In this document: piece by piece, positions 1-64,000 of the stretch
How positions within the stretch are numbered: the stretch's first letter is position 1
Layout of the letters: every line of letters begins with the position of its first letter
DNA from: an uncultured Alphaproteobacteria bacterium
GTDB lineage: Bacteria; Pseudomonadota; Alphaproteobacteria; Rs-D84
DNA length: 64,000 nucleotides
NCBI GenBank assembly: GCA_944392565.1
Contig: CALXWX010000002.1
Location: 1 to 64,000 of the forward strand
Direction: 5' to 3'
Notes under the pieces: generated by a model
Databases searched by the model: none
Told to the model about the DNA's origin: nothing
Seen by the model: only the letters and a program-made list of their open reading frames with translations
Translations under genes and position numbers: made by a program

Positions 1-245
1 GCGCAGCGGCGGGGTGGTCAGAGTGGTCAAGAAAGAGCTACATCTTTGTCATTGCGAGTGAAACGAAGCAATCCAGTCAATTATGCACGCACGCGAATGC
101 GTGCGACTTTATTATCCACTGGATCGCCACGGTCGCTACGCTCCCTCGCGATGACAAAAAGAAAGCCACGGAATGGCACACAAAAGCAGTCCGCGCCGTT
201 GGCGCGGACAACACTTGCACTTTGCACTCTGAACTTTGCACTTTG
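1..245. repeat. Dispersed repeat with MITE-like core
   Basis: Non-coding repeat cut by the window edge. Bases 1-22 recur at about 20072-20093 and bases 47-115 recur, with changes, at 20151-20205. The core 48-155 starts with GTCATTGCGAG and ends with its near inverse CTCGCGATGAC (one mismatch), with inner CCAGT/ACTGG and a GCACGC/GCGTGC hairpin. This resembles a small non-autonomous inverted-repeat element lying downstream of a gene end. Short open frames across it are not genes. Confidence 0.75.
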
Positions 246-273
246 AAAAAACGGGGCATTTGCCCCGTTTTTT
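246..273 (-). terminator. Terminator of groES-groEL
   Basis: Stem ACGGGGCA/TGCCCCGT with a short loop, flanked by an A run on the + side and a T run on the other. It begins directly at the groEL stop codon and serves the minus-strand operon. Confidence 0.8.
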
Positions 274-1888
274 ACATCATGCCCGGCATACCGCCACCCA
301 TTTGTGGGGCGGGTTTTTCTTCGGGTATTTCTGACATCACCGCACCGGTTGTCAATAATACACCGGCGGTGCTGGCGGCCGCCTGGATTGCGGTTTTTAC
401 AACCTTGGCTGGGTCAATAATCCCAGACTTCATCATGTCGACATATTCGCCCGTTTGCGCATTGTACCCAAAATTATAGTCTTTGGATTCCATGACCTTG
501 CCGACAACGATTTCGCCGGACACGCCCGCGTTTTCAGCAATCTGGGCACATGGTGCAACCAATGCGCGGCGTACGATATCAATACCGACATTTTGATCTG
601 TATTCGCGCCGGTCAGTTTATCCAACGCCGCCGCCGCGCGTACTAACGCAATTCCACCACCGGCGACAATACCATCGGCAACGGCGGCGCGTGTTGCCGC
701 CAATGCGTCATCAACACGGTCTTTCTTTTCCTTGACTTCGACCTCTGTCATGCCGCCGACTTTGATAACGGCAACACCACCAACCAATTTTGCCAGGCGT
801 TCTGCCAGTTTTTCTTTATCGTAATCGCTGGTTGATGTTGCCATCAGTTTGCGGATTTCATCGGCGCGCGCATTGATTGCCGCCTTGTCACCCGCGCCCT
901 GGGCAATCAGGGTTGAATCTTTGCTGACAACAACTTTTTTCGCGCTGCCCAGAACATCCGTGGTGATGTTTTCAAATGTCATACCCATATCATCTGATAT
1001 AACTGTTGCGCCACAAACCGCCGCGATGTCTTTCAACATTTCTTTGCGTCTGTCGCCAAATCCTGGGGCTTTGACCGCACAAACCTTTAACCCGCCGCGC
1101 AGTTTATTCAGCACCAATGTCGCCAACGCTTCGGATTCGACATCTTCGGCAATAATCAATAATGGGCGACCCGATTGTGCCACTGGTTCCAAAATTGGCA
1201 ATAATGCTTGCAGACCGGTGATTTTCTTTTCCGAAACCAAAATTTGTGCGCCATCCAATTCAGCCAGCATTTTCTCGCTGTTTGTTACGAAATAGGGCGA
1301 CATAAAACCTTGGTCGAATTGCATACCTTCGACAACATCGATTTCTGTTTCCAATCCCTTGGCTTCTTCGACTGTGATAACGCCTTCTTTGCCAACCTTT
1401 TCCATTGCGCCGGCAATCTTTTCGCCAATTTCAGCATCCGAATTAGCCGAGATTGTTGCAACCTGGGCAATTTCCGCGCTGTCTTTGACTGGGCGCGCAT
1501 GCTTTTCAATATCTGCCACAACGGCTGCGGTTGCCATATCGATACCGCGTTTTATATCCATTGGATTCATTCCCGCGGCGATGACGCGCCGTCCTTCGCG
1601 GATAATTTTTTGCGCCAATACAGTTGCTGTTGTGGTGCCGTCCCCAGCATCATCGCCGGCTTTCTTGGCGACTTCTTGGACCATGCGTGCGCCGATATTT
1701 TCTTGGGGATCTTTTAATGATACCGCCTTGGCCACAGTAACACCGTCTTTGGTTGCGGCCGGTGCGCCGTATGATTTATCGATTACAACCGTGCGACCCT
1801 TTGGTCCCATGGTGATTTTTACAGCGTTCGCCAACTTATCAACGCCCGCCGCCATTTTATCCGTATCAAAAACAATTTCTTTTGCCAT
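272..1888 (-). CDS. groL: 60 kDa chaperonin GroEL
   Basis: Cytoplasmic ATP-driven folding chamber that works with the GroES cap. The 538 residues are full length for the family. The DGTTT ATP-binding motif is at residues 83-87 and the protein ends in the usual Gly/Met-rich tail (GGGMPGMM). The ATG follows an AAGGAT ribosome site. It is the second gene of a two-gene operon, 11 nt after groES, and shares its heat-shock-like promoter. Product assignment is certain. Confidence 0.98.
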
Positions 1889-1899
1889 GATTTAAATCC

Positions 1900-2187
1900 T
1901 TATTCTAAGATGCCTAAAATATCTGTTTCTTTGATTAATACATAATCTTTGCCGTCAATTTTAACCTCGTTCGCAGATGACGCCCATTTCGCAAACAGCA
2001 CGACATCACCAACCGCAACCGACATAGGCACGCGATCATCGCCATCAAATGCGCCATCGCCCACCGCGATTACGCGTCCGCGTGATGGTTTTTCTTTTGC
2101 GTTATCTGGGATTATAATTCCGCCGGCGGTTTTATTTTCTTCTTCGACCCGCTCCAGCAGGACATAGTTATGTAACGGTTTAAACAT
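1900..2187 (-). CDS. groS: 10 kDa co-chaperonin GroES
   Basis: Heptameric lid of the GroEL chamber. The 95-residue product starts [14 protein letters not shown] and contains the mobile-loop segment [16 protein letters not shown] typical of GroES. Two ATGs lie six bases apart (2193 and 2187). The AAAGGAG site is 8 nt from the second but only 2 nt from the first, so 2187 is chosen. An upstream in-frame extension to 2262 would run through the promoter and is rejected. Confidence 0.97.
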
Positions 2188-2234
2188 ATGCATTTCTCCT
2201 TTGTTAAACCCATGTAATCTTGCTTCTGCGTGTG

Positions 2235-2262
2235 AATATAGTGCGTCAGTTTCGGATTTCAA
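2235..2262 (-). promoter_or_regulatory. groES promoter, heat-shock-like
   Basis: On the minus strand TTGAAA (2257-2262), 16 nt, TATATT (2235-2240). The -35 region reads CTTGAAA, which also fits the sigma-32 -35 consensus; lon has the same box. No CIRCE inverted repeat is visible upstream of groES. Confidence 0.55.
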
Positions 2263-2331
2263 GACTTGATTTTATACATTCACTATAATATGCTGTACGC
2301 ATCGGCGCAATGGGAACAAAAGGGGATATAT

Positions 2332-2679
2332 ATGTACGATAAAAACAATGTATTTGCAAAAATAATTCGTGGTGAAATTCCATCCCGCGTGGTGTACAGC
2401 GATGATTATGTGTTGGCATTTCATGATAATGCACCGCGTGCAAAAACGCATGTTTTGGTGGTGCCGCGTGGGGAATATACAGATATCTATGACTTTACCG
2501 CCAACGCCCCCACAGAATTACAGATGGGCTTTTGGCGCGGCGTGCGTGCAACCGTGGACGCATTAGGTTTACGGGAAAACTTTCGCACAGTCGCGAATAC
2601 GGGACCTGGTGCTGGACAGAGTGTATTTCATTTTCATGTGCATATAATGAGTGATGAACGATTCAAAACAGACTTTTAA
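2332..2679 (+). CDS. HIT family nucleotide hydrolase
   Basis: Histidine-triad protein of the HinT type, a cytoplasmic nucleoside phosphoramidate or AMP-conjugate hydrolase. The 115-residue product carries the triad HFHVHI near its C-terminus and the N-terminal FAKIIRGEIPSRVVY typical of HIT proteins. The ATG at 2332 follows an AGGGG site; earlier in-frame ATGs sit on or next to the TATAAT at 2284-2289, so they are less likely. It overlaps the next gene by 26-29 nt, suggesting coupled translation. Confidence 0.93.
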   Translation: MYDKNNVFAKIIRGEIPSRVVYSDDYVLAFHDNAPRAKTHVLVVPRGEYTDIYDFTANAPTELQMGFWRGVRATVDALGLRENFRTVANTGPGAGQSVFHFHVHIMSDERFKTDF

Positions 2680-2884
2680 TATTCGTGTTGTGCCGCGTGC
2701 CAGATTAAATAAAATTGTTGATGACGGATGCGGCAATCTGCGCGTGTATACAACCACCGCGCCCACGGATGGTGCGGCAAACGCGGCGGTGATAAAAATG
2801 CTGGCGCGGCACTTTGATGTGCCAAAATCCAGCATTCAAATCATCCGCGGCACCACATCCCGGGATAAAGTTATCCAGTTTTAA
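2651..2884 (+). CDS. DUF167 (YggU-like) protein
   Basis: Small protein of the DUF167/YggU family, function unknown. The 77-residue sequence has the family pattern IRVVPRARLNKI at the N-terminus and the APTDGAANAAVIKMLA segment. It starts at GTG 2651 or ATG 2654 inside the end of the HIT gene. Its stop overlaps the stop of the convergent LOG gene by 3-4 nt. Confidence 0.85.
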   Translation: MMNDSKQTFNIRVVPRARLNKIVDDGCGNLRVYTTTAPTDGAANAAVIKMLARHFDVPKSSIQIIRGTTSRDKVIQF

Positions 2885-3432
2885 TAATTCACTATTTTCC
2901 GGATCAGTTCGGTCGGCGTGCGCGCAACATGAATGTTATAGTCATGTACACTTTCGATAAATCCAGACCGCTGCATATGTATAAACAGTCGCGCAAATGG
3001 CGCCCAAAATGATGCAGTGTTCAAAAAGAACAGCGGCTTTTTCGATTCACCAATCTGTTGCATCGTCATAATATCGGTCAGTTCATTCAGTGTACCGATT
3101 CCGCCTGGCAATATTATGAATGCATCAGACAATTCAAACATTTTTTGTTTGCGTTCATTAACACCATCGACAACCTCTATATCAACACCGGTATGTACTG
3201 GTTCTTGTTTTTCGATAACATTGCTTGTCGATACACCGATAACATGCCCGCCGGCGTCCAGTGCCGCGGTCGCAACCGTACCCATCAGACCAACATCGCC
3301 ACCACCAAAAACCATACGAATATTATTTTCGCCCAGAAATTCGCCAATTTGTGCCGCATGACGCGCAAAGTCTGGATTAGTGCCGAATTGATGTCCGCAA
3401 TAAACCGCAATAGATTTCAATCTTCCTGTCAT
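2881..3432 (-). CDS. LOG family nucleotide phosphoribohydrolase
   Basis: Member of the LOG (TIGR00730) family, which cleaves the base from nucleoside 5'-monophosphates. The 183 residues show the Rossmann-like FGGGDVGLMG and the family signature PGGIGTLNELTDI. The start follows AAAGGA. A promoter TTCATA-17-TATAAT lies just upstream on the minus strand in the gap shared with tilS. The substrate is not predictable; bacterial LOG proteins are often annotated as cytokinin-activating or general nucleotide hydrolases. Confidence 0.9.
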   Translation of the reverse strand: MTGRLKSIAVYCGHQFGTNPDFARHAAQIGEFLGENNIRMVFGGGDVGLMGTVATAALDAGGHVIGVSTSNVIEKQEPVHTGVDIEVVDGVNERKQKMFELSDAFIILPGGIGTLNELTDIMTMQQIGESKKPLFFLNTASFWAPFARLFIHMQRSGFIESVHDYNIHVARTPTELIRKIVNY

Positions 3433-3482
3433 AATGTGATTTTCCTTTATTTTTGGAAATTATAGCATAAAATGACTGCGTT

Positions 3483-4466
3483 ATGAATCAAAACTTTATT
3501 GATTTTATGCGGAAATACCAGGGGGCCAAATTGGCTGTGGCGGTCAGTGGTGGGGTGGATTCAGTCTGCCTGTTGCACTGGTTGGTAGAACTAAAAATGG
3601 ATGTGGTGTGTTTACATGTAAATCATGGGTTGCGCAGAAATGCCGAAACAGAAACACAATATGTGCGTGAACTGTGCGACAAATTAAATATTCCGTGCCA
3701 GATTTTTTATTGGACAGATGATAAGCCAACCACGGGACTAGAAGCCGCCGCCCGTAACGCACGGTATAAATTCATGACCGATTTTTGTCATGAAAATAAT
3801 ATTGATGCATTATTGACCGCGCACCAGGCCGATGACCAGATTGAAACATTTTTAATGAATTTGGGGCGGGGCAGTGGTCTGTATGGTCTGGCGGCGATGC
3901 GACGCGAATCTGTGCGTGATGGGGTTAAAATCTTGCGACCATTATTGAATGTTTCGCGCGCAGAATTGGCGAAATATTGTAAAGATAATGGAATTAAATA
4001 TTTTTCTGATGAAATGAACAATGATCCACAGTACACACGCGTGCGCATTCGCCAGAATCGGCATTTGCTGGCGGACAAACTGGGGATTACTGATGCGCGA
4101 ATTTTATTGGCGATTAATAATCTGGGGCGTACGCGTGACGCAATGGACAGAAAAATTGCAGATTTGGCGGCGCATGTCATTGATAATCAGCGCGCGGTAT
4201 TTGATGCATCTTTTCTATTTGACCCCGAACCCGATATTAGATTAAAGTTGCTGGGGACACTGATTCAAAAAATCGGGGGGGATGAATATCAGCCACGCTT
4301 GAATTCGCTGTCAAATGCACTAATTAATTTGCAGCACGACTGTAAATTCACATTGGGGCATTGCACGTTGCGGCGGTTGGGAACCCGAATTTTAATCGTG
4401 TCAGAAGGCTCAAAAACAAGTTTCAGGACAAGATATGGAAAACAAAAATCAAAAAAACATGAATAA
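3483..4466 (+). CDS. tilS: tRNA(Ile)-lysidine synthase TilS
   Basis: ATP-dependent enzyme that converts C34 of tRNA(Ile)(CAU) to lysidine. The PP-loop SGGVDS is at residues 22-27, and the following HVNHGLR and ARNARYKF segments fit TilS. At 327 residues it is shorter than the roughly 430 of E. coli and lacks much of the C-terminal domain, like other short TilS forms. No Shine-Dalgarno is seen; a TAAAAT lies 9 nt before the ATG. It overlaps ftsH by 32 nt, a common tilS-ftsH arrangement. Confidence 0.93.
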   Translation: MNQNFIDFMRKYQGAKLAVAVSGGVDSVCLLHWLVELKMDVVCLHVNHGLRRNAETETQYVRELCDKLNIPCQIFYWTDDKPTTGLEAAARNARYKFMTDFCHENNIDALLTAHQADDQIETFLMNLGRGSGLYGLAAMRRESVRDGVKILRPLLNVSRAELAKYCKDNGIKYFSDEMNNDPQYTRVRIRQNRHLLADKLGITDARILLAINNLGRTRDAMDRKIADLAAHVIDNQRAVFDASFLFDPEPDIRLKLLGTLIQKIGGDEYQPRLNSLSNALINLQHDCKFTLGHCTLRRLGTRILIVSEGSKTSFRTRYGKQKSKKHE

Positions 4467-6360
4467 CAAGAAAAACAAGAACGGATTTTTTCGCCGCGGG
4501 GACGGTGGCAATGTATTTCTGATTATCTTTGTGGCGTTGTTCGCAGCAATGCTGGTGCGTGCGTTTGTTGCATCGCCATCGGCGCCGCAATTTTTGCCAG
4601 ACGGCACACCCGCGCCCCAGCCGGTTGAATTAACTTTTTCTGATGTGTTGCGGCGTGCATCTGATATAAAGACAATGGAAATTCGTGGTAATGACGCATC
4701 AGGTACATTGAACGATGGCACGCCGTACACGGCAACAATTACATATGATCCAGAACTGTTGGGCAAAATTGCCGACAGTGGTGCAACAATATCAATCGAC
4801 ACATCAAAAACATGGGTTGATTATCTGGGAACATGGGTGCCGATTTTGATGGGGCTGTTCTTTATATGGTGGATTTTCCGCGGGTTCAAGGGCGCGGCGG
4901 GTGGCATCGGGCGCACATTGACGCAACAAAACCCGACAAAAATCACAACAGGAAAAACAAAAACGACATTCAACGATGTTGCCGGTATTGATTCTGAAAA
5001 GCAAGAATTAATGGAAATTGTTGATTTCCTGAAAAACAAAGAAAAATTTCAGGCAGTTGGTGCGCGCGTGCCGCGTGGGATATTGCTGTCGGGCGAACCA
5101 GGCACGGGTAAAACATTGCTGGCGCGTGCAATCGCAGGCGAAGCGAATGTCCCGTTCTTTGCCGCATCCGGCAGTGATTTTTCCGGAATTATCGTTGGTC
5201 TGGGGGTTGCAAAAATCAAAGAAATATTTGACATGGCAAAGCGTAATGCACCATGCATATTATTCATCGATGAAATTGACGCAATTGGCCAGCGGCGCAG
5301 TACGCATTCATACAATGATCAAGATCGCGAACAAACATTAAATCAATTGCTGATTGAAATGGATGGATTTTCGAATGATACGGGCATAATTGTTATCGGG
5401 GCAACGAACCGTGCGGACATGTTGGATCCGGCATTGTTGCGCCCGGGTCGCTTTGACCGCCAGGTATACATTGAACTGCCCGATCTGTCGGGACGGCGTC
5501 AGATATTGGATTTGTATGCCAAAAAGGTGAAAATTGCATCTGATGTCAATCTGCAAGATTTGGCGCGTGGCACAACCGGATTTTCCGGCGCAGATTTGGA
5601 AAATTTACTGAACGAGGCTGCATTACTGGCGGTTCGTAATGGTCGCACAGAAATTGCCCCCGCGGATATAGAAGAAGCCCGTGATAAAATATTGATGGGA
5701 CCGCGCAAGGTTCGCAAGATGCGTCCCGAAGATATCAAATTGACCGCATATCACGAAGCGGGTCATGCGTTCGTCAGCGTAATGTATTCGGATATCACCG
5801 ACCCGATACACAAGGCGACAATTATTCCGCGTGGTCGCGCACTGGGGATGGTCCAGCATTTGCCCATTGATGACAAGGTTTCAATGACCATTGCCGAAGT
5901 TCGTGCAAATCTGGCGATTGCGCTGGCGGGGCGCAGTGCCGAAGAGGTATTTTTTGGCACGGATAAAATAACCACTGGCGCAGAAAGCGATATCGCCATG
6001 GCAACGCGGTTGGCGCGCTATTCGATAACAACGGCCGGGTTGTCGGAAAAAGTCGGACTGGCGGCAATAAACCAGGTAAATAATTTTGGTAATCGGACGG
6101 CATTGGAAAACGCGTCTGAAAAAACCGCGGAATTGGTCGATGCCGAAGTGCGCGCGTGGTTGGACGCGGCGCATGCCGATGCCACACGGTGGTTAAGTAA
6201 AAATAAAGAAACCGTTCGCAAGTTAGCAGAAGAATTATTGGCACGCGAAACATTGACGGGCGATGAAATCAAAGAAATCATTTCTGGTCAATCACAGAAA
6301 AAGACAGCAAAAAAATCAAAAACACCAGGAACAACGCGCAAAAATGCCAAATCAAAATAA
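4435..6360 (+). CDS. ftsH: Membrane AAA+ metalloprotease FtsH
   Basis: Inner-membrane zinc protease that degrades membrane and regulatory proteins. Its 641 residues are full length. Membrane segments lie at about 27-46 and 133-149. Walker A GEPGTGKT is at 220-227, Walker B ILFIDEID at 275-282, the arginine-finger stretch near 336-342 and the zinc motif HEAGH at 440-444. The central pore loop, normally MFVG, reads IIVG (252-255), so the aromatic residue is missing. The start lies inside tilS and the next gene starts 17 nt before its stop. Confidence 0.97.
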   Translation: MENKNQKNMNNKKNKNGFFRRGDGGNVFLIIFVALFAAMLVRAFVASPSAPQFLPDGTPAPQPVELTFSDVLRRASDIKTMEIRGNDASGTLNDGTPYTATITYDPELLGKIADSGATISIDTSKTWVDYLGTWVPILMGLFFIWWIFRGFKGAAGGIGRTLTQQNPTKITTGKTKTTFNDVAGIDSEKQELMEIVDFLKNKEKFQAVGARVPRGILLSGEPGTGKTLLARAIAGEANVPFFAASGSDFSGIIVGLGVAKIKEIFDMAKRNAPCILFIDEIDAIGQRRSTHSYNDQDREQTLNQLLIEMDGFSNDTGIIVIGATNRADMLDPALLRPGRFDRQVYIELPDLSGRRQILDLYAKKVKIASDVNLQDLARGTTGFSGADLENLLNEAALLAVRNGRTEIAPADIEEARDKILMGPRKVRKMRPEDIKLTAYHEAGHAFVSVMYSDITDPIHKATIIPRGRALGMVQHLPIDDKVSMTIAEVRANLAIALAGRSAEEVFFGTDKITTGAESDIAMATRLARYSITTAGLSEKVGLAAINQVNNFGNRTALENASEKTAELVDAEVRAWLDAAHADATRWLSKNKETVRKLAEELLARETLTGDEIKEIISGQSQKKTAKKSKTPGTTRKNAKSK

Positions 6361-6994
6361 TACACCGAATTTTGAAGTGCTGCACATGCCACCAGAAAAC
6401 ACCAATTCTTTATTGGTGACATCCGGTGGCGATGCCGTAATTTTTGACGCATGGGGTCGCGCGGATGCGTGGGAAAAACTGCTGGAATCGCGTGGTTTGC
6501 GATTGCGGGCGATATATTCAACGCATGGGCATGGCGATCATATTTCTGCGGCACCCGAACTGGCAGAAAAGTATAATGTTCCATGGTATTTAAACAGCGA
6601 AGACAATGTATTAATATCATGGTCTGACGGTTTGCTGGAATATTTTGGATTGCCCAAACTGGACGGCAATTATCGCGCCCCCACAGATATCGATTCTGGT
6701 AATATAGAGATATTGCCAAATATTTATATGGATGTTATTGAAACGCCCGGGCATTCAGCGGGCGGCATGTCGTATTATTTCCCAGATTTTGGTGTTTTGG
6801 TTACAGGCGACACATTATTCCGTGACAGTTGTGGTCGATATGATTTGCCAGGTGGTGATATGAACGCGCTGATGCAATCGATTGCAAAGATTTATGAAAT
6901 GAATTTACCGGACGAAACATATGTTGTTCACGGTCATGGTATTGATTCGACTATTGGAATATTAAAAAAAGAAAATCCATATTTCAAAGAATGA
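6344..6994 (+). CDS. MBL-fold hydrolase (glyoxalase II-like)
   Basis: Metallo-beta-lactamase fold hydrolase, probably acting on a thioester or similar bond. The metal motif THGHGDH is near residues 57-63, with later metal ligands at ETPGHSAGGMSY, VTGDTLF and VHGHG. The 216 residues fit glyoxalase II-like hydrolases, but substrate cannot be told. The start at 6344 overlaps the end of ftsH by 17 nt, so it is the third gene of a tilS-ftsH operon. A terminator follows directly. Confidence 0.88.
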   Translation: MPNQNNTPNFEVLHMPPENTNSLLVTSGGDAVIFDAWGRADAWEKLLESRGLRLRAIYSTHGHGDHISAAPELAEKYNVPWYLNSEDNVLISWSDGLLEYFGLPKLDGNYRAPTDIDSGNIEILPNIYMDVIETPGHSAGGMSYYFPDFGVLVTGDTLFRDSCGRYDLPGGDMNALMQSIAKIYEMNLPDETYVVHGHGIDSTIGILKKENPYFKE

Positions 6995-7000
6995 TAAAAA

Positions 7001-7025
7001 AAACGCCCAAACGGGCGTTTTTTTA
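7001..7025. terminator. Bidirectional terminator
   Basis: AAACGCCC (7001-7008) pairs with GGGCGTTT (7013-7020), with an A run before and a T run after. It serves the MBL gene on + and RNase J on -, whose stop codon lies in the T run. Confidence 0.85.
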
Positions 7026-8831
7026 TTTTTGTACGAAATGCACACTGTATTGTGGCTTTTTGTCCGGCCCCAGTGATGCGCGTACAACCTTGTTTGATGC
7101 GACTTGGACCGCGCGAATCAGGTTTGAACGATCTTTGCGTTCTGCCTTGGTCAGTGCATCGATTGCCTTGGTAATTTCGATTTGAATTTGCCGTTTCATA
7201 AACCCGGTGTCATCCGTTTCGAATATACCGGCACTGGATACCTCTGGCGTGCCTTTCAGGAAACCGCGCTTGTCCACCGGCAGCGTGACAAATATCGCAC
7301 CATTGGTGGCAATCTTTTTACGGGTTTTGTACACTGGGTCATCCGTGCTGCGTTCGGTTTCACCTTCCATAACAACGAAACCTGTTTCGATTGTTTCTGC
7401 GATATACGGCGCTTCGCCATCAGCCAGTGCAATCATTTCGCCATTATGCACAACCATCATATGCTTTGCACCACCGCGTTCCATCGCCATTTTCCCGTTC
7501 AGCATTTCGTTAATATAATCGCCATGCATCGGGACAGAAACCTGGGGATGAACCATGTCATAGAATCGTTCAAATTCCGGACGACCGGCGTGACCACTGG
7601 CGTGCAGATGATCTGTATCAAATATCGTATGTGTCTTGATGCCCATCCGCGCCAGTTTGTTGTACAGATATGAAACATCTTGTTCGCGACCCGGGATAAT
7701 AATTGCACTGAACAGAACAGTGTCCGTTGGCTGTAATTTCATTTCTTTCACATGCCCACGACACAGACGCGTCAGCATTGCATATTGTTCACCCTGGGAA
7801 CCGGTCAAGAAAATTGCCTGTTTTTCTGCGGGTAAATCTTTGATGTCGCTGTGCAGATAAACTTCATCGCGTCCCAGATATCCAAAATCCATACCCATTT
7901 CGCGGAATTCTGGCAATCCGACATACGGCACCGGGTTTGGATTACTGCGTTCTTTGATTGCGGCAACGCGTCCCGCGGCACGCGCGGCCTCTGTAAACAT
8001 TTTCATACGCGCAATCGACCGCGAATACCCGGTAACCAACACGCGACCCGGGGCGTTTTTCATAATTTCAGTTAATGTTTCGCGAACCTGGACTTCGGTT
8101 GTCTGTGCCTCTTGCCGGGATGCAGATGTTGAATCACACATGCATGCCAACAATTTTGGGTCAGACCCAATTTCACGCAAGCGCGCATAGTCGGTTGGTT
8201 CTTCTATTGGGTTATCATCGTTAAATGTCCAATCGCCTGTATGTAAAACCTTGCCGGCGGGTGTTTTGATAATCAACATCTGGGCTTCTGGTACGGAATG
8301 GGAAACATGGAATGTTTCAACTTCGAACGGGTCCAGTTTCAGCGTTGCGCCATGATGATCAAATATCACGATATCTTTACCCGGGGTAAAATCAATTTCG
8401 CACCCGCGGAATGTCTGTGCCAATATTTCGCCCGGAAAACGGGTACAGTAAATAGGCTTTCTGAATTTTGGCCAAACATATTTCAATGCGCCGATATGAT
8501 CTTCGTGACCATGGGTCATAACGAAACCAACAACATCTTTTTTGCGCTTTTCCAGCCATGTTGTATCACAATATTGAACATCGCCGGCGCCGATTTCTTC
8601 TTCCAGAAATCCCATGCCGCAATCAACGACCAGATATTTCCCCTTGTATTTATAAACATACATATTCTGACCGACATGTTCCAAACCGCCCAGTGCCATA
8701 AAGTACAATTTTTCATCGTTTTTATCACTTTCATGTTTGTTCATGCCGCGTATTTTTGCGGGCTTTTTCTGCGCCACATCTGCATCGGCAATTGTATCCG
8801 GTGCGAATGGCTTTTCTTTTACTTTTACCAT
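7023..8831 (-). CDS. rnj: Ribonuclease J
   Basis: Metallo-beta-lactamase/beta-CASP ribonuclease with endo- and 5'-exonuclease activity in mRNA decay and RNA maturation. The 602 residues include the metal site THGHEDH at 106-112, a core starting LYFMALGGLEHVGQN, and the beta-CASP histidine region HASGHAG. About 40 residues of charged N-terminal extension precede the core. The ATG follows AAGGAT. It stands alone between a terminator and a structured intergenic region. Confidence 0.95.
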   Translation of the reverse strand: MVKVKEKPFAPDTIADADVAQKKPAKIRGMNKHESDKNDEKLYFMALGGLEHVGQNMYVYKYKGKYLVVDCGMGFLEEEIGAGDVQYCDTTWLEKRKKDVVGFVMTHGHEDHIGALKYVWPKFRKPIYCTRFPGEILAQTFRGCEIDFTPGKDIVIFDHHGATLKLDPFEVETFHVSHSVPEAQMLIIKTPAGKVLHTGDWTFNDDNPIEEPTDYARLREIGSDPKLLACMCDSTSASRQEAQTTEVQVRETLTEIMKNAPGRVLVTGYSRSIARMKMFTEAARAAGRVAAIKERSNPNPVPYVGLPEFREMGMDFGYLGRDEVYLHSDIKDLPAEKQAIFLTGSQGEQYAMLTRLCRGHVKEMKLQPTDTVLFSAIIIPGREQDVSYLYNKLARMGIKTHTIFDTDHLHASGHAGRPEFERFYDMVHPQVSVPMHGDYINEMLNGKMAMERGGAKHMMVVHNGEMIALADGEAPYIAETIETGFVVMEGETERSTDDPVYKTRKKIATNGAIFVTLPVDKRGFLKGTPEVSSAGIFETDDTGFMKRQIQIEITKAIDALTKAERKDRSNLIRAVQVASNKVVRASLGPDKKPQYSVHFVQK

Positions 8832-9062
8832 ATATAATCCTTTTTATTCAGTTTTCATATTTGCGCCGCCACATCAATCCATTGCCAATAAAGAATTTCT
8901 TTATTTGTAGTGAATCTGTGGCGGCGCGGCATTTTTCCCACGCGATAATAAAAAATAATTATATCCAACGGGGATGGTTATCCAGGACGCACAGCGTCCT
9001 AAATCTCTCTGTTTTCGGTGATAATAATACACTATTATCAATTAAATGCAAGGAAAAATGAA
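8832..9062. other. Intergenic region with inverted repeats
   Basis: No gene is visible. It contains an 11-bp perfect inverted repeat, GCGCCGCCACA (8863-8873) and TGTGGCGGCGC (8917-8927), around a 43-nt AT-rich loop, and a second hairpin AGGACGC-ACA-GCGTCCT (8984-9000). Neither is followed by a T run, so they are not ordinary terminators. They could be an operator or a leader structure for RNase J. Confidence 0.5.
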
Positions 9063-9080
9063 ATCGCCCAAATGGGCGAT
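9063..9080 (-). terminator. Terminator of M23 peptidase gene
   Basis: ATCGCCCA/TGGGCGAT hairpin with a 2-nt loop directly after the stop of the minus-strand gene, followed on that strand by a T-rich tail. Confidence 0.7.
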
Positions 9081-9082
9081 GC

Positions 9083-10354
9083 TTATGACGGTAATTGAAT
9101 AAACCAGTCTGGATGCGTTGATAGCAAGTCCATTCCGGCGTCCAAAACCTGGCGATATTCCAAGAAACGCGCCTTGTCTTCTTTACCCAGATTGCTGATT
9201 GCGGGTAATTTGACCGTCATCGGATTTACATGCTTGCCATCTTTGATGATTTCATAGTGCAAATGTGGTCCGGTGGACAGTCCAGTTGACCCCACATACC
9301 CGATTGTCTGACCCTGTTTTACAGTTGTCCCGACAACGACACCCTTGGCAAAACGGGACATATGCGCATACAGTGTTTCATATGATGCATTATGACGCAG
9401 CTTTATATAATTCCCATGCCCATTGTTATAACCGCGCGCAACAACGCGACCCGCACCCGCGGCTGGGATTGGTGTCCCGGTTGATGCACGGAAATCAACA
9501 CCCTTGTGTGCGCGGGTATAACCCAATACTGGGTGTTTACGACTGGTTGAAAAACTGCTGGTGACGCGGGCATTGTTTATTGGTGTGCGTTTCAGTGATT
9601 TTATCGCGCCATTGCCATTTTCGTCATAGTATCCAACCTTGTCATCAGATTTTTTAAACCGATACATTTTGACATTGCCACGCAACGCCTCGAACTGTAC
9701 GGCCAACACGCGACCGTTTTCAACCTTTTTGCCATTTGAAAAGTTTTCTTCATACAACACGGAAAAATGTTGTCCGGCACGAACATCGCGTTCAAAGTCC
9801 ATTTCAAATGCCAATAAATCATAAACTTCGGCTAAAATACCATCTGGAATCCCCGCACGTGCGCCCGCCAGGTAAAAACTGTCCCCATCACGAATTTCCC
9901 CCGCACGATATACCGCACGACGATCTGGTTCGATGTCCTGGGCGCTGCACAGCCATTTGCCGGCATCATCGCATGTTATTTCAACCCGCCGCCATGGGGA
10001 CGGGATAATAACGATTTTGTCAACCGGGGCATCCGGGCTGGTGCGCACAAATTCGATTTTGTCGCGTTCCGCACGCAGATTGGTTATATCAGCATCGGAT
10101 TTTAATACTTTTGCGATTTCCAGCACATCCGCATTGGAAAAACCCTGGTCTATCAATAAATTAGACAGCGTATCCCCCGCCGCGACCACAACAACCGATG
10201 TATGTGCCGCATCCCCCGATAATACAGACGCGCCATCATTATGATTATGCCGTGTAATTAATAATACTACGGCGATGATTGCCAGCACAATTGCCAATGC
10301 CACCACAGCGCGCGCAACATTGGTTGAATTAATAATATCTTTTACTTTTTTCAT
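9083..10354 (-). CDS. M23 family peptidoglycan endopeptidase
   Basis: Membrane-anchored cell-wall hydrolase of the LytM/OapA type. A single N-terminal membrane segment (about residues 14-32) is followed by a periplasmic region with a LysM/OapA-like part and a C-terminal LytM domain. The zinc ligands are visible in HKGVDFR and HLHYE. The start at 10354 (MKKVKDIINS) is chosen because a promoter -10 ends 7 nt before it. An in-frame ATG at 10390 would overlap prmC and lie upstream of that promoter. Probably translated without a leader. Confidence 0.9.
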   Translation of the reverse strand: MKKVKDIINSTNVARAVVALAIVLAIIAVVLLITRHNHNDGASVLSGDAAHTSVVVVAAGDTLSNLLIDQGFSNADVLEIAKVLKSDADITNLRAERDKIEFVRTSPDAPVDKIVIIPSPWRRVEITCDDAGKWLCSAQDIEPDRRAVYRAGEIRDGDSFYLAGARAGIPDGILAEVYDLLAFEMDFERDVRAGQHFSVLYEENFSNGKKVENGRVLAVQFEALRGNVKMYRFKKSDDKVGYYDENGNGAIKSLKRTPINNARVTSSFSTSRKHPVLGYTRAHKGVDFRASTGTPIPAAGAGRVVARGYNNGHGNYIKLRHNASYETLYAHMSRFAKGVVVGTTVKQGQTIGYVGSTGLSTGPHLHYEIIKDGKHVNPMTVKLPAISNLGKEDKARFLEYRQVLDAGMDLLSTHPDWFIQLPS

Positions 10355-10390
10355 GCATCGGATTATAATTGTTTTATGACAATAAATCAA
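10341..10390. promoter_or_regulatory. Divergent promoter sharing one -10
   Basis: Plus strand: TTTACT (10341-10346), 17 nt, TATAAT (10364-10369), then 6 nt to the prmC ATG at 10376. Minus strand: TTGATT (10385-10390), 17 nt, TATAAT (10362-10367), then 7 nt to the ATG at 10354. The two -10 boxes overlap by 4 bp and each -35 lies inside the other gene. Neither start has a Shine-Dalgarno sequence. Confidence 0.7.
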
Positions 10391-11152
10391 GCGTTTGAAA
10401 TCCTGATGCGTGCCGGCGGCATTCGCGCCGCGCGGGTAATAACTGAAAATACGACAAATTTTTCAAAAATAAAAATTTGGCGCATGGCGCGTGCATTGCG
10501 CCGTGGGGTGCCGGTTGCGAAAATAATCCACCAGAAATGGTTCTATGGATTGCGATTTTATACGAATAAATACACACTGGACCCACGCCCAGATACCGAA
10601 ACATTGGTTTCGGCTGTTATATCAGATGTAAATCATAATAACGGTGTGCATATTCTGGATTTAGGCACCGGCACCGGTTGCATTGCCGTGGCATTGGCAA
10701 AAAACATCCCAAACGCGCATGTTTTGGCAATTGAAAAATCGCGCGGCGCGGCGCGCGTTGCACAAAAAAATGTTCGCGATTTAAATGCCACAGACAGCAT
10801 TTCTGTAAAAATTGGCGATTTTACAAAACAAAACATAATCCGCCAACCACGCTTTGACATAATCGTATCAAATCCGCCATATATTGCGCGTGGTGATACG
10901 CGGGTTGATATTGGCGCATCACATGACCCAAAAATGGCACTGTACGCCGCCGATAATGGGTTGGCGGCATATATCGCAATTGCAAAAAATGCGCGCAAAT
11001 GGATTACGCGCGGCGGCAAAATATATCTGGAAATCGGCGACGGGGCGGGGCGCGATGTACGAAAAATATTCACAACCGCCGGATGGAAATTTGTTCGTTC
11101 AGAAATGGACTTGGCTGGAATTGATCGCGTGCTGGTGTTTTCATCCAAATAA
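10376..11152 (+). CDS. prmC: Release factor glutamine methyltransferase PrmC
   Basis: SAM-dependent N5-glutamine methyltransferase that modifies the GGQ motif of peptide release factors. The 258 residues carry the SAM motif LDLGTGTGCIAVAL and the catalytic NPPY in VSNPPYIARGD. The N-terminal domain ends with WYGLRF/DPRPDTETLV-like family segments. The start codon falls where transcription should begin, so the mRNA is probably leaderless. It is convergent with alaS across a shared terminator. Confidence 0.95.
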   Translation: MTINQAFEILMRAGGIRAARVITENTTNFSKIKIWRMARALRRGVPVAKIIHQKWFYGLRFYTNKYTLDPRPDTETLVSAVISDVNHNNGVHILDLGTGTGCIAVALAKNIPNAHVLAIEKSRGAARVAQKNVRDLNATDSISVKIGDFTKQNIIRQPRFDIIVSNPPYIARGDTRVDIGASHDPKMALYAADNGLAAYIAIAKNARKWITRGGKIYLEIGDGAGRDVRKIFTTAGWKFVRSEMDLAGIDRVLVFSSK

Positions 11153-11155
11153 AAA

Positions 11156-11177
11156 CGCCCCAACCGGGGCGCATTTT
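11156..11177. terminator. Bidirectional terminator prmC/alaS
   Basis: CGCCCC (11156-11161) and GGGGCG (11166-11171) form a hairpin with an A run upstream and T run downstream, between convergent genes. Confidence 0.85.
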
Positions 11178-13237
11178 TATTCTGCCAGGGTTCCAACCGA
11201 CATCGTTATACGACGCACACCACTGCTGATCGATTTTTCTTTATTTATTTTTGCGTGCTTTATTTCACCCGTATGATAAACATGCGTTCCACCACACAGT
11301 TCGCATGATACATCGCCGGCGGTAATAACCTTGACTGTGTCGCCATATTTTTCACCAAACAGCGCCATCGCACCGCGTGACTTTGCATCATCTATGGACA
11401 TCTCTTCATGTTTAACATCCATATTTGCATCAATCCATTTATTAACCAAATCTTCGACAGATTGTTTTTCTTCGGCGGTCATTGGGCGCCCAAATGAAAA
11501 GTCGAAACGCACAGAATCTGGTGAAACCTTGGATCCGCGCTGTTCAACATCTTCATTCAGAACATGACGCAATGCGGCTTGTAATAAATGTGTTGCGGTA
11601 TGGGCGCGCGTTGTTTGTGTGCGTACCGCGGAATTAATCACGGTTTTTACCACATCACCAACATGTAAATCCGCCGCCAATGTGCCTTTGTGAATAACAA
11701 TATTATCAACACGACCGGCTTCGCCGACATTCATTACTGTTTGCCCATCCAGATTTTTTAATTCGCCACTGTCGCCAACCTGACCACCCTGGGTGCCATA
11801 GAAATTTGTTTTATCTAATGCAACCTCGACCGCGTCACCTGCCGATGCGCTGGATATAAATTCGCCATCGCGCAGTATTGCCAACACTTTGGATTCCAGT
11901 TTATCGTCTGGGGCATATTTTGTTGTGTCATCTGTTGCCGGCAATTGTGTTTGTGATTCCCACAGTGTGCGCGTTCCCTTGGTATTGGCGCGACTGCGTT
12001 CTTTTTGTTCGCCCATTGCGCGTTCAAATCCCACAACATCAACATCGATATTTTTTTCGCGCAAAATCATTTGCGTCAAATCTAATGGGAAACCATATGT
12101 GTCAAATAACTTGAACGCAATTTCCCCCGGCAAGATATTATTTTGAATTTTTGGAATTTCATTATCCAATAATTTAATCCCATTTTGCAGCATGTCCGCA
12201 AACGCATTTTCTTCGTTTTGAATAATTTCAACAACGCGTTTTTCTTCACGCCCCAATTCTGGATATGCCGCGCCCATTTCGGTAATCAGCGCCGGATACA
12301 GTTTTGATAACAATGCCCCACGATGCCCCAATAATTGCCCATGCCGCATTGCCCGGCGCAGTATTCGGCGAATTACATACCCGCGGTCTGTATTGCTGGG
12401 GATAACGCCATCAGCGATGGCAAAACCAACGGCGCGCAAATGGTCGGCAATAACCTTGAACGATGCAATGTTTTCAGGGGTCTTTTTTACACCAACAATA
12501 TCTTCGGTGGCGCCGATTAATGCAGAAAACAGGTCGGTGTCATAATTATCAACCTTGCCCTGTAATAATGCCGCCCAGCGTTCCAACCCCGCGCCTGTAT
12601 CGACATTTTGCTTTGGCAATGGCGTCAGATTTCCATTTGCATCACGATCGAATTGCATAAAGACATCATTCCAGATTTCAACCCAGCGGTCGTCTTCGTT
12701 TTCAATGTCTGCACCAAAATCATAGAATATTTCCGTGCATGGTCCGCATGGTCCCGTGTCGCCCGCCGACCACCAATTATCTTTATCGCCCAGACGGATT
12801 GCATCTTTGCCCGCAACCTTGCGCCAGATTTCTGTTGATTCGTCGTCCGAAACATGTGTGGTGACACGCAGCCGCGCCGGATCCAGTTTTAATACATTTG
12901 TTAACAAATCCCACGACATTTCAATTGCGCCAGCCTTGAAATAATCACCAAACGACCAGTTCCCCAGCATTTCAAAGAATGTATGATGCCGACCGTCAAA
13001 TCCCACTTCATCTAAATCATTATGCTTTCCACCCGCACGGATGCATTTTTGCACATCTGCAACGCGTGGTGCGAATGCGGGTTCGGTTCCCTGTAAAATT
13101 CCCTTCCATGGGACCATACCGGCAACAGTAAATAATAATGTTGGGTCATTCGGTATCAGCGATGCCGATGGCACGATTTTATGCCCATGTGATTCAAAGT
13201 AATCCAAGAATGTTTTACGAATATCATTGTATTTCAT
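11177..13237 (-). CDS. alaS: Alanyl-tRNA synthetase, C-Ala domain absent
   Basis: Charges tRNA(Ala). The 686-residue protein has the class II catalytic core (starting MKYNDIRKTFLDYF, with FTVAGMVPWK and the DTGPCGPCTEIF segment). It also has the editing domain with zinc ligands HTATH and CELCGGTHV. It ends just after SSGVRRITMSVG, where a typical AlaRS of about 870 residues continues into the C-Ala (DHHA1-like) domain. That domain is absent and the adjoining DNA holds a terminator and prmC, so this is not a frameshift. Start follows an AGGGG site. Confidence 0.95.
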   Translation of the reverse strand: MKYNDIRKTFLDYFESHGHKIVPSASLIPNDPTLLFTVAGMVPWKGILQGTEPAFAPRVADVQKCIRAGGKHNDLDEVGFDGRHHTFFEMLGNWSFGDYFKAGAIEMSWDLLTNVLKLDPARLRVTTHVSDDESTEIWRKVAGKDAIRLGDKDNWWSAGDTGPCGPCTEIFYDFGADIENEDDRWVEIWNDVFMQFDRDANGNLTPLPKQNVDTGAGLERWAALLQGKVDNYDTDLFSALIGATEDIVGVKKTPENIASFKVIADHLRAVGFAIADGVIPSNTDRGYVIRRILRRAMRHGQLLGHRGALLSKLYPALITEMGAAYPELGREEKRVVEIIQNEENAFADMLQNGIKLLDNEIPKIQNNILPGEIAFKLFDTYGFPLDLTQMILREKNIDVDVVGFERAMGEQKERSRANTKGTRTLWESQTQLPATDDTTKYAPDDKLESKVLAILRDGEFISSASAGDAVEVALDKTNFYGTQGGQVGDSGELKNLDGQTVMNVGEAGRVDNIVIHKGTLAADLHVGDVVKTVINSAVRTQTTRAHTATHLLQAALRHVLNEDVEQRGSKVSPDSVRFDFSFGRPMTAEEKQSVEDLVNKWIDANMDVKHEEMSIDDAKSRGAMALFGEKYGDTVKVITAGDVSCELCGGTHVYHTGEIKHAKINKEKSISSGVRRITMSVGTLAE

Positions 13238-13331
13238 TTTATAAAATCCCCTAAATTTATCGGTGCAATTTTAAACACATTACACGCGTGTTTCAATCAG
13301 ATATTTATGTTTTATGGAAAAATATATTAAT

Positions 13332-14156
13332 TTAATCATCGCCCCGCAGGGCTGCTGCATCCAGCATTGTTCGCATTGCCGCATCATATTTTGCCAACGC
13401 GCGCCGATAATGTTCCACTGCGTTGCGTATTGGATGCGCCAGACGCCCATATTTCATTCGTGGTGTATCAATTTCATTTTTTATATAGTTTATTTTGTCC
13501 ATATAAATTGGCACCGCGTCTGGATTTTCATGCTTTGCAAAAATATTTGTAAATGACCACATCATCGCATCCACCGGTGGACGCCAATCCAGACCATCGT
13601 CAATTTTTTGTATGGCATCCATTATTTTTTGTATTGCGCCGAACAAACCATAAATTACCTTGGCGCGTATCAGTGTCCCGGCAAATCCAATATGTGGTCG
13701 TGCCAGTTCGACATTTTCGCCATCAATATCAAAATCAGACGGATTTTCCATCACACGCAATAAATCACAAACACGATGTCGAATGATTACCGCATTTTGA
13801 ATTATTGCAAAATTGTCATTTGATACATTTGGAATATCCAGATTAACCAACATATCATCATCATCACAGAAAATAAACCAGTCTGGATAATTATTGCCGG
13901 CGCGTATTGCCGCATCTGCAATTGCCATTCGCGCGCGCAGTGTCCCGATGTTTTCAACGCCATTTATAATTTGCAAATCCCCACAGTACCCCAGTTTGCG
14001 AATTTGTCGCCGCGATACTGTTGCCATTGGATTATCATTATATATAACCAGTATAAATTTCTGGCACAGTTTCCCCAGCGCCGGCACAGATATTTTTAAT
14101 AATTCTGTGTTCATGGTTGTTAATCCAACGACGATATTATTTTTTTTGCGCATCAT
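13332..14156 (-). CDS. GT-A glycosyltransferase-like protein
   Basis: Probable sugar transferase; family assignment is by fold-like features only. The product (about 274 residues from ATG 14156) begins MMRKKNNIVVGLTTMN, has a FCDDDDM acidic metal motif at about residues 108-114 and a mid-region GENIGTLRARMAI-like segment seen in GT-2 type enzymes. The start is chosen because TTGCAA-17-TACAAT ends 7 nt upstream and no Shine-Dalgarno is present. It has no operon partner. The acceptor and donor are unknown. Confidence 0.6.
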   Translation of the reverse strand: MMRKKNNIVVGLTTMNTELLKISVPALGKLCQKFILVIYNDNPMATVSRRQIRKLGYCGDLQIINGVENIGTLRARMAIADAAIRAGNNYPDWFIFCDDDDMLVNLDIPNVSNDNFAIIQNAVIIRHRVCDLLRVMENPSDFDIDGENVELARPHIGFAGTLIRAKVIYGLFGAIQKIMDAIQKIDDGLDWRPPVDAMMWSFTNIFAKHENPDAVPIYMDKINYIKNEIDTPRMKYGRLAHPIRNAVEHYRRALAKYDAAMRTMLDAAALRGDD

Positions 14157-14163
14157 GACGATG

Positions 14164-14216
14164 ATTGTAAATAAAAGTTTATAAAATTGCAATCGCTTAC
14201 TTGTTTATGATATAAT
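14164..14216. promoter_or_regulatory. Divergent promoters sharing a palindromic -35
   Basis: TTGCAA at 14187-14192 is its own complement. On the minus strand it stands 17 nt from TACAAT (14164-14169), which ends 7 nt before an ATG. On the plus strand it stands 18 nt from TATAAT (14211-14216), which drives the membrane-protein gene at 14255. Confidence 0.6.
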
Positions 14217-14254
14217 AAAAATAATTATTACAGCAGGTACAGGGAACACAACAC

Positions 14255-14731
14255 ATGAAACCAACAATGTTATTTGCAATCGTTGCATTGGTTGCAATTA
14301 TATTGGCATCGTCATTTGGATTGCAATTGGCGCCAAATGAACCAATTGCGATTGCGCCAGATATGGTTGCAAATGTATTATATGTATGCCCGGGCGCCAG
14401 TGTGTTTTGGGATGGTTTTTCCACAGCACTGCAACCATTTACGCGCTATTTAATAATCGCATTGTTTTTTGTAATAATGTTGCTGTTGTTCAGTTGGGGG
14501 TGGGCGCTGTATCAAAATTTACTGTCCGATTCATTCAAACGGGACAGCTTCAAGAAACCGTGGCAATTAACCAAGTTAACATTTTGGGCGGCGGTAATTG
14601 TTGCAATTTTTGTCATGACACCAAATTATTTTCGCAGTGTTCATGTTGACGGTGCGCCCGGCGAATGGGTTTTGTGCGACAGTAATACGCCCGGTGCGCG
14701 TGCGGTTCGTGCGGATGCGGTGCATCGTTAA
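14255..14731 (+). CDS. Hypothetical inner-membrane protein
   Basis: I do not recognise the family. The 158 residues contain three likely membrane helices at about 5-24, 62-85 and 107-125. A short loop between the first two includes CPGASVFWDGFS, and a final extramembrane tail of about 30 residues contains one Cys. It has a convincing promoter 38 nt upstream but no clear Shine-Dalgarno sequence. It stands alone, divergent from the glycosyltransferase-like gene. Confidence 0.7.
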   Translation: MKPTMLFAIVALVAIILASSFGLQLAPNEPIAIAPDMVANVLYVCPGASVFWDGFSTALQPFTRYLIIALFFVIMLLLFSWGWALYQNLLSDSFKRDSFKKPWQLTKLTFWAAVIVAIFVMTPNYFRSVHVDGAPGEWVLCDSNTPGARAVRADAVHR

Positions 14732-14790
14732 ATACGATGCTGTATAAATTTGTCAACATTTGATGTAATTCATAATTTATAAATATGCTC

Positions 14791-14966
14791 TTGACTTAAA
14801 CGCCCGAATTCTCTACGATTCGAACAAGCAGGACGGGCAATGTCCATGAAATGCAATGTGTTGCGACATTTAATTTCTATAAAATGTTTTGCAACGGCGG
14901 ATTTCATCGACATTGCCTATGGACTGCCGGACACCTTGTATAAATTTATATGAAAGGAGAAACATT
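14791..14966 (+). promoter_or_regulatory. HU promoter and structured leader
   Basis: Promoter TTGACT (14791-14796), 17 nt, TACGAT (14814-14819). The leader of about 140 nt folds into a long hairpin. GGCAATGTC (14836-14844) pairs with GACATTGCC (14909-14917), ATGAAAT (14846-14852) with ATTTCAT (14901-14907), and GTTGC (14860-14864) with GCAAC (14891-14895). ACAAG (14824-14828) and CTTGT (14935-14939) can close the base. The Shine-Dalgarno AAGGAG lies downstream and outside the hairpin. Confidence 0.6.
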
Positions 14967-15239
14967 ATGAACAAACAGCAATTGATTGAAGCAATCGCGA
15001 ACGAAGTTGAAGTAACCAAGGCAACTGCTGCGGCATGCTTGGATGCATTCATCAACACCGTTACAAAAGTTTTGAAAAAGAAGGGCGAAGTTCGCTTGGT
15101 TGGCTTTGGTACATTTACAACCGCAAAACGCAAGGCTACAACCGGTCGCAACCCACAGACGGGTGCTGCGATAAAGATTCCGGCATCAACCCAGCCGAAA
15201 TTCAAACCGGGCAAGGCATTAAAAGATGCGTTGAATTAA
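14967..15239 (+). CDS. hup: HU family DNA-binding protein
   Basis: Small nucleoid protein that binds and bends DNA as a dimer. The 90 residues (MNKQQLIEAIANEVEVTKATA...) include the DNA-arm stretch GRNPQTGAAIKIPAS and the RLVGFGTF core typical of HU. The start at 14967 follows AAGGAGAAACATT; upstream in-frame codons fall within the leader hairpin. The gene is monocistronic, with a long leader and a strong terminator. Confidence 0.97.
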   Translation: MNKQQLIEAIANEVEVTKATAAACLDAFINTVTKVLKKKGEVRLVGFGTFTTAKRKATTGRNPQTGAAIKIPASTQPKFKPGKALKDALN

Positions 15240-15240
15240 T

Positions 15241-15273
15241 AAAAAAATTCCGCCAATTGGCGGAATTTTTTTA
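15241..15273 (+). terminator. HU terminator
   Basis: A-rich start, stem AATTCCGCCAATTGGCGGAATT and a T run, immediately after the HU stop codon. Confidence 0.9.
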
Positions 15274-15400
15274 TAATAAGGATATATGCGCGCGCCGCCT
15301 GCAAGTAAAATCCGGGTTGTAAATCTGCGTTTGTGTTAAACGCGTTTTCTAAATTTTTCATTTTTACCATTATATGCCCCCAAAATTTTCTATTAAAAAA

Positions 15401-15546
15401 ACACCGTCGTGATTAATGACGGTTGGAGGTTAAGAGCTATTACAAGAAATAGTGTTGCTTATTCATTATATTCGCAACCCTCCAACCTGTGTCGGAGTTA
15501 TTCTTGTATCGAGGCTCTTACACCCCACATTGGTAATCATCCAATG
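15401..15546 (+). ncRNA. Pseudoknotted RNA element, copy 1
   Basis: Non-coding, structured and repeated at 40229-40391. Helices: ACCGTC/GACGGT (15403-15408, 15418-15423); A, GGTTGGAGG/CCTCCAACC (15421-15429, 15479-15487); B, TAAGAGC/GCTCTTA (15431-15437, 15514-15520); C, TACAAGAA/TTCTTGTA (15441-15448, 15501-15508); D, GTTGC/GCAAC (15454-15458, 15474-15478); E, CATTGG/CCAATG (15528-15533, 15541-15546). B and C cross A, making a pseudoknot. B, C, E and the 5' helix all differ in sequence in the other copy but remain paired. The strand is inferred. It lies between the HU terminator and the lemA promoter. I do not recognise the family. Confidence 0.75.
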
Positions 15547-15597
15547 CGCAACTATTATAACATTTATGTTTATATTTACCATAAAAAATTATGGGAC

Positions 15598-15626
15598 TTG
15601 AATTTAATTCAATCAGTATATAAAAT
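15598..15626 (+). promoter_or_regulatory. lemA promoter
   Basis: TTGAAT (15598-15603), 17 nt, TAAAAT (15621-15626), about 38 nt before the lemA start codon. Confidence 0.65.
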
Positions 15627-15663
15627 ATGTATATAAAGATATTTTATCAAAAGGGGGTTCTTT

Positions 15664-16203
15664 ATGTGGATAACGATAGCGGTAATAGCGGTTGTTTTAT
15701 TGTATTTTATTGCGGTGTACAATGGTTTGATTGCCCGCCGAAACCAGGCACACGAAGCATGGTCGACAATCGACACACAATTAAAACGCCGTTATGATTT
15801 AATTCCTAATCTGGTTGAAACAGTGCGGGGCGCGGCAAAACACGAACGCGAAACATTGGAATCGGTCACGCGTGCGCGCGATGCGGCGATGGCGGCGAAT
15901 GGTCCGACCAAGGCGGATGCCGAAAATCATTTAACGGAAACATTAAAAAGTATGTTTGCATTGTCTGAAAATTATCCGACATTGCGTGCAAATGAAAATT
16001 TCTTGGAATTGCAACGCGAATTGACCGACACTGAAACGAAAATCCAGGCGGCGCGCCAATTTTATAATAATGTTGTCATGGGATTAAATACACAAATTGA
16101 ACAGTTCCCATCAAATATTGTTGCGCGCATGTTCAATATCACCCCAGAAAAACTGTTTGAAATGGCAGAATCTGAAAAACAGACACCAAAAGTAAAGTTC
16201 TAG
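15664..16203 (+). CDS. LemA family protein
   Basis: Membrane-anchored helical-bundle protein of unknown function. The 179 residues have one N-terminal membrane segment (about 3-22). The family signature follows: YNGLIARRNQAHEAWSTID, LKRRYDLIPNLVETV and the later FYNNVVMGLNTQIEQFPSN. The start follows AAAGGGGG. LemA often neighbours TPM-domain proteins, but none is adjacent here. Confidence 0.93.
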   Translation: MWITIAVIAVVLLYFIAVYNGLIARRNQAHEAWSTIDTQLKRRYDLIPNLVETVRGAAKHERETLESVTRARDAAMAANGPTKADAENHLTETLKSMFALSENYPTLRANENFLELQRELTDTETKIQAARQFYNNVVMGLNTQIEQFPSNIVARMFNITPEKLFEMAESEKQTPKVKF

Positions 16204-16225
16204 TTTCTGGGCATACAGAAAATAC

Positions 16226-16363
16226 TTGATTTTTGTTAAAAAACACTATAAACTGAACCCCGCTGGATAACCAGAACTGATTAAGTCGCACGCACTTTTG
16301 GTCATGCGTATGATAAGGATTCTGTGAAATGTCCGGCACCATAAAAACCAAAAGGATAAAATT
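16226..16363 (+). promoter_or_regulatory. rpsD promoter and leader
   Basis: TTGATT (16226-16231), 15 nt, TATAAA (16247-16252), followed by a leader of about 105 nt before rpsD. The leader length is compatible with S4 autoregulation, but I could not draw a convincing structure by eye. Confidence 0.45.
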
Positions 16364-16996
16364 ATGGCAAGAGCAGGCGCAAAGCGCAGCACACGTAAAT
16401 TAAAAATCGGACGCAGTTTGGGCGTCAACCTGTGGGGTCAGGCAAAATCCCCATTTAACAAGCGTAAATATAAACCTGGTCAGCATGGACCAACATCCCG
16501 TGGTGGCAATTCGTCTGATTATGCAAAACAGATGCGTGCAAAACAGACATTAAAGGGCTATTACGGCAATATTGGTGAAAAGAAATTCCGTGCGTATTAT
16601 TTAGAGGCATCTAATATGCGTGGCGACACCCCAGATAACTTAATTGGGTTGTTGGAACGCCGTTTGGATGCGGTTGTATATCGTTCTAAATTGGCACCAA
16701 CCGTATTCTCTGCGCGCCAATTGGTCAGCCACGGTCATATTTATGTTAATGGCAAACGCGTTAAAATTGCATCGTACCAGGTTAAACCCGGCGATGTAAT
16801 CACCGTCAGTGACAAGGCAAAGCAAATGCCATTGGTCGTATTGGCGTTGGAATCTGCGGAACGTGCATTCCCAGATTACATCAATGTCGACAGTGCGAAT
16901 TTCACCGCGACATTTACACGCGTCCCATTATTCGAAGATGTTCCATATCCGGTTCAAATGTTCCCGGAATTGGTTGTCGAATTTTATTCGCGTTAA
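16364..16996 (+). CDS. rpsD: 30S ribosomal protein S4
   Basis: Primary 16S rRNA-binding protein of the small subunit. The 210 residues include the N-terminal S4 domain and the C-terminal RNA-binding S4 fold around [31 protein letters not shown] and [10 protein letters not shown]. The zinc-binding Cys residues of some S4 proteins are absent. The start follows AAAAGGATAAAATT. It is a single gene with its own leader and terminator. Confidence 0.98.
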
Positions 16997-17021
16997 TAAT
17001 GCACAGTTGTGTGAAAGGACG

Positions 17022-17050
17022 AAATCCCGCCAATTTTGGCGGGATTTTTG
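17022..17050 (+). terminator. rpsD terminator
   Basis: AAATCCCGCCAA pairs with TTGGCGGGATTT, followed by a T run. Confidence 0.88.
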
Positions 17051-17079
17051 TTGATTTATATTTAATTGGATTATATAAT
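17051..17079 (+). promoter_or_regulatory. Promoter of the trpS leader ORF
   Basis: TTGATT (17051-17056), 17 nt, TATAAT (17074-17079), ending 7 nt before ATG 17087. Confidence 0.65.
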
Positions 17080-17086
17080 AATTGCC

Positions 17087-17143
17087 ATGAAACCAAACAT
17101 GATGTTTTTATCAGCATTTTGCTGGCGCGGTGGCGCCCAATAG
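17087..17143 (+). CDS. Candidate leader peptide upstream of trpS
   Basis: An 18-codon ORF, MKPNMMFLSAFCWRGGAQ, begins exactly where the TATAAT promoter should start transcription, so it would be translated without a leader. It carries one Trp codon (17123-17125), at the foot of a perfect hairpin GGCGC-GGTG-GCGCC (17124-17137). It ends 86 nt before trpS. A second, weaker TATAAT (17198-17203) lies closer to trpS. A tryptophan-sensing role is inferred from position and the Trp codon; a chance ORF is possible. Confidence 0.4.
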   Translation: MKPNMMFLSAFCWRGGAQ

Positions 17144-17229
17144 TTCTTTTGCACGATTGCATTTTGTGCTTTTATTTTTCATATAAAAATTTTAGTATAT
17201 AATTTAATTAAACAAAGGATATTTTTATC

Positions 17230-18222
17230 ATGTCTGAACAGATTGTTTTAACGGGGATCAAGCCAACAGGCACGCCGCACATGGGCAACTATATCGGCGC
17301 ATTGCATCCATTAATTGAAATGGCAAAAACGCGCAAGACATTTGTGTTTATTGCAGATTTGCATGCGTTAAATATAATTCATGATCCAAACCAAATTCGC
17401 CAGCATACATATGAAATCGCCGCGATTTTATTGGCATTGGGGTTAAACCTGGAAAATGCAACATTATTTCGCCAATCCGATATTGTCCAGGTTTCGCAAT
17501 TATCCACAATGTTGATGAATGTAACGCCAAAGGGTTTAATGAACCGCGCCCATTCGTACAAGGCGGCGGTTGAAAAAAACATGGCATCTGGCGCGGATGT
17601 TGATGCGGGGGTTAATATGGGATTGTACACATATCCAATACTGATGGCGGCGGATATATTGTTGTATAATACAGATGTTGTCCCGGTTGGTGCCGACCAG
17701 AAACAGCATGTTGAATTCGCGCGCGATATCGCGGGATATTTTAATCATACATACGGCGAAATATTTAAATTGCCTGAACCCGTTATCAGTGCTGACGCGG
17801 GCATTATCCCGGGATTGGATGGTCGGAAAATGAGCAAGTCTTACGACAACATCATTCCTTTATTTGCCCCAGAAAGCGAATTGAAAAAAAAGATTATGCG
17901 CATTATCACCGACAGTAAATTACCGGACGAGCCAAAAAATCCAGATGAATCGACAATATTCCAATTATATCGTCAATTTGCAAATGCGGATGAAATTGCC
18001 GATATGCGTGCGCGCTTTGAACGGGGTGGCATGGGATATGGCGATGCGAAACGAATTTTATTTGAAAAAATAAATTCTGTATTATCCGCGCCGCGTGCAG
18101 AATATGAACGATTGATGTCAAACACATCTGAATTGGATAATGTTTTGGCATCTGGCGCGGCGCGTGCGCGCGCTGTTGCGGAAAAAACATATGAACGCGT
18201 TCATCGTGCAATGTTGGGATAA
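17230..18222 (+). CDS. trpS: Tryptophanyl-tRNA synthetase
   Basis: Class I synthetase charging tRNA(Trp). The 330 residues show the HIGH-like motif GTPHMGNYIGA near residues 13-23 and the KMSKS loop GRKMSKSYDN around 198-207, with TrpRS segments VPVGADQKQH and MNVTPKGLMNRAHSYKAAV. Length is normal. An AAAGGAT site precedes the ATG. The upstream region holds its own TATAAT and the possible leader ORF. Confidence 0.97.
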   Translation: MSEQIVLTGIKPTGTPHMGNYIGALHPLIEMAKTRKTFVFIADLHALNIIHDPNQIRQHTYEIAAILLALGLNLENATLFRQSDIVQVSQLSTMLMNVTPKGLMNRAHSYKAAVEKNMASGADVDAGVNMGLYTYPILMAADILLYNTDVVPVGADQKQHVEFARDIAGYFNHTYGEIFKLPEPVISADAGIIPGLDGRKMSKSYDNIIPLFAPESELKKKIMRIITDSKLPDEPKNPDESTIFQLYRQFANADEIADMRARFERGGMGYGDAKRILFEKINSVLSAPRAEYERLMSNTSELDNVLASGAARARAVAEKTYERVHRAMLG

Positions 18223-18260
18223 TGCTGATATAATAAATAAACACAAAAAAGGGAGAGAAC

Positions 18261-19004
18261 ATGAAAAATGCATTAATCTGGACGGGCAGTGTAATTGGCG
18301 TTGGTGCCATATTGGCATTATTGTTTGGTTGGCTGGACAAGCCAGACATGCCGCGAACAATATCTGTAAATGGCGAATGTTTAACCACCGCGCCAAAGGA
18401 CAGAACCGCAATCACATTACGCGTTACGACATTGGACAAATCTGCCGCCACATCAATGAAAATGGCAACGGCAAAGATTACAGAAATCACAAATTATCTG
18501 AAAACCCAAGATGTCCAGATGCAGACCACAGAATTTAATTCATATGAACGGTCTGAATGGAATCGCGAATTGGAAAAATCTGTTGTTCTGGGGACTGAAA
18601 CCACCATCGCCATAGAGGTTTCTGCCGACAACATCGAAACGATTGAAAAAATATTAACACAATTTGCGGGACAAGAAGATGTATATTCTGAAAACCTGCG
18701 CATGTACACCAGTGCAGAGGCAATGAAACCAATCCTGGAAGATTGCCTGGGGGCTGCGGTTGAAAACGCGCGCGAACGTGCAAATGCATTGGCGGCGGGC
18801 GATGGTCGCAGTGCCGGCAAAATGTTAAGCGTTTCATACAGTGTTGGTGGGGCGTCCACGATACAGCCGCGGTCATCAAACTTTTTAACCGCGTCTGCCA
18901 AGATGGCGGTTGCCGATGCCCAGGCTTTTTCCGCCGCCGGCAGCATTGTTGCCAAAGATACCGAAGTATCAGTCAGTGTATCTGCAACATTTGAAATAAA
19001 GTAA
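18261..19004 (+). CDS. SIMPL (DUF541) domain protein
   Basis: Envelope protein of the SIMPL/DUF541 family, function poorly known. The 247 residues have an N-terminal membrane anchor or signal (about 5-24). One SIMPL domain runs from TISVNGECL to SVSVSATFEIK, with the usual conserved ENARERANALA helix near the C-terminal part. A GGGAGAG site precedes the ATG. The next gene starts 7 nt after the stop. Confidence 0.88.
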   Translation: MKNALIWTGSVIGVGAILALLFGWLDKPDMPRTISVNGECLTTAPKDRTAITLRVTTLDKSAATSMKMATAKITEITNYLKTQDVQMQTTEFNSYERSEWNRELEKSVVLGTETTIAIEVSADNIETIEKILTQFAGQEDVYSENLRMYTSAEAMKPILEDCLGAAVENARERANALAAGDGRSAGKMLSVSYSVGGASTIQPRSSNFLTASAKMAVADAQAFSAAGSIVAKDTEVSVSVSATFEIK

Positions 19005-19011
19005 AAATATT

Positions 19012-19935
19012 ATGAATGACGCGGTTGCCGAATTTATAGAATATTTAACGCAGACCAAAAATTATTCTGCGCATACGGCAACCGCGTACGAAACAGATAT
19101 TCACGATTTTATAAAATTTTATGAAAATTATAATGGCGCCACAGTTGATTTAAGTAATATTGCACGCGCCGATGCAATATGTTTTCGTGCATGGTTGGCG
19201 GATCGTGCGCGCCGCGGGTTGGCACATAAATCAACGGCGCGCGCATTATCATCGCTGCGCGGATTTTATAAATACCTGGCAAAACATCATAATATCGAAA
19301 ACAGTGCAATTGGGTTAATTTCATCGCCGCGTGTTCCACGAAAATTGTCCAAGGCAATCCAGGTCAGCGATGTTGAACATATGCATGACGCAATTCGTGA
19401 TATTGATGAACGCGAACCTTGGATTGCTGCGCGTGATTGGGCGCTGGTCATGCTGATATTCGGATGCGGTCTGCGTATATCCGAAGCGTTATCGTTAAAA
19501 AACATTGACATTCGTGGTCGCCCAGACGCATTGCGCATATTGGGCAAGGGATCCAAAGAACGCATTGTTCCGATATTACCACCGGTGCTGGATGCGATTG
19601 AAAAATATACGCGCATGCGTCCGTTTGGCACGGCACCAGATGACCCACTGTTTCGCAGTGTTCGCGGTCTGCCCATGACGGCGCGCATGGCGGAAAAGGT
19701 CATTGAAAAATTGCGACATTATTTACAGTTGCCCGATTATGTAACCCCCCACGCATTGCGTCATACATTTGCCACCGCCATGCTGGCGGGTGGGGCAGAT
19801 TTGCGCAGTTTGCAAGAATTATTGGGACATGCATCACTGTCCACAACACAATTGTATACGCGGGTGAACATGTCTGAAATTCAAAACATATACGAACATG
19901 CCCATCCCCGCGCACATATGGATAAAGACTTATGA
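19012..19935 (+). CDS. Tyrosine recombinase XerC/XerD
   Basis: Site-specific recombinase for chromosome dimer resolution. It has an N-terminal SAM-like core-binding domain (about 1-90) and a C-terminal catalytic domain. Catalytic residues can be read in FGCGLRISEAL (Arg), GKGSKERIVP (Lys), HALRHTFAT (His, Arg), LLGHASLSTTQLYT (His, Tyr). Length (307) fits XerC/D rather than a phage integrase. Which of the two cannot be told. Likely co-transcribed with the SIMPL gene. Confidence 0.92.
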   Translation: MNDAVAEFIEYLTQTKNYSAHTATAYETDIHDFIKFYENYNGATVDLSNIARADAICFRAWLADRARRGLAHKSTARALSSLRGFYKYLAKHHNIENSAIGLISSPRVPRKLSKAIQVSDVEHMHDAIRDIDEREPWIAARDWALVMLIFGCGLRISEALSLKNIDIRGRPDALRILGKGSKERIVPILPPVLDAIEKYTRMRPFGTAPDDPLFRSVRGLPMTARMAEKVIEKLRHYLQLPDYVTPHALRHTFATAMLAGGADLRSLQELLGHASLSTTQLYTRVNMSEIQNIYEHAHPRAHMDKDL

Positions 19936-19959
19936 TATGCGTTTTATCATATTTGTCAT

Positions 19960-20245
19960 GCGTGGCATAGCGAAGCAATCCAGTAAATTATGCACGCGCG
20001 TATGCGACAAATTAATAGAACACAATAAAAAATAAAGCACCGCACCAAGTTCCCCTCCGTTGGAGGGGTGCCGCGCAGCGGCGGGGTGGTCAGAGAATGC
20101 AAGAACGCGTTCCCATTCTGTCCCCGGGTACGCTGCCCCACACACCTCTGTCATTGCGAGTGAAACGAAGCAATCCAGTAAATTATGCACGCTTATGCGT
20201 GCGACTTTATTTGCACTCTGAACTTTGTACTCTGCACTTTGTAAA
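19960..20245. repeat. Dispersed repeat, second locus
   Basis: Two partial copies of the repeat core seen at 48-115: a degenerate one at about 19972-20012 and a better one at 20151-20205 with the GCACGC-TTAT-GCGTGC hairpin. Between them a CCCCTCC/GGAGGGG hairpin precedes the GCGCAGCGGCGGGG block also present at base 1. As at the first locus, it lies just beyond the terminator of a minus-strand gene. Confidence 0.75.
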
Positions 20246-20267
20246 AAACGGGGCAACGCCCCGTGTT
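20246..20267 (-). terminator. Terminator of Cys-rich protein gene
   Basis: ACGGGGC-AAC-GCCCCGT (20248-20264) with an A run on the plus side (T run on the minus strand), next to the stop codon. Confidence 0.8.
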
Positions 20268-22673
20268 TTACATACTGTCATCATATACTGAATATGTCGT
20301 GCCGCCTGAATTTATACGCAAACTGCCCTTGGTCGCCGTTGACATATTCCCATAGAACACATCACCATTTATACTGATGTTCAATGATGGTGTGGTCTTT
20401 TTCGTACTGCGCAGATATATCTTTTCATCACCAACATTTAATACGCGCCCACAATCACCCGCTTCATCCGCCCCAAGCCCAGAACCAATCGTGGTTAACC
20501 CCGACGCACATGCATTACGCCCCAGTGTGGATGTTTGTGATACTGTGCCACCGGCACCCCAATATCCAACACCGACATTCACGCATCCATCACCCGCCGT
20601 TGGAACATATTCACCACCAGAACATGTGATTTTACAATCCGATGCAGAATCATGATTTGTTAATGCCGTGCCACTGATGGTGTAATCACGGTTGCACGAT
20701 GTGCATGATGTTGCTGTGCCGCCCGCGCTGTATGTATTACCAGTGCATATCGTACACATATTACGCAAAGGATACAGACCACTTTCAATAATCAATGTAC
20801 CATCCTGGAATTGTGAATCCAATATTGCACCTGGTTTTGCCGCAACGCCAACCGCAAGCACTGGTCCATCCCACCTGGTTGGGCTGCTGGCTGTTTGAAG
20901 GATTGCAACAGTATCTGCAGTATCATCCGCCATACAATTTGGATTTGCCGCACTGGGGTCATTTGTCCCTTGCGCGCATTGTGTATATGACGATGCGCCC
21001 GCGCTTCCTGTGTACTCAAACCCCGGGGTTAATTCCGGACATGCCGTACATTCTTTTACATTCCCACCCGCACTGTATGTCCCAACGCCACATTCTGTAC
21101 ATAAATTAGCAATATCGTATTCACCCGTAACTTGTAATCCGCCACTGCTGTTCACACGACTATCCAGTATTGCACCCGGGTCGGCGGTAATTTCTTCACC
21201 CGTTATTCCCAATCCCCATGATGTCGCAGAATCTGCGTACTGGCGTATTGTTCCACTGGAACATTGATGATTAATACGACTGACATCATCAATTTGTTGC
21301 ATACATTGTGTATATGATGTCATGCCGGTTATATTCCCATATTCAAAACCAGACGTTACTGTTGGGCATGCTGTACATGCATGTATATCACCACCAGAAC
21401 TGTATGTTCCAACGCCGCATTGCGCACATGTCATATTGATACCACTGCCCGATACATATGCCCCCGGTTCCGCACGGAATGTGGTATGTTCTGTTGCCGT
21501 GGATGCCCATGTGGTTCCACTGCTGGCGTATCGGCGTAATTGCCCCGATGCGCAATATGAACTGATACTGGTTGCGTTGCGATATTCAAAACATTGCCCG
21601 TATCCAGACCATCCGGTACCGGTACCCTGGGTCCAGCCACTGGTCGCCGTTGGGCAATCATATTGTATGCCACTGGTACAATATGTCGCGCCACTGCAAC
21701 GTGATTGCCCCGTACAGTTATTTCCACTGGTATTGCATCCAGTTGTATAGTATCCCGTGCTGACCGTGCTGCATGAACCGGCGCCCGCCGCACTATATTT
21801 TGTGCGCCCGGAACAGGCACGGCAAGCATACGAAGTGCCATAATATGCATTATGTGCCGGACGATATGTTCCCGCCGCACACCTGGTCAATGTCGTTCCA
21901 GTTGTCCCATTGCGCACATATCCCGCACTTACAGATAAATAACAGCGATTTATAGATGTCCCCGATGTTGTTGATGCGGTTGTATAACTGGTTGGACATG
22001 CAGTACGCGTACTGCTTGACCCAAAACTTACAGTGTGTGCTGCCTTGTAATATCCAATACCAACCGCGGTACAACCAGGGTCTGTCTTGGTTGCCAAATA
22101 GTATCCGGCACTGCAATTAATTTGGCATTGTGTAGAAGATGTTTTCCCATTTCTGGTATTATCATCATATCCACTGGGACAATTATATTTTACACCATTG
22201 GTGCAATATGTCGCCCCTGTACATTGTGCTTGTCCCGTTCGCGTTGTTGATGTTCCGCCGGTTGAATAGTATCCAGACGATACTGTATTTCGTCCCTGGG
22301 CACTGGACGAAACATTAAATGTACCACCCGGACAATAATAATTATTACCACCACACGCCGAACACGATGTTGCGTTTGCCTTTAAATAATAACCAGCACT
22401 GCATGTAACACTGCTTTTATCTGGGCAATACAGACCGCCCCGGCACGAATACCCCGACGGACATGATTTACATGAATTGCCCGCAGACAAATCATATGAT
22501 TCCATTAATTCGCCATTTCTGTATGCATTGCCATCACATTCAGAGATATAATACCCGGAATTACACGATGTGTATTTACGATATGTTGGACAGTTATATC
22601 CCGCCGCAAATGCATTATTTCCAATAAAACATAATATGAACAAGCCCGCTAAACAGCGTAATAATTTTGACAT
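20268..22673 (-). CDS. Secreted Cys-rich repeat protein, 801 residues
   Basis: Predicted exported protein with many short Cys-rich modules of the form C..G.Y..G....C..C, like growth-factor-receptor/TNFR-type repeats. A signal peptide (MSKLLRCLAGLFILCFIG... cut after AFA) is followed by AGYNCPTYRKYTSCNSGYY. The first 60 or so residues are nearly identical to the 2109-residue protein at 52163-58492. GTG 22682 is possible, but ATG 22673 follows GGGAAG. The C-terminal 60 residues lack Cys. Probably a surface or adhesion protein stabilised by disulfides; true function unknown. Confidence 0.8.
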   Translation of the reverse strand: MSKLLRCLAGLFILCFIGNNAFAAGYNCPTYRKYTSCNSGYYISECDGNAYRNGELMESYDLSAGNSCKSCPSGYSCRGGLYCPDKSSVTCSAGYYLKANATSCSACGGNNYYCPGGTFNVSSSAQGRNTVSSGYYSTGGTSTTRTGQAQCTGATYCTNGVKYNCPSGYDDNTRNGKTSSTQCQINCSAGYYLATKTDPGCTAVGIGYYKAAHTVSFGSSSTRTACPTSYTTASTTSGTSINRCYLSVSAGYVRNGTTGTTLTRCAAGTYRPAHNAYYGTSYACRACSGRTKYSAAGAGSCSTVSTGYYTTGCNTSGNNCTGQSRCSGATYCTSGIQYDCPTATSGWTQGTGTGWSGYGQCFEYRNATSISSYCASGQLRRYASSGTTWASTATEHTTFRAEPGAYVSGSGINMTCAQCGVGTYSSGGDIHACTACPTVTSGFEYGNITGMTSYTQCMQQIDDVSRINHQCSSGTIRQYADSATSWGLGITGEEITADPGAILDSRVNSSGGLQVTGEYDIANLCTECGVGTYSAGGNVKECTACPELTPGFEYTGSAGASSYTQCAQGTNDPSAANPNCMADDTADTVAILQTASSPTRWDGPVLAVGVAAKPGAILDSQFQDGTLIIESGLYPLRNMCTICTGNTYSAGGTATSCTSCNRDYTISGTALTNHDSASDCKITCSGGEYVPTAGDGCVNVGVGYWGAGGTVSQTSTLGRNACASGLTTIGSGLGADEAGDCGRVLNVGDEKIYLRSTKKTTPSLNISINGDVFYGNMSTATKGSLRINSGGTTYSVYDDSM

Positions 22674-22704
22674 TCTTCCCACTTCTTTTTCTCTTTATGA
22701 CACT

Positions 22705-22734
22705 ATTTTATGAAAAACGGGGTATATGTTGCAA
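22705..22734 (-). promoter_or_regulatory. Promoter of 801-residue Cys-rich gene
   Basis: TTGCAA (22729-22734), 18 nt, TAAAAT (22705-22710) on the minus strand. The paralogous gene at 58492 has TTGCAC-18-TAGAAT with the same spacing and an ACATAT just after the -35. Confidence 0.6.
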
Positions 22735-22763
22735 GTAAAAAAATACGGCAATAATGATTTCGA

Positions 22764-22791
22764 TTGAAAAACAAAAAAATACTGATACCAT
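22764..22791 (+). promoter_or_regulatory. rnpB promoter
   Basis: TTGAAA (22764-22769), 16 nt, TACCAT (22786-22791), about 8 nt before the predicted 5' end of the RNA. Confidence 0.6.
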
Positions 22792-22799
22792 TTTATTCG

Positions 22800-23127
22800 C
22801 AGATGGGCAGAGCATAGCTGGCTGGAATTTATTCAGTTGGAGGAAAGTCCGGACTGCATGGGACAGCGTACCGGCTAATGACCGGGCGGGGCGACCCGAC
22901 GATTAGAGCAACAGTGACGAATCGATTGAAAAATATCGGGTGAAACGGGCAATCTCTACGCGCAGCAACTTCAAATAGGTCCCCTATACATGTCCCAGGT
23001 TTGGGGACGGGTAGAAGGCTTGACATCTTGTGGTAACACATTATGCAGACTAATTATGCTCGCTACCTTTGCTTGGTTGGAAACGACTGGGCTTTGGCAG
23101 AACAGAATCCGGCTTATCGCACATCTG
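22800..23127 (+). ncRNA. rnpB: RNase P RNA, type A
   Basis: Catalytic RNA of RNase P, which trims the 5' ends of tRNA precursors. The universal 5' signature GAGGAAAGTCCGGACT is at about 22840-22855. The 3' signature ACAGAATCCGGCTTATCG is at about 23102-23119. The ends pair as CAGATG (22800-22805) with CATCTG (23122-23127). Length about 328 nt. Confidence 0.95.
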
Positions 23128-23130
23128 TGA

Positions 23131-23160
23131 AACATCCCGTTGGGATGTTTTTTATTTTTT
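23131..23160 (+). terminator. rnpB terminator
   Basis: AACATCCC (23131-23138) and GGGATGTT (23142-23149) with a long T run. Confidence 0.9.
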
Positions 23161-23247
23161 TGTTGTTTTTAATTTAAAATTTATGCTTTACTTGATTTTG
23201 AATAATGAATACAATCAAATCGTTAAACAAACAAAGGAAGGATTAAT

Positions 23248-23760
23248 ATGCCAACAAAACCTGTTAAAAAAACAACTGCAAAGCCAGCGGCAACAAAAAA
23301 AACAACTAAAAAGACAGTCGCGGCAAAAAAAACAGCAAAACAGACAACAAAGAAAGTTGTTGCAGATGATGTCGCACCAGATATGACTGTTGCGGCGGCG
23401 CCGGTTATGGAAAATGCAGCAAAATGCCCATGTGGCGAAAATTGTAAATGTGGCGCGGATTGCAAATGCGGTCGCGGTGGTTCAAAATTTGGTCGCTTTA
23501 TGATGAAATTAATCATCGCATTGATTATATTTGCATTGGGGTTTGCGGCGGCAAAATTATGTGATGAACGCGATTTCCGTGGACCGCGGGTTGACTTTGA
23601 TGATGGGTGTCTGGTTGTTTCATCGGTAAAATGCCCACAATTACAGGCGTTATTACCAGTTATGGACATTGACCAAGATGGTTGCATTACACGCGATGAA
23701 TTCCGTGCGGTTAATGCAGAATTGCATCGTCAAATGCGTGCCGCAGATATGCGTGATTAA
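23248..23760 (+). CDS. Lys-rich, Cys-cluster, TM, EF-hand protein
   Basis: Unusual 170-residue composite; no family recognised. Residues 1-40 are Lys/Ala/Thr repeats like histone H1 tails. Residues about 60-77 hold CPCGENCKCGADCKCG, a six-Cys cluster resembling a small metallothionein. A membrane helix spans about 87-105. The C-terminal part has two Cys and one canonical EF-hand loop DIDQDGCITRDE near 139-150. The start follows AAGGAAGGATTAAT. Orientation across the membrane is unknown; a metal- or calcium-responsive membrane protein is only a guess. Confidence 0.75.
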   Translation: MPTKPVKKTTAKPAATKKTTKKTVAAKKTAKQTTKKVVADDVAPDMTVAAAPVMENAAKCPCGENCKCGADCKCGRGGSKFGRFMMKLIIALIIFALGFAAAKLCDERDFRGPRVDFDDGCLVVSSVKCPQLQALLPVMDIDQDGCITRDEFRAVNAELHRQMRAADMRD

Positions 23761-23780
23761 TCATTATAAATTAATAAAAA

Positions 23781-23805
23781 ATCCGCCAAATGGCGGATTT
23801 TTATT
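23781..23805. terminator. Bidirectional terminator
   Basis: ATCCGCCA (23781-23788) and TGGCGGAT (23791-23798), flanked by A and T runs, between convergent genes. Confidence 0.85.
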
Positions 23806-24151
23806 TTGTATTTACGGCATAATTACCATAAATTTGTTTTGCATATTCCATGCGCGCATCCCAAAATTCATTGACCGGATCTTTCCAATTTGGTGCAATG
23901 TTCCGGGCAAAGTTCATTGCCGCCATTGGACCGAATACTTTTCGCCACCGCAAATATACTGGCATCGCATTTTTATAGTTTTGAATAATAAAACACGCAC
24001 AAATTTTTATTTCATATTCCGTGGATTTGGCCGGCACGGATTGCAATATTTTTGAAACCTGTTCAGAATTGCGCGTTATAAAAATTGCGCGATTTAAAAC
24101 TGTTGGCTTTATTTTGTGCTGTAAATAACTGGTAAAATCAAAAGGTTTCAT
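23801..24151 (-). CDS. Hypothetical protein, tandem paralogue A
   Basis: 116 residues, family not recognised, no signal or membrane segment. It resembles the neighbouring 24164-24505 product. Both begin with a helical segment containing NRA.F..RN. Both have an internal NY....Y motif and end in a P.W...(V/I)N.W..R segment. It lies 12 nt downstream of that gene and its stop overlaps the terminator. Probably the last gene of the dacA-holB-tatD-smpB transcript. Confidence 0.65.
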   Translation of the reverse strand: MKPFDFTSYLQHKIKPTVLNRAIFITRNSEQVSKILQSVPAKSTEYEIKICACFIIQNYKNAMPVYLRWRKVFGPMAAMNFARNIAPNWKDPVNEFWDARMEYAKQIYGNYAVNTK

Positions 24152-24163
24152 ACATGCTACCTT

Positions 24164-24505
24164 TTATTTACTGTTCGTATCCATCATTTTAATCGCCGCG
24201 GCATTGCGTACGGCAAACCATGTGTTAATTGCACGGCGCCATTGTGGTACAGCGACCTTTAACATACGCGCCGTCTTTTTATCGCGCAGCATTCCATTCA
24301 ATTTATCAAAAGTATATGTTGGTCGTTCATAGTTTATAATTATATGATTTGCCGCACCCATCAGTTCATTTGTTGAATAATCAACAAACCAATTACGACG
24401 AACCGACCCAATTGTGTCAACATTACGCATTAAAAATTTTGCGCGATTATAATCAGCCAATGATATTTGTGTTTTTATAAAATTTATTTTTTCATTTGTT
24501 GTCAT
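24164..24505 (-). CDS. Hypothetical protein, tandem paralogue B
   Basis: 113 residues, unrecognised, soluble and basic. It shares the pattern NRAKFLMRN near the N-terminus and PQWRRAINTWFAVRN near the C-terminus with paralogue A. It starts 2 nt after the smpB stop, so it is translated from the same transcript. The Arg/Trp-rich C-terminal helix could bind RNA or another protein, but nothing shows this directly. Confidence 0.65.
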   Translation of the reverse strand: MTTNEKINFIKTQISLADYNRAKFLMRNVDTIGSVRRNWFVDYSTNELMGAANHIIINYERPTYTFDKLNGMLRDKKTARMLKVAVPQWRRAINTWFAVRNAAAIKMMDTNSK

Positions 24506-24507
24506 AA

Positions 24508-24975
24508 TTAACCCTTTAAAATTCTTGCCTTGTTTTTATTCCATTCGCGTTGTTTGATTGTTTCGCGTTTGTCTACTTTATTTTTTCCATATCCAACACC
24601 CAACAGAACCTTTAACTTTCCACGGTTGTTAAAGTACAACTTTAATGGAACAATGGTTGCGCCTTTCTCTTGCAGTTTCCCAATTAAACGGTTTATTTGC
24701 GCACGATGTAATAATAATTGCCGCGCCCGCCGTTCATCAAAATTTACGATACGCGCCGCCGTGGGCAATTTTTGTATCTCTACCCCCGCCAGATATAAAT
24801 CATTTCCACGCCGTTGAACAAAACCGTCAACAATTGTGACCAATCCATACCGCACAGATTTTAATTCAGCCCCATTTAATGAAATCCCAGCCTCTATCGT
24901 ATCTTGGATAGAGTAATTAAACCGCGCTTTGCGGTTTTCAGAAACTTGACCAAATTTTATAATACTGCGTGGCAT
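24508..24975 (-). CDS. smpB: SsrA-binding protein SmpB
   Basis: RNA-binding partner of tmRNA in rescue of stalled ribosomes. The 155 residues include the typical NRKARFNYSI start, AGISLNGAELKSVR, and the basic C-terminal tail KRETIKQREWNKNKARILKG that enters the empty mRNA channel. The start at 24975 (MPRSIIKF) overlaps the end of tatD by 19 nt. Its RNA partner ssrA is also in this window (63105-63423). Confidence 0.97.
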   Translation of the reverse strand: MPRSIIKFGQVSENRKARFNYSIQDTIEAGISLNGAELKSVRYGLVTIVDGFVQRRGNDLYLAGVEIQKLPTAARIVNFDERRARQLLLHRAQINRLIGKLQEKGATIVPLKLYFNNRGKLKVLLGVGYGKNKVDKRETIKQREWNKNKARILKG

Positions 24976-25718
24976 TTTGGATACAGTCTTTGTGTGTTTT
25001 CTGCCAGTATAGGCGCCAATTCGTCTAAATGCAAGTTTTTGATTTGTGCCAATACGCGTGCAGTATCTGCAACAAATGCCGGTTCGCATACATTGCCACG
25101 ATGTGGTACCGGGGCGCAATATGGGCTGTCGGTTTCAATAACAATACGATCAATTGGTATTTTTGCGAATGTTTCGCGTATTTCGCCAGCATTTTTAAAT
25201 GTTAAAATGCCGCTGGCAGAAAAATAAAAACCGCGGTCCAGCATAATTTTTGCCAAATCCCACGAACTGGTAAAACAATGCATAACCCCGCGTACATCGC
25301 TGTTCAAGATTGCGATGGTGTCATCTTCGGCATCGCGCGTATGTACCGCCACGGGCAGGGCATATTTTTTTGCCAATTCTAGTTGCTGTTCAAATAATTT
25401 TATTTGTGCCGTGCGGTTTTCATTACCACAGTGGTAATCCAGTCCAATTTCACCAACCCCAACCACGCGTGGATGCGTTAATACCGCGTCTGTTAAATAC
25501 TGTGTCGCATCCACACCTGCATATTCGGGATGAATACCAATTGTTGCAAAAATATTATTGTGCGTTTCTGCGATTTTAATTGCACCCGGGATATCCGCGG
25601 GGTTGGCGGTTGGGCAAATTATCATGCCAACACCCGCCGCCGCGGCGCGCGTTAAAACATCATCTAAATCACCTGAAACATAATTATCTGTCAGATGACA
25701 ATGTGTATCTATAAGCAT
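24957..25718 (-). CDS. tatD: TatD family metal-dependent hydrolase
   Basis: TIM-barrel metallohydrolase with DNase activity in characterised members. Metal ligands are visible in DTHCHL (residues 4-9), GEIGLDYH, VHTRDAE, HCF and ETDSPYCAP. The 253 residues are normal length. It overlaps holB by 10 nt at its start and smpB at its end, forming part of a tightly packed operon. The holB-tatD pairing is common in bacteria. Confidence 0.95.
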   Translation of the reverse strand: MLIDTHCHLTDNYVSGDLDDVLTRAAAAGVGMIICPTANPADIPGAIKIAETHNNIFATIGIHPEYAGVDATQYLTDAVLTHPRVVGVGEIGLDYHCGNENRTAQIKLFEQQLELAKKYALPVAVHTRDAEDDTIAILNSDVRGVMHCFTSSWDLAKIMLDRGFYFSASGILTFKNAGEIRETFAKIPIDRIVIETDSPYCAPVPHRGNVCEPAFVADTARVLAQIKNLHLDELAPILAENTQRLYPKCHAVL

Positions 25719-26611
25719 TTTTTTATATCCGTGATTATTTTAAACAGTCCAATTTCTGGTTCCAGATATAATCTGTTTATATCTGAAATTGCATGCGTTG
25801 CAATCGGATATAATTCCGCCAGATTAAAAGATGCAATCGCATCCAGTAAAATTTCATATAATTCGGGTGATGCCGCAATTTTTTTTGCGATTGCCATCAT
25901 ATCTGCACTGTTGGCATTTGGATTTTGCAGACATTCCATTAATTCCGCATATATTGCATCGCCACCAGTTTTTTTCAGGTTCGCAATGCGACCAAAACTG
26001 CCATTTGCCAATCGCAATGTTTCATTGCTGATATCGGCATCTGGCATAAATTTTATGCATAAATCGCGCAATTCAGACATTGTCAGCGGACGCATTTTTT
26101 CAACACGCGCGCGTGAACGAACAGTTGGCAAAACATTCGCCAACTGATGAACAATCAGTAAAAATAATGTCTTGGCTGGTGGTTCTTCCAGTAATTTTAA
26201 TATTGCATTTGATGCCGATGTACTTAATTCATCCACAGAATCAATCAAAATAACGCGCCATTCACCCGACATAGATGACATTTGCATTTGGTCAATCATT
26301 GCGCGTACAGTATGTACAGAAATAACCTTGCTGTCGGGTTTTGGTGCGCCTTTTTTATCAATATTTCTTGATATATCAATTATAAAGAAATCCCCAACAT
26401 TTCCGTACACCATTTTGGCGATTTTGTATGCCATTGTGGCTTTACCAATGCCACGCGGACCCGCCAACATCCATACCGGATGTATCGGGTGTTCATTGCG
26501 CCCGTTCCATGCCACCAGAAAATCATTCATAACATCCGAATGACCAACCAATGTGTCATTATCCATTGGATGTGGAAAGTTATATGAATTTGCCGATTTT
26601 TTTGGCGCCAT
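25709..26611 (-). CDS. holB: DNA polymerase III subunit delta'
   Basis: Clamp-loader AAA+ subunit. The 300 residues contain an intact P-loop-like GPRGIGKAT, DSVDELSTSASNAILKLLEEPPAKT (the conserved NALLKxLEEPP stretch) and the SRAR sensor motif. The zinc-binding Cys cluster of classical delta' is not seen. It starts at the last base of dacA and overlaps tatD. Confidence 0.93.
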   Translation of the reverse strand: MAPKKSANSYNFPHPMDNDTLVGHSDVMNDFLVAWNGRNEHPIHPVWMLAGPRGIGKATMAYKIAKMVYGNVGDFFIIDISRNIDKKGAPKPDSKVISVHTVRAMIDQMQMSSMSGEWRVILIDSVDELSTSASNAILKLLEEPPAKTLFLLIVHQLANVLPTVRSRARVEKMRPLTMSELRDLCIKFMPDADISNETLRLANGSFGRIANLKKTGGDAIYAELMECLQNPNANSADMMAIAKKIAASPELYEILLDAIASFNLAELYPIATHAISDINRLYLEPEIGLFKIITDIKKCL

Positions 26612-27786
26612 TATTCAATACCCACCATAACCATAATGTTTTTGATAACGCGTCCAAACAATATGGTCTTTTTAACGCGTTCCATTGCAACCAGTGGCGC
26701 ACGCGCAATCACGCGTCCGTCTTTTTCTGCGATAATTTCGCCAATTTTGTCCCCCGCATTAATTGGGGCTGGCACCGGATCATTATACCGCGCCAATACC
26801 CGCACGCCACGCAATCCATCAGATTTTGGCACTGTAATTGCGAATGGCTTTTCAACAGTGGCAACTACATTTTTCTGGCGACCATACCATACAGGTATTT
26901 GTGCAATTTTATCCCCCGGATTATAGAATACATTATTGACAGTTGTTGAATACCCATATTCCAACAGTTTTTTCATTTCTGCCGCCAATGCGTCATGACT
27001 TTTTCCATTGAATCCATTTATAACCCCGATTAATCGCCGCCCGCCAATTTTTGCACTGGCAACCATCCCATAACCACCATCGTCTGTATGTCCTGTTTTC
27101 AAGCCATCTGCACCCGGCATAATGAACAGCAGTTTATTATAATTCATTGTATGTGTTCGTCCCCATTCGCGACACCAATCACTTTGATATTCTGCAAATT
27201 CAAATCGCTTTGTTGCAAACATTGGATATATGTCTGGATAGTCCGATATTATATGCTGTGCTAATATCGCCAGTTCGCGACTGGTCATTAAATTGTTTGG
27301 ATTTGGCAACCCACTGGCATTGCCAAATGTCGATTGCGTCATTCCAATTTCGCGCGCCTTTTTTTGCATCAGTTCTGTAAATGCAGATTCCGACCCCGCC
27401 AGTTTTTCTGCCACAACCACCGATGCATCGCCGCCTGATAATACAATTAGCCCCAAAATGGCATCGCGTACAGATATTGTTTGACCCGCAACCAGGCAAA
27501 TTTTACTGGCTGGATACCACAATGGATTTTCATAGTCGGCATTTTCACTGACGGTTAATCTGTCATCCATCGTCAAATTACCTGCCTTGATTTCATCAAA
27601 CAGCACCGCCAGTGTCATCAGTTTTATCATGGATGATGGCGGCATCAGTGTATCGGCATTCTTGGCGACAATTTCCGCCCCAGAATCATAGTCAATCAAA
27701 AACGCAGATTTTGCGCGTGTAGAAAAATCCGCATGCGCAGTTGTTGTTATTAATGATAATAACAGAATAAATATTTTCTTTTTCAT
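26611..27786 (-). CDS. dacA: D-alanyl-D-alanine carboxypeptidase (PBP5-like)
   Basis: Periplasmic serine peptidase that removes the terminal D-Ala from peptidoglycan stems. It has a signal peptide (MKKKIFILLLSLITTTAHA), the nucleophile motif SMIK and the KTG motif in LKTGHTDDGG. Between them, the usual SxN box reads SGG (in LSGGDASVVVAEK), so the Asn is replaced by Gly. The C-terminal PBP5 domain and a terminal helix follow. Start ATG 27786 is 9 nt after a good -10 and has no Shine-Dalgarno. First gene of the operon. Confidence 0.93.
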   Translation of the reverse strand: MKKKIFILLLSLITTTAHADFSTRAKSAFLIDYDSGAEIVAKNADTLMPPSSMIKLMTLAVLFDEIKAGNLTMDDRLTVSENADYENPLWYPASKICLVAGQTISVRDAILGLIVLSGGDASVVVAEKLAGSESAFTELMQKKAREIGMTQSTFGNASGLPNPNNLMTSRELAILAQHIISDYPDIYPMFATKRFEFAEYQSDWCREWGRTHTMNYNKLLFIMPGADGLKTGHTDDGGYGMVASAKIGGRRLIGVINGFNGKSHDALAAEMKKLLEYGYSTTVNNVFYNPGDKIAQIPVWYGRQKNVVATVEKPFAITVPKSDGLRGVRVLARYNDPVPAPINAGDKIGEIIAEKDGRVIARAPLVAMERVKKTILFGRVIKNIMVMVGIE

Positions 27787-27795
27787 GGCACATGG

Positions 27796-27824
27796 ATATT
27801 AGCAACTATAAATTATAATGCCAA
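27796..27824 (-). promoter_or_regulatory. dacA operon promoter
   Basis: TTGGCA (27819-27824), 17 nt, TAATAT (27796-27801) on the minus strand, 9 nt before the start codon, consistent with a leaderless mRNA. Confidence 0.6.
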
Positions 27825-27832
27825 CAGATTTT

Positions 27833-29077
27833 TTATATAACATTGGCAATATATTCGCCATTAACAATATCGACCAGTTTCACATTGCATATCGTTCGCG
27901 ATGGTATTTTATCACCAATAATTTTTGTTGGTATATCATGCGGCGTACGCGCATTATTGTTTTCTTCAACCAACACTGGTACAGATTGCCCAATATGCGC
28001 GTGCATAAAATCAATACAATTTTTATCTGCGGCACCAGATATTATTTTTACACGCTGCTTTGATATGCTGCGATCAACTTGATTCGGCATATCCGCCGCC
28101 GGTGTCCCAGGGCGGGGTGAAAACGGAAATGCATGTATTTTAATTGGTTTTGTTTGTGCAACCAAATTCATGGTTTCATTAAATAATTCGTTTGTTTCGC
28201 CGGGAAAACCGCAAATAATATCCCAACTGAATGTAACATCCGATCCGGCGTATTCTGATATTTTACGCATTGTATCCGCCGTGTGGCGCCGCCGCATTGC
28301 GCGTAATATATCATTTGCCCCCGATTGCATCGACAGGTGCATATGTGGCATCATGCGGGAATCGTTTTTTATTAAATCAATTATTTTAAATATTTCTGGT
28401 GATGCCGGATCAATTGATGATAATCGCAATCGCTGTATACCTGGGACATCACGCAACAGGGCTGCACAAACATCAGATATTAACATGCCATTATGCGCAT
28501 AGCTGGCACTGTCAACACCCGTCAAGACAATTTCCCCAAAACCATTTTGAACCGCTGCCACAGCATCGCGTAAAATATCCGCATAATCAACAGATACCGA
28601 TGCCCCACGCAGAACGCGTGTAATGCAATATGTGCATTGGTGATTACATCCATTTTGAATTTGAATAAATTGTTTTGACATGTTTGGGGACGAATGATAA
28701 AAACGGCTGATTTTAGGCGTTGGAAAATCACATGGTGCCGCCGCCATTGCATTGATATACGCATTCAGATTCATTTTATCCCTGTTCGCGACGACGATTG
28801 CATTTGGTATTTTATAAAACAGTTCTGGGTTTCGTGTCGCCGCACACCCGGTTACAAAAATGGGCGCATATGGGTTTTCGCGCGACAGTTTGCGTACGCT
28901 TTGACCCGATTGCCGTTCTGCTTCGCCGGTAACGGCGCAAGTATTCACAACAATTGCGGCATCAAAGGCAGGTGCCAGCATAGAACCGATTTTTTCTGCC
29001 TCTAATGCATTCAATCGGCAACCAAAAGATAATGTTTTTATGTTATTTTTTTTATTTTCTGCTTGCATTTTTACCAT
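27833..29077 (-). CDS. mtaB: tRNA methylthiotransferase MtaB
   Basis: Radical SAM enzyme that adds a methylthio group to t6A37 of tRNA. The N-terminal UPF0004 domain starts TLSFGCRLNALEAE. The radical SAM cluster is in NGCNHQCTYCITRVLRG, and a TRAM-like C-terminal part follows. MtaB is preferred over MiaB and RimO because of the FGCRLN..E start. The start at 29077 (MVKMQAEN) lies 9 nt after a -10, with no Shine-Dalgarno; ATG 29068 is an alternative. It is divergent from rpoZ. Confidence 0.9.
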   Translation of the reverse strand: MVKMQAENKKNNIKTLSFGCRLNALEAEKIGSMLAPAFDAAIVVNTCAVTGEAERQSGQSVRKLSRENPYAPIFVTGCAATRNPELFYKIPNAIVVANRDKMNLNAYINAMAAAPCDFPTPKISRFYHSSPNMSKQFIQIQNGCNHQCTYCITRVLRGASVSVDYADILRDAVAAVQNGFGEIVLTGVDSASYAHNGMLISDVCAALLRDVPGIQRLRLSSIDPASPEIFKIIDLIKNDSRMMPHMHLSMQSGANDILRAMRRRHTADTMRKISEYAGSDVTFSWDIICGFPGETNELFNETMNLVAQTKPIKIHAFPFSPRPGTPAADMPNQVDRSISKQRVKIISGAADKNCIDFMHAHIGQSVPVLVEENNNARTPHDIPTKIIGDKIPSRTICNVKLVDIVNGEYIANVI

Positions 29078-29086
29078 CCATGGGGC

Positions 29087-29114
29087 ATTATATCGTGGTT
29101 AAAACCGTTTTCAA
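29087..29114 (-). promoter_or_regulatory. mtaB promoter
   Basis: TTGAAA (29109-29114), 16 nt, TATAAT (29087-29092) on the minus strand, 9 nt upstream of the ATG. Confidence 0.65.
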
Positions 29115-29130
29115 CAAAGGATTTAATAAA

Positions 29131-29505
29131 ATGGCCCGTACAACAAATTCAGATACATTACCATATGTAGAAAGTCGCTATGAATTGGGAATGCTGGCGT
29201 CCCAGCGTGTTCGCGATTTAAACGGCGGCGCAGAACCAATCGTTGATAAATCCAACGATAAATTAACCGTTGTCGCATTGCGCGAAATTGCGACGGGAAA
29301 TCTGGATGTCGATAACCTGCGTCATGAATTTGTCCAGTCTTATAAAAGTACGCCGTCTGCATCTGAATCCGAAGATTCTTTGGAAATTGCTGCAACCGAA
29401 GACCCAAAATTGCGTGAAATTGATGCGGAATTGGAAAATATACTGGTTGAAAATCCGGTTGAACCAGACGAAACCGAAGAAATAGCGGAATTATCTGCGG
29501 AATAG
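29131..29505 (+). CDS. rpoZ: RNA polymerase omega subunit
   Basis: Small subunit that assists assembly of RNA polymerase. The 124 residues contain the conserved ESRYELGMLASQRVRDLN and KLTVVALREIATG segments, then an acidic Glu/Asp-rich tail common in alphaproteobacterial RpoZ. The start at 29131 follows AAAGGATTTAATAAA. Upstream in-frame codons run through mtaB and its promoter and are rejected. tRNA-Ser follows 16 nt after the stop. Confidence 0.93.
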   Translation: MARTTNSDTLPYVESRYELGMLASQRVRDLNGGAEPIVDKSNDKLTVVALREIATGNLDVDNLRHEFVQSYKSTPSASESEDSLEIAATEDPKLREIDAELENILVENPVEPDETEEIAELSAE

Positions 29506-29521
29506 TTTGTAATAAACATTC

Positions 29522-29612
29522 GGAGATGTCGCATAGTTGGTCTAGTGCGCCACATTGGAAATGTGGTATACCCACCCGGGTATCAAGGGTTCGAATCCCT
29601 TCATCTCCGCCA
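29522..29612 (+). tRNA. tRNA-Ser(GGA)
   Basis: Class II tRNA of 91 nt with encoded CCA. The acceptor stem is GGAGATG/CATCTCC, the anticodon stem CCACA/TGTGG with loop TTGGAAA (anticodon GGA), and there is a long variable arm and a T loop TTCGAAT. Its 3' end marks the border of the acquired element. Confidence 0.97.
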
Positions 29613-29641
29613 GGAATACAAAAAATTCCAAAAATTTATAT

Positions 29642-29680
29642 AAAGTCCCACAAACCCGCCGGTTTCTGGGACTTTTTTAG
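29642..29680 (+). terminator. Terminator after tRNA-Ser
   Basis: AAAGTCCCA (29642-29650) pairs with TGGGACTTT (29667-29675), with an inner AAACC/GGTTT, then a T run. Confidence 0.85.
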
Positions 29681-29695
29681 TGCGTTATTGCTCTG

Positions 29696-29744
29696 GTATG
29701 TCTTTGCTTTTCGAAAATCCACCATTTTGCCCACTATGACATAC
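29696..29744. other. Inverted repeat at left border of element
   Basis: GTATGTC (29696-29702) and GACATAC (29738-29744) surround 35 nt, between the tRNA terminator and the recombinase gene. Position and dyad symmetry make it a candidate recombinase-binding (att) site. No matching copy at the right end was found by eye. Confidence 0.35.
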
Positions 29745-29786
29745 TTCGCCAAAAAATAGGGGGTCAAAAACAGAAGAAAAACATTG

Positions 29787-31379
29787 TTATAAGGAGTATT
29801 GTTTAGAGTCATTTAAAAGATTTTTATATGTGCAAATGATGGTGCCGTCAAGTATTTGATTCACTCTTTTCGGATTCATATAAGCTATATCAAGGTATTT
29901 GTAAATTGTGCGTGGTGTGGAACCAACTTTTCTTGCAACTGTATCCACATCTCCGCATTCTTCGTACATTTCACGATATCTCCACGCAGTTGCAAACGCC
30001 TTGACGATAAGGTTATTGTTTTCTGTAATTGTGAGCAGGCTTGTTTTTTCCTTGCTAAATTTAGTGTTTGTATGCCTGCGAAAAACTACTGGAACGGTTA
30101 TTGTGACACTGTGTTCGTTTGTAATAAATTCCATTGGTAAGCTTGACTGATTTACATAAACATCTGTAATAAATGGTCGCACAGAATTTGGCGATACATC
30201 TAAATAGATAATCAGTTGCTTGTTTGAGAGAATAGCCTTGTCAACTATGGCTTGTATAAAGTCCCGTTTTTGTACACCCGATAGAGCCGCCAAATTTACT
30301 GACTTTAATGCACTTGCAGAATCCGGTGGTAAATGGGACAGGTCGGCATTTAGAAACTCTGAAATAGTATTTGATACAACTTCGTCAACGGGTGCAGCCG
30401 GTATAAAAAGTCCCTTTTGCGCATAGTAATGTATTTTAGTATGATTTTTGTTGGTTTTAACTTGGTTGATAAAACGTTCACCTTGACTGTTAAACAGTTT
30501 GCCTGATAACAAGTTTGGTGACCGGTGTGATTCTGTTTTGTTATTAGAATTGTTTTTCAATGCATGTTGAACTTGGTCAAAAAGTTCTTTTGAAATAATT
30601 GCGTCTTGTTCGCCCTTGGCGGTGGTATTTGCTTTTTTATGTGCAATTTGACCAATATAAATCATATCACGCAACAGGCGGTGCATTCCCATCAGTGATA
30701 TTTTATTGCCACCTTTTTGATTGCCTTTTTTAGAAATCCATTTCTTGGAATATATACCATGTGCTTCGGCATATTGGACCAGGCGTTTTACAGATTGTAA
30801 CTCTAAATACTTTTCAAACAGTTGTTTTACTTGATGGGCCTCTGTATCGTTTACAACCAGTTTTTTGTCTTTTATATCGTATCCTAATGGTGGATTGCCA
30901 CCCATCCATAAACCTTTGGCTTTACTGGCGCGTATTTTATCACGAACACGTTCACTGGCAACTTCCCGCTCAAACTGTGCAAACGATAATAACATATTCA
31001 GAGTTAACTTGCCCATAGAAGTACTGGTATCAAATGCCTGCGTAATAGACACAAAGTTGCAGTTGTACTTATCAAAGTACTTCATCATATTGTGAAAGTC
31101 CAAGATAGAGCGAGACAATCGGTCAACCTTGTACACTACAACAGTGTTTATCAACCCTTTGGATATATCTTCCAGCATTTGCTTTAATGCGGGTCGTTCC
31201 ATAGTTCCGCCAGAAATCGCCGCATCAGCATAAGTGCGAATATATTCCCAATTATTAAATGCCTGGGACACAATGTATGCTTTACAAGATTCATCCTGGT
31301 TTAACAGGGAGTTAAACTCTTGTTCTAACCCATGTTCAGTTGACTTACGGACATAAACAGCGCATTTAATCACCGACAT
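29787..31379 (-). CDS. Serine recombinase (phage-type)
   Basis: Site-specific recombinase, presumably the integrase of the element. The resolvase domain occupies about 1-150, with the nucleophile in YVRKSTEHG (Ser13) and the DRLSRS motif. A recombinase domain (about 165-260, GNPPLGYDI...) and a C-terminal region without the Cys4 zinc ribbon follow. Length 530. An AAAGGTG site precedes the ATG. It points toward the tRNA. A truncated relative of its first 40 residues lies at 34483-34653. Confidence 0.93.
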   Translation of the reverse strand: MSVIKCAVYVRKSTEHGLEQEFNSLLNQDESCKAYIVSQAFNNWEYIRTYADAAISGGTMERPALKQMLEDISKGLINTVVVYKVDRLSRSILDFHNMMKYFDKYNCNFVSITQAFDTSTSMGKLTLNMLLSFAQFEREVASERVRDKIRASKAKGLWMGGNPPLGYDIKDKKLVVNDTEAHQVKQLFEKYLELQSVKRLVQYAEAHGIYSKKWISKKGNQKGGNKISLMGMHRLLRDMIYIGQIAHKKANTTAKGEQDAIISKELFDQVQHALKNNSNNKTESHRSPNLLSGKLFNSQGERFINQVKTNKNHTKIHYYAQKGLFIPAAPVDEVVSNTISEFLNADLSHLPPDSASALKSVNLAALSGVQKRDFIQAIVDKAILSNKQLIIYLDVSPNSVRPFITDVYVNQSSLPMEFITNEHSVTITVPVVFRRHTNTKFSKEKTSLLTITENNNLIVKAFATAWRYREMYEECGDVDTVARKVGSTPRTIYKYLDIAYMNPKRVNQILDGTIICTYKNLLNDSKQYSL

Positions 31380-31400
31380 TTTTACACCTTTTTATTGTAG

Positions 31401-31432
31401 CAATTACTGCTTACAAAGCGCAGAAAGTCAAG
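31401..31432 (-). promoter_or_regulatory. Element promoter box 1
   Basis: On the minus strand TTGACTTTC, then a GCTT-TGT-AAGC dyad and AGTAATTG. About 28 of 32 bases match box 2 at 35492-35523. It lies directly upstream of the serine recombinase. Confidence 0.6.
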
Positions 31433-32124
31433 AGATAAGATGCTAAATAATATATGAATAGCTGTTAGTTACTTGAAGCCATAATGAAAGCTCATTATAT
31501 AGGATATGGATAGTCGTTTTATATTTGGAATATTTGTGGTTCCTTTTTGTATTTTTTGAAATCTAGCATAAAGTGCATCTGAATTTTCCGTGTATTTATG
31601 GTAATTTTGATTCGCTATAGTTCTGGCACAGGGTTTGAAATAATGCCGTTTGCCAGCCTGTTTTAATTTTAATTGTTCAATATGCATGCGTAGGAACAAA
31701 ATCACGCTTTTTGCCGTTCTATTCATTATCGCTATTTTCACGGAACGAGCGAATTTAAGAAAGCTTTAAACTCAGGCGATTGCCAATTGGCGCAACAATT
31801 CACGAACTTTTGGTGGTCGGATTTCAAAAATTTCAATTCTAAAATATCTAAACAGGGCTTTTCCTTGTTCCTTATATTCTTTATTAAATATCTTAAATTT
31901 CTCGGTTTAGCTGTCTAAAATATCTCATATACTCAGATCATTGTATGGTGTTTTTTAACAATTTGAGTATTTAATATTTTGAATTCATCGGGCAACTTTA
32001 AATTGAATCCCTTAAATATGAAATTATTATAACATAAAAACGTCAAATGCTTAGTCTCAATGTAAAGATACTGGATTTGTTCTACTTTTTATATTATATC
32101 TTTTACTAAGATATAGGAACAATT
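31433..32124. other. AT-rich intergenic stretch in element
   Basis: No supported gene. A 90-codon frame (31469-31741, minus, GTG start) lacks a ribosome site and a recognisable product. The last bases before 32125 hold an AGGA site for the ATPase gene. The rest looks like degraded sequence. Confidence 0.5.
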
Positions 32125-34407
32125 ATGCCAAATGAAAAAAATATTGTAAAGTTTAGCCTGGAAGGCATTGGGCCCTTTTCAAACAGACTTAGATTTGTAT
32201 TTGATGGTGGCGATAATAAAAGCATAAAGCTAGGTATTTATGCCACTAACGGCACAGGAAAAACATTTATTAGTAGGTGTTTTAGTGAATGTTCCACAAG
32301 GTTGACTGGAGGAACTTCTTATTATCCAAAGGAAAATCTTGTTAGCTTCGGAAAAACTGATGGCAAATTTGACCTTGAAGTCCAGATAAAAAACGGCGTT
32401 TCTTGTAAAATTGTAATGCCGATTAACAACATAAGTGCGTCCAATATTACATCAGGTGTGATTTTTCATGTATTTAATTCGGATTATATAAAACGACAAT
32501 TCATGGCAAGACATTGGGCTCCTGATGGTGATATTAACGGTGAGATAGTTGTAGGTGAAGAGAACGCAAAAGTTGCTACATTAATTGAAGAAGTTGCACA
32601 GAAGTACACGGAAAATGAAGAAATAAAATGTAGATTAGACGCCATAATTGGAGATAAAAAGCTAGGTCTTAAATCTAATTATGATGTGCGCGCTAATTCC
32701 AGTGCTTTTCAAGGCATAAACTTTGATAGCATTATCAAAGGTGTTGCGTTTCATAGCAAAAAAACTAAATTAGAATTAGTCCAAGAATACGATTCTTTAA
32801 AAGAATTTGCAAAAATTTCTGATGCTTTCCAAGATGTTTCATTTTTGTCTAAATTAGATGTTGAGATTGAACCGGTTTTGATAGATGCTGAATTAAATAA
32901 ATCCTATGCTAGAAAAGATATTCAAGAAAAATTTTTAGCAAAAATACAATCTTCTCAAGACTTTATACGAAAAGGCTTGACTTTAACCAAAGATAACAAA
33001 TGTCCTTATTGTGAGCAATCTTTAGACGGCGCAAAAGAAATTATTACGGCATATAATGATTTCTTTGATAAAACGCAAGTTGAAGTTTCAAACCAGTTGT
33101 CTAAACATAAATCTAAATTTGAGAAATTAGAATCTGACATAAAGTCTTTAATGATAAATTCTGCAAAAAGCACGAAACAATTTAACGACTTAAAAGGCTA
33201 TTTCCCATCAACAAAAGACCTTATTATTACTCCTATTGTTCTTCCAGACGGTTTATTAGATGCCATAACTCTTTGCAAAAATATAATCCAAACAAAAATA
33301 GAAGATATTTCGTGCGTAGGTATTAGCATTGCAAGTGCTTTCATGACTGTTCAACGAGAATTAAAAAATATCAATAATCAAGTTGTTAACATTAATACAG
33401 AAATAAAGAAAGTAAATGATGCCAAGGAGAGTTTAACATCAGAGTTAAAAACAATCAAAGATTCACTATGCGAAGCAGAGTTTAATGATATTATATCGGT
33501 TAATAGGAATGATATAAATAAATTTATAGAAAATCATGTAAGAATAAAAGCTGCCAACGAAGAAATACAAGAGCTTCAGACAAAGAAACCGAAGAAAGAT
33601 CTTGTTTATAAAGAGTTTTGTAATTTAATAAAGACATATTTTGGCGATAAATATACAATTGAATCAGATACGTTTAAATTAAAACTAAATACTCAAAGTT
33701 TAGATAATCCAGACATGGTTTTAAGTGATGGAGAAAAAAGTATAATAGCTTTTTGTTATTATTTGGCCGATATTCATTCAAAAATTAACAGCACTGCAGA
33801 TTATGACAAGTTATTTTTCGTAATAGATGATCCGATATCTAGTATGGACTTTACTTATGTTTATGAAACAGCCCAGGTGATTAAAAATCTTACCAAGATT
33901 ATAAATGGCGAAAAGCCAAAATATATCATACTTACTCATAATGCTGAATTTATGAATATATTATGTTCAAATAGTTTATTGTCTAAATCATACCATTTGA
34001 AAAAAGTTGATAATGAAATAATGCCATTAAAACATGCTTTCGTTGCACCGTATCAAAACCATTTAGAAGATATTTATAGTATTTCACAGGGGCGCACTAA
34101 ACCAACACACACCACATATAATTCAATAAGGCACATTTTGGAAAGTATAAAAAGTTTTGTTAATCCTGATTGTAAGGATTTGGACGAATTTATAGATACT
34201 CAAACCGTTAATGGTAAAAAATTGTTTGAATCAAATGGACATATGTATAGAGTTATTCATGATATGTCGCATGGAAGACCAAGAAACTATGAAGATATTA
34301 GCGAAGACAAGACCATAGACGGTTGTAAGGAATTAATAAAATACATTAATGAAAAATTTCCTGGACAAATTCCGCACATACAAAACAAGAAAGAACTAGA
34401 GAGTTGA
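32125..34407 (+). CDS. RloC/PrrC-like ATPase, candidate anticodon nuclease
   Basis: AAA_13-type ABC ATPase of 760 residues. Walker A is NGTGKT near 42-47, the signature is LSDGEKS, and Walker B lies in KLFFVIDDPISSMD. A coiled-coil middle carries a CPYC pair (Cys293, Cys296), as in the zinc hook of RloC. After the ATPase, Arg669-x3-Glu673 is followed by His at 706, 712 and 716 (HDMSHG). This spacing resembles the Arg/Glu/His nuclease triad of PrrC and RloC. A tRNA-cutting antiphage role is inferred; a plain AAA_13 protein remains possible. Confidence 0.75.
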   Translation: MPNEKNIVKFSLEGIGPFSNRLRFVFDGGDNKSIKLGIYATNGTGKTFISRCFSECSTRLTGGTSYYPKENLVSFGKTDGKFDLEVQIKNGVSCKIVMPINNISASNITSGVIFHVFNSDYIKRQFMARHWAPDGDINGEIVVGEENAKVATLIEEVAQKYTENEEIKCRLDAIIGDKKLGLKSNYDVRANSSAFQGINFDSIIKGVAFHSKKTKLELVQEYDSLKEFAKISDAFQDVSFLSKLDVEIEPVLIDAELNKSYARKDIQEKFLAKIQSSQDFIRKGLTLTKDNKCPYCEQSLDGAKEIITAYNDFFDKTQVEVSNQLSKHKSKFEKLESDIKSLMINSAKSTKQFNDLKGYFPSTKDLIITPIVLPDGLLDAITLCKNIIQTKIEDISCVGISIASAFMTVQRELKNINNQVVNINTEIKKVNDAKESLTSELKTIKDSLCEAEFNDIISVNRNDINKFIENHVRIKAANEEIQELQTKKPKKDLVYKEFCNLIKTYFGDKYTIESDTFKLKLNTQSLDNPDMVLSDGEKSIIAFCYYLADIHSKINSTADYDKLFFVIDDPISSMDFTYVYETAQVIKNLTKIINGEKPKYIILTHNAEFMNILCSNSLLSKSYHLKKVDNEIMPLKHAFVAPYQNHLEDIYSISQGRTKPTHTTYNSIRHILESIKSFVNPDCKDLDEFIDTQTVNGKKLFESNGHMYRVIHDMSHGRPRNYEDISEDKTIDGCKELIKYINEKFPGQIPHIQNKKELES

Positions 34408-34482
34408 TAGGTTCGTATTTATATCTGTGTCAGAGAATTACTTATTGTGATTGATTTCTCATATGCGGCGACAAGCACTGCT

Positions 34483-34653
34483 TTATCTATGTATGTGTAT
34501 AACTGCTGGTAGTGCTACCGTCACTGTAAGTTTTTTTATATTAAGGGTTTGCAATGAAATGTATGCTTTGCAAAAGGGCTCTTGATTAAAAGCCTGTTCC
34601 AATCCGTGTTCAGTTGACTTGCGGACGTACACTGCACATTTAATCACCGACAT
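34483..34653 (-). pseudogene. Truncated serine recombinase remnant
   Basis: A 56-codon frame starts MSVIKCAVYVRKSTEHGLEQ, identical over 20 residues to the recombinase at 29787-31379. It then continues after a small deletion with FCKAYISLQ before diverging and stopping. It overlaps the stop of the DUF2924 gene, the normal arrangement for DUF2924-recombinase pairs. The catalytic domain is lost. Confidence 0.8.
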
Positions 34654-35089
34654 TTACTTTCCTTTTATCCAGTTCAAAAAAGTGCGGTCCCGATGTCTTG
34701 GCACCACAAATATCAGACGCAATGGCGGATAATGAACGATACTGTTTCCCGTTATATAAAAACGTGTTGTCATAATTGACCAGGACCTTGTGTTCTATAT
34801 TCCGAAAGTGCCTGATGATAGTTGTGCCTGGCGCAATGTTGTATCTATGCTTTAATACGCGGTTTACACATTCAGCAGGGTTGTCTTTATACTTTCTGAT
34901 TTTCTTGATGAACTTTGGCTCAATACGCAGATTTAAGCGTTCGCATTGAATATAGTACCACAGTGGTCGCATTTGTCGTTTAAAAGGGTGGGGCGAATAT
35001 CGTGCCCATAAACGTGCACGCTCATCTTGTGATAGCGCTTTCAACTCTTCAAATGTCTTTGGCAAAATATCTTTAACTTTCCGTTGCAT
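34640..35089 (-). CDS. DUF2924 domain protein
   Basis: 149-residue protein of the DUF2924 family, found next to phage-type recombinases in alphaproteobacteria; function unknown. Starts MQRKVKDILPKTFEELKAL after an AAGGAA site. It has conserved WYYIQCERL, PGTTIIRHF and YRSLSAIASDICG.KTSGPHFF segments. Its last codons overlap the ATG of the truncated recombinase, so the pair was once translationally coupled. Confidence 0.82.
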   Translation of the reverse strand: MQRKVKDILPKTFEELKALSQDERARLWARYSPHPFKRQMRPLWYYIQCERLNLRIEPKFIKKIRKYKDNPAECVNRVLKHRYNIAPGTTIIRHFRNIEHKVLVNYDNTFLYNGKQYRSLSAIASDICGAKTSGPHFFELDKRKVNVGD

Positions 35090-35258
35090 TATTGTTTCCT
35101 TTTTGTCGCAGATGCTGCATAGCAATGTCAATCAACATACGTAGAATACGCAGGTTGTGATATAGGTCTTTGTTGGTAATTTCCGGCATACGCCCGAACG
35201 GATTGCCGGACGTACCACAGCGAAAACGATTATTCTTAGGCGGATTTTTGTATGGCAT
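35073..35258 (-). CDS. Small DUF5681-like phage protein
   Basis: 61 residues. The N-terminal half, YKNPPKNNRFRCGTSGNPFGR, matches the opening motif of DUF5681 proteins (compare the full member at 41858-42235). The start overlaps the upstream stop as TAATG, and its end overlaps the DUF2924 start, so it is part of one operon. Confidence 0.65.
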   Translation of the reverse strand: MPYKNPPKNNRFRCGTSGNPFGRMPEITNKDLYHNLRILRMLIDIAMQHLRQKGNNNATES

Positions 35259-35452
35259 TATTCAACCTCAAACCATTTCATAACGGTGACAAGCAGGTGT
35301 GGATAATCGGCATTGGTGGCCTCGGTCAAGAATTCGGACCATTTATCTTCTAAACCAGCTAAGACCAAGGCGTTTTTACACCGCGAAAGGATAGCGAAAG
35401 CATTACCATCACGATTGGTTAAATAAACCTTTATATCAGGATATTTAGGCAT
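35258..35452 (-). CDS. Small hypothetical phage protein
   Basis: 64 residues, MPKYPDIKVYLTNRDGNAFA..., no known domain. The start at 35452 is set by AAAGGAG six bases upstream; a longer frame to 35494 lacks a site. First gene of the operon leading through the DUF5681-like and DUF2924 genes to the broken recombinase. Box 2 lies about 40 nt upstream. Confidence 0.65.
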   Translation of the reverse strand: MPKYPDIKVYLTNRDGNAFAILSRCKNALVLAGLEDKWSEFLTEATNADYPHLLVTVMKWFEVE

Positions 35453-35491
35453 ATTGGACTCCTTTGTTTTTACTATGTTTTTAAGTTTGTC

Positions 35492-35523
35492 CAATTACTG
35501 CTTGGAAAGCGCCGAAAGTCAAG
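35492..35523 (-). promoter_or_regulatory. Element promoter box 2
   Basis: Minus strand TTGACTTTC, GCTT-TCC-AAGC dyad, AGTAATTG; near copy of box 1 at 31401-31432. Confidence 0.6.
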
Positions 35524-35736
35524 TTAAATAGATTTGTTTTTATACACCGCAGTCAGTTGCGTAATTTTGCGGTGAAGGCGACGTAATAGGATTCTGTCGC
35601 GACAGGGCAAGTAGCCACCATTACGGCGTCTGATACGATGCTCCATTTTATTCAAAATACGACAAGCACAATAATAAAGCATACTGCAGGTAGAAACTTT
35701 GTTTGGCTTGATATTTTCATAGGATTTATACTTCAT
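35524..35736 (-). CDS. Small basic hypothetical protein
   Basis: 70 residues, strongly basic (RIRRRNGGYLPCRDRILLRRLHRK). An AAAGGTG site precedes the ATG, and box 3 sits 26 nt upstream, which supports it as a real gene. Charge suggests nucleic-acid binding, for example a recombination directionality or regulatory factor, but no motif proves it. Confidence 0.5.
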   Translation of the reverse strand: MKYKSYENIKPNKVSTCSMLYYCACRILNKMEHRIRRRNGGYLPCRDRILLRRLHRKITQLTAVYKNKSI

Positions 35737-35761
35737 GCGACACCTTTTTAATCAGTTGCCG

Positions 35762-35792
35762 CATTTACGCTTACTATTGTCTTAAAGTCAAG
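35762..35792 (-). promoter_or_regulatory. Element promoter box 3
   Basis: Minus strand TTGACTTT, 11-12 nt, AAGC-GTAAATG. Related to boxes 1 and 2 in the TTGACTTT and AAGC parts but not in the dyad. Confidence 0.45.
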
Positions 35793-35915
35793 TTAGTATA
35801 TAGGCGCACATTTTCTTAGTAACTAAAAGCAAATAAAAACAAATATAAGTAAAAAATTACTACTGGATTTAGGTTTTGTGATTTTGTAATATCAAATTGT
35901 AAAGGAAAGGAAAAA

Positions 35916-36848
35916 GTGGCGCCACTACCGGTAAAATTAGCTGATTATATTGAGTGCAAACCTGTATTAAAATGGGCAGGTGGCAAGGGGCAACTATTAG
36001 ATAAAATCGAGGAAAAACTGCCATTAAAATTGAAAATGGGTGGGATAAAAAGATACATAGAGCCCTTTGTTGGTGGTGGGGCTGTGTTCTTTGATATTTA
36101 TAATAACTACAAAATACAAGAAGCCTTATTGTTTGATATCAATCCTGAGTTGGTTATTCTGTATAATGTTATCAAACATGATGTTGAAAAATTGATAGTT
36201 GAACTGACAAAAATAAGTACAGAGTACAATCATACAGAAGATAAAAAAGAATATTATTATTCAAGACGTGATGAATATAACGGCATGGACAAAACCGTCG
36301 ATGCAAATATTTATAATCAGCGGTTTATCAGACGTGCAGCGTTGACAATATTTTTAAACAGAACATGTTTTAACGGATTGTTTCGTGTTAATTCAAAAAA
36401 TATGTTTAATGTTCCGATGGGTAAGTACGCCAACCCAAGAATATTGGATTCAGAAAATTTGCGCAATGTATCAGACGCTTTACAGATTGCGACTATTATC
36501 CAAACAGATTTTAGTTCTGTTCAAGAGTATGTAAATAAAGACACATTTATCTATTACGATCCTCCATATCGCCCGATTAGAAAAACATCTTCGTTTAATT
36601 CTTATGCTGTTGGGGATTTTAATGATGATGAGCAAATTCGCCTTAAGAACGTTTTTGAAACGTGTGATAAAGCAGGTGCTTTACAAATGTTAAGTAATTC
36701 AGACCCAACAAATTATGTAAATGACACATTTTTTGATGATTTATACCAAGGCTATAATATAAATAGAATACTTGCAAAACGTCTTATAAATGCAAATGCA
36801 GATGGTCGTAGTGCTATTCGTGAGTTATTGATAACTAATTATGACTAA
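35916..36848 (+). CDS. dpnM: DpnM-like adenine methyltransferase (D12 class)
   Basis: N6-adenine methyltransferase expected to modify GATC. The 310 residues have the SAM motif LKWAGGKGQLLDKIE, the PFVGGGAVFFD segment and the catalytic DPPY (YYDPPYRPI). Starts at GTG 35916 after AAGGAAAGG. First gene of a three-gene operon with DpnA- and DpnII-like genes, overlapping the next by 8 nt. GATC specificity is inferred from the operon. Confidence 0.9.
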   Translation: MAPLPVKLADYIECKPVLKWAGGKGQLLDKIEEKLPLKLKMGGIKRYIEPFVGGGAVFFDIYNNYKIQEALLFDINPELVILYNVIKHDVEKLIVELTKISTEYNHTEDKKEYYYSRRDEYNGMDKTVDANIYNQRFIRRAALTIFLNRTCFNGLFRVNSKNMFNVPMGKYANPRILDSENLRNVSDALQIATIIQTDFSSVQEYVNKDTFIYYDPPYRPIRKTSSFNSYAVGDFNDDEQIRLKNVFETCDKAGALQMLSNSDPTNYVNDTFFDDLYQGYNINRILAKRLINANADGRSAIRELLITNYD

Positions 36849-37626
36849 TAAACCCTTCCGTCTTTATTGTGAAAATTGCTTAACGTGTCTGGAACAGATT
36901 CCAGAAAATACCTTTGATATGATTTTTGCGGATCCGCCTTATATGTTATCAAATGGGGGTATAACGTGCCAAAATGGTCAAGTTGTATCAGTTAATAAAG
37001 GCAAGTGGGACGAGTCGCACGGACTGATGAATGATTTTGAGTTTCATAAAAAGTGGCTTTCTGCATGCCGGCGAGTGTTAAAACCAAATGGCACAATTTG
37101 GATAAGTGGTACATACCACAGTATATACTCATGTGGCTTTGCAATGCAGTTGTTGGGCTTTCATATATTAAATGATGTGGCGTGGTATAAACCAAATGCC
37201 AGTCCAAATATGTCTTGTAGATACTTTACTGCCAGCCATGAAACACTTATTTGGGCAAGGAAAAGTAAGAACGCGAAACATATATTTAATTACGATGCAA
37301 TGAAATGTGGTGCCTTTCCCAAAGATATTTTGAAAAAGCCGGATTGCCAGATGCGCAGTGTTTGGTCTATTCCAACGCCGTCAAAATCAGAAAAAACTTT
37401 TGGCAGGCATCCTACACAAAAGCCATTGGACTTATTGGAAAGAATTATTTTATGTTGTACAAATCCAGGCGATTTAATATTAGACCCATTTATGGGCAGT
37501 GGGACAACTGGGGTTGCGGCATTAAAGTATGACAGAAAATTTGTCGGCATAGATCAGGAAGCGCAATTTGTTGAATTGGCAGAAAAAAGGCTGTATGATA
37601 TCCTTGAAAAGAAAGGAATAAAATGA
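36841..37626 (+). CDS. dpnA: DpnA-like DNA methyltransferase
   Basis: Second methyltransferase of the DpnII system; DpnA can also act on single-stranded DNA. The 261 residues show catalytic DPPYML near the N-terminus (FADPPYMLSNGG) and the SAM motif DPFMGSGTTGVAAL near the C-terminus, plus GRHPTQKPLDLLERII. This order is typical of the class. It overlaps both neighbours, so the operon is translationally coupled. Confidence 0.9.
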   Translation: MTNKPFRLYCENCLTCLEQIPENTFDMIFADPPYMLSNGGITCQNGQVVSVNKGKWDESHGLMNDFEFHKKWLSACRRVLKPNGTIWISGTYHSIYSCGFAMQLLGFHILNDVAWYKPNASPNMSCRYFTASHETLIWARKSKNAKHIFNYDAMKCGAFPKDILKKPDCQMRSVWSIPTPSKSEKTFGRHPTQKPLDLLERIILCCTNPGDLILDPFMGSGTTGVAALKYDRKFVGIDQEAQFVELAEKRLYDILEKKGIK

Positions 37627-38519
37627 AGTATTCTAAAATTTTTGATGAACTTTTGGGTTGCAAGAACGAAGATGACGTTTTTAGTTATTTGATTTCAAGC
37701 CTAAAAGAAAGTATAAAATCTTGGGATTATTTTGTTAACTGGTCAAAAGTTATCAATAATTATCACGAAGCAGAGATTGCACTAAACTTATTGAATACTC
37801 TAATTGGTAAGGCGGATGTTGAAAAAGCAGCAAAAGATTTATTAAAGGAATATCCAAAAATTATAGGTGTTATACCGGCGCTTTTGGCTGATAGAGAAAA
37901 GAAAATCAAACTTGTTTCAGATATAAAAACTTTTGAACTTAAATGCTTTGACTTTTCAAAGCCTATGTCTGCAGAGGATGGTGTCCTATTTATGAAAGCA
38001 AGTGGCTTCCTTGATTTAGTATCTGACCGTACAATTAAATCTATACCAGATTATTTTCTTGGGGTAGAAGTTGGGCTTGATTCAAATGGGCGCAAGAACC
38101 GCAGTGGCACATCAATGGAAAACTTGATGGAATATTTTATAAAAGATATTTGTGAGCGTAATGGCTATGAATATATCGCACAAGCGACCGCAGATAAAAT
38201 TTATAAAAAATGGGGTAAAAATATTACTGTGAATAAATCATCCAAGCGTGTTGATTTTGCTATAAATACCCCTAATAAACTATATCTGATAGAAACAAAT
38301 TTCTATGGCGGTGGCGGATCAAAATTAAAATCAACCGCAGGCGAATATGCAGATATTTATCATCAGTGGACAAAAGACGGGCACCAGTTTATATGGATAA
38401 CGGATGGTTTAGGTTGGCAGAAAACTCAGCGACCGTTAAGCGATACTTTTGATACAACAGATTATATCCTTAACATCGACATGGTGCAAAAAGGCGTGTT
38501 GGAAAACCTGTTAAAATAA
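37623..38519 (+). CDS. dpnB: DpnII-type restriction endonuclease
   Basis: Type II endonuclease expected to cut unmodified GATC. The 298 residues contain the conserved GLDSNGRKNRSGTSME segment, NKSSKRVDFAINTPNKLYLIETNFYGGGG (PD-(D/E)XK core with D and ExN) and SKLKSTAGEY, as in DpnII. It starts 4 nt inside the end of dpnA. With the two methyltransferases it makes a complete restriction-modification operon. Confidence 0.9.
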   Translation: MKYSKIFDELLGCKNEDDVFSYLISSLKESIKSWDYFVNWSKVINNYHEAEIALNLLNTLIGKADVEKAAKDLLKEYPKIIGVIPALLADREKKIKLVSDIKTFELKCFDFSKPMSAEDGVLFMKASGFLDLVSDRTIKSIPDYFLGVEVGLDSNGRKNRSGTSMENLMEYFIKDICERNGYEYIAQATADKIYKKWGKNITVNKSSKRVDFAINTPNKLYLIETNFYGGGGSKLKSTAGEYADIYHQWTKDGHQFIWITDGLGWQKTQRPLSDTFDTTDYILNIDMVQKGVLENLLK

Positions 38520-38574
38520 ACGAAGAGAATCCAATGGTAGAAATTCATAAAAAATCAATACTTCTTGTAATTAG

Positions 38575-38603
38575 TTGATAATTGGTACGATTTGTATTAT
38601 ATA
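38575..38603 (+). promoter_or_regulatory. Promoter of repeat-protein gene
   Basis: TTGATA (38575-38580), 17 nt, TATATA (38598-38603), 7 nt before ATG 38611; no Shine-Dalgarno. Confidence 0.65.
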
Positions 38604-38610
38604 TAACAGT

Positions 38611-39048
38611 ATGAAAAAACTAAGTTTTTTATTTGCTATGCTTTGGCTGCCAATGTCATGCTTGGCGGGTGTCAGCTGTAATACTATTGGTGATACTGTT
38701 TACTGTTCTGGACGCGATTCTGATGGGAACTATGTCAGTACTACAACAAATAAAATTGGCAATACGACGTATACCACTGGTCGTATTGGTGATGAAAGGG
38801 TAAATACTAGCTCTAATAGAATAGGCGGAACGGTTTATACCAGCGGCTCTATTGGTGATAGGCGTGTAAACGTCAGTGAAAACAGAATTGGAAATACTGT
38901 TTATCATTCGGGCAGTTTTGGTGACAGCCGTGTTAATACAACTACGAATAGAATAGGAACGACAACATATACAACTGGAAGTATTGGTAATCGCCGTGTA
39001 TCATCCAGCAAAAATAAAATCGGTGGCACAACTTATTATAACTTTTAA
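38611..39048 (+). CDS. Secreted 22-residue repeat protein
   Basis: 145 residues. The signal peptide MKKLSFLFAMLWLPMSCLA is followed by about five 22-residue repeats of the form N(R/K)IG.T.Y..G..GD.RV..., the last one partial. The regular Gly, Tyr and Val spacing suggests a beta-solenoid or beta-hairpin stack. Two Cys lie in the first repeat. No family recognised. It starts without a leader and is convergent with the nuclease gene, with only 3 nt between them. Confidence 0.7.
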   Translation: MKKLSFLFAMLWLPMSCLAGVSCNTIGDTVYCSGRDSDGNYVSTTTNKIGNTTYTTGRIGDERVNTSSNRIGGTVYTSGSIGDRRVNVSENRIGNTVYHSGSFGDSRVNTTTNRIGTTTYTTGSIGNRRVSSSKNKIGGTTYYNF

Positions 39049-39051
39049 GTT

Positions 39052-40203
39052 TTATACAATTTCCTTAAACTTAGAAAGTGCTGATATAAATTCTGTGCGT
39101 TTGGTATTTATAACCGAGAAATCCAAACGGTAGAACTTGTTCATAACTTTGTATGGATTTTGACCTTTTATTAAAAAGTCTTTCAGGCTTTCTAATAAAT
39201 ATGACAGGGCAGGTTTTGCCTTTGGGCCTTTTAATGTTGCCTGCAATTTTGATGGTGTAAACCATATACTGTCTGTTGATATTTGAAATAAAGACACTAC
39301 GCCTGGAATGCCGATAGAAACCTGTTTTGTCGCAGTTTTTGTGCTGAAGCCTGCCGAATGCAATGCGTCAAAAAATGCAGATAACATATCTGGGGTAATC
39401 TGTGTGTTCTTGTTTGTAAAGTCTGAAATAAAGTCTTCCATAGAGATTTGAAAGTACTTGTATTCTGATTCTGTGGCTTGCTGTTGCTTTGTTTCAGTCG
39501 CGATAATTTTTGAATCTTTCAGAGTAATTACTGTCCGTTCTAGTATATTAGTGGAAGTTGTTAAACGTGGAACAACCAAGAATTTGTCTGCCATTTTATA
39601 GGTTGTAAGTTCGCAAAGAGCCAATCTGTGATGCATATCTATTGGGCTGTTGATAAATTCTGCTATTTTATCTGCACTTGGTCTGATTGCGTCACCGACA
39701 ATCATCATAAGAAAGTCGGCTTGGCGGATAGATTCATTTACTTTTTCAATAAAGTTTTCTTTACTGGTGATCTCTGGGTACTTACGTTTAATGTCTGAGT
39801 ATAAATCTTTCCCTTTGTAAATTGACTCTAACTTGTCCCAATTCCACTGTTTTGTGTCGTGCAGGCTTACTGCATAATCCAAAACTTGTCCAATTACTTG
39901 GCGACTGGATTCTGGGTTGCGGTATAGTTTAGTTTCAACAATTACTAAATTACCATTTGTTGATACGTACAGAAGATCAATATGACCTTTGCCTGTTTTG
40001 GAGGATTCCGTGGCGACTTCACTGGCAATATAAAAAAGTTGCGAATATTTAGAATCTATTTCTGCCGTTGGTAGTATATCTGGGCAGGTCGGCAGCAATT
40101 TTTGTAGCCAAGCCTCGTTAGGCATTTTGACCAGTTCTGGTGAAACGGTTTTACCAGATTTATCTACGATAATCGGTCTTTGTACAATTCTTGCTGTGGA
40201 CAT
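39052..40203 (-). CDS. PD-(D/E)XK-type nuclease domain protein
   Basis: 383 residues; specific family not recognised. An N-terminal module holds a PD-(D/E)XK-like core, GHIDLLYVSTNGNLVIVETKL, with Asp and the Glu-Thr-Lys triad, then QVIGQVLDYA as in restriction-like nucleases. The C-terminal half is helical with no catalytic motif. The start at 40203 follows GGAGGAG. Its place beside a restriction system suggests defence or a phage nuclease; catalysis is inferred. Confidence 0.7.
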   Translation of the reverse strand: MSTARIVQRPIIVDKSGKTVSPELVKMPNEAWLQKLLPTCPDILPTAEIDSKYSQLFYIASEVATESSKTGKGHIDLLYVSTNGNLVIVETKLYRNPESSRQVIGQVLDYAVSLHDTKQWNWDKLESIYKGKDLYSDIKRKYPEITSKENFIEKVNESIRQADFLMMIVGDAIRPSADKIAEFINSPIDMHHRLALCELTTYKMADKFLVVPRLTTSTNILERTVITLKDSKIIATETKQQQATESEYKYFQISMEDFISDFTNKNTQITPDMLSAFFDALHSAGFSTKTATKQVSIGIPGVVSLFQISTDSIWFTPSKLQATLKGPKAKPALSYLLESLKDFLIKGQNPYKVMNKFYRLDFSVINTKRTEFISALSKFKEIV

Positions 40204-40228
40204 TTTCTCCTCCGCTGGGTTATAAAAT

Positions 40229-40391
40229 AACCACCAAAAAATCTGGTGGTTGGAGGTTAGTAACAATTTACGAGAATTGTGTTGCTTATTCAGTATATTC
40301 ACAACCCTCCAACCAAAAGGTTGGATGGTTTTATGTCGCTTCGGACACTCGTAAACGGGTTACTACACCCCAATATCAGAACTCCTGATAT
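40229..40391 (+). ncRNA. Pseudoknotted RNA element, copy 2
   Basis: Repeat of the element at 15401-15546. Helices: AACCACCA/TGGTGGTT (40229-40236, 40244-40251); A, GGTTGGAGG/CCTCCAACC (40248-40256, 40306-40314); B, TAGTAAC/GTTACTA (40258-40264, 40359-40365); C, TTTACGAG/CTCGTAAA (40267-40274, 40348-40355); E, ATATCAG/CTGATAT (40373-40379, 40385-40391). Core GTTGCTTATTCA.TATATTC and ACACCCC (40365-40371) are conserved. An extra GGTTGG (40319-40324) could compete for the CCAACC strand of A. It lies between the nuclease gene and terL. Confidence 0.75.
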
Positions 40392-40428
40392 CTCTTTCAG
40401 TTTATCACGGATGTGTGTTTTTATCAAC

Positions 40429-41877
40429 TTATAAAACGAACACTTGTGGGGCAGGTTTTGTCGCAATTGGTGCCGCAACGTGAAGACACTGTGAAAAAGC
40501 ATCGCACTGGTCTTTGAATGTCGTGTTCGGGAAAGTAAACAATTCACTGGAAAAATCCTGCCACCAATTTGGTGCAACAGACGGAAATAATATTAGCCCA
40601 TTTTCAATATAACTTGATACGCTTTCCAGGCGTGTTATTTTATCTGTGTCTGGTTTGACTAGTGTTACTTTCATATCTCTGTGTTCATACTGTAATTGCT
40701 GTGCCAAAGACGGGCCCGATGATGCATCTTCTATTAGTGTAGTGATAAGCGCTGATGGGTATTTATTTTTGTATTCTTCGTGCAGTTCGGAAATTTTTCT
40801 GCAAAGGGCTGGAAATTCCAATCGTTCACGATAAATTTGCAATAAATATAATTTTTGATTTTTAATACCTATAACGCTACATGCTGAAAAAGCATTATTT
40901 GCACTGACTTTGCTGGCAGTGTCCCAAGATAAAAATATTCTGTCCATCTTGTCAGGTAATTCGTTGTAGTAGTGTATCCAATCCTTATGAATAAGGTTGC
41001 CGACCAATGGGGCGGGGCGTTGTTGGTATTGACAGGCAAACGCTAGTTCGCCCATAGTCTTGCGAAGTTCCAGAATTTCTTGCTCACCATCACGGTCGGG
41101 ATGTAATAAATCGCCTGGTGCACGAGTTATGCATAAAGTTTTATTTGAAAAAGGGCGTTTAATTTCCCAATGTTCGTCTTCTTCGGCAACTACTGGCAGG
41201 CGCAAAAGCTTAAAGCCCATATCCGAATTTAATAAAAAGCCCGTCATATCGTTTTCGTGCAGTCTTTGCATTATCAGCAATATACAACCAAGCTTTTTAT
41301 CATTCAGACGTGAACAAAGTGTGGTCTGAAACCACTGGTTTACTTTTTCACGAATTATGTCGGATGCGGCATCCGTTGGCTTTATTGGGTCGTCTATGAC
41401 TATAAAATCTGCCCCACGCCCTGTAAGCACTCCCCCAACAGAGGTTGAAAGTCTGCCACCGTTTTTTGTGGTTTCAAAATCTGCAACAGAACGTCTGGAT
41501 TTACTGATACGTGTGCCAGGGAACATATCTTTATACCAATCGGCTTCCATTACATTTCTGCAATCATTTGCGAACTTTAAGGACAAGTCATCAGAATAAC
41601 TGACGCATATAACTGTTGCCTTTGGGTTGTGCCCCAGAATAAAAGCGGGCAGGGCAACGGAACAGATAATGGACTTCATATATCTTGGGGGAATATTTAT
41701 TATCATCCGTCTGTTGTTGCCTGCCAACATATCTGATATTTCGGAACATATTAACTTTATGTGCCAATTATCAAGATATGTTGCGTTCGGCGATACTGTC
41801 TCAAAGACTTTCTGCACAAAGGCGTGAAAGTCTGTTCGTAAGATTGCGTTTAAGACTTTAATTGTTGGCGTTTTCAT
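40429..41877 (-). CDS. terL: Phage terminase large subunit
   Basis: DNA-packaging motor with ATPase and nuclease domains. The 482 residues show a P-loop-like IINIPPRYMKS, Walker B FIVIDDP, the LLIMQRLHENDMTGFLL coupling stretch, and nuclease acidic residues in FLSWDTASK and LIEDASSGPSLAQQL. Full length for the family. It starts inside the DUF5681 gene (20-nt overlap). No other packaging or capsid gene is in the window. Confidence 0.93.
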   Translation of the reverse strand: MKTPTIKVLNAILRTDFHAFVQKVFETVSPNATYLDNWHIKLICSEISDMLAGNNRRMIINIPPRYMKSIICSVALPAFILGHNPKATVICVSYSDDLSLKFANDCRNVMEADWYKDMFPGTRISKSRRSVADFETTKNGGRLSTSVGGVLTGRGADFIVIDDPIKPTDAASDIIREKVNQWFQTTLCSRLNDKKLGCILLIMQRLHENDMTGFLLNSDMGFKLLRLPVVAEEDEHWEIKRPFSNKTLCITRAPGDLLHPDRDGEQEILELRKTMGELAFACQYQQRPAPLVGNLIHKDWIHYYNELPDKMDRIFLSWDTASKVSANNAFSACSVIGIKNQKLYLLQIYRERLEFPALCRKISELHEEYKNKYPSALITTLIEDASSGPSLAQQLQYEHRDMKVTLVKPDTDKITRLESVSSYIENGLILFPSVAPNWWQDFSSELFTFPNTTFKDQCDAFSQCLHVAAPIATKPAPQVFVL

Positions 41878-42235
41878 CCAAGAAATCTTTTAATATTTCC
41901 ATATCCGTTTTACTAAATGCACGGGTTGTTCTTTCGGCGTCTGCATTGTAAAGCGCTTCCATTTTGGGTAACAGGGTTTGAATTGCCTTGTTGTCACCTT
42001 GGGCTGCTTTGTTGGTTAGTTGCAGTAAAATAGCGTCGCTTTTTGTAGCTTCTACGGTTTCACCTGCGTTGGTAATTGAAATTTTACCGTCCAGAAAATA
42101 CTTTAATTTGGTGTTAAAGTTTTTGTGACCCTTTGGACGACCTTTGCGATTGCCAGAGACGCCTTTTTTGAAGCGCGTTTCAATGGGTGGGTTTTGATAG
42201 CCGACTTTGTAGTTTTTATTGTTGTTGAATTCCAT
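41858..42235 (-). CDS. DUF5681 protein (possible small terminase)
   Basis: 125 residues. Family signature YQNPPIETRFKKGVSGNRKGRPKG at the N-terminus, then a helical body. It lies between the ParB-methyltransferase and terL and overlaps both by 20 nt, the place usually held by a small terminase subunit, so that role is inferred from position. Confidence 0.75.
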   Translation of the reverse strand: MEFNNNKNYKVGYQNPPIETRFKKGVSGNRKGRPKGHKNFNTKLKYFLDGKISITNAGETVEATKSDAILLQLTNKAAQGDNKAIQTLLPKMEALYNADAERTTRAFSKTDMEILKDFLDENANN

Positions 42236-43526
42236 CTTTTTTCTCCTGTAATAATTCGTTATATGTTTTGCCGTTTGATATATTTACAGCATCTATTCCG
42301 AACAGGTTTTGAAATCTGCGAATAGTGGTGTCTATGTATTTGGGCTCCAGCTCTATACCCAGACAGGTACGCTCTATCTGTTCACAGGCGATAAGCGTGC
42401 TGCCCGAGCCCAGAAAGCTGTCTAATACAGTGTCGTGCAGGTTTGTGACGTCTAAAATTGCATCGCGTATCATTTCTACGGGCTTTACCGTCGGGTGCAT
42501 TTTCAGGTCATCTCTGTGCACACCAAAAGAATTTACACCAGCATAATTCCAGACGTTTGTTCGGTACCTGCCGTACTTGCCCAGTTGAACATTGTTGACG
42601 TTTGGTGCGTCGCCATTTTTATATACAAAGCATAGTTCATGTTGACTGCGATAAAGACTGCCCATACCACCAGACGTCTTTACCCAAACGCACAGGTTTA
42701 TAAAATCGCCAAATACGGAATCTAAGGCGGTCTTGATTTCTGTTATATGGCGCCAATCCATAAAGTTATATTGCATTGCGCCATCATTAGAATACTTTTG
42801 GCACAGGGTAAAGTTATCTGTTAAAAACTTGGTAAATTCTTCGGGTGACATTTCCCCAGATGCCATGGGAAATTCATCGTGGCGTATGTTTCCACAACCA
42901 CAAACATGTCCCGAAATCTTAACGTTGTAAGGCGGGTCTTGGATGACCATATCGGCGCGTTTGTCGGACAGTAGACGGGCGAAACTCTCTTCGTCCAGAC
43001 TGTTGGCGCATATGATTTTATGACGCCCCAGTTGCCATATGTCGCCAGGTTGCGTTATGATTTCGCATTCGGGAACAAATTCAATTTTATTCAGTTTTTT
43101 GTCTGGGGTTGGCGTTGTGTCTGTTATCAGGTTGTTGATTTCAATTTGCTCAAACCCTGTGATTGTTATGTCGTCCACATAAATCTGTTCCAGATCCGAT
43201 ATTTCCAGCACCAACAGTTCTTTGTTCCAGCCACCGTTTTCTGAAATTTTATTGTCTGCCAGGCGGTAAACACGCTTTTGCGTTTCGTCCAGGTGCGTTA
43301 AACGAATAACAGGTACAGTATCCATTTGCAACAGTTGTGCTGCCAGATATCTGCCGTGACCAGCAATTATTTCGTTGTTCTCATCTATCAGAATAGGGTT
43401 GTTAAAACCGAATTTTTTAATAGAATCTGCGATTTGATGCACCTGCTTTTGCGGGTGGTCTTTTGGGTTGTTTTGGTATGTTTTTAGTGAATTTAAGTCA
43501 ACATATGTAATTTTAATATCTGCCAT
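42216..43526 (-). CDS. ParB-like/DNA methyltransferase fusion
   Basis: 436 residues. An N-terminal ParB/sulfiredoxin-like domain (about 1-110, with IAGHGRYLAAQLL) is fused to a DNA methyltransferase of the N6-adenine/N4-cytosine class. The latter has catalytic DPPYNVKISGH near the middle and SAM motif DSFLGSGSTLIACEQ near the C-terminus. This fusion is common in prophages. The start follows GGAGGTCCAA. First gene of a three-gene block with DUF5681 and terL. Confidence 0.9.
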   Translation of the reverse strand: MADIKITYVDLNSLKTYQNNPKDHPQKQVHQIADSIKKFGFNNPILIDENNEIIAGHGRYLAAQLLQMDTVPVIRLTHLDETQKRVYRLADNKISENGGWNKELLVLEISDLEQIYVDDITITGFEQIEINNLITDTTPTPDKKLNKIEFVPECEIITQPGDIWQLGRHKIICANSLDEESFARLLSDKRADMVIQDPPYNVKISGHVCGCGNIRHDEFPMASGEMSPEEFTKFLTDNFTLCQKYSNDGAMQYNFMDWRHITEIKTALDSVFGDFINLCVWVKTSGGMGSLYRSQHELCFVYKNGDAPNVNNVQLGKYGRYRTNVWNYAGVNSFGVHRDDLKMHPTVKPVEMIRDAILDVTNLHDTVLDSFLGSGSTLIACEQIERTCLGIELEPKYIDTTIRRFQNLFGIDAVNISNGKTYNELLQEKKDGIQQQ

Positions 43527-43564
43527 TTGGACCTCCTTTTTTTGGAGTATGTAACAGAGGGGGC

Positions 43565-43595
43565 AAAAAAGTAGGCGTCTGCTAGCAGACGCCTA
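43565..43595 (-). terminator. Terminator after KAP operon
   Basis: Perfect 24-bp palindrome centred on GCTAGC (43572-43595), followed on the minus strand by six T. Its first bases include the stop codon of the 251-residue gene. Confidence 0.85.
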
Positions 43596-44348
43596 TTTCC
43601 AAATTTCAGAATTCTTTGGCGGAAGCCATTTTCTAACGGTTTCAGCAGGATTGTCTGTTTTAAGAATGTTCATAAGGCTATCTTGAAACGTAGCATATTT
43701 GTCAGAACTTAGTATTTCTGTGATAAGTTTACTATTGGTTATTGTGGGGCGTTTGGTTTTAATTTTTTTAGCGATTTTTATAAACTCTTTTTTCAACGCG
43801 GTTTCTGATTGGTGGGTTGTGTTGCCGGATTTTTTGCGCATTTCTTTTGCAATCATAAGCATAGATGCAGAATATTCTACAAATGCCGAGTTCCAGTTTT
43901 CAAAAACAGTTTGCTTTTCTGAGGCGTTCAACTTGGCGGCGGATTCAAATTTTGTTATATATCCAGCAACTTGATATAGCATAAGGCTTAATGCGTTTGC
44001 TGCGCCAATTGTCCACCACTCCCGACGTGATAACTTTTTGACTTTATCGTTTACTTTGAATATAAATTCACCATCTGGATTGTGCGGCAATTTGTCAAAG
44101 TTGTGCATTTGTTGTTTAAGATCAGCGATGTGTTTCGGCAAGGTTGCATTATTTGCGCGGACAAGTTGTTTGAAGTCTGCAATTGCATTTTTGGTTAAAG
44201 GCAGTATTTGGTTGTAAAACCTGTCAAAACTAAGCGGATACGGTGCCCGTTTTGCAACCTTAGAAACATTATACGTGTTAATTATTGCAATCCTGTTGGC
44301 AATAGTTTGTTCTTCTGTCCCCGCAATAAAATCCAAACACTTTTTCAT
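43593..44348 (-). CDS. Hypothetical protein downstream of KAP NTPase
   Basis: 251 residues, unrecognised, predicted largely helical and basic, with no membrane segment. Start at 44348 (MKKCLDFIAGTEEQT) follows AAAGGTTATGAT. The C-terminal part (KTKRPTITNSKLITEILSS) could form a helix-turn-helix-like fold. It follows the KAP gene by 56 nt and ends in a strong terminator, so it closes that operon and may be its partner or effector. Confidence 0.65.
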   Translation of the reverse strand: MKKCLDFIAGTEEQTIANRIAIINTYNVSKVAKRAPYPLSFDRFYNQILPLTKNAIADFKQLVRANNATLPKHIADLKQQMHNFDKLPHNPDGEFIFKVNDKVKKLSRREWWTIGAANALSLMLYQVAGYITKFESAAKLNASEKQTVFENWNSAFVEYSASMLMIAKEMRKKSGNTTHQSETALKKEFIKIAKKIKTKRPTITNSKLITEILSSDKYATFQDSLMNILKTDNPAETVRKWLPPKNSEIWK

Positions 44349-44404
44349 ATCATAACCTTTTGAAATTAAGGTAAAATGAAAACCGCGGTAAATCAAGTTA
44401 TATG

Positions 44405-46006
44405 TTATTTAAAGCTAGAAAGAAAGTCCATTTTATCAAAGTAACTTTGTCTGAATTTTTCTAGATCAAAATTAGAGGCTGTGTATATATCAGGTGGTAT
44501 CTCTTTCCATCTAGAGTCACGTTTAGAGTGCGTTATTATTGCTATCTTGCCATCGTTTTTAATCATTGATTGAATACCTGTTTCTTTGTCTTGTCTTTCA
44601 ATAATCCATTTCAATGGTTGGTTCAGATCTGTTGTAACAAAAAATCTATCAACATCATCATGTATTATAATCTGTGTATTGTTTGGACCAGATGGAGTTG
44701 TTGAAAACTCAAGTATTGGTGGAATTTTTGGAATTATTTTACGATTTAACGGACCAAACATTTTGTCTGCTTCGTCAGCATAAACATATCTAGCAATTGA
44801 ATAATCGTTTGTCGATTTATTGTAAATATGATTTAGAACCCCTCTATAAGAAGCATGATTTTGTAGGCTAGTTGTTCGCATAACATTATATATTTTTAAG
44901 TCGAATTCGTGTAAACACACTAAAAGAACTGCTAAATCTGGCGAAAATAATTCGTCGCTGTTTAAAATGTTTCTGGTAAACAGTACTAATCTATCAAAGA
45001 CTTGCTCCATTTGGCGTAAGGAGAATTTAAACCAGATACTGTATGCAGCAAAATACTTTTTAATAATTTTTTCTGTGGTTTGATTTTTATTAAACTCTTG
45101 CTCAGCTTTTAAAGTAGGATCTCCTTGAAAATGACGTAATTCTAAGTTTTTTATAAAAGTTTTGAATACTAAACTTTTTCCTTTTTCTTCAATTTGTTGA
45201 ATTAAATTTGCTAATCCAGATTTTTCGTACAAAAAATTGGTGAAACTTACTTTGTCTGGGGCAGGTAGTATAAAAGAGTTGTTTATAAACTTTCTTTTAT
45301 ATCCGTCAAAATTTGTTGTTCCGAATAATTTTTCTACGGAGTTTTTTAATTGGGTTTCGTCAAGCGCCAGAATAAAGACAAAACCAGGTATGTCAAAAAA
45401 ATGTTTTAATGTTTCAAGCGTTTTAACAGCAAAATCCGGTTTACATCTATCTAGTTCATCAATTATTATAATAACTGGTGTATTTAGCTTTTTTGTCCAA
45501 GATGTCAAAAATTTTTTAGTTTCTGATAGCTGTTTTTCGTATTCTAGATAGGAATTATAAATATGTGTTTTTTGGGGCTTAAATTGTTTATATAAACTAA
45601 CGATCTTGTTTATGTCAAAACCTTTATACTTTAGCCATTGTCTGAGTGCCCAACTGATAAAATTTCCGCCAATTTTTAAGGTGTTTGTTGCCCAAATCTT
45701 AATTTTATGGTGTTCTATATAGGTCTCTTGTAATTTTTTTAATATGGGAATAAGTGGATTTTCATAAAAATCCATTGTCCATATATTTATCATCGAGACA
45801 GGGATTTTATCATGTTTTAAAACTTCGTATAGCTTCGTACAGAAAAAAGTTTTTCCAACCCCAAATTCTGCAGATACGGAATATACTTTAGAAGATGCGG
45901 TTGCATTAAAATCTTCGTGCTCAATTAAGTGTGCGAAATCAATAACATTTGACTTAATATTAAGTCTATCGTCTGTAAAGATATCTTGATATTCAACTTG
46001 TGCCAT
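44405..46006 (-). CDS. KAP family P-loop NTPase
   Basis: 533 residues. Walker A SAEFGVGKT at about 45-53, Walker B VIIIIDELDRCKPDFA around 157-172, and the typical LKHFFDIPGFVFILALD following it mark the KAP family, named for Kidins220/ARMS and phage-exclusion protein PifA. No clear membrane insertion is visible, unlike eukaryotic members. Start follows AGGTAAAA. It is 2 nt from the pyrophosphatase-like gene. Antiphage function is inferred from the family and location. Confidence 0.85.
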   Translation of the reverse strand: MAQVEYQDIFTDDRLNIKSNVIDFAHLIEHEDFNATASSKVYSVSAEFGVGKTFFCTKLYEVLKHDKIPVSMINIWTMDFYENPLIPILKKLQETYIEHHKIKIWATNTLKIGGNFISWALRQWLKYKGFDINKIVSLYKQFKPQKTHIYNSYLEYEKQLSETKKFLTSWTKKLNTPVIIIIDELDRCKPDFAVKTLETLKHFFDIPGFVFILALDETQLKNSVEKLFGTTNFDGYKRKFINNSFILPAPDKVSFTNFLYEKSGLANLIQQIEEKGKSLVFKTFIKNLELRHFQGDPTLKAEQEFNKNQTTEKIIKKYFAAYSIWFKFSLRQMEQVFDRLVLFTRNILNSDELFSPDLAVLLVCLHEFDLKIYNVMRTTSLQNHASYRGVLNHIYNKSTNDYSIARYVYADEADKMFGPLNRKIIPKIPPILEFSTTPSGPNNTQIIIHDDVDRFFVTTDLNQPLKWIIERQDKETGIQSMIKNDGKIAIITHSKRDSRWKEIPPDIYTASNFDLEKFRQSYFDKMDFLSSFK

Positions 46007-46008
46007 TT

Positions 46009-46356
46009 TTACCTAATAATCTCGTGTTTGAACCATTGTTCTTGGAATTTTGTTTTTTGTTCTATGAATTGGTTCGTTATCTGTAAGCCGTCCGGAACAA
46101 CCACCAGTTTATCATCGTTATCGTTTGTACGGTGAATAATTGCTACACAACGTCCTGTGAATTTTTTTAGTGGTTTATCTATGCCTAAAACATATGCGTC
46201 AAGCTCTTCGCCGTCACCAGAAACTGTGTTTGGAATATAGCCGTAGTTTACTTCATATACAAAGCCATACTTTGGGTGCTTTGTGCCCAATGGTCTGTCC
46301 ATAACAACGGATACAATTTTATTCAGATAGTCAGAAGATTTGGTTTGTTGTGGCAT
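46009..46356 (-). CDS. Short inorganic pyrophosphatase-like protein
   Basis: 115 residues of the family I pyrophosphatase fold: GFVYEVNYGYIPNT, GDGEELDAYVLG and DDKLVVVPDG match conserved active-site strands. It is shorter than housekeeping enzymes (about 170), like the compact forms common in Firmicutes. Start at 46356 after AAAGGGG. First gene of the operon with the KAP NTPase, 2 nt apart, suggesting a joint role. Activity and substrate (pyrophosphate or a nucleotide) are unproven. Confidence 0.8.
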   Translation of the reverse strand: MPQQTKSSDYLNKIVSVVMDRPLGTKHPKYGFVYEVNYGYIPNTVSGDGEELDAYVLGIDKPLKKFTGRCVAIIHRTNDNDDKLVVVPDGLQITNQFIEQKTKFQEQWFKHEIIR

Positions 46357-46510
46357 GTTGGGACCCCTTTTTTCGAAAAATATCACATATAGCCTGAAAA
46401 ACAAGGTAAAATCTTAGATAAGTTTTTATTGTTTTTGATGTTTGCACTTTATAAAATCATGAATATCATAAAGTTTGTTTTTAGGCGTAAAAACTCGTGT
46501 GGAGGATATT

Positions 46511-46981
46511 ATGTCAACAGTTCATTTAATGTGTGGGTATATAGGTTTTGGTAAAACAACAATTGCAAAGCAACTGGAAAAACAACTTGGCGCACGAAGA
46601 TTTACGCCAGATGAGGTTATGATAGAACTTTTTGGTACAGAAGTTGGTGACGATTTTATGGATAAAGCCAATAAAGTAGACGAATATATATGGGAACAAA
46701 TAGCTTTAGCCGTAAAAAATGACCAAGATGTTATATATGATGCTGGTTCTTGGTCTGCTGATGACAGAAAATATGTTATGCAAAGACTTAAAAAGCTGGG
46801 CGCTAAAGCTTTATGGCACCAAGTAAATTGTAATATAGATTTAGCAAAACAAAGAACATTAGCTCGTAGTAAAGACGCAGAACAGTTGTCTGTTGATGAA
46901 CGCTTTTTTGATGAAAATCTATCTAGATATAAGCCTATATCTGATTCTGAGGGCCTAGATGTGGTTGTTCATAATAATTAA
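46511..46981 (+). CDS. P-loop kinase-like ATPase (AAA_33)
   Basis: 156 residues. Walker A GYIGFGKTTIAK near residues 8-19, a later DAGSWSADDRKYV segment and a lid-like Arg-rich stretch (QRTLARSKDAEQ) resemble AAA_33 small-molecule or RNA kinases and zeta-like kinases. Substrate unknown. Start follows GGAGG. Divergent from the pyrophosphatase-KAP operon. Confidence 0.75.
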   Translation: MSTVHLMCGYIGFGKTTIAKQLEKQLGARRFTPDEVMIELFGTEVGDDFMDKANKVDEYIWEQIALAVKNDQDVIYDAGSWSADDRKYVMQRLKKLGAKALWHQVNCNIDLAKQRTLARSKDAEQLSVDERFFDENLSRYKPISDSEGLDVVVHNN

Positions 46982-46983
46982 AA

Positions 46984-47170
46984 AAATTCCCTGTTATTCG
47001 CAGATAATTCCCTGATATAGTCCAAAAAATTCCCTGTTATTTTTGTAGGGAATGTTTGTGCGGAATAGGGTAAAAATACCGAAAATCTGCGGACGTGTTC
47101 TAATCTAGGTTGTGTAAAAGTTGCCAAAAGTACCGTTTTTTTGCAAAAATTCCCTGTTTTTCCCTGTTTT
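46984..47170. repeat. TTCCCTG repeat cluster, right border
   Basis: The heptamer TTCCCTG, mostly within AAAATTCCCTGTT, occurs at least five times here, with one inverted TAGGGAA near 47047. Spacing is irregular. No gene is present. It may bind a replication or recombination protein, or mark the right end of the element. Confidence 0.5.
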
Positions 47171-47251
47171 TTTTATGATTTTGGCTGTTTTGATTGTGTC
47201 TTTGACGCAGGTCTTTCATAAGCCAAAGGTAAAAGATTACTTGCACCGCCA

Positions 47252-47396
47252 GGTATAATAAAATGCCCCCCGCGGGGCATTTTATTATACCCAGTGAAAT
47301 GAAACGGTACGCCCCCATCGCAATCGCAGATTGCGATGGATTCGAACCGCCGCAAAAAGGCGGACGGGCGTACGCCGGTTTGCGCGAATGCGCAAA
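47252..47396. other. Hairpin cluster in gene-free region
   Basis: Four perfect structures follow each other. (1) An 18-bp inverted repeat, 47252-47269 with 47274-47291, loop CCGC, possibly a bidirectional terminator. (2) TACGCCC (47308-47314) closing on GGGCGTA (47366-47372). Inside it are CCATCGCAATC-GCA-GATTGCGATGG (47315-47339) and CCGCC/GGCGG (47347-47363), so a three-way junction. (3) TTTGCGC-GAAT-GCGCAAA (47379-47396). The minus strand reads GGTTCGAATCC, a T-loop-like sequence, at the junction. 47400-47530 holds no gene. Confidence 0.55.
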
Positions 47397-47537
47397 TTCA
47401 GTATGGTATTCATAGCACACACCAGGGTTGTGACCAGGTTTTCGCCACTGCAAAATGGGGTGTACACGCTGGCGCGGCACAGGCGCGCATTTAACGCGTA
47501 CTGTATACATGCTGAAACGTCAACAGGGGCAAAAAAC

Positions 47538-47669
47538 TTGACTTTTACAAAAATTACTATAACCTATGAACCAAACAAAGGGTCGCCGATGAACCGTATA
47601 TAAACTTATTATCTTACCAAAATACCCGAACTAATCGGGGCGGTCAAAGTTTATATAAAAGGCAACCTT
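47538..47669 (+). promoter_or_regulatory. ABC-F leader with uORFs and RBS-adjacent stem
   Basis: TTGACT (47538-47543) and TATAAC (47558-47563) form a promoter-like pair, spacer short at 14. Two tiny ORFs overlap: MNQTKGRR (47566-47592) and MNRI (47589-47603). TATATAAACTT (47597-47607), covering the end of MNRI, pairs with AAGTTTATATA (47647-47657), whose 3' end abuts the AAAAGG ribosome site (47657-47662). An inner CCCGA/TCGGG hairpin lies between. A ribosome stalled on MNRI would open the stem. Confidence 0.6.
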
Positions 47670-49064
47670 ATGAAATCTATTTCTTTATTAAATATCAGTT
47701 TTGCATATTCTGGATCAGACGATTTATTCACAGATTTGTCGTATTCTTTCGGCACAGATAAAAAAGTCGCCATTATCGGTAATAACGGGGCGGGAAAAAC
47801 TACATTCTTAAAAATTATTTCTGGTGATTTACTACCTGATTCTGGGCGCATTGTTCGTAATGCGAAATGCTATTTATTGAAACAAATTAATACTGATGCA
47901 ACAACCAGTGGCGGGCAAAGTCAGCAACTGGCACTGACCTGTGCATTTGATTCTGGGGCTGATATTTTGTTGTTGGACGAGCCGACAAGCAATCTGGACG
48001 CTGCGAGCCGCACGGAATTTTTTAATAAATTGCGTTCGTATCATGGTGGTGCGGTCATTGTATCACATGACAGGGAATTACTAAATCAAATGGATGTGTT
48101 GATGGAATTACATAATGGCAAGTTATCTGTATTTGGTGGTAACTATGATTTTTATATCGCCCGAAAAAGACAAATGCAAGAAAACTTGGAATCAAAATAT
48201 ACAGATGTCCAGAAAGAAATCGCCAGATTAAACGCAACAATCACAACAGCCCAAAATATGCGCCAACACCATGAATTCAAACAGCAGAAAGATAAAGCCA
48301 ACAAATCTGCCGGGTCAAGAATAGAGGTAAATGCCCTGAAAGGCAAAAGTCAAGAGACCGAAGCAAAACGCAGAAAGTTAATACACGCAAAACTAAACAA
48401 GCAATTAGAACGTGTTGCTGAATTATCAGCACAAATGCGTAATGACACAATAAAAGTCCCACTGCCAAGCGTCAAAGTTTATGATAAAGAAATAGTCAGA
48501 TTAGAAAACTTGCATTTTGCCTATGGCAACCAAATGATATTTTCAGATTTTAATTTTACTATGCGAACTGGTGAACGCGTCAGATTGCTTGGTAATAACG
48601 GGGCAGGGAAAACAACATTGCTGAAATTGATAAGTGGTGTTTTACGCCCATCGGCGGGTCGTATAAAAGTGCCAAGAAATGTTGCATATCTAAATCAAGA
48701 CCTGTCTTTGCTGGATCACGATAAAAGCGTTGTCGAAAATATCGCAGAATATGCAGGTATTTTGATGCATGACGCACATGTTATTGCGGCAAATTTTGGA
48801 TTCCGCGGTGATGCATCTAAAAAGAAAGTTGGCGTTTTATCGGGTGGTGAATTATTAAAAGCGACATTGGCCGCAGTAATTGGCACAGAAAAACAGCCAG
48901 ATTTATTGATGCTGGATGAACCAACTAATAATCTGGACATAAAAAGTACAACGGTGCTGGAAAATGCGCTTGACCAGTATCGCGGTGCAATTTTAATTGT
49001 TTCACACGATGCAGCCTTTATAAAAGGATTGCATATAGATAGGTCAGTGATTATCCCAGGGTGA
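47670..49064 (+). CDS. ABC-F family ATPase (ribosome-associated)
   Basis: Two ABC domains in one soluble chain, no membrane part: translation factors or antibiotic-resistance (ribosome-protection) proteins. Walker A GNNGAGKTT occurs twice (about 37-45 and 318-326). The first signature is TSGGQ and the second LSGGE, with Walker B LLLDEPTSNLD and LMLDEPTNNLD. The Lys/Gln-rich linker between them is the P-site tRNA-interacting region. At 464 residues it is short for the family. The attenuator-like leader favours an inducible resistance role; the drug is unknown. Confidence 0.88.
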   Translation: MKSISLLNISFAYSGSDDLFTDLSYSFGTDKKVAIIGNNGAGKTTFLKIISGDLLPDSGRIVRNAKCYLLKQINTDATTSGGQSQQLALTCAFDSGADILLLDEPTSNLDAASRTEFFNKLRSYHGGAVIVSHDRELLNQMDVLMELHNGKLSVFGGNYDFYIARKRQMQENLESKYTDVQKEIARLNATITTAQNMRQHHEFKQQKDKANKSAGSRIEVNALKGKSQETEAKRRKLIHAKLNKQLERVAELSAQMRNDTIKVPLPSVKVYDKEIVRLENLHFAYGNQMIFSDFNFTMRTGERVRLLGNNGAGKTTLLKLISGVLRPSAGRIKVPRNVAYLNQDLSLLDHDKSVVENIAEYAGILMHDAHVIAANFGFRGDASKKKVGVLSGGELLKATLAAVIGTEKQPDLLMLDEPTNNLDIKSTTVLENALDQYRGAILIVSHDAAFIKGLHIDRSVIIPG

Positions 49065-49093
49065 AATAAAAAATCCCCGTTGGTTATATCCTG

Positions 49094-49465
49094 TCAACGC
49101 TGTTGTGATCCGACCAAATCATAACTGTTGCGTAACATTGCGTAAATCTGGCTTAGTTCAATTGACCCATCCAGCAATATTGACACCCATGTTCCGCCCA
49201 TATGATAACCACGCAAAATGCCATCGCGTTTGTCCAGCAAAGAATACAGCCCCGGCGCGCATTTTACATTCAATATATCAACAATCTCATCACCGTCCAT
49301 CCCCAATCGCACGCGTGGCACATCCATAATAATCCCATACCATTTGCGATTATCGCTGCGTCGTAATACCGCATAATTTGGATCGCGCGCCCACAGATAT
49401 TCGGGTTGCGTTTTATACATTTTTGCGGCGTATTTTAAAATATCATCGCGATATGATTTTTTCAT
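49094..49465 (-). CDS. MmcQ/YjbR family protein
   Basis: 123 residues with the YjbR/MmcQ (CyaY-like) pattern: PEYLWARDPNYAVLRR, NRKWYGIIMDVPR, GYHMGGTWVSILLDG. Function is unknown; the family has a DNA-binding-like fold. Start at 49465 (MKKSYRDD). It is divergent from ybaK over a 48-bp gap that holds the ybaK promoter. Confidence 0.82.
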   Translation of the reverse strand: MKKSYRDDILKYAAKMYKTQPEYLWARDPNYAVLRRSDNRKWYGIIMDVPRVRLGMDGDEIVDILNVKCAPGLYSLLDKRDGILRGYHMGGTWVSILLDGSIELSQIYAMLRNSYDLVGSQQR

Positions 49466-49477
49466 AATTATTTCCAA

Positions 49478-49505
49478 TTGTTATTCAATGATAATATGAT
49501 ACAGT
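49478..49505 (+). promoter_or_regulatory. ybaK promoter
   Basis: TTGTTA (49478-49483), 16 nt, TACAGT (49500-49505), 8 nt before the ATG; no Shine-Dalgarno. Confidence 0.55.
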
Positions 49506-49513
49506 AAACGATT

Positions 49514-49993
49514 ATGGAATCAAAAACAAATGTTATGCGAATTCTGGACGCACGCCATGTGCCATATAAATCATATTCATATGTTGGTACTGGCGCGACA
49601 ACGGGCGCAGAAGTTGCGGCAATGTTGTCTCAAAATCCAGCACAAGTATTTAAAACATTGGTAACGATTGCGCGTTCTGGTCATAACTATGTTTTTATGA
49701 TTCCTGTGTGTGCAGAATTGGATTTAAAGCGTGCCGCGATTGCGGTTGGTGAAAAATCAATTGATATGTTAAAATCGCGCGATTTATTGGGGCTGACGGG
49801 CTATATCCACGGCGGATGCAGCCCAATTGGCATGAAAAAACAGTTCAAGACAGTTATCGATGCGTCCGCACAAAATTTTGATACAATAATTTTCAGCGCT
49901 GGCAGAATAGGGTACCAGGTTCAGGTTTCTTTATCCGATTTAGTAAAAATTATTCCATTTTCTTTTTATGATATTTGCGTACAACAGAATTAA
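49514..49993 (+). CDS. ybaK: YbaK-type Cys-tRNA(Pro)/Cys-tRNA(Cys) deacylase
   Basis: Trans-editing hydrolase that clears mischarged tRNA. The 159 residues show the family start MESKTNVMRILDARHVPYK, VFKTLVTIA, CAELDLKRAA, and the GYIHGGCSPIGMKK substrate-pocket segment. Normal length. Its 3' end overlaps the convergent hydrolase gene by 44 bp. Confidence 0.93.
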   Translation: MESKTNVMRILDARHVPYKSYSYVGTGATTGAEVAAMLSQNPAQVFKTLVTIARSGHNYVFMIPVCAELDLKRAAIAVGEKSIDMLKSRDLLGLTGYIHGGCSPIGMKKQFKTVIDASAQNFDTIIFSAGRIGYQVQVSLSDLVKIIPFSFYDICVQQN

Positions 49994-50861
49994 AGAATTC
50001 CAATATATCGCGTTGAACATCTGCATAATTTATTTCCATTAATAATTCGTGCCGTGCGCCTGGGTATATTATTAATTGCAAATTTTCCACCCCGCCAGAC
50101 TTATACATTCGATATAAATTTGTTGCCAGGTGGCTGTTCATACTGACTAAATCACGACTGCCACTGATAATTAATATTGGAACATTTGGATTTGCATACC
50201 CATTTAATTTTAACAAATTTTTAAACATTGAATAATAAAACCCATATGAAAAATATTTTGCGCGCATTGGGTCGGCATCATGTGCCGCAGCCTGGGCGGT
50301 GTCGCGGGTTAATTTACTTGCCCCATGTGATTTGCCGCGTATTGGTGAAAAGAATTCAATAAATCGTGCCGGGGCATCTGGTCCAAACAGTTTTGTTCCA
50401 ATCCATGCAACCATGCATGCCAAACATAAAAATGCCTTCGGATATTTCGCTGACCCAGACAAGCAAACACCTGCATCAAACAAGTTTGGTTCTTCGATAA
50501 TACGCTGGGTTATAAAACTGCCATAACTGTGTCCAAATAAAAATAATGGTAATTTATATTTTTGCTTTAAATATTGTGTAATCGCCAGTTCGTCTGATGC
50601 AATTGATGCGAACAAGTCCGGATCGCCATCTGGCATTCCAATTTTTGATATATCGCGCGCAGTGCGCCCATGCGCACGATGATCGTCCCCAAATACGATA
50701 TAGCCGTTTTTGTTCATAAATTTTGCGAATCTGTCATATCGGCGAACATGTTCATCCATACCATGAATTATTTGAATAACACCAATGGGATGCTTAACAT
50801 TATCCCATAAAGAACAAGCTAATTTTTTACCATCACGTGCAGTAAATGTTAAATTTTTCAT
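49950..50861 (-). CDS. Alpha/beta hydrolase (monoacylglycerol lipase-like)
   Basis: 303 residues of the serine hydrolase Hydrolase_4 type. The HGMDEHVRRYDRF oxyanion region, nucleophile elbow GHSYGS, and late acid (SGSRDLV) and His (GARHELL) positions fit a Ser-Asp-His triad. No signal peptide. Start follows AAAGGCG. The substrate, a lipid or ester, cannot be told. Confidence 0.88.
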   Translation of the reverse strand: MKNLTFTARDGKKLACSLWDNVKHPIGVIQIIHGMDEHVRRYDRFAKFMNKNGYIVFGDDHRAHGRTARDISKIGMPDGDPDLFASIASDELAITQYLKQKYKLPLFLFGHSYGSFITQRIIEEPNLFDAGVCLSGSAKYPKAFLCLACMVAWIGTKLFGPDAPARFIEFFSPIRGKSHGASKLTRDTAQAAAHDADPMRAKYFSYGFYYSMFKNLLKLNGYANPNVPILIISGSRDLVSMNSHLATNLYRMYKSGGVENLQLIIYPGARHELLMEINYADVQRDILEFFNSVVRKYHKKKME

Positions 50862-50934
50862 ACAGTACGCCTTTCGTTCACTGTATTTTATTCTTTATTT
50901 TTATATAAATTTACAGGTTTGTATTCTTGTAATT

Positions 50935-52086
50935 TTATGCGTTTTCGCCCGCAATACGACCACTAGCCCATGCCCAGTGCAGATTGAATCCGCCTAAATC
51001 GCCGGCAATGTCTAAAACTTCGCCGGCAAAAAATAACCCTGGTTGCAATTTTGATTCCATTGTTTTTGATGAAATCATGTCTGTATCAACGCCGCCACGA
51101 ACAACCTCTGCGCTTTGCATACTGTGTAATTTTATTTCACATTTTGGTATGACGATATTTGTTGCTTTGCCAGATATTGCGCGCAATTCAGAATCTTTAT
51201 AATCCGCAATATTTTTTTGCTCGTTACATATCCATTTTGCAATGCGTGTTGGAATATATTCTGATAATATTGTCGATATACTGCGTCGACCATTTGTGGT
51301 CTTTGCTTTGCGTAATGTTTCATAGATATCTGCGTCTGGAATTATGTTTATATGAACATCATCTAAATTACGAACTGTTGCACGATATACCGCGGGACCA
51401 CCAATGCCAAAATGCGTTATCAGCATTGAATCACGAATAACTTCATTCCCGATTTTTATTTCTGCATCAAATGAAATGCCCGCCAGATCATCGGGGAAAA
51501 TATTTGTTTTTATTGCACACAGGGCGGGGCGTACAGGTATAATTTTATGACCAAATTGCTTTGCAATTTTATATCCAATATCTGAAACGCCGACCGCCGG
51601 AAAAGACACACCACCCGTTGCAACAATCACAGATTTAGCACAAAATTCGCCACGCATCGTTTTAATAAAAAATTTTCCATCATTATATTTAACATCTGAA
51701 ACCGGTGCATTCATTATAAAGTCTGTACCATGGGCATCGTTAATTAATGCGTTTACAATACTGTCTGCACCATTGGCGGCAAAGTATTGCCCAGATGATT
51801 TTTCAACCCATTTAATATTATGATGTTGCGCCCATGCCAGTATGTCATATGGTGTTATGCGGCTGATTGCGCTGCGTACAAAGTCTGGATTTTTGCCAAA
51901 ATATCTGTTTGCTGCCGCGGCGGCATTGGTGAAATTGCATCGTCCACCCCCAGATATAGCAACCTTGCGCGCAGGCGATTCCCCCATATCAATAATTGCC
52001 ACGCGGCGTGCGCGTGATACAGCAGCCGCAGCCGCCGCCAACCCCGCCGCACCCGCACCAATAATGATTACATCATATTTTGTCAT
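50935..52086 (-). CDS. HI0933/YhiN family FAD-dependent oxidoreductase
   Basis: 383-residue flavoprotein of unknown reaction. The N-terminal dinucleotide motif is DVIIIGAGAAGLAAAAAA. GGGRCNFTNAAAA and TGGVSFPAVGVSDIGYKIA are family hallmarks, and the C-terminal FAD site is GGFNLHWAWASGRIAGE. Length is normal. A TATACT (minus, 52094-52099) ends 7 nt before the ATG and there is no Shine-Dalgarno sequence. Confidence 0.92.
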   Translation of the reverse strand: MTKYDVIIIGAGAAGLAAAAAAVSRARRVAIIDMGESPARKVAISGGGRCNFTNAAAAANRYFGKNPDFVRSAISRITPYDILAWAQHHNIKWVEKSSGQYFAANGADSIVNALINDAHGTDFIMNAPVSDVKYNDGKFFIKTMRGEFCAKSVIVATGGVSFPAVGVSDIGYKIAKQFGHKIIPVRPALCAIKTNIFPDDLAGISFDAEIKIGNEVIRDSMLITHFGIGGPAVYRATVRNLDDVHINIIPDADIYETLRKAKTTNGRRSISTILSEYIPTRIAKWICNEQKNIADYKDSELRAISGKATNIVIPKCEIKLHSMQSAEVVRGGVDTDMISSKTMESKLQPGLFFAGEVLDIAGDLGGFNLHWAWASGRIAGENA

Positions 52087-52130
52087 GTATAACAGTATAT
52101 AAAAATGTATAAATAAAAATCTATAATAAA

Positions 52131-52154
52131 AAATCCCGCATGATTGCGGGATTT
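52131..52154. terminator. Bidirectional terminator-like hairpin
   Basis: AAATCCCGCA (52131-52140) pairs with TGCGGGATTT (52145-52154), flanked by A and T runs. It serves the minus-strand giant gene that ends at 52163. Confidence 0.85.
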
Positions 52155-52162
52155 TTTATTGT

Positions 52163-55100
52163 TTACGGCCACATTGTATAGCCTTCTTTACATGTGCGGA
52201 CACATTTCTTGCGACTGTTGTCCCAAACCATGGTTCCTGTTTCGTCTTCATATTCTTCTTGTGGACAAATTGGAACACATTCATTGTTTTCCAGATTATA
52301 CAGTTCACCTTGATACATACATGCCGCAATTTCACAGCCCTTTACATAACTGCTGGCGGCTAATTCACCCAAAACACTGTATTTGTTTTTACATTCGCCA
52401 CATTGTTTTGTGCGTTCATTTGTTTCAGATGGATCATTTGTATATCCTGGGTCGCAATATGTTGCGATACATTCGCCCCATTTATTGGCATCTGTATCCC
52501 ATTCTTTATATCCCGTTCCATTTTCAACAGTACATGGCTGGGTATCTGATACGCATGCATTTGATGCAATGTGATATCCGTATTCGCATTCTTTTACCAT
52601 ACATGGTCCGAATGCATCTTTGGCATAATCCCATTTTTGTTCTGCATATATTGCATCAGGGATGCTGCATTCACGAATATCTTCTTCGCATCTGTCGCCA
52701 TTTGGATGATATCCCAACACGCAAGACGCAACCTGGCATATACCTTCATCTTTATACGACAGGGCGAATTCACGATCGCATGGTACACACACGCCATCTT
52801 GCATTTCATATCCCCCAGTGCATGATGTTTCGACACATACGCCATCAATGATTTCGCATGGATTGCCTGTATCGGATTCACCGCGGTATTCACATTCAGA
52901 TGGATAGAACGCTTTGTCACTAATCGGAATTGCGGTTCCATTAACGATTTCGTATTCTTCGCATTTCTGATAGCATCCAGTCTCATCAGTCGTCCCCGGC
53001 AGCGAGAATTCCCAATCTCCGTTGCCTAAATCCGCGCAAGATTTAATATCTTCGCCCGGGTTGCTGCCATCACAGAAACTGCCTTCTGGACATTCGACAC
53101 ATTCACCACCGTCCAGTGTGTATCCTGCCTGGCAGCGTGCGATTTCACATGTGTCTGTGCTTTGATAATAATCACGCCCGGTCATTGCGGCAGCATTGTC
53201 TGCCATGCTGCAATTTCTGTAACACATTGCGACATCTGTTGTACCCGCATCAGAATTTGGATATTGACCACCGGTTAATTCTGAACATGTATTTTGCTGA
53301 CCGTCTTCACATACACTGCCAGCAGGGCAATTGATACATTCATTACCAACTTGTGAATATCCTTCATCGCACATCGTAACATTACATGTCTGACAGTTTA
53401 ATGTATACGCGCTATCAGATTCATTGTAATTACATGTCTGTTCACCCGAACCGTTGGCAACATCACATGCCATATCTGCACGATAACATTCTGACGCTGC
53501 GGCACTGGTTGTGCCATTGGTTTTTCCACCATCAGGACACTGATGCCGTGTCATATCTATCGCTGGGCTGTAATAATTCAATCCAACTGCAACGCAATCT
53601 GTGGTTGTTTGTAATGCGTCATAGTAGTACCCGGCATCGCAACTGGTCATTGTGATGTTTTCACATTCCGATGAATAAATCGCGTCATCACCTTCGCCAC
53701 TGGTATAGAAACATGTTTTTTCACCTGCGCCGTGCAGTGCGTCTGTGTACGGCTGACCGTCTTTGTTGCATCGTCTGATAGATTCTGCATTTTCTTCATA
53801 TGTCGTACCGCCTGCTGGACATTGATAGCGATCTGTATCACCCGGGTCGCTGTAATAGCCCTTGGTAACAATGCTGCAGTCTATGTCATCTGGGGATTCC
53901 AGATAATATCCACCCCAGCAAGAATTAATTACCTTGGTATCACAGTCGCGCTGATATACCGCATCTGCGCCAGCACCACTGGAATAGAAACATCTTTGTG
54001 TTCCAGAACCATATATTGCTTCATATGGCAACCCAGTTTTGAAACACTGTTGAACCATTGTTGATGTATCAGATTCCGTATCGCCACCATTTGGACATGC
54101 TGTGCGTTCAACTGTTTCATCACCACTGTAATATCCATTGCCCACAGGATCACAGTCTGGGATTTCTGCATCTGCATCCGCCAGCCAATACCCGGCATCA
54201 CATGCATCAATTACGCGATCTGTACATTTGGCTGTATATGCGCTGTCATCTGAATTATAACTGCATGTCTGTGTGCCGTCGCCATGTGTCGCGTTATATT
54301 CCAGTTTTGTTTTATAGCAATCTGTAATTGCTGCTGCGCCGGTTGCAGACAATCCCTGGGCAGGGCATGCATGCAAGCCTTCTGTGATACCACTGTCGGT
54401 TGCGAATTCACCACCCGGACAGTAATTATTCGCCGTGCATGTTTCGCATTCTGAACCGTTACCGGTATAGTATGTTCCCGGGGCGCAGTTCGTTGTTCCC
54501 GCCGACCATCTGGCATATATTGTTGCCGGGGTTGTCGTCGTAAACGCCAGGGCGTTTTCATTTGTTTGGAATTCACCGCTTGTGCCAACCAATTGAACCC
54601 CACCCGATGCCTGTGAATAATAACCCGCAAACTGATAACCGGCTTTTGTTGGTATGGTTGTCATATTCGCAATTGGTGCTGTTGCATCTGCATTGCTGAA
54701 CCAGCCTGTTGCATATTTCAAGTATACCACGTTTGGTGCGCCGTTAACATCTGCATCATTATGATCCAGGTTAACAGTATAAACATTTGGCGTCCAAACT
54801 GCATATAATGTTGTATTTTGCCCTGTGCTGGATATATTGGTTGCCACTGATGTTCCCGCGTCATAGCATGGCGCGCCACCATTTGCATTTGAACACCACT
54901 TTCCAACAACGGTATATCCTGGGCGTGTCAGACCACTGGTTGCCGGCAAATCACATTTACCACTGTCAAATGTGCATTGCACACTGTCTGCAACAGATCC
55001 TGTGCCGCCATTTTTATCCAGGGTAATTGTATACTGGTTTGCCACGCACGACGGTTTTGCCGAATTATTATTTGCAACCGTGTATCCCGTATTACATGTC

Positions 55101-58100
55101 ACCGCAAAAGAGCAGGCGGCATATGCACTGGCGCTGATACCGTATACAGTGTTATTTTCTGCGGCAATTGATGACGAATTCGGAACATCGATTTCGCACG
55201 CCATATAACAGTCTGTATAATTGTCGGCATTTTCTGTTGATGCCACACCACCACCGGTTGGATTTACCGGACATGCTGTTTGCGTGATATCGCCATCTGG
55301 ACTGTAATATCCGCTTTCCGTGCTGGAACACATCATGCCGCTGTTGTAATAGTATCCCGCATCACAGCTTTTAACCGGCTGTATAACATTACAGTAATCA
55401 TACTGTTTTGTTGATGTTTGATAATTACACTTAACATCTGCTTTACCGTGCAAGAACTTTTCATAGTCTATGAATATCTTGTAACATTGTGTTACAGATG
55501 TTGAACCACGGTCGGCTTTTCCACCATCTGGACATGCGATTGGACCGCTGCCGTCTGGTGGACAGTAATGATCTTCTGGACATTCATCAGAATCACCCCA
55601 TACGCACGACGGATTTTCACTTGGGCTGTTTTGCGGCACATAGTTTTCATCACATTCTGCACGATATGTACATGCTGGATACGCATTGCCATTATAGTAT
55701 TTGTTACCAGTTGAAATACCTTGACCATTATCAATATCCAATGTTGGTTCGCAAACGCGATAGCAATCTGTTATCGCACCCGCACCAGCATCAGATGTAC
55801 CACCCACTGGGCATTCGTGTTCAATACCACCTTCACAATATGACCCCGGCGGACAATCGTCTGGTTCATCTGTACCATCGCCACCCGGACAAACCTGACC
55901 ATCTTCACATGGTGTACATGTTGCCGCGGCTGTGTCTTGATTGGTTGCACGATAACCTTCATTACATGTCACGTGATATGTACATGCTGGATACGCACTG
56001 CCTGAATAATATACCTTGGCACTGACAACGGTTGCGGTACCACCAGATATGGTTTTCCCGCCGCATGTTTTATAGCATCCGCTGGCAGATGTTGCCCCCG
56101 TATCCGAACCATCCGCACCACTTGGGCATGATACCGAACAGCCCGCCTGACCAATGTTTGCATTTCCGGTACCGGGGCAATAGCTGCCGGATGGACAGTT
56201 AACATGATCTGTCCCGTTATAGTATTTTCCGGCTTGGCATTGTGTCGTTTGCTGCGACCAACACGCATACAGCGTTTCTGCACCGGTAAATACTTTTTGA
56301 TATACGCCACTGGTGCATGCCGAACTGTCCCCCCAACCGGTAAACGCATATCCATTGCGTGTTATCCCACTGGATGGCAGATTGCACAATTCACCATGTT
56401 TGCATTGTTGTACCGCATCATTTACCCCGGTTGAACCATTAATTGTACCCGAACCACCATTCTTTTTCAGTGTGATTGAATATTCATCTGGTTCGCAACT
56501 GGTTTCATCATCAGACAGGTGGTACCCCGTATTGCATTCAGTTGCCTTACAGCTGCGCGTGCCACCCTTGGTCACAGTACCACTGACGACAGTAGAATTT
56601 GCAACATCCGATGTTGTACAATTGCGATAGCATTCATTATCCGTTTCTGATTCACAGACATTATATGTACCCAAATTATATGTTGGGACACTGGCGCACG
56701 ATACCGAACAATTTGCGCATCCACTGCCATTTGGATAGCTGTTATCACCGCAACCACATGTACCCTGACCAGTTGTCGGATTATTTGCACATGGTTCCCA
56801 TTGTGCAGTAAACACAATGTCTTTGGTATATGTCCATGTTATTTGCCCCGGCTGGCGGATACCACTGCCATCACTCCACCCGGTAAAGTTATAACCCGGC
56901 TTTGAACATGTATTGGTTGCGATTTGATATGTTCCATTATACAGCTGTGATGTACCGCCCGGTGCATTCCCCGTACCTGTGCCGCAAGAATACGATACAT
57001 TGTACGCATGCGGATTACATTCCAGATCTTCTTTGTCATATCCAGATTCGCACACAACATCTTCCAGTGGACACATATGACGTGCTGCATTACATGTTTT
57101 ATCGACTTGGTTTTCTGTGCCAGACTTGTAAACAGTTGTATCAAATGTACATGATACGCTGTTTTCTGGACAAGTGCTTTGTTGTGGTTCCGTACAAAAT
57201 AATTGGCATGTTTTTGTACAGTCGCGTTCTGCGTCATGGTATGTTTTTACCGCCGATGTATTCGTTGCATACCCTGTATCACACGATTGCTTTTGCGTGC
57301 CGGATGTCGAACCCTGGGATACCGTGTGTTCCAGTGAATACCAGCTGCCCGTTGGGGTCGTACATTGCGCCCGTGCAGTGGCGACGACAGTACCCGCCGA
57401 ACATGTTATTGTACAGTCATTTTCTGCATCGTGATATGTCTGGACCGCCGATGTATTCGTTGCATATCCTGTGGCACAAGACCGTTTGTTCGTGCCGGAT
57501 GTCGAACCCTGGGATACTGTATGTTCCAGTGAATACCAGCTGCCCGTTGGGGTCGTACATTGCGCATCCGCTGTTGCAACAACTTTTCCCGCAGGACATG
57601 TTGTTTTACAATCGCTTTCTTCATCATGATATGTTGTTGAACCACCCGTTGCCGCATAGCCCGTTTTACATGATGTACATGTTGTTGATGTCGAACCATT
57701 TACTGGCTGATATCCGCTGGAACATATGCTGCATGTTGTACCACTTACATATGCACCCGCCTTGGCAGTCAATGCCACCGATACCGTTGTTCCGCCCCAT
57801 CGCACGGCTGACACTGCATTTTGTCTCAATGTTCCTGAATAACAATATGGGCTTGCATCTGTTGCGGACCGTGTTTGATAACATTGGGTGTAACTGGTCC
57901 AGCCAGTACCCGTGCCACGTGTCCATCCCAATGTTTGCGTCGGACATGATGAACATGTGGCGCGTGCTTGGGTGCCGCTGCCAGCTTTCCATGTTGCACC
58001 AGAACATGGTGTCCATATTGCATATACGGTTCTGTCGGTTGTGCTGGTAATTGTCCAAGACGGTGAACCGCTAGCAGTTGTTGCCCAACCAGCCAATACA

Positions 58101-58492
58101 TAACCCGCACGATAAAATGATGTTGTATACCCATTGTTTAACGAACATAATTGACCATAATTACATGTTGTCGCCGATGGTGCTGTACCAGAACCACCAT
58201 TCAAATTATATGATATTGTAACAGTGCTGCGTTTCGGGCATACCAATCCGCCGGTACAGTCATATCCGCTGGGACATGCGATACATGAATTCCCCGCCGT
58301 CAGATCATATGATTGCATCAGTTCACCGTTCCTGTATGCATTGCCATCACATTCAGAGATATAATACCCCGAATTACACGATGTGTATTTTCGATAGTTT
58401 GGACAATTATATCCCGCCGCCAACGCGTTGCCGACAAAAATCAATCCAAATAATAATGCAAAAAAGCCCAGAAAACAGCGAATTTTTCCCAT
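52163..58492 (-). CDS. Giant secreted Cys-rich protein, 2109 residues
   Basis: Largest gene of the window. The signal peptide (MGKIRCFLGFFALLFGLIFVG, cut after ALA) leads into AGYNCPNYRKYTSCNSGYY, nearly identical to the 801-residue paralogue. Then come dozens of Cys-rich modules (C..G.Y..., C..C). Between them lie at least four InlB B-repeat-like (Flg_new) units of the form Y.(V/I).L..NGG.G...GY...GW....Y..W. No membrane anchor or sorting motif is seen at the C-terminus (CKEGYTMWP). Start at 58492 follows GAGAGGAAGTT. Likely surface-exposed and disulfide-rich, perhaps adhesive; receptor unknown. Confidence 0.85.
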   Translation of the reverse strand: MGKIRCFLGFFALLFGLIFVGNALAAGYNCPNYRKYTSCNSGYYISECDGNAYRNGELMQSYDLTAGNSCIACPSGYDCTGGLVCPKRSTVTISYNLNGGSGTAPSATTCNYGQLCSLNNGYTTSFYRAGYVLAGWATTASGSPSWTITSTTDRTVYAIWTPCSGATWKAGSGTQARATCSSCPTQTLGWTRGTGTGWTSYTQCYQTRSATDASPYCYSGTLRQNAVSAVRWGGTTVSVALTAKAGAYVSGTTCSICSSGYQPVNGSTSTTCTSCKTGYAATGGSTTYHDEESDCKTTCPAGKVVATADAQCTTPTGSWYSLEHTVSQGSTSGTNKRSCATGYATNTSAVQTYHDAENDCTITCSAGTVVATARAQCTTPTGSWYSLEHTVSQGSTSGTQKQSCDTGYATNTSAVKTYHDAERDCTKTCQLFCTEPQQSTCPENSVSCTFDTTVYKSGTENQVDKTCNAARHMCPLEDVVCESGYDKEDLECNPHAYNVSYSCGTGTGNAPGGTSQLYNGTYQIATNTCSKPGYNFTGWSDGSGIRQPGQITWTYTKDIVFTAQWEPCANNPTTGQGTCGCGDNSYPNGSGCANCSVSCASVPTYNLGTYNVCESETDNECYRNCTTSDVANSTVVSGTVTKGGTRSCKATECNTGYHLSDDETSCEPDEYSITLKKNGGSGTINGSTGVNDAVQQCKHGELCNLPSSGITRNGYAFTGWGDSSACTSGVYQKVFTGAETLYACWSQQTTQCQAGKYYNGTDHVNCPSGSYCPGTGNANIGQAGCSVSCPSGADGSDTGATSASGCYKTCGGKTISGGTATVVSAKVYYSGSAYPACTYHVTCNEGYRATNQDTAAATCTPCEDGQVCPGGDGTDEPDDCPPGSYCEGGIEHECPVGGTSDAGAGAITDCYRVCEPTLDIDNGQGISTGNKYYNGNAYPACTYRAECDENYVPQNSPSENPSCVWGDSDECPEDHYCPPDGSGPIACPDGGKADRGSTSVTQCYKIFIDYEKFLHGKADVKCNYQTSTKQYDYCNVIQPVKSCDAGYYYNSGMMCSSTESGYYSPDGDITQTACPVNPTGGGVASTENADNYTDCYMACEIDVPNSSSIAAENNTVYGISASAYAACSFAVTCNTGYTVANNNSAKPSCVANQYTITLDKNGGTGSVADSVQCTFDSGKCDLPATSGLTRPGYTVVGKWCSNANGGAPCYDAGTSVATNISSTGQNTTLYAVWTPNVYTVNLDHNDADVNGAPNVVYLKYATGWFSNADATAPIANMTTIPTKAGYQFAGYYSQASGGVQLVGTSGEFQTNENALAFTTTTPATIYARWSAGTTNCAPGTYYTGNGSECETCTANNYCPGGEFATDSGITEGLHACPAQGLSATGAAAITDCYKTKLEYNATHGDGTQTCSYNSDDSAYTAKCTDRVIDACDAGYWLADADAEIPDCDPVGNGYYSGDETVERTACPNGGDTESDTSTMVQQCFKTGLPYEAIYGSGTQRCFYSSGAGADAVYQRDCDTKVINSCWGGYYLESPDDIDCSIVTKGYYSDPGDTDRYQCPAGGTTYEENAESIRRCNKDGQPYTDALHGAGEKTCFYTSGEGDDAIYSSECENITMTSCDAGYYYDALQTTTDCVAVGLNYYSPAIDMTRHQCPDGGKTNGTTSAAASECYRADMACDVANGSGEQTCNYNESDSAYTLNCQTCNVTMCDEGYSQVGNECINCPAGSVCEDGQQNTCSELTGGQYPNSDAGTTDVAMCYRNCSMADNAAAMTGRDYYQSTDTCEIARCQAGYTLDGGECVECPEGSFCDGSNPGEDIKSCADLGNGDWEFSLPGTTDETGCYQKCEEYEIVNGTAIPISDKAFYPSECEYRGESDTGNPCEIIDGVCVETSCTGGYEMQDGVCVPCDREFALSYKDEGICQVASCVLGYHPNGDRCEEDIRECSIPDAIYAEQKWDYAKDAFGPCMVKECEYGYHIASNACVSDTQPCTVENGTGYKEWDTDANKWGECIATYCDPGYTNDPSETNERTKQCGECKNKYSVLGELAASSYVKGCEIAACMYQGELYNLENNECVPICPQEEYEDETGTMVWDNSRKKCVRTCKEGYTMWP

Positions 58493-58514
58493 AACTTCCT
58501 CTCTTTTATATTTC

Positions 58515-58544
58515 ATTCTAGAAAAAAAGCCATATGTCGTGCAA
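58515..58544 (-). promoter_or_regulatory. Promoter of giant Cys-rich gene
   Basis: TTGCAC (58539-58544), 18 nt, TAGAAT (58515-58520) on the minus strand; layout matches the promoter of the 801-residue paralogue. Confidence 0.55.
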
Positions 58545-58614
58545 GCAGAAAAATGAAAAATAAATATAAAAAATAAAAAACACGCACATGGCGTGTAATT
58601 TTGTTTTTTTTAAG

Positions 58615-58691
58615 TGGTGGGTTAGGTAGGACTCGAACCCACGACCAAAGCGTTATGAGCGCTCCGCTCTAACCAACTGAGCTACTAACCC
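58615..58691 (-). tRNA. tRNA with CAU anticodon (Met, or Ile2)
   Basis: 77 nt with encoded CCA. Acceptor stem GGGTTAG/CTAACCC, D arm GCTC/GAGC, anticodon stem GAGCG/CGCTT with loop CTCATAA, T loop TTCGAGT. The CAU anticodon fits elongator Met or, after lysidine modification by TilS, Ile(AUA). Sequence alone does not settle which. It is not the initiator type, since the first base pairs G-C. Confidence 0.93.
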
Positions 58692-58785
58692 ACAGGCGCA
58701 ATTATATCTTATTTCGATTTTGTTGCAAGTAATTTTTATTATCTGCTTTATTTTTATTTATATCTGTGTAAAAATTTTACTTATC

Positions 58786-60057
58786 ATGACAGAATTGCCC
58801 CAGATTTTAAGTGATATTCAAATGTCGGCATTTAATGCCATTGAACGAACGAATTCTAATTTATTAATACTGGGACCGGCGGGAACCGGCAAATCAACAT
58901 TTGTAAATTATCTGAAATCTGCATCAAAAAAGCGTATTATTTGTGCATGTCCCACGGCGGTATCGGCATTAAATGTTGGTGGGCAAACGATTCATTCGCT
59001 GTTTCAAATCCAACCGCGTGATTTTATCATGCCGGAATTATTGAAATTAAAGGCAAAACCGCGCAATATTTTAAATGCCGCAGATGTATTAATTATTGAT
59101 GAAATATCCATGGTTGCGCCTGATTTGCTGGATGCAATTGATATATTGGCGCGCATGGCGCGGCATAATAATGCGCCATTTGGTGGAATTCAAATTGTTG
59201 CAATTGGCGATTTATTTCAATTGCCGCCGGTAATTACGCGTGATGCGACTGAATATTATCGCATGGCATACGAACATGAAAACGCATACTTTTTTGACAG
59301 CAATGTATATCGCCGCGCTGATTTTATCAAATATGATTTTGATTTAGTATACCGTCAAAGTGATGCGGCGCTGCTGGAAAATCTGCGCCGGTTGCGTAAT
59401 AATGATATTGGCGCATTGGAATTTTTTAATAATTGTAAAATAGATGACGCCGCGCGGCGTGAAAATGCGGTTATAATAACGCCATTTCGTGCGGTTGCCG
59501 AACGAATAAACGCATCGCGCCTGGCGCAAATTGATGCGCCTGAAATTACATATACTGGGGAATTAAACGGGAACTTTTCCGAACGCGATGTACCCGCACC
59601 AATGAATTTGACATTAAAGGTTGGCGCATTGGTTGTGTTTGTAAAAAATGGTGATAAATGGCATAACGGTTCAATGGGCATTGTGCGAAATCTGTCCGCG
59701 CGCGAAATAACTGTGGAATTGTTAAATCGTACGCGTGATGTTGTGTCTGTCCGCCCAGAAACATGGCAGAAAATCGAATATTCGCGTGATGAAAATGACC
59801 GAATTCAAGAAAACGAAGTTGGCAGTTTTAAACAATTTCCATTAAATTTGGGCTATGCCATGACAATACACAAGGCACAGGGAAAAACACTGGATACTGT
59901 AATTGTTGATATATCGCGTGGCGCATTTGCGCATGGGCAAACATATGTTGCATTGTCCCGCACGCGCAGTGCATCGGACATGCATATTGCATCCCCATTG
60001 CGTCCGCGCGATGTTATTTTTGATGAACGCGTATTGGATTTTGTTTCGGAAAAATAA
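58786..60057 (+). CDS. PIF1-like superfamily I helicase
   Basis: 5'-3' DNA helicase of the PIF1/RecD type. The 423 residues show Walker A LGPAGTGKST near 31-40, DEISMVAPDLLD (motif II), AIGDLFQLPPV (motif III) and the C-terminal TIHKAQGKTLDTVIVD and YVALSRTRS motifs. Short, single-domain form. Start chosen at 58786 (MTELPQIL); upstream in-frame codons are AT-rich non-coding. Convergent with rimI, 2 nt apart. Confidence 0.9.
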   Translation: MTELPQILSDIQMSAFNAIERTNSNLLILGPAGTGKSTFVNYLKSASKKRIICACPTAVSALNVGGQTIHSLFQIQPRDFIMPELLKLKAKPRNILNAADVLIIDEISMVAPDLLDAIDILARMARHNNAPFGGIQIVAIGDLFQLPPVITRDATEYYRMAYEHENAYFFDSNVYRRADFIKYDFDLVYRQSDAALLENLRRLRNNDIGALEFFNNCKIDDAARRENAVIITPFRAVAERINASRLAQIDAPEITYTGELNGNFSERDVPAPMNLTLKVGALVVFVKNGDKWHNGSMGIVRNLSAREITVELLNRTRDVVSVRPETWQKIEYSRDENDRIQENEVGSFKQFPLNLGYAMTIHKAQGKTLDTVIVDISRGAFAHGQTYVALSRTRSASDMHIASPLRPRDVIFDERVLDFVSEK

Positions 60058-60059
60058 AA

Positions 60060-60446
60060 TTACAATTGTTTTTCCATTAATATGGCATCAATACCATCAT
60101 AATATTTTGGACGAATGCCAATTTGAACATATCCATTATGTTGGTACAGCGCACGGGCAGGGTAATTGTTTTCTGCAACCTCTAAAAACATTTTTGTTGC
60201 GCCGCGTTTTTTTGCGTCTGCTTCTATGATTGCCAGCATTGCAGACGCAATTCCTGCCTTGCGCGCATCTGGATGAACGCCAATGGTTATAATTTCTGCT
60301 TCATCTGCAACGACACGCCAAACGACAAAGCCATTTTGACTGGCGATAATATCACAGCCTGATTTTTTTAAATCTGCAAAATCAGATGCCGACCATGGTT
60401 TATTCGGAAAACATGCACGATGAAGTGTTTCCAGTTCGTTTAACAT
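60060..60446 (-). CDS. rimI: Ribosomal protein S18 alanine N-acetyltransferase
   Basis: GNAT-fold enzyme. The 128 residues contain the acetyl-CoA loop VHPDARKAGIASAML and the NYPARALYQHNGY motif with the catalytic Glu region EVAENN typical of RimI. It overlaps tsaB by 7 nt, and the tsaB-rimI pairing is common. The target S18 is inferred from the family. Confidence 0.88.
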   Translation of the reverse strand: MLNELETLHRACFPNKPWSASDFADLKKSGCDIIASQNGFVVWRVVADEAEIITIGVHPDARKAGIASAMLAIIEADAKKRGATKMFLEVAENNYPARALYQHNGYVQIGIRPKYYDGIDAILMEKQL

Positions 60447-60982
60447 TGTTTATTTTGTTCCGCATAACTGGGGCGCAGATACATTGGAACAACCGGTTCA
60501 TTATCCCCGCGTGCCAGTTTTTCATTTACTATACTAATTGCGTTTTGTAAATTAAATGGTTTATGCCCAACTGTGCGCGCCCAATTCATTTGTTTTACTT
60601 CGACATCATCAATTGACATGGTGCATGGCGCCAATCCATTTGCCGCAACAAAAAAATCCCCACGACCGGAATCAATTGCGACAAATGCGTCCGGCGTATC
60701 GCACAAATACAATTCAAACGCATTAATCGGCACAATTGGAATATTTAATCCCAATGCTAAACCCTTGGCATATGCGATTCCTAATCTGATTCCTGTAAAA
60801 CTGCCGGGACCAACGACAACGCCAATCGCGGTTATATCAGACCATTTCGCACCGCATTCGGTTAAAAAATTTTCTGCTTCCACGGGCAGGGCGATTGACT
60901 GCTTTTCCACATTAACATGTTTATATTTATCGTCTAAAACAAATTCCAGACCCGCCCCCGATGTATTGATTACCAGAATCAT
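60440..60982 (-). CDS. tsaB: tRNA t6A biosynthesis protein TsaB
   Basis: Scaffold partner of TsaD in threonylcarbamoylation of A37 in tRNA. The 180 residues start MILVINTSGAGLEFVL and contain GPGSFTGIRLGIAYAKGLA and DSGRGDFF, as in TsaB. The start at 60982 lies 13 nt after the lon stop; a longer frame would run into lon. MtaB (27833-29077) acts on the same tRNA position. Confidence 0.93.
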   Translation of the reverse strand: MILVINTSGAGLEFVLDDKYKHVNVEKQSIALPVEAENFLTECGAKWSDITAIGVVVGPGSFTGIRLGIAYAKGLALGLNIPIVPINAFELYLCDTPDAFVAIDSGRGDFFVAANGLAPCTMSIDDVEVKQMNWARTVGHKPFNLQNAISIVNEKLARGDNEPVVPMYLRPSYAEQNKQC

Positions 60983-60995
60983 TTTATATCTTCCT

Positions 60996-62750
60996 TTATA
61001 CGCGCACACCAAATCCAATTCGTTTTGATATTGTCGCAGATTTGCGTACAGATAATAATTCATCAATTTTTTGTGGGGTGAATTTTGTTTTTACATCTTC
61101 GCCATCGTGTTCCAACAGTGTCCGACGCAGTATCGCGGTTAATTCACGCTGTAATTCACGCACCCCTTCTTCGGATGTATAGTTGCGGATTATATGTCGC
61201 AACGCATCATCACTGATAATAATATTATCAATATTCCATCCTGTATCATGCGCCGCGCGCGCAATTAAATGTTCGCGCGCAATTTGCACCTTTTCATCTT
61301 CGCTGTATCCGGGAATTTCAATAATTTCCATACGATCTTTTAATGCATTTGACATATTTAAACTGTTCGCGGTTGCAATAAACAATACATTCGACAGGTC
61401 AAAGTCCACCTCTAAATAATGATCGCGGAATGTTTTATTTTGTTCTGGATCTAATATTTCCAACAGTGCGGATTCTGGATCGCCGCGCCAGTCGCGCCCC
61501 ATTTTATCAATTTCATCCAATACGATTACTGGATTATTTGATTTACAGCGCTTTAATGCGTCCATAATTCTGCCAGTTTGTGCGCCAATATATGTCTTGC
61601 GATGACCACGAAAATGTGCTTCATCTGATATACCACCTAATGATATACGCTGATATTTACGCCCCAATGCATCAGCAATTGATTTGCACAATGATGTTTT
61701 ACCAACACCCGGTGCGCCAACAAAACACAGTATACTGCCCTGGGCGGTGCCGACTTTTTTCATAACGGCAATATGTTCCAGTATGCGTTCTTTGACCCCG
61801 CGCATACCGGAATGTTTAGAGTCCAATACCGTGCGTGCAGTTTTTAAATCAATTGGCGCATTGTCAGATTTTCCCCAGGGCATTGCCAACAACTCTTCCA
61901 AATATGTTTTCAGCAATCCACCTTCGTTTGACATTGGCGACATACTACGCATGCGTTTCCATTCAGACATTGCTTTTTCTTTGGCATCGCATGGCATATT
62001 GGATTGTTCAATGCGCTTGCGGATATTTTCTGTATCCATACCGTCTTCATCACCCATTTCTTGCTGTATCGCGCGCATTTTTTCTTGCAATATTGCTTCA
62101 CGCCGTCCATTTTCCATTTGCTGCTGTACACGCCGATTAATAGAATTTTCAATCTTTGCGGTTTCTGTCATCAGGCTAAGTTGTTCCAACAGCATCATTA
62201 ATTTTTCACGCCATGATGATGCACACAGTATACGCACGGCATCAGATGTATCTATTTCTGCCATTTGAATAACAGAATCAATAAATGCCGGCATTGGATA
62301 GTTGTTTATAATATTACGCAGTTTATCAATTTTGATTTTTTTAGAATTTGCCAATGCTTGCATATTTTCTGCAACCTTGTCCCGCAGGGCAAGTGTTTGG
62401 TCAAGATTACTGTCGTCAATTATTTCGATTGGTGTTGTGTCCGCAGAAAATACCCCGTTTTCAATTGATTTATTTTCTAACCGAACAACACCTGTTGTTC
62501 GAATAATGACATGCAATGGACCATCCGGCAGTCGTAAAACCTGGACAATATCACCGATTGTACCCGCATTATAAATCGCATCTGGGTCAGTTGGATAAGA
62601 CCAACTGTACTGTGCCGCGACAACCAATTTCTGATCGTGCTTTGCCGCCGCTTCGACACATGCAATTGATGCCTGGTTGTCAACATAAATTGGAACCGTT
62701 AATCCCGGATGCACAACTAAATCGCGAAAAGGTAAAATATAGTTTTTCAT
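60996..62750 (-). CDS. lon: Lon-like AAA+ protein without protease domain
   Basis: 584 residues with the Lon layout up to the ATPase: N-terminal LON substrate domain (about 1-195), helical linker, AAA+ module with Walker A GAPGVGKT (345-352), Walker B VIVLDEID (408-415) and SEEGVRELQRELTAILRR. The protein stops at KRIGFGVRV, where Lon of about 780 residues begins its S16 Ser-Lys protease domain. tsaB starts 13 nt later, so the domain is absent, not frameshifted. It may act as an unfoldase. Promoter and ATG fit a leaderless heat-shock transcript. Confidence 0.9.
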   Translation of the reverse strand: MKNYILPFRDLVVHPGLTVPIYVDNQASIACVEAAAKHDQKLVVAAQYSWSYPTDPDAIYNAGTIGDIVQVLRLPDGPLHVIIRTTGVVRLENKSIENGVFSADTTPIEIIDDSNLDQTLALRDKVAENMQALANSKKIKIDKLRNIINNYPMPAFIDSVIQMAEIDTSDAVRILCASSWREKLMMLLEQLSLMTETAKIENSINRRVQQQMENGRREAILQEKMRAIQQEMGDEDGMDTENIRKRIEQSNMPCDAKEKAMSEWKRMRSMSPMSNEGGLLKTYLEELLAMPWGKSDNAPIDLKTARTVLDSKHSGMRGVKERILEHIAVMKKVGTAQGSILCFVGAPGVGKTSLCKSIADALGRKYQRISLGGISDEAHFRGHRKTYIGAQTGRIMDALKRCKSNNPVIVLDEIDKMGRDWRGDPESALLEILDPEQNKTFRDHYLEVDFDLSNVLFIATANSLNMSNALKDRMEIIEIPGYSEDEKVQIAREHLIARAAHDTGWNIDNIIISDDALRHIIRNYTSEEGVRELQRELTAILRRTLLEHDGEDVKTKFTPQKIDELLSVRKSATISKRIGFGVRV

Positions 62751-62759
62751 AGTGATGAT

Positions 62760-62788
62760 AATATAAGAATTTTTTTATCGTTTTTCAA
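62760..62788 (-). promoter_or_regulatory. lon promoter, heat-shock-like
   Basis: TTGAAA (62783-62788) within CCCTTGAAA, 17 nt, TATATT (62760-62765), 9 nt before the ATG. The CCTTGAAA fits the sigma-32 -35, as at groES. Confidence 0.55.
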
Positions 62789-62790
62789 GG

Positions 62791-62816
62791 GCAATAAAAA
62801 GCCCCCATTTATGGGG
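62791..62816 (-). terminator. Terminator of small membrane protein gene
   Basis: CCCCAT (62803-62808) and ATGGGG (62811-62816), then a T-rich tail on the minus strand. Confidence 0.75.
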
Positions 62817-62841
62817 ACTGTGGACATTCGTCATTGTCATA

Positions 62842-63072
62842 TTAACGACGACGGCCGTTGAATCCATTGTATTGTGCGCTGTTGCTGGACCGTTTTGACA
62901 GATAACGCGCTGCAATTAATACCAGCCATTCAACCGCCAACAATCCCATCCACCCCAGCTTTGCATCTATGCCCGGAACCCAACCTAAAACATAAACGAT
63001 TTGCGCGATAAAAGAAATGTACATAATACCAAACATACTTGTAAAGAATATCTTTTTAACTTTTCCAAACAT
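62842..63072 (-). CDS. Small hypothetical membrane protein
   Basis: 76 residues with two likely membrane helices (about 9-31 and 41-59) and a basic tail ending GFNGRRR. A clear AAAAAGG site precedes the ATG and a terminator follows. No family recognised. It lies just downstream of ssrA, possibly by read-through of the same transcript. Confidence 0.7.
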   Translation of the reverse strand: MFGKVKKIFFTSMFGIMYISFIAQIVYVLGWVPGIDAKLGWMGLLAVEWLVLIAARYLSKRSSNSAQYNGFNGRRR

Positions 63073-63104
63073 ATTTTCAGCCTTTTTAGTTATAAATTAA
63101 TTGT

Positions 63105-63423
63105 GGCTGGGTTTCTGTTGCCGGGTACCCAGCGAACCCCGCAATATGCTGAAACGGATATAATCAACAATTGCCAATTATACCCAACCTTGTATTAGGC
63201 AGCCATTGCAAGGCGAACATTGTCGTTCGCAGCGATTCTATCGCCATTCAGTTTTTATTTGGTTTTTAACGACACCATGTCGGATTCAACCGATTTGCCT
63301 TTACTTCGCCTGTCGAAACTATGTCAGCCCCATATTTTTTATTGGTGGAGCTGTGGGGTACCGCCCCCCAGTCCAAAACGACTATTCCGCAACGGATTCA
63401 GAATCATCATCGCAAATGCGACA
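63105..63423 (-). ncRNA. ssrA: Permuted two-piece tmRNA (ssrA)
   Basis: Ribosome-rescue RNA. On the minus strand the acceptor part comes first and ends CAGCTCCACCA (63343-63353). After a short spacer, the coding part begins GGGGCTGACATAG (from 63331). GGGGCTG and CAGCTCC pair with the G3-U identity wobble. The tag frame at 63195-63233 reads AANDNVRLAMAA then stop. Promoter TTGCAT (63452-63457), 16 nt, TATAAT (63430-63435). The 3' end is approximate. The permuted order is an alphaproteobacterial trait. Confidence 0.92.
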
Positions 63424-63465
63424 TAAATAATTATAATATTTATGGTGGCAAATGCAAGTTTTTAA

Positions 63466-64000
<535 letters not shown>

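Follow-up and report, generated by a model that had tools for sequence, protein, structure and literature searches.

The window analysed here, a stretch of 64,000 nucleotides, comes from an alphaproteobacterium of the Candidatus Enterousia type, order Rs-D84, a group with genomes of about 1 Mb (PMC12306168); the relatives that bear a name are Candidatus Enterousia and "Alphaproteobacteria" MAGs from gut, rumen and termites. On the minus strand the window carries a permuted two-piece tmRNA of the kind usual in Alphaproteobacteria (63104-63461), and a very long open reading frame of 2117 amino acids (52163-58516). An element occurring at 15401-15546 and again at 40229-40391 had been predicted to be a selected RNA structure, and both copies, with every helix quoted for them, were found where they had been placed. 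The strand had been misread: the RNA is read from the minus strand, because the promoter, the T-run and the genes all point that way, and the plus strand was rejected as the RNA on these grounds. In the aligned copies read in this direction, a −10 box precedes P1, a G+C-rich hairpin with a T-run follows seg3, and a start codon comes next. The hairpin taken to be 5' (ACCGTC/GACGGT with its T-run) is thus the terminator at the 3' end of the RNA, and the supposed 3' hairpin (CATTGG/CCAATG) is P1, at its 5' end.

The common order in the sense direction is −10 box, P1, P2 with the guide target B5' in its loop, the guide target C5', seg1, seg2, P5, P6 holding guide C3', guide B3', seg3, and an intrinsic terminator overlapping seg3, after which a ribosome-binding site and start codon follow. 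In copy 1 (all features on the minus strand) the −10 box TATAAT lies at 15554-15559, and P1 (GCATTGG..CCAATGT, 15527-15547), which forms the RNA 5' end, covaries in the family, with 98.8% of cells paired. P2 (GGGG..CCTC, 15511-15526; 97.2% of cells paired) bears B5' (TAAGAGC, 15514-15520), the partner of B3' (GCTCTTA, 15431-15437), while C5' (TACAAGAA, 15501-15508) is matched by C3' (TTCTTGTA, 15441-15448) within the loop of P6 (15437-15452; 100% of cells paired). Between these strands, seg2 (GGTTGGAGG, 15479-15487) can pair either with seg1 (CTCCGAC, 15491-15497) or with seg3 (CCTCCAACC, 15421-15429), the latter pairing being helix A; the last 3 nt of seg3 are shared with the stem of the terminator (ACCGTC..GACGGT-GTTTTTTT, 15395-15423). 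The assignment of seg1, seg2, both guides and the terminator draws on the family statistics given below as well as on sequence. P5 (15454-15478) has the loop GAATATAxTGAATAA (15459-15473), related to that of the Rfam family RF02221; it is nearly invariant in all elements, and part of it is common to phage forms.

Downstream of copy 1 lies a 44-aa open reading frame (15236-15370, minus strand), which comparison with its orthologue identifies as the remnant of an XRE/HTH gene with the first 27 aa intact. The intact 81-aa orthologue, behind the element L176, has HTH matches, and L176 carries guides identical to those of copy 1. The truncated gene overlaps the terminator region of an HU-like gene, and copy 1 may have nothing useful left under its control.

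Copy 2, likewise on the minus strand and assigned by sequence, begins with P1 (ATATCAG..CTGATAT, 40373-40391) and P2 (40356-40371), with B5' TAGTAAC at 40359-40365. C5' (TTTACGAG, 40348-40355) is followed by an optional hairpin P3 (TGTC..GACA, 40334-40347), by seg1 (TCCAACC, 40319-40325), 4 nt upstream of seg2, and by seg2 itself (GGTTGGAGG, 40306-40314). P5 occupies 40281-40305; C3' (CTCGTAAA, 40267-40274) lies in the P6 loop, and B3' (GTTACTA, 40258-40264), seg3 (CCTCCAACC, 40248-40256) and the terminator (AACCACCA..TGGTGGTT-ATTTT, 40224-40251) complete the element. The sequence GGAGGAG precedes the ATG at 40203 of a 383-aa gene (39052-40203), a phage-defence candidate resembling PDC-S11 (PADLOC, E=2.2e-12). 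This gene sits in a defence island (32125-46006) that also contains AAA_13/PDC-S06, a DpnII restriction-modification system with two methylases and the endonuclease, a terminase-like fragment, a ParB-methylase and a KAP NTPase/PDC-S20 gene.

The element is far more frequent than the two copies first recognised. BLAST of copy 1 against its own genome led to nine places, and a covariance model (R1) spanning the 95 positions from seg1 to the terminator, a search that the original prediction had proposed, found 16 copies in the 0.94-Mb genome (E<1e-9) and others in related genomes. R1 matched 178 of the 201 genomes of order Rs-D84, with up to 48 copies per genome, and four of 299 genomes drawn from the phylum. 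Two of these four are of the same genus, and the matches in the other two, the only ones outside the order, are RF02221 loci; the model did not bear out pattern matches in Paenibacillus and Motiliproteus (L090, L098). Because there is a second Enterousia subtype (L307-L321, L323-L326), with seg2 GGTCGGGG.., a longer P5 and equal guides, upstream targets and terminator, the R1 counts are lower limits. Elements of this subtype are located upstream of secreted proteins and lipoproteins. Tandem elements a few hundred bases apart were seen at L042, L089, L104, L130, L141, L142 and L153, sometimes with equal guides, as at L042.

In most of 185 cases a start codon lies 23-45 nt past the terminator. 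Small XRE/HTH proteins account for 54 of the 185 downstream genes; many others encode signal-peptide proteins, one an ABC exporter, and further types also occur. It had been suggested that the element might be mobile, similar to omega-RNA or HEARO. Multiplication by transposition, whether of a mobile element or of its guide RNA (HEARO/omega-RNA, IS605 or integron attC-like), would be in keeping with the many copies, some of them near-identical (L270/L271, L295/L296) or in tandem. The copies, however, occupy a fixed place between promoter and gene start in the 5' leaders of many unrelated genes and travel together with their downstream gene families; no transposase and no adjacent IscB/TnpB partner was found, the downstream genes belonging to other families, and the Rfam HEARO and IS605 models gave no match, which leaves this reading hardly credible. 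The core-site spacing does not fit attC, and the topology differs from that of an HDV-like fold; nothing in the analysis speaks for the ribozyme that had also been considered, and of the original options it is the regulatory RNA that the results support.

Architecture statistics were drawn from 192 distinct elements. An intrinsic terminator follows seg3 in 179 of them, as opposed to 4 of 192 in shuffles, and overlaps seg3 by 3-4 nt; for 162 of the 179, the stem sets in after the first 5-6 nt of seg3. Exact TATAAT at a fixed spacing is present in 78 of 151 elements (11 in shuffles), and a seg1:seg2 helix of at least 6 bp in 93% (32% shuffled). At fixed positions helix B is fully paired (7/7) in 147 of 154 elements, whereas permuted strands average 5.2 of 7, and the C guide matches over at least 6 positions in 86% of elements and in 24% after permutation. 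Selection on RNA structure was borne out in a larger alignment of 36 sequences, where 26 pairs were changed on both sides, compared with 17.2 in shuffles (none of 500 as high), and the covariation score was 0.312 compared with 0.158. P1, B, P5, the terminator and A each have more than 96% of cells paired, with changes on both sides; G-U pairs make up 0.8% in B, 13.1% in P1 and 5.8% in P5. The register of helix C varies, so that only 47% of its cells are paired when the alignment is held fixed. C or B is broken in a few copies (L014, L263, L264, L269).

Helices B and C had been described as crossing helix A. This is true on paper, yet the minimum-energy folds of both window copies are free of pseudoknots: at −52.1 and −62.1 kcal/mol they contain B, C, seg1:seg2 and the terminator, while folds containing A reach about −33 to −35 kcal/mol and, in matched comparisons, the nested terminator state is better by about 10-17 kcal/mol, all by ViennaRNA, which ignores pseudoknots and by which alternation and a true pseudoknot of A with B/C look the same. 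The intrinsic terminator and the upstream helix A are mutually exclusive, as in a terminator attenuator, because both use the end of seg3. The pairing of seg2 with each of its partners left its mark on the sequences: of 26 elements with the variant seg2 GTCAGGAGG, 24 have seg1 CTCCTGA and 19 have seg3 CCTCCTGAC. Both seg1:seg2 and seg2:seg3 covary, a bistable three-strand covariation. Since helix A competes with seg1:seg2 and the terminator, the simplest account of the crossing helices is a switch with alternative states, and we consider it highly likely that the element is a terminator leader with alternative helices. The energetic preference for the terminator fold in the window copies suggests that the default state of the leader is probably to terminate.

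No family had been assignable at first. In Rfam searches, whether cut off at the gathering score or run with lax E-values, matches to other families fell on a neighbouring terminator or on tRNAs, and only a weak signal of RF02221 (sRNA-Xcc1) survived. The RF02221 model scored 37.8 bits on an element, below its gathering score of 53, with a best score of 37.5 bits in the element's own genome and 50.3 bits in nine related genomes, where it matched many R1 elements as well as the second subtype. In the reverse direction, the R1 model landed on RF02221 loci in two genomes, G304 (E=9.4e-10) and G489 (E=0.008), so that each model finds the loci of the other, as homology would have it. The likeness extends to structure: helix A encloses P6 and a P5 with the AATAYA/GAATAAG loop characteristic of RF02221 (GAATAYA..GAATAAG in the shared form; GAATACA..GGAATAAG in RF02221 members, related to the Enterousia P5 loop), the B3' strand comes next, and the P2-loop and C5' targets lie upstream in both. 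Judged from these sequence comparisons, the Enterousia family is almost certainly a distant homologue of RF02221 by common ancestry. It differs in that type 1 elements have no apical P5 stem and no second target at the ribosome-binding site, and instead possess seg1 and a terminator overlapping seg3.

The RF02221 loci themselves proved informative. In other Proteobacteria an upstream hairpin loop matches B3' of the RF02221 core and an upstream strand matches C3'; downstream, both guide-matching sequences often flank the Shine-Dalgarno sequence, as in L226 (CCGAAA-GGAG-ACGTAAG-CCC-ATG). At the loci L333-L411 and L198-L227 the RNA belongs to a prophage and precedes an antirepressor gene, and complements of its guides lie both upstream and at the ribosome-binding site. 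In IMG/VR the core motif was found in 79 contigs, and among 42 distinct copies a level that about 2% of controls exceed is surpassed by the upstream guide matches of 19 and by the downstream ones of 18; all ten proteins sampled downstream of the phage copies contained KilA-N, AntA/AntB, Rha, ORF6N or Bro-N. SymE, too, occurs downstream of RF02221 loci, and has been reported for Xanthomonas cassettes (PMC12444791).

This arrangement is that of the C4 RNA of phages P1 and P7 (RF01695, clan CL00128; L228-L237), which carries two guides inside an outer stem, one in a hairpin loop and one in a strand, and faces an upstream target hairpin and a second target at the downstream ribosome-binding site. 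The logic and topology being alike, RF02221 in prophages is very probably C4-type. Rfam keeps RF02221 outside the C4 clan, and no link between sRNA-Xcc1 and C4 was found in the papers searched, of which the only one with both terms names them in a list of annotated RNAs. The C4 RNA stops translation of the antirepressor gene ant at its ribosome-binding site and sets the heteroimmunity of P1 and P7 (PMC12197685). The Enterousia elements, in contrast, end in a terminator, lack the second target, and have no sequence-level match to C4; the RF01695 model gave no match in the two genomes searched, G000 and G143. In 37 of 44 Enterousia elements the guides are complementary to the upstream target pair at or above the 95th percentile of controls, whereas a second target at the downstream ribosome-binding site rises above control in 5 of 44, as opposed to 14 of 27 RF02221 loci and 18 of 42 in the prophage set. 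In Enterousia a terminator stands in the place of that second target and has replaced it. Viral contigs contain intermediate forms (L327, L328, L329); L329, which precedes a Rha-like protein (a likeness judged by eye), combines an Enterousia-type P5 loop with both target pairs and therefore links the two groups.

Other leader RNAs share parts of this logic. In the immunity system of phage P4, leader RNA is processed to the guide CI, which pairs with the leader it comes from and thereby terminates transcription early; P4 uses other structures, the logic of a leader-derived guide being alike. We know of no dual-guide domain in IsrK of Gifsy-1. Upstream of an antirepressor-like gene, this short terminated RNA targets in trans the readthrough transcript of its own locus; it differs from the switch proposed here in working on translation (PMC4825925). 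Published work on sRNA-Xcc1 suggests a further possibility, that of a stand-alone sRNA merely situated upstream of genes and acting in trans on other mRNAs. The element does have a promoter and terminator of its own, and in Xanthomonas a transcript of 88 nt was detected for RF02221 (PMC2996969), yet the short distance to the start codon in most cases, together with a genome search in which neither window copy had an exact guide complement anywhere else, renders a stand-alone sRNA very improbable.

The guides vary in a manner resembling barcodes. Among 68 elements sampled from six genomes (G000, G019, G023, G112, G140, G172) there are 66 distinct combinations of B and C. In pairs from the same genome that diverge by only 4-10% outside the guides, 36-39% of guide sites differ, the background being 56%, and while clear orthologues have guides in common, paralogues differ. 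L295 and L296, from one genome, are near-identical save in helix C, where GAGAC/GTCTC is replaced by the compensated GACGT/ACGTC. Guides that diverge between paralogues and are shared by orthologues fit specificity elements, similar to heteroimmune c4 RNAs, better than the drift of cis helices.

B and C could nonetheless be purely cis helices of a metabolite riboswitch, in which B, C, A and P5 would form the aptamer, the P5 loop would lie in the pocket, and the ligand would pick A or the terminator. Terminator riboswitches are likewise 5' leaders that alternate between antiterminator and terminator, and the terminator platform, the mutually exclusive helices, the conserved AU-rich loop and the multiplicity of leader copies in each genome all accord with this reading; what sets the Enterousia elements apart is guide helices specific to each copy and antisense relatives in phages. 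A ligand pocket has no need for B and C to be swapped wholesale between close paralogues and kept constant in orthologues, the downstream genes (XRE, secreted proteins, ABC exporter, defence candidate) have no common pathway, and the phage homologues are antisense RNAs with a match at the ribosome-binding site; we regard a riboswitch as unlikely. A protein could also choose the state, with a host or XRE-family protein bound to the P5 loop or P1 and the guides being purely structural. The frequency of small XRE/HTH genes downstream and the P5 loop, the best conserved of the unpaired parts, speak for such an attenuator, which is nevertheless quite improbable, as most downstream genes are not XRE genes and the barcode-like guides would be left unexplained.

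We favour, with a probability of roughly 0.6, a terminator-switch leader with its own promoter, descended from a C4-type prophage antisense RNA and set by a trans RNA of the same barcode. The leader, transcribed from its own promoter, would control whether RNA polymerase reaches the gene just downstream. In the off state, B3' and C3' would pair back onto B5' and C5', and seg1 would hold seg2, leaving seg3 free so that the terminator forms. In the on state, helix A would occupy the 3-4 nt common to seg3 and the terminator stem, which would let polymerase read on; the RNA would then display P5, P6 and the guides as a mature sRNA-Xcc1 or C4 RNA does. A released core would then pair through B3'/C3' in trans with B5'/C5' of a nascent leader of equal barcode, and so each copy would answer its own barcode alone. 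We infer that the RNA is processed and acts in trans, and also the sign of this action, namely that occupancy of B5'/C5' should promote readthrough. With no second target downstream in the Enterousia elements, the case for trans action is built on ancestry and barcode divergence, and addressing in trans by matching guides has, in our view, a little less than an even chance of operating in Enterousia.

Annotations of sRNA-Xcc1 in Xanthomonas and Xylella describe a trans-acting sRNA linked to virulence. The results give RF02221 a concrete and testable role as a C4-type control RNA of prophage antirepressors, and they show that in a reduced genome an RNA of this type has become a large chromosomal family of terminator switches. 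More tentatively, and with the odds somewhat against it, the family may represent a phage immunity RNA that was domesticated and multiplied chromosome-wide, with leaders individually addressable by their own two-part barcodes as dozens of orthogonal on/off switches. Were addressing in trans to hold, the family would constitute a natural library of orthogonal RNA switches, and a nearly minimal gut symbiont would have acquired RNA-set switches for its secreted proteins and small regulators.
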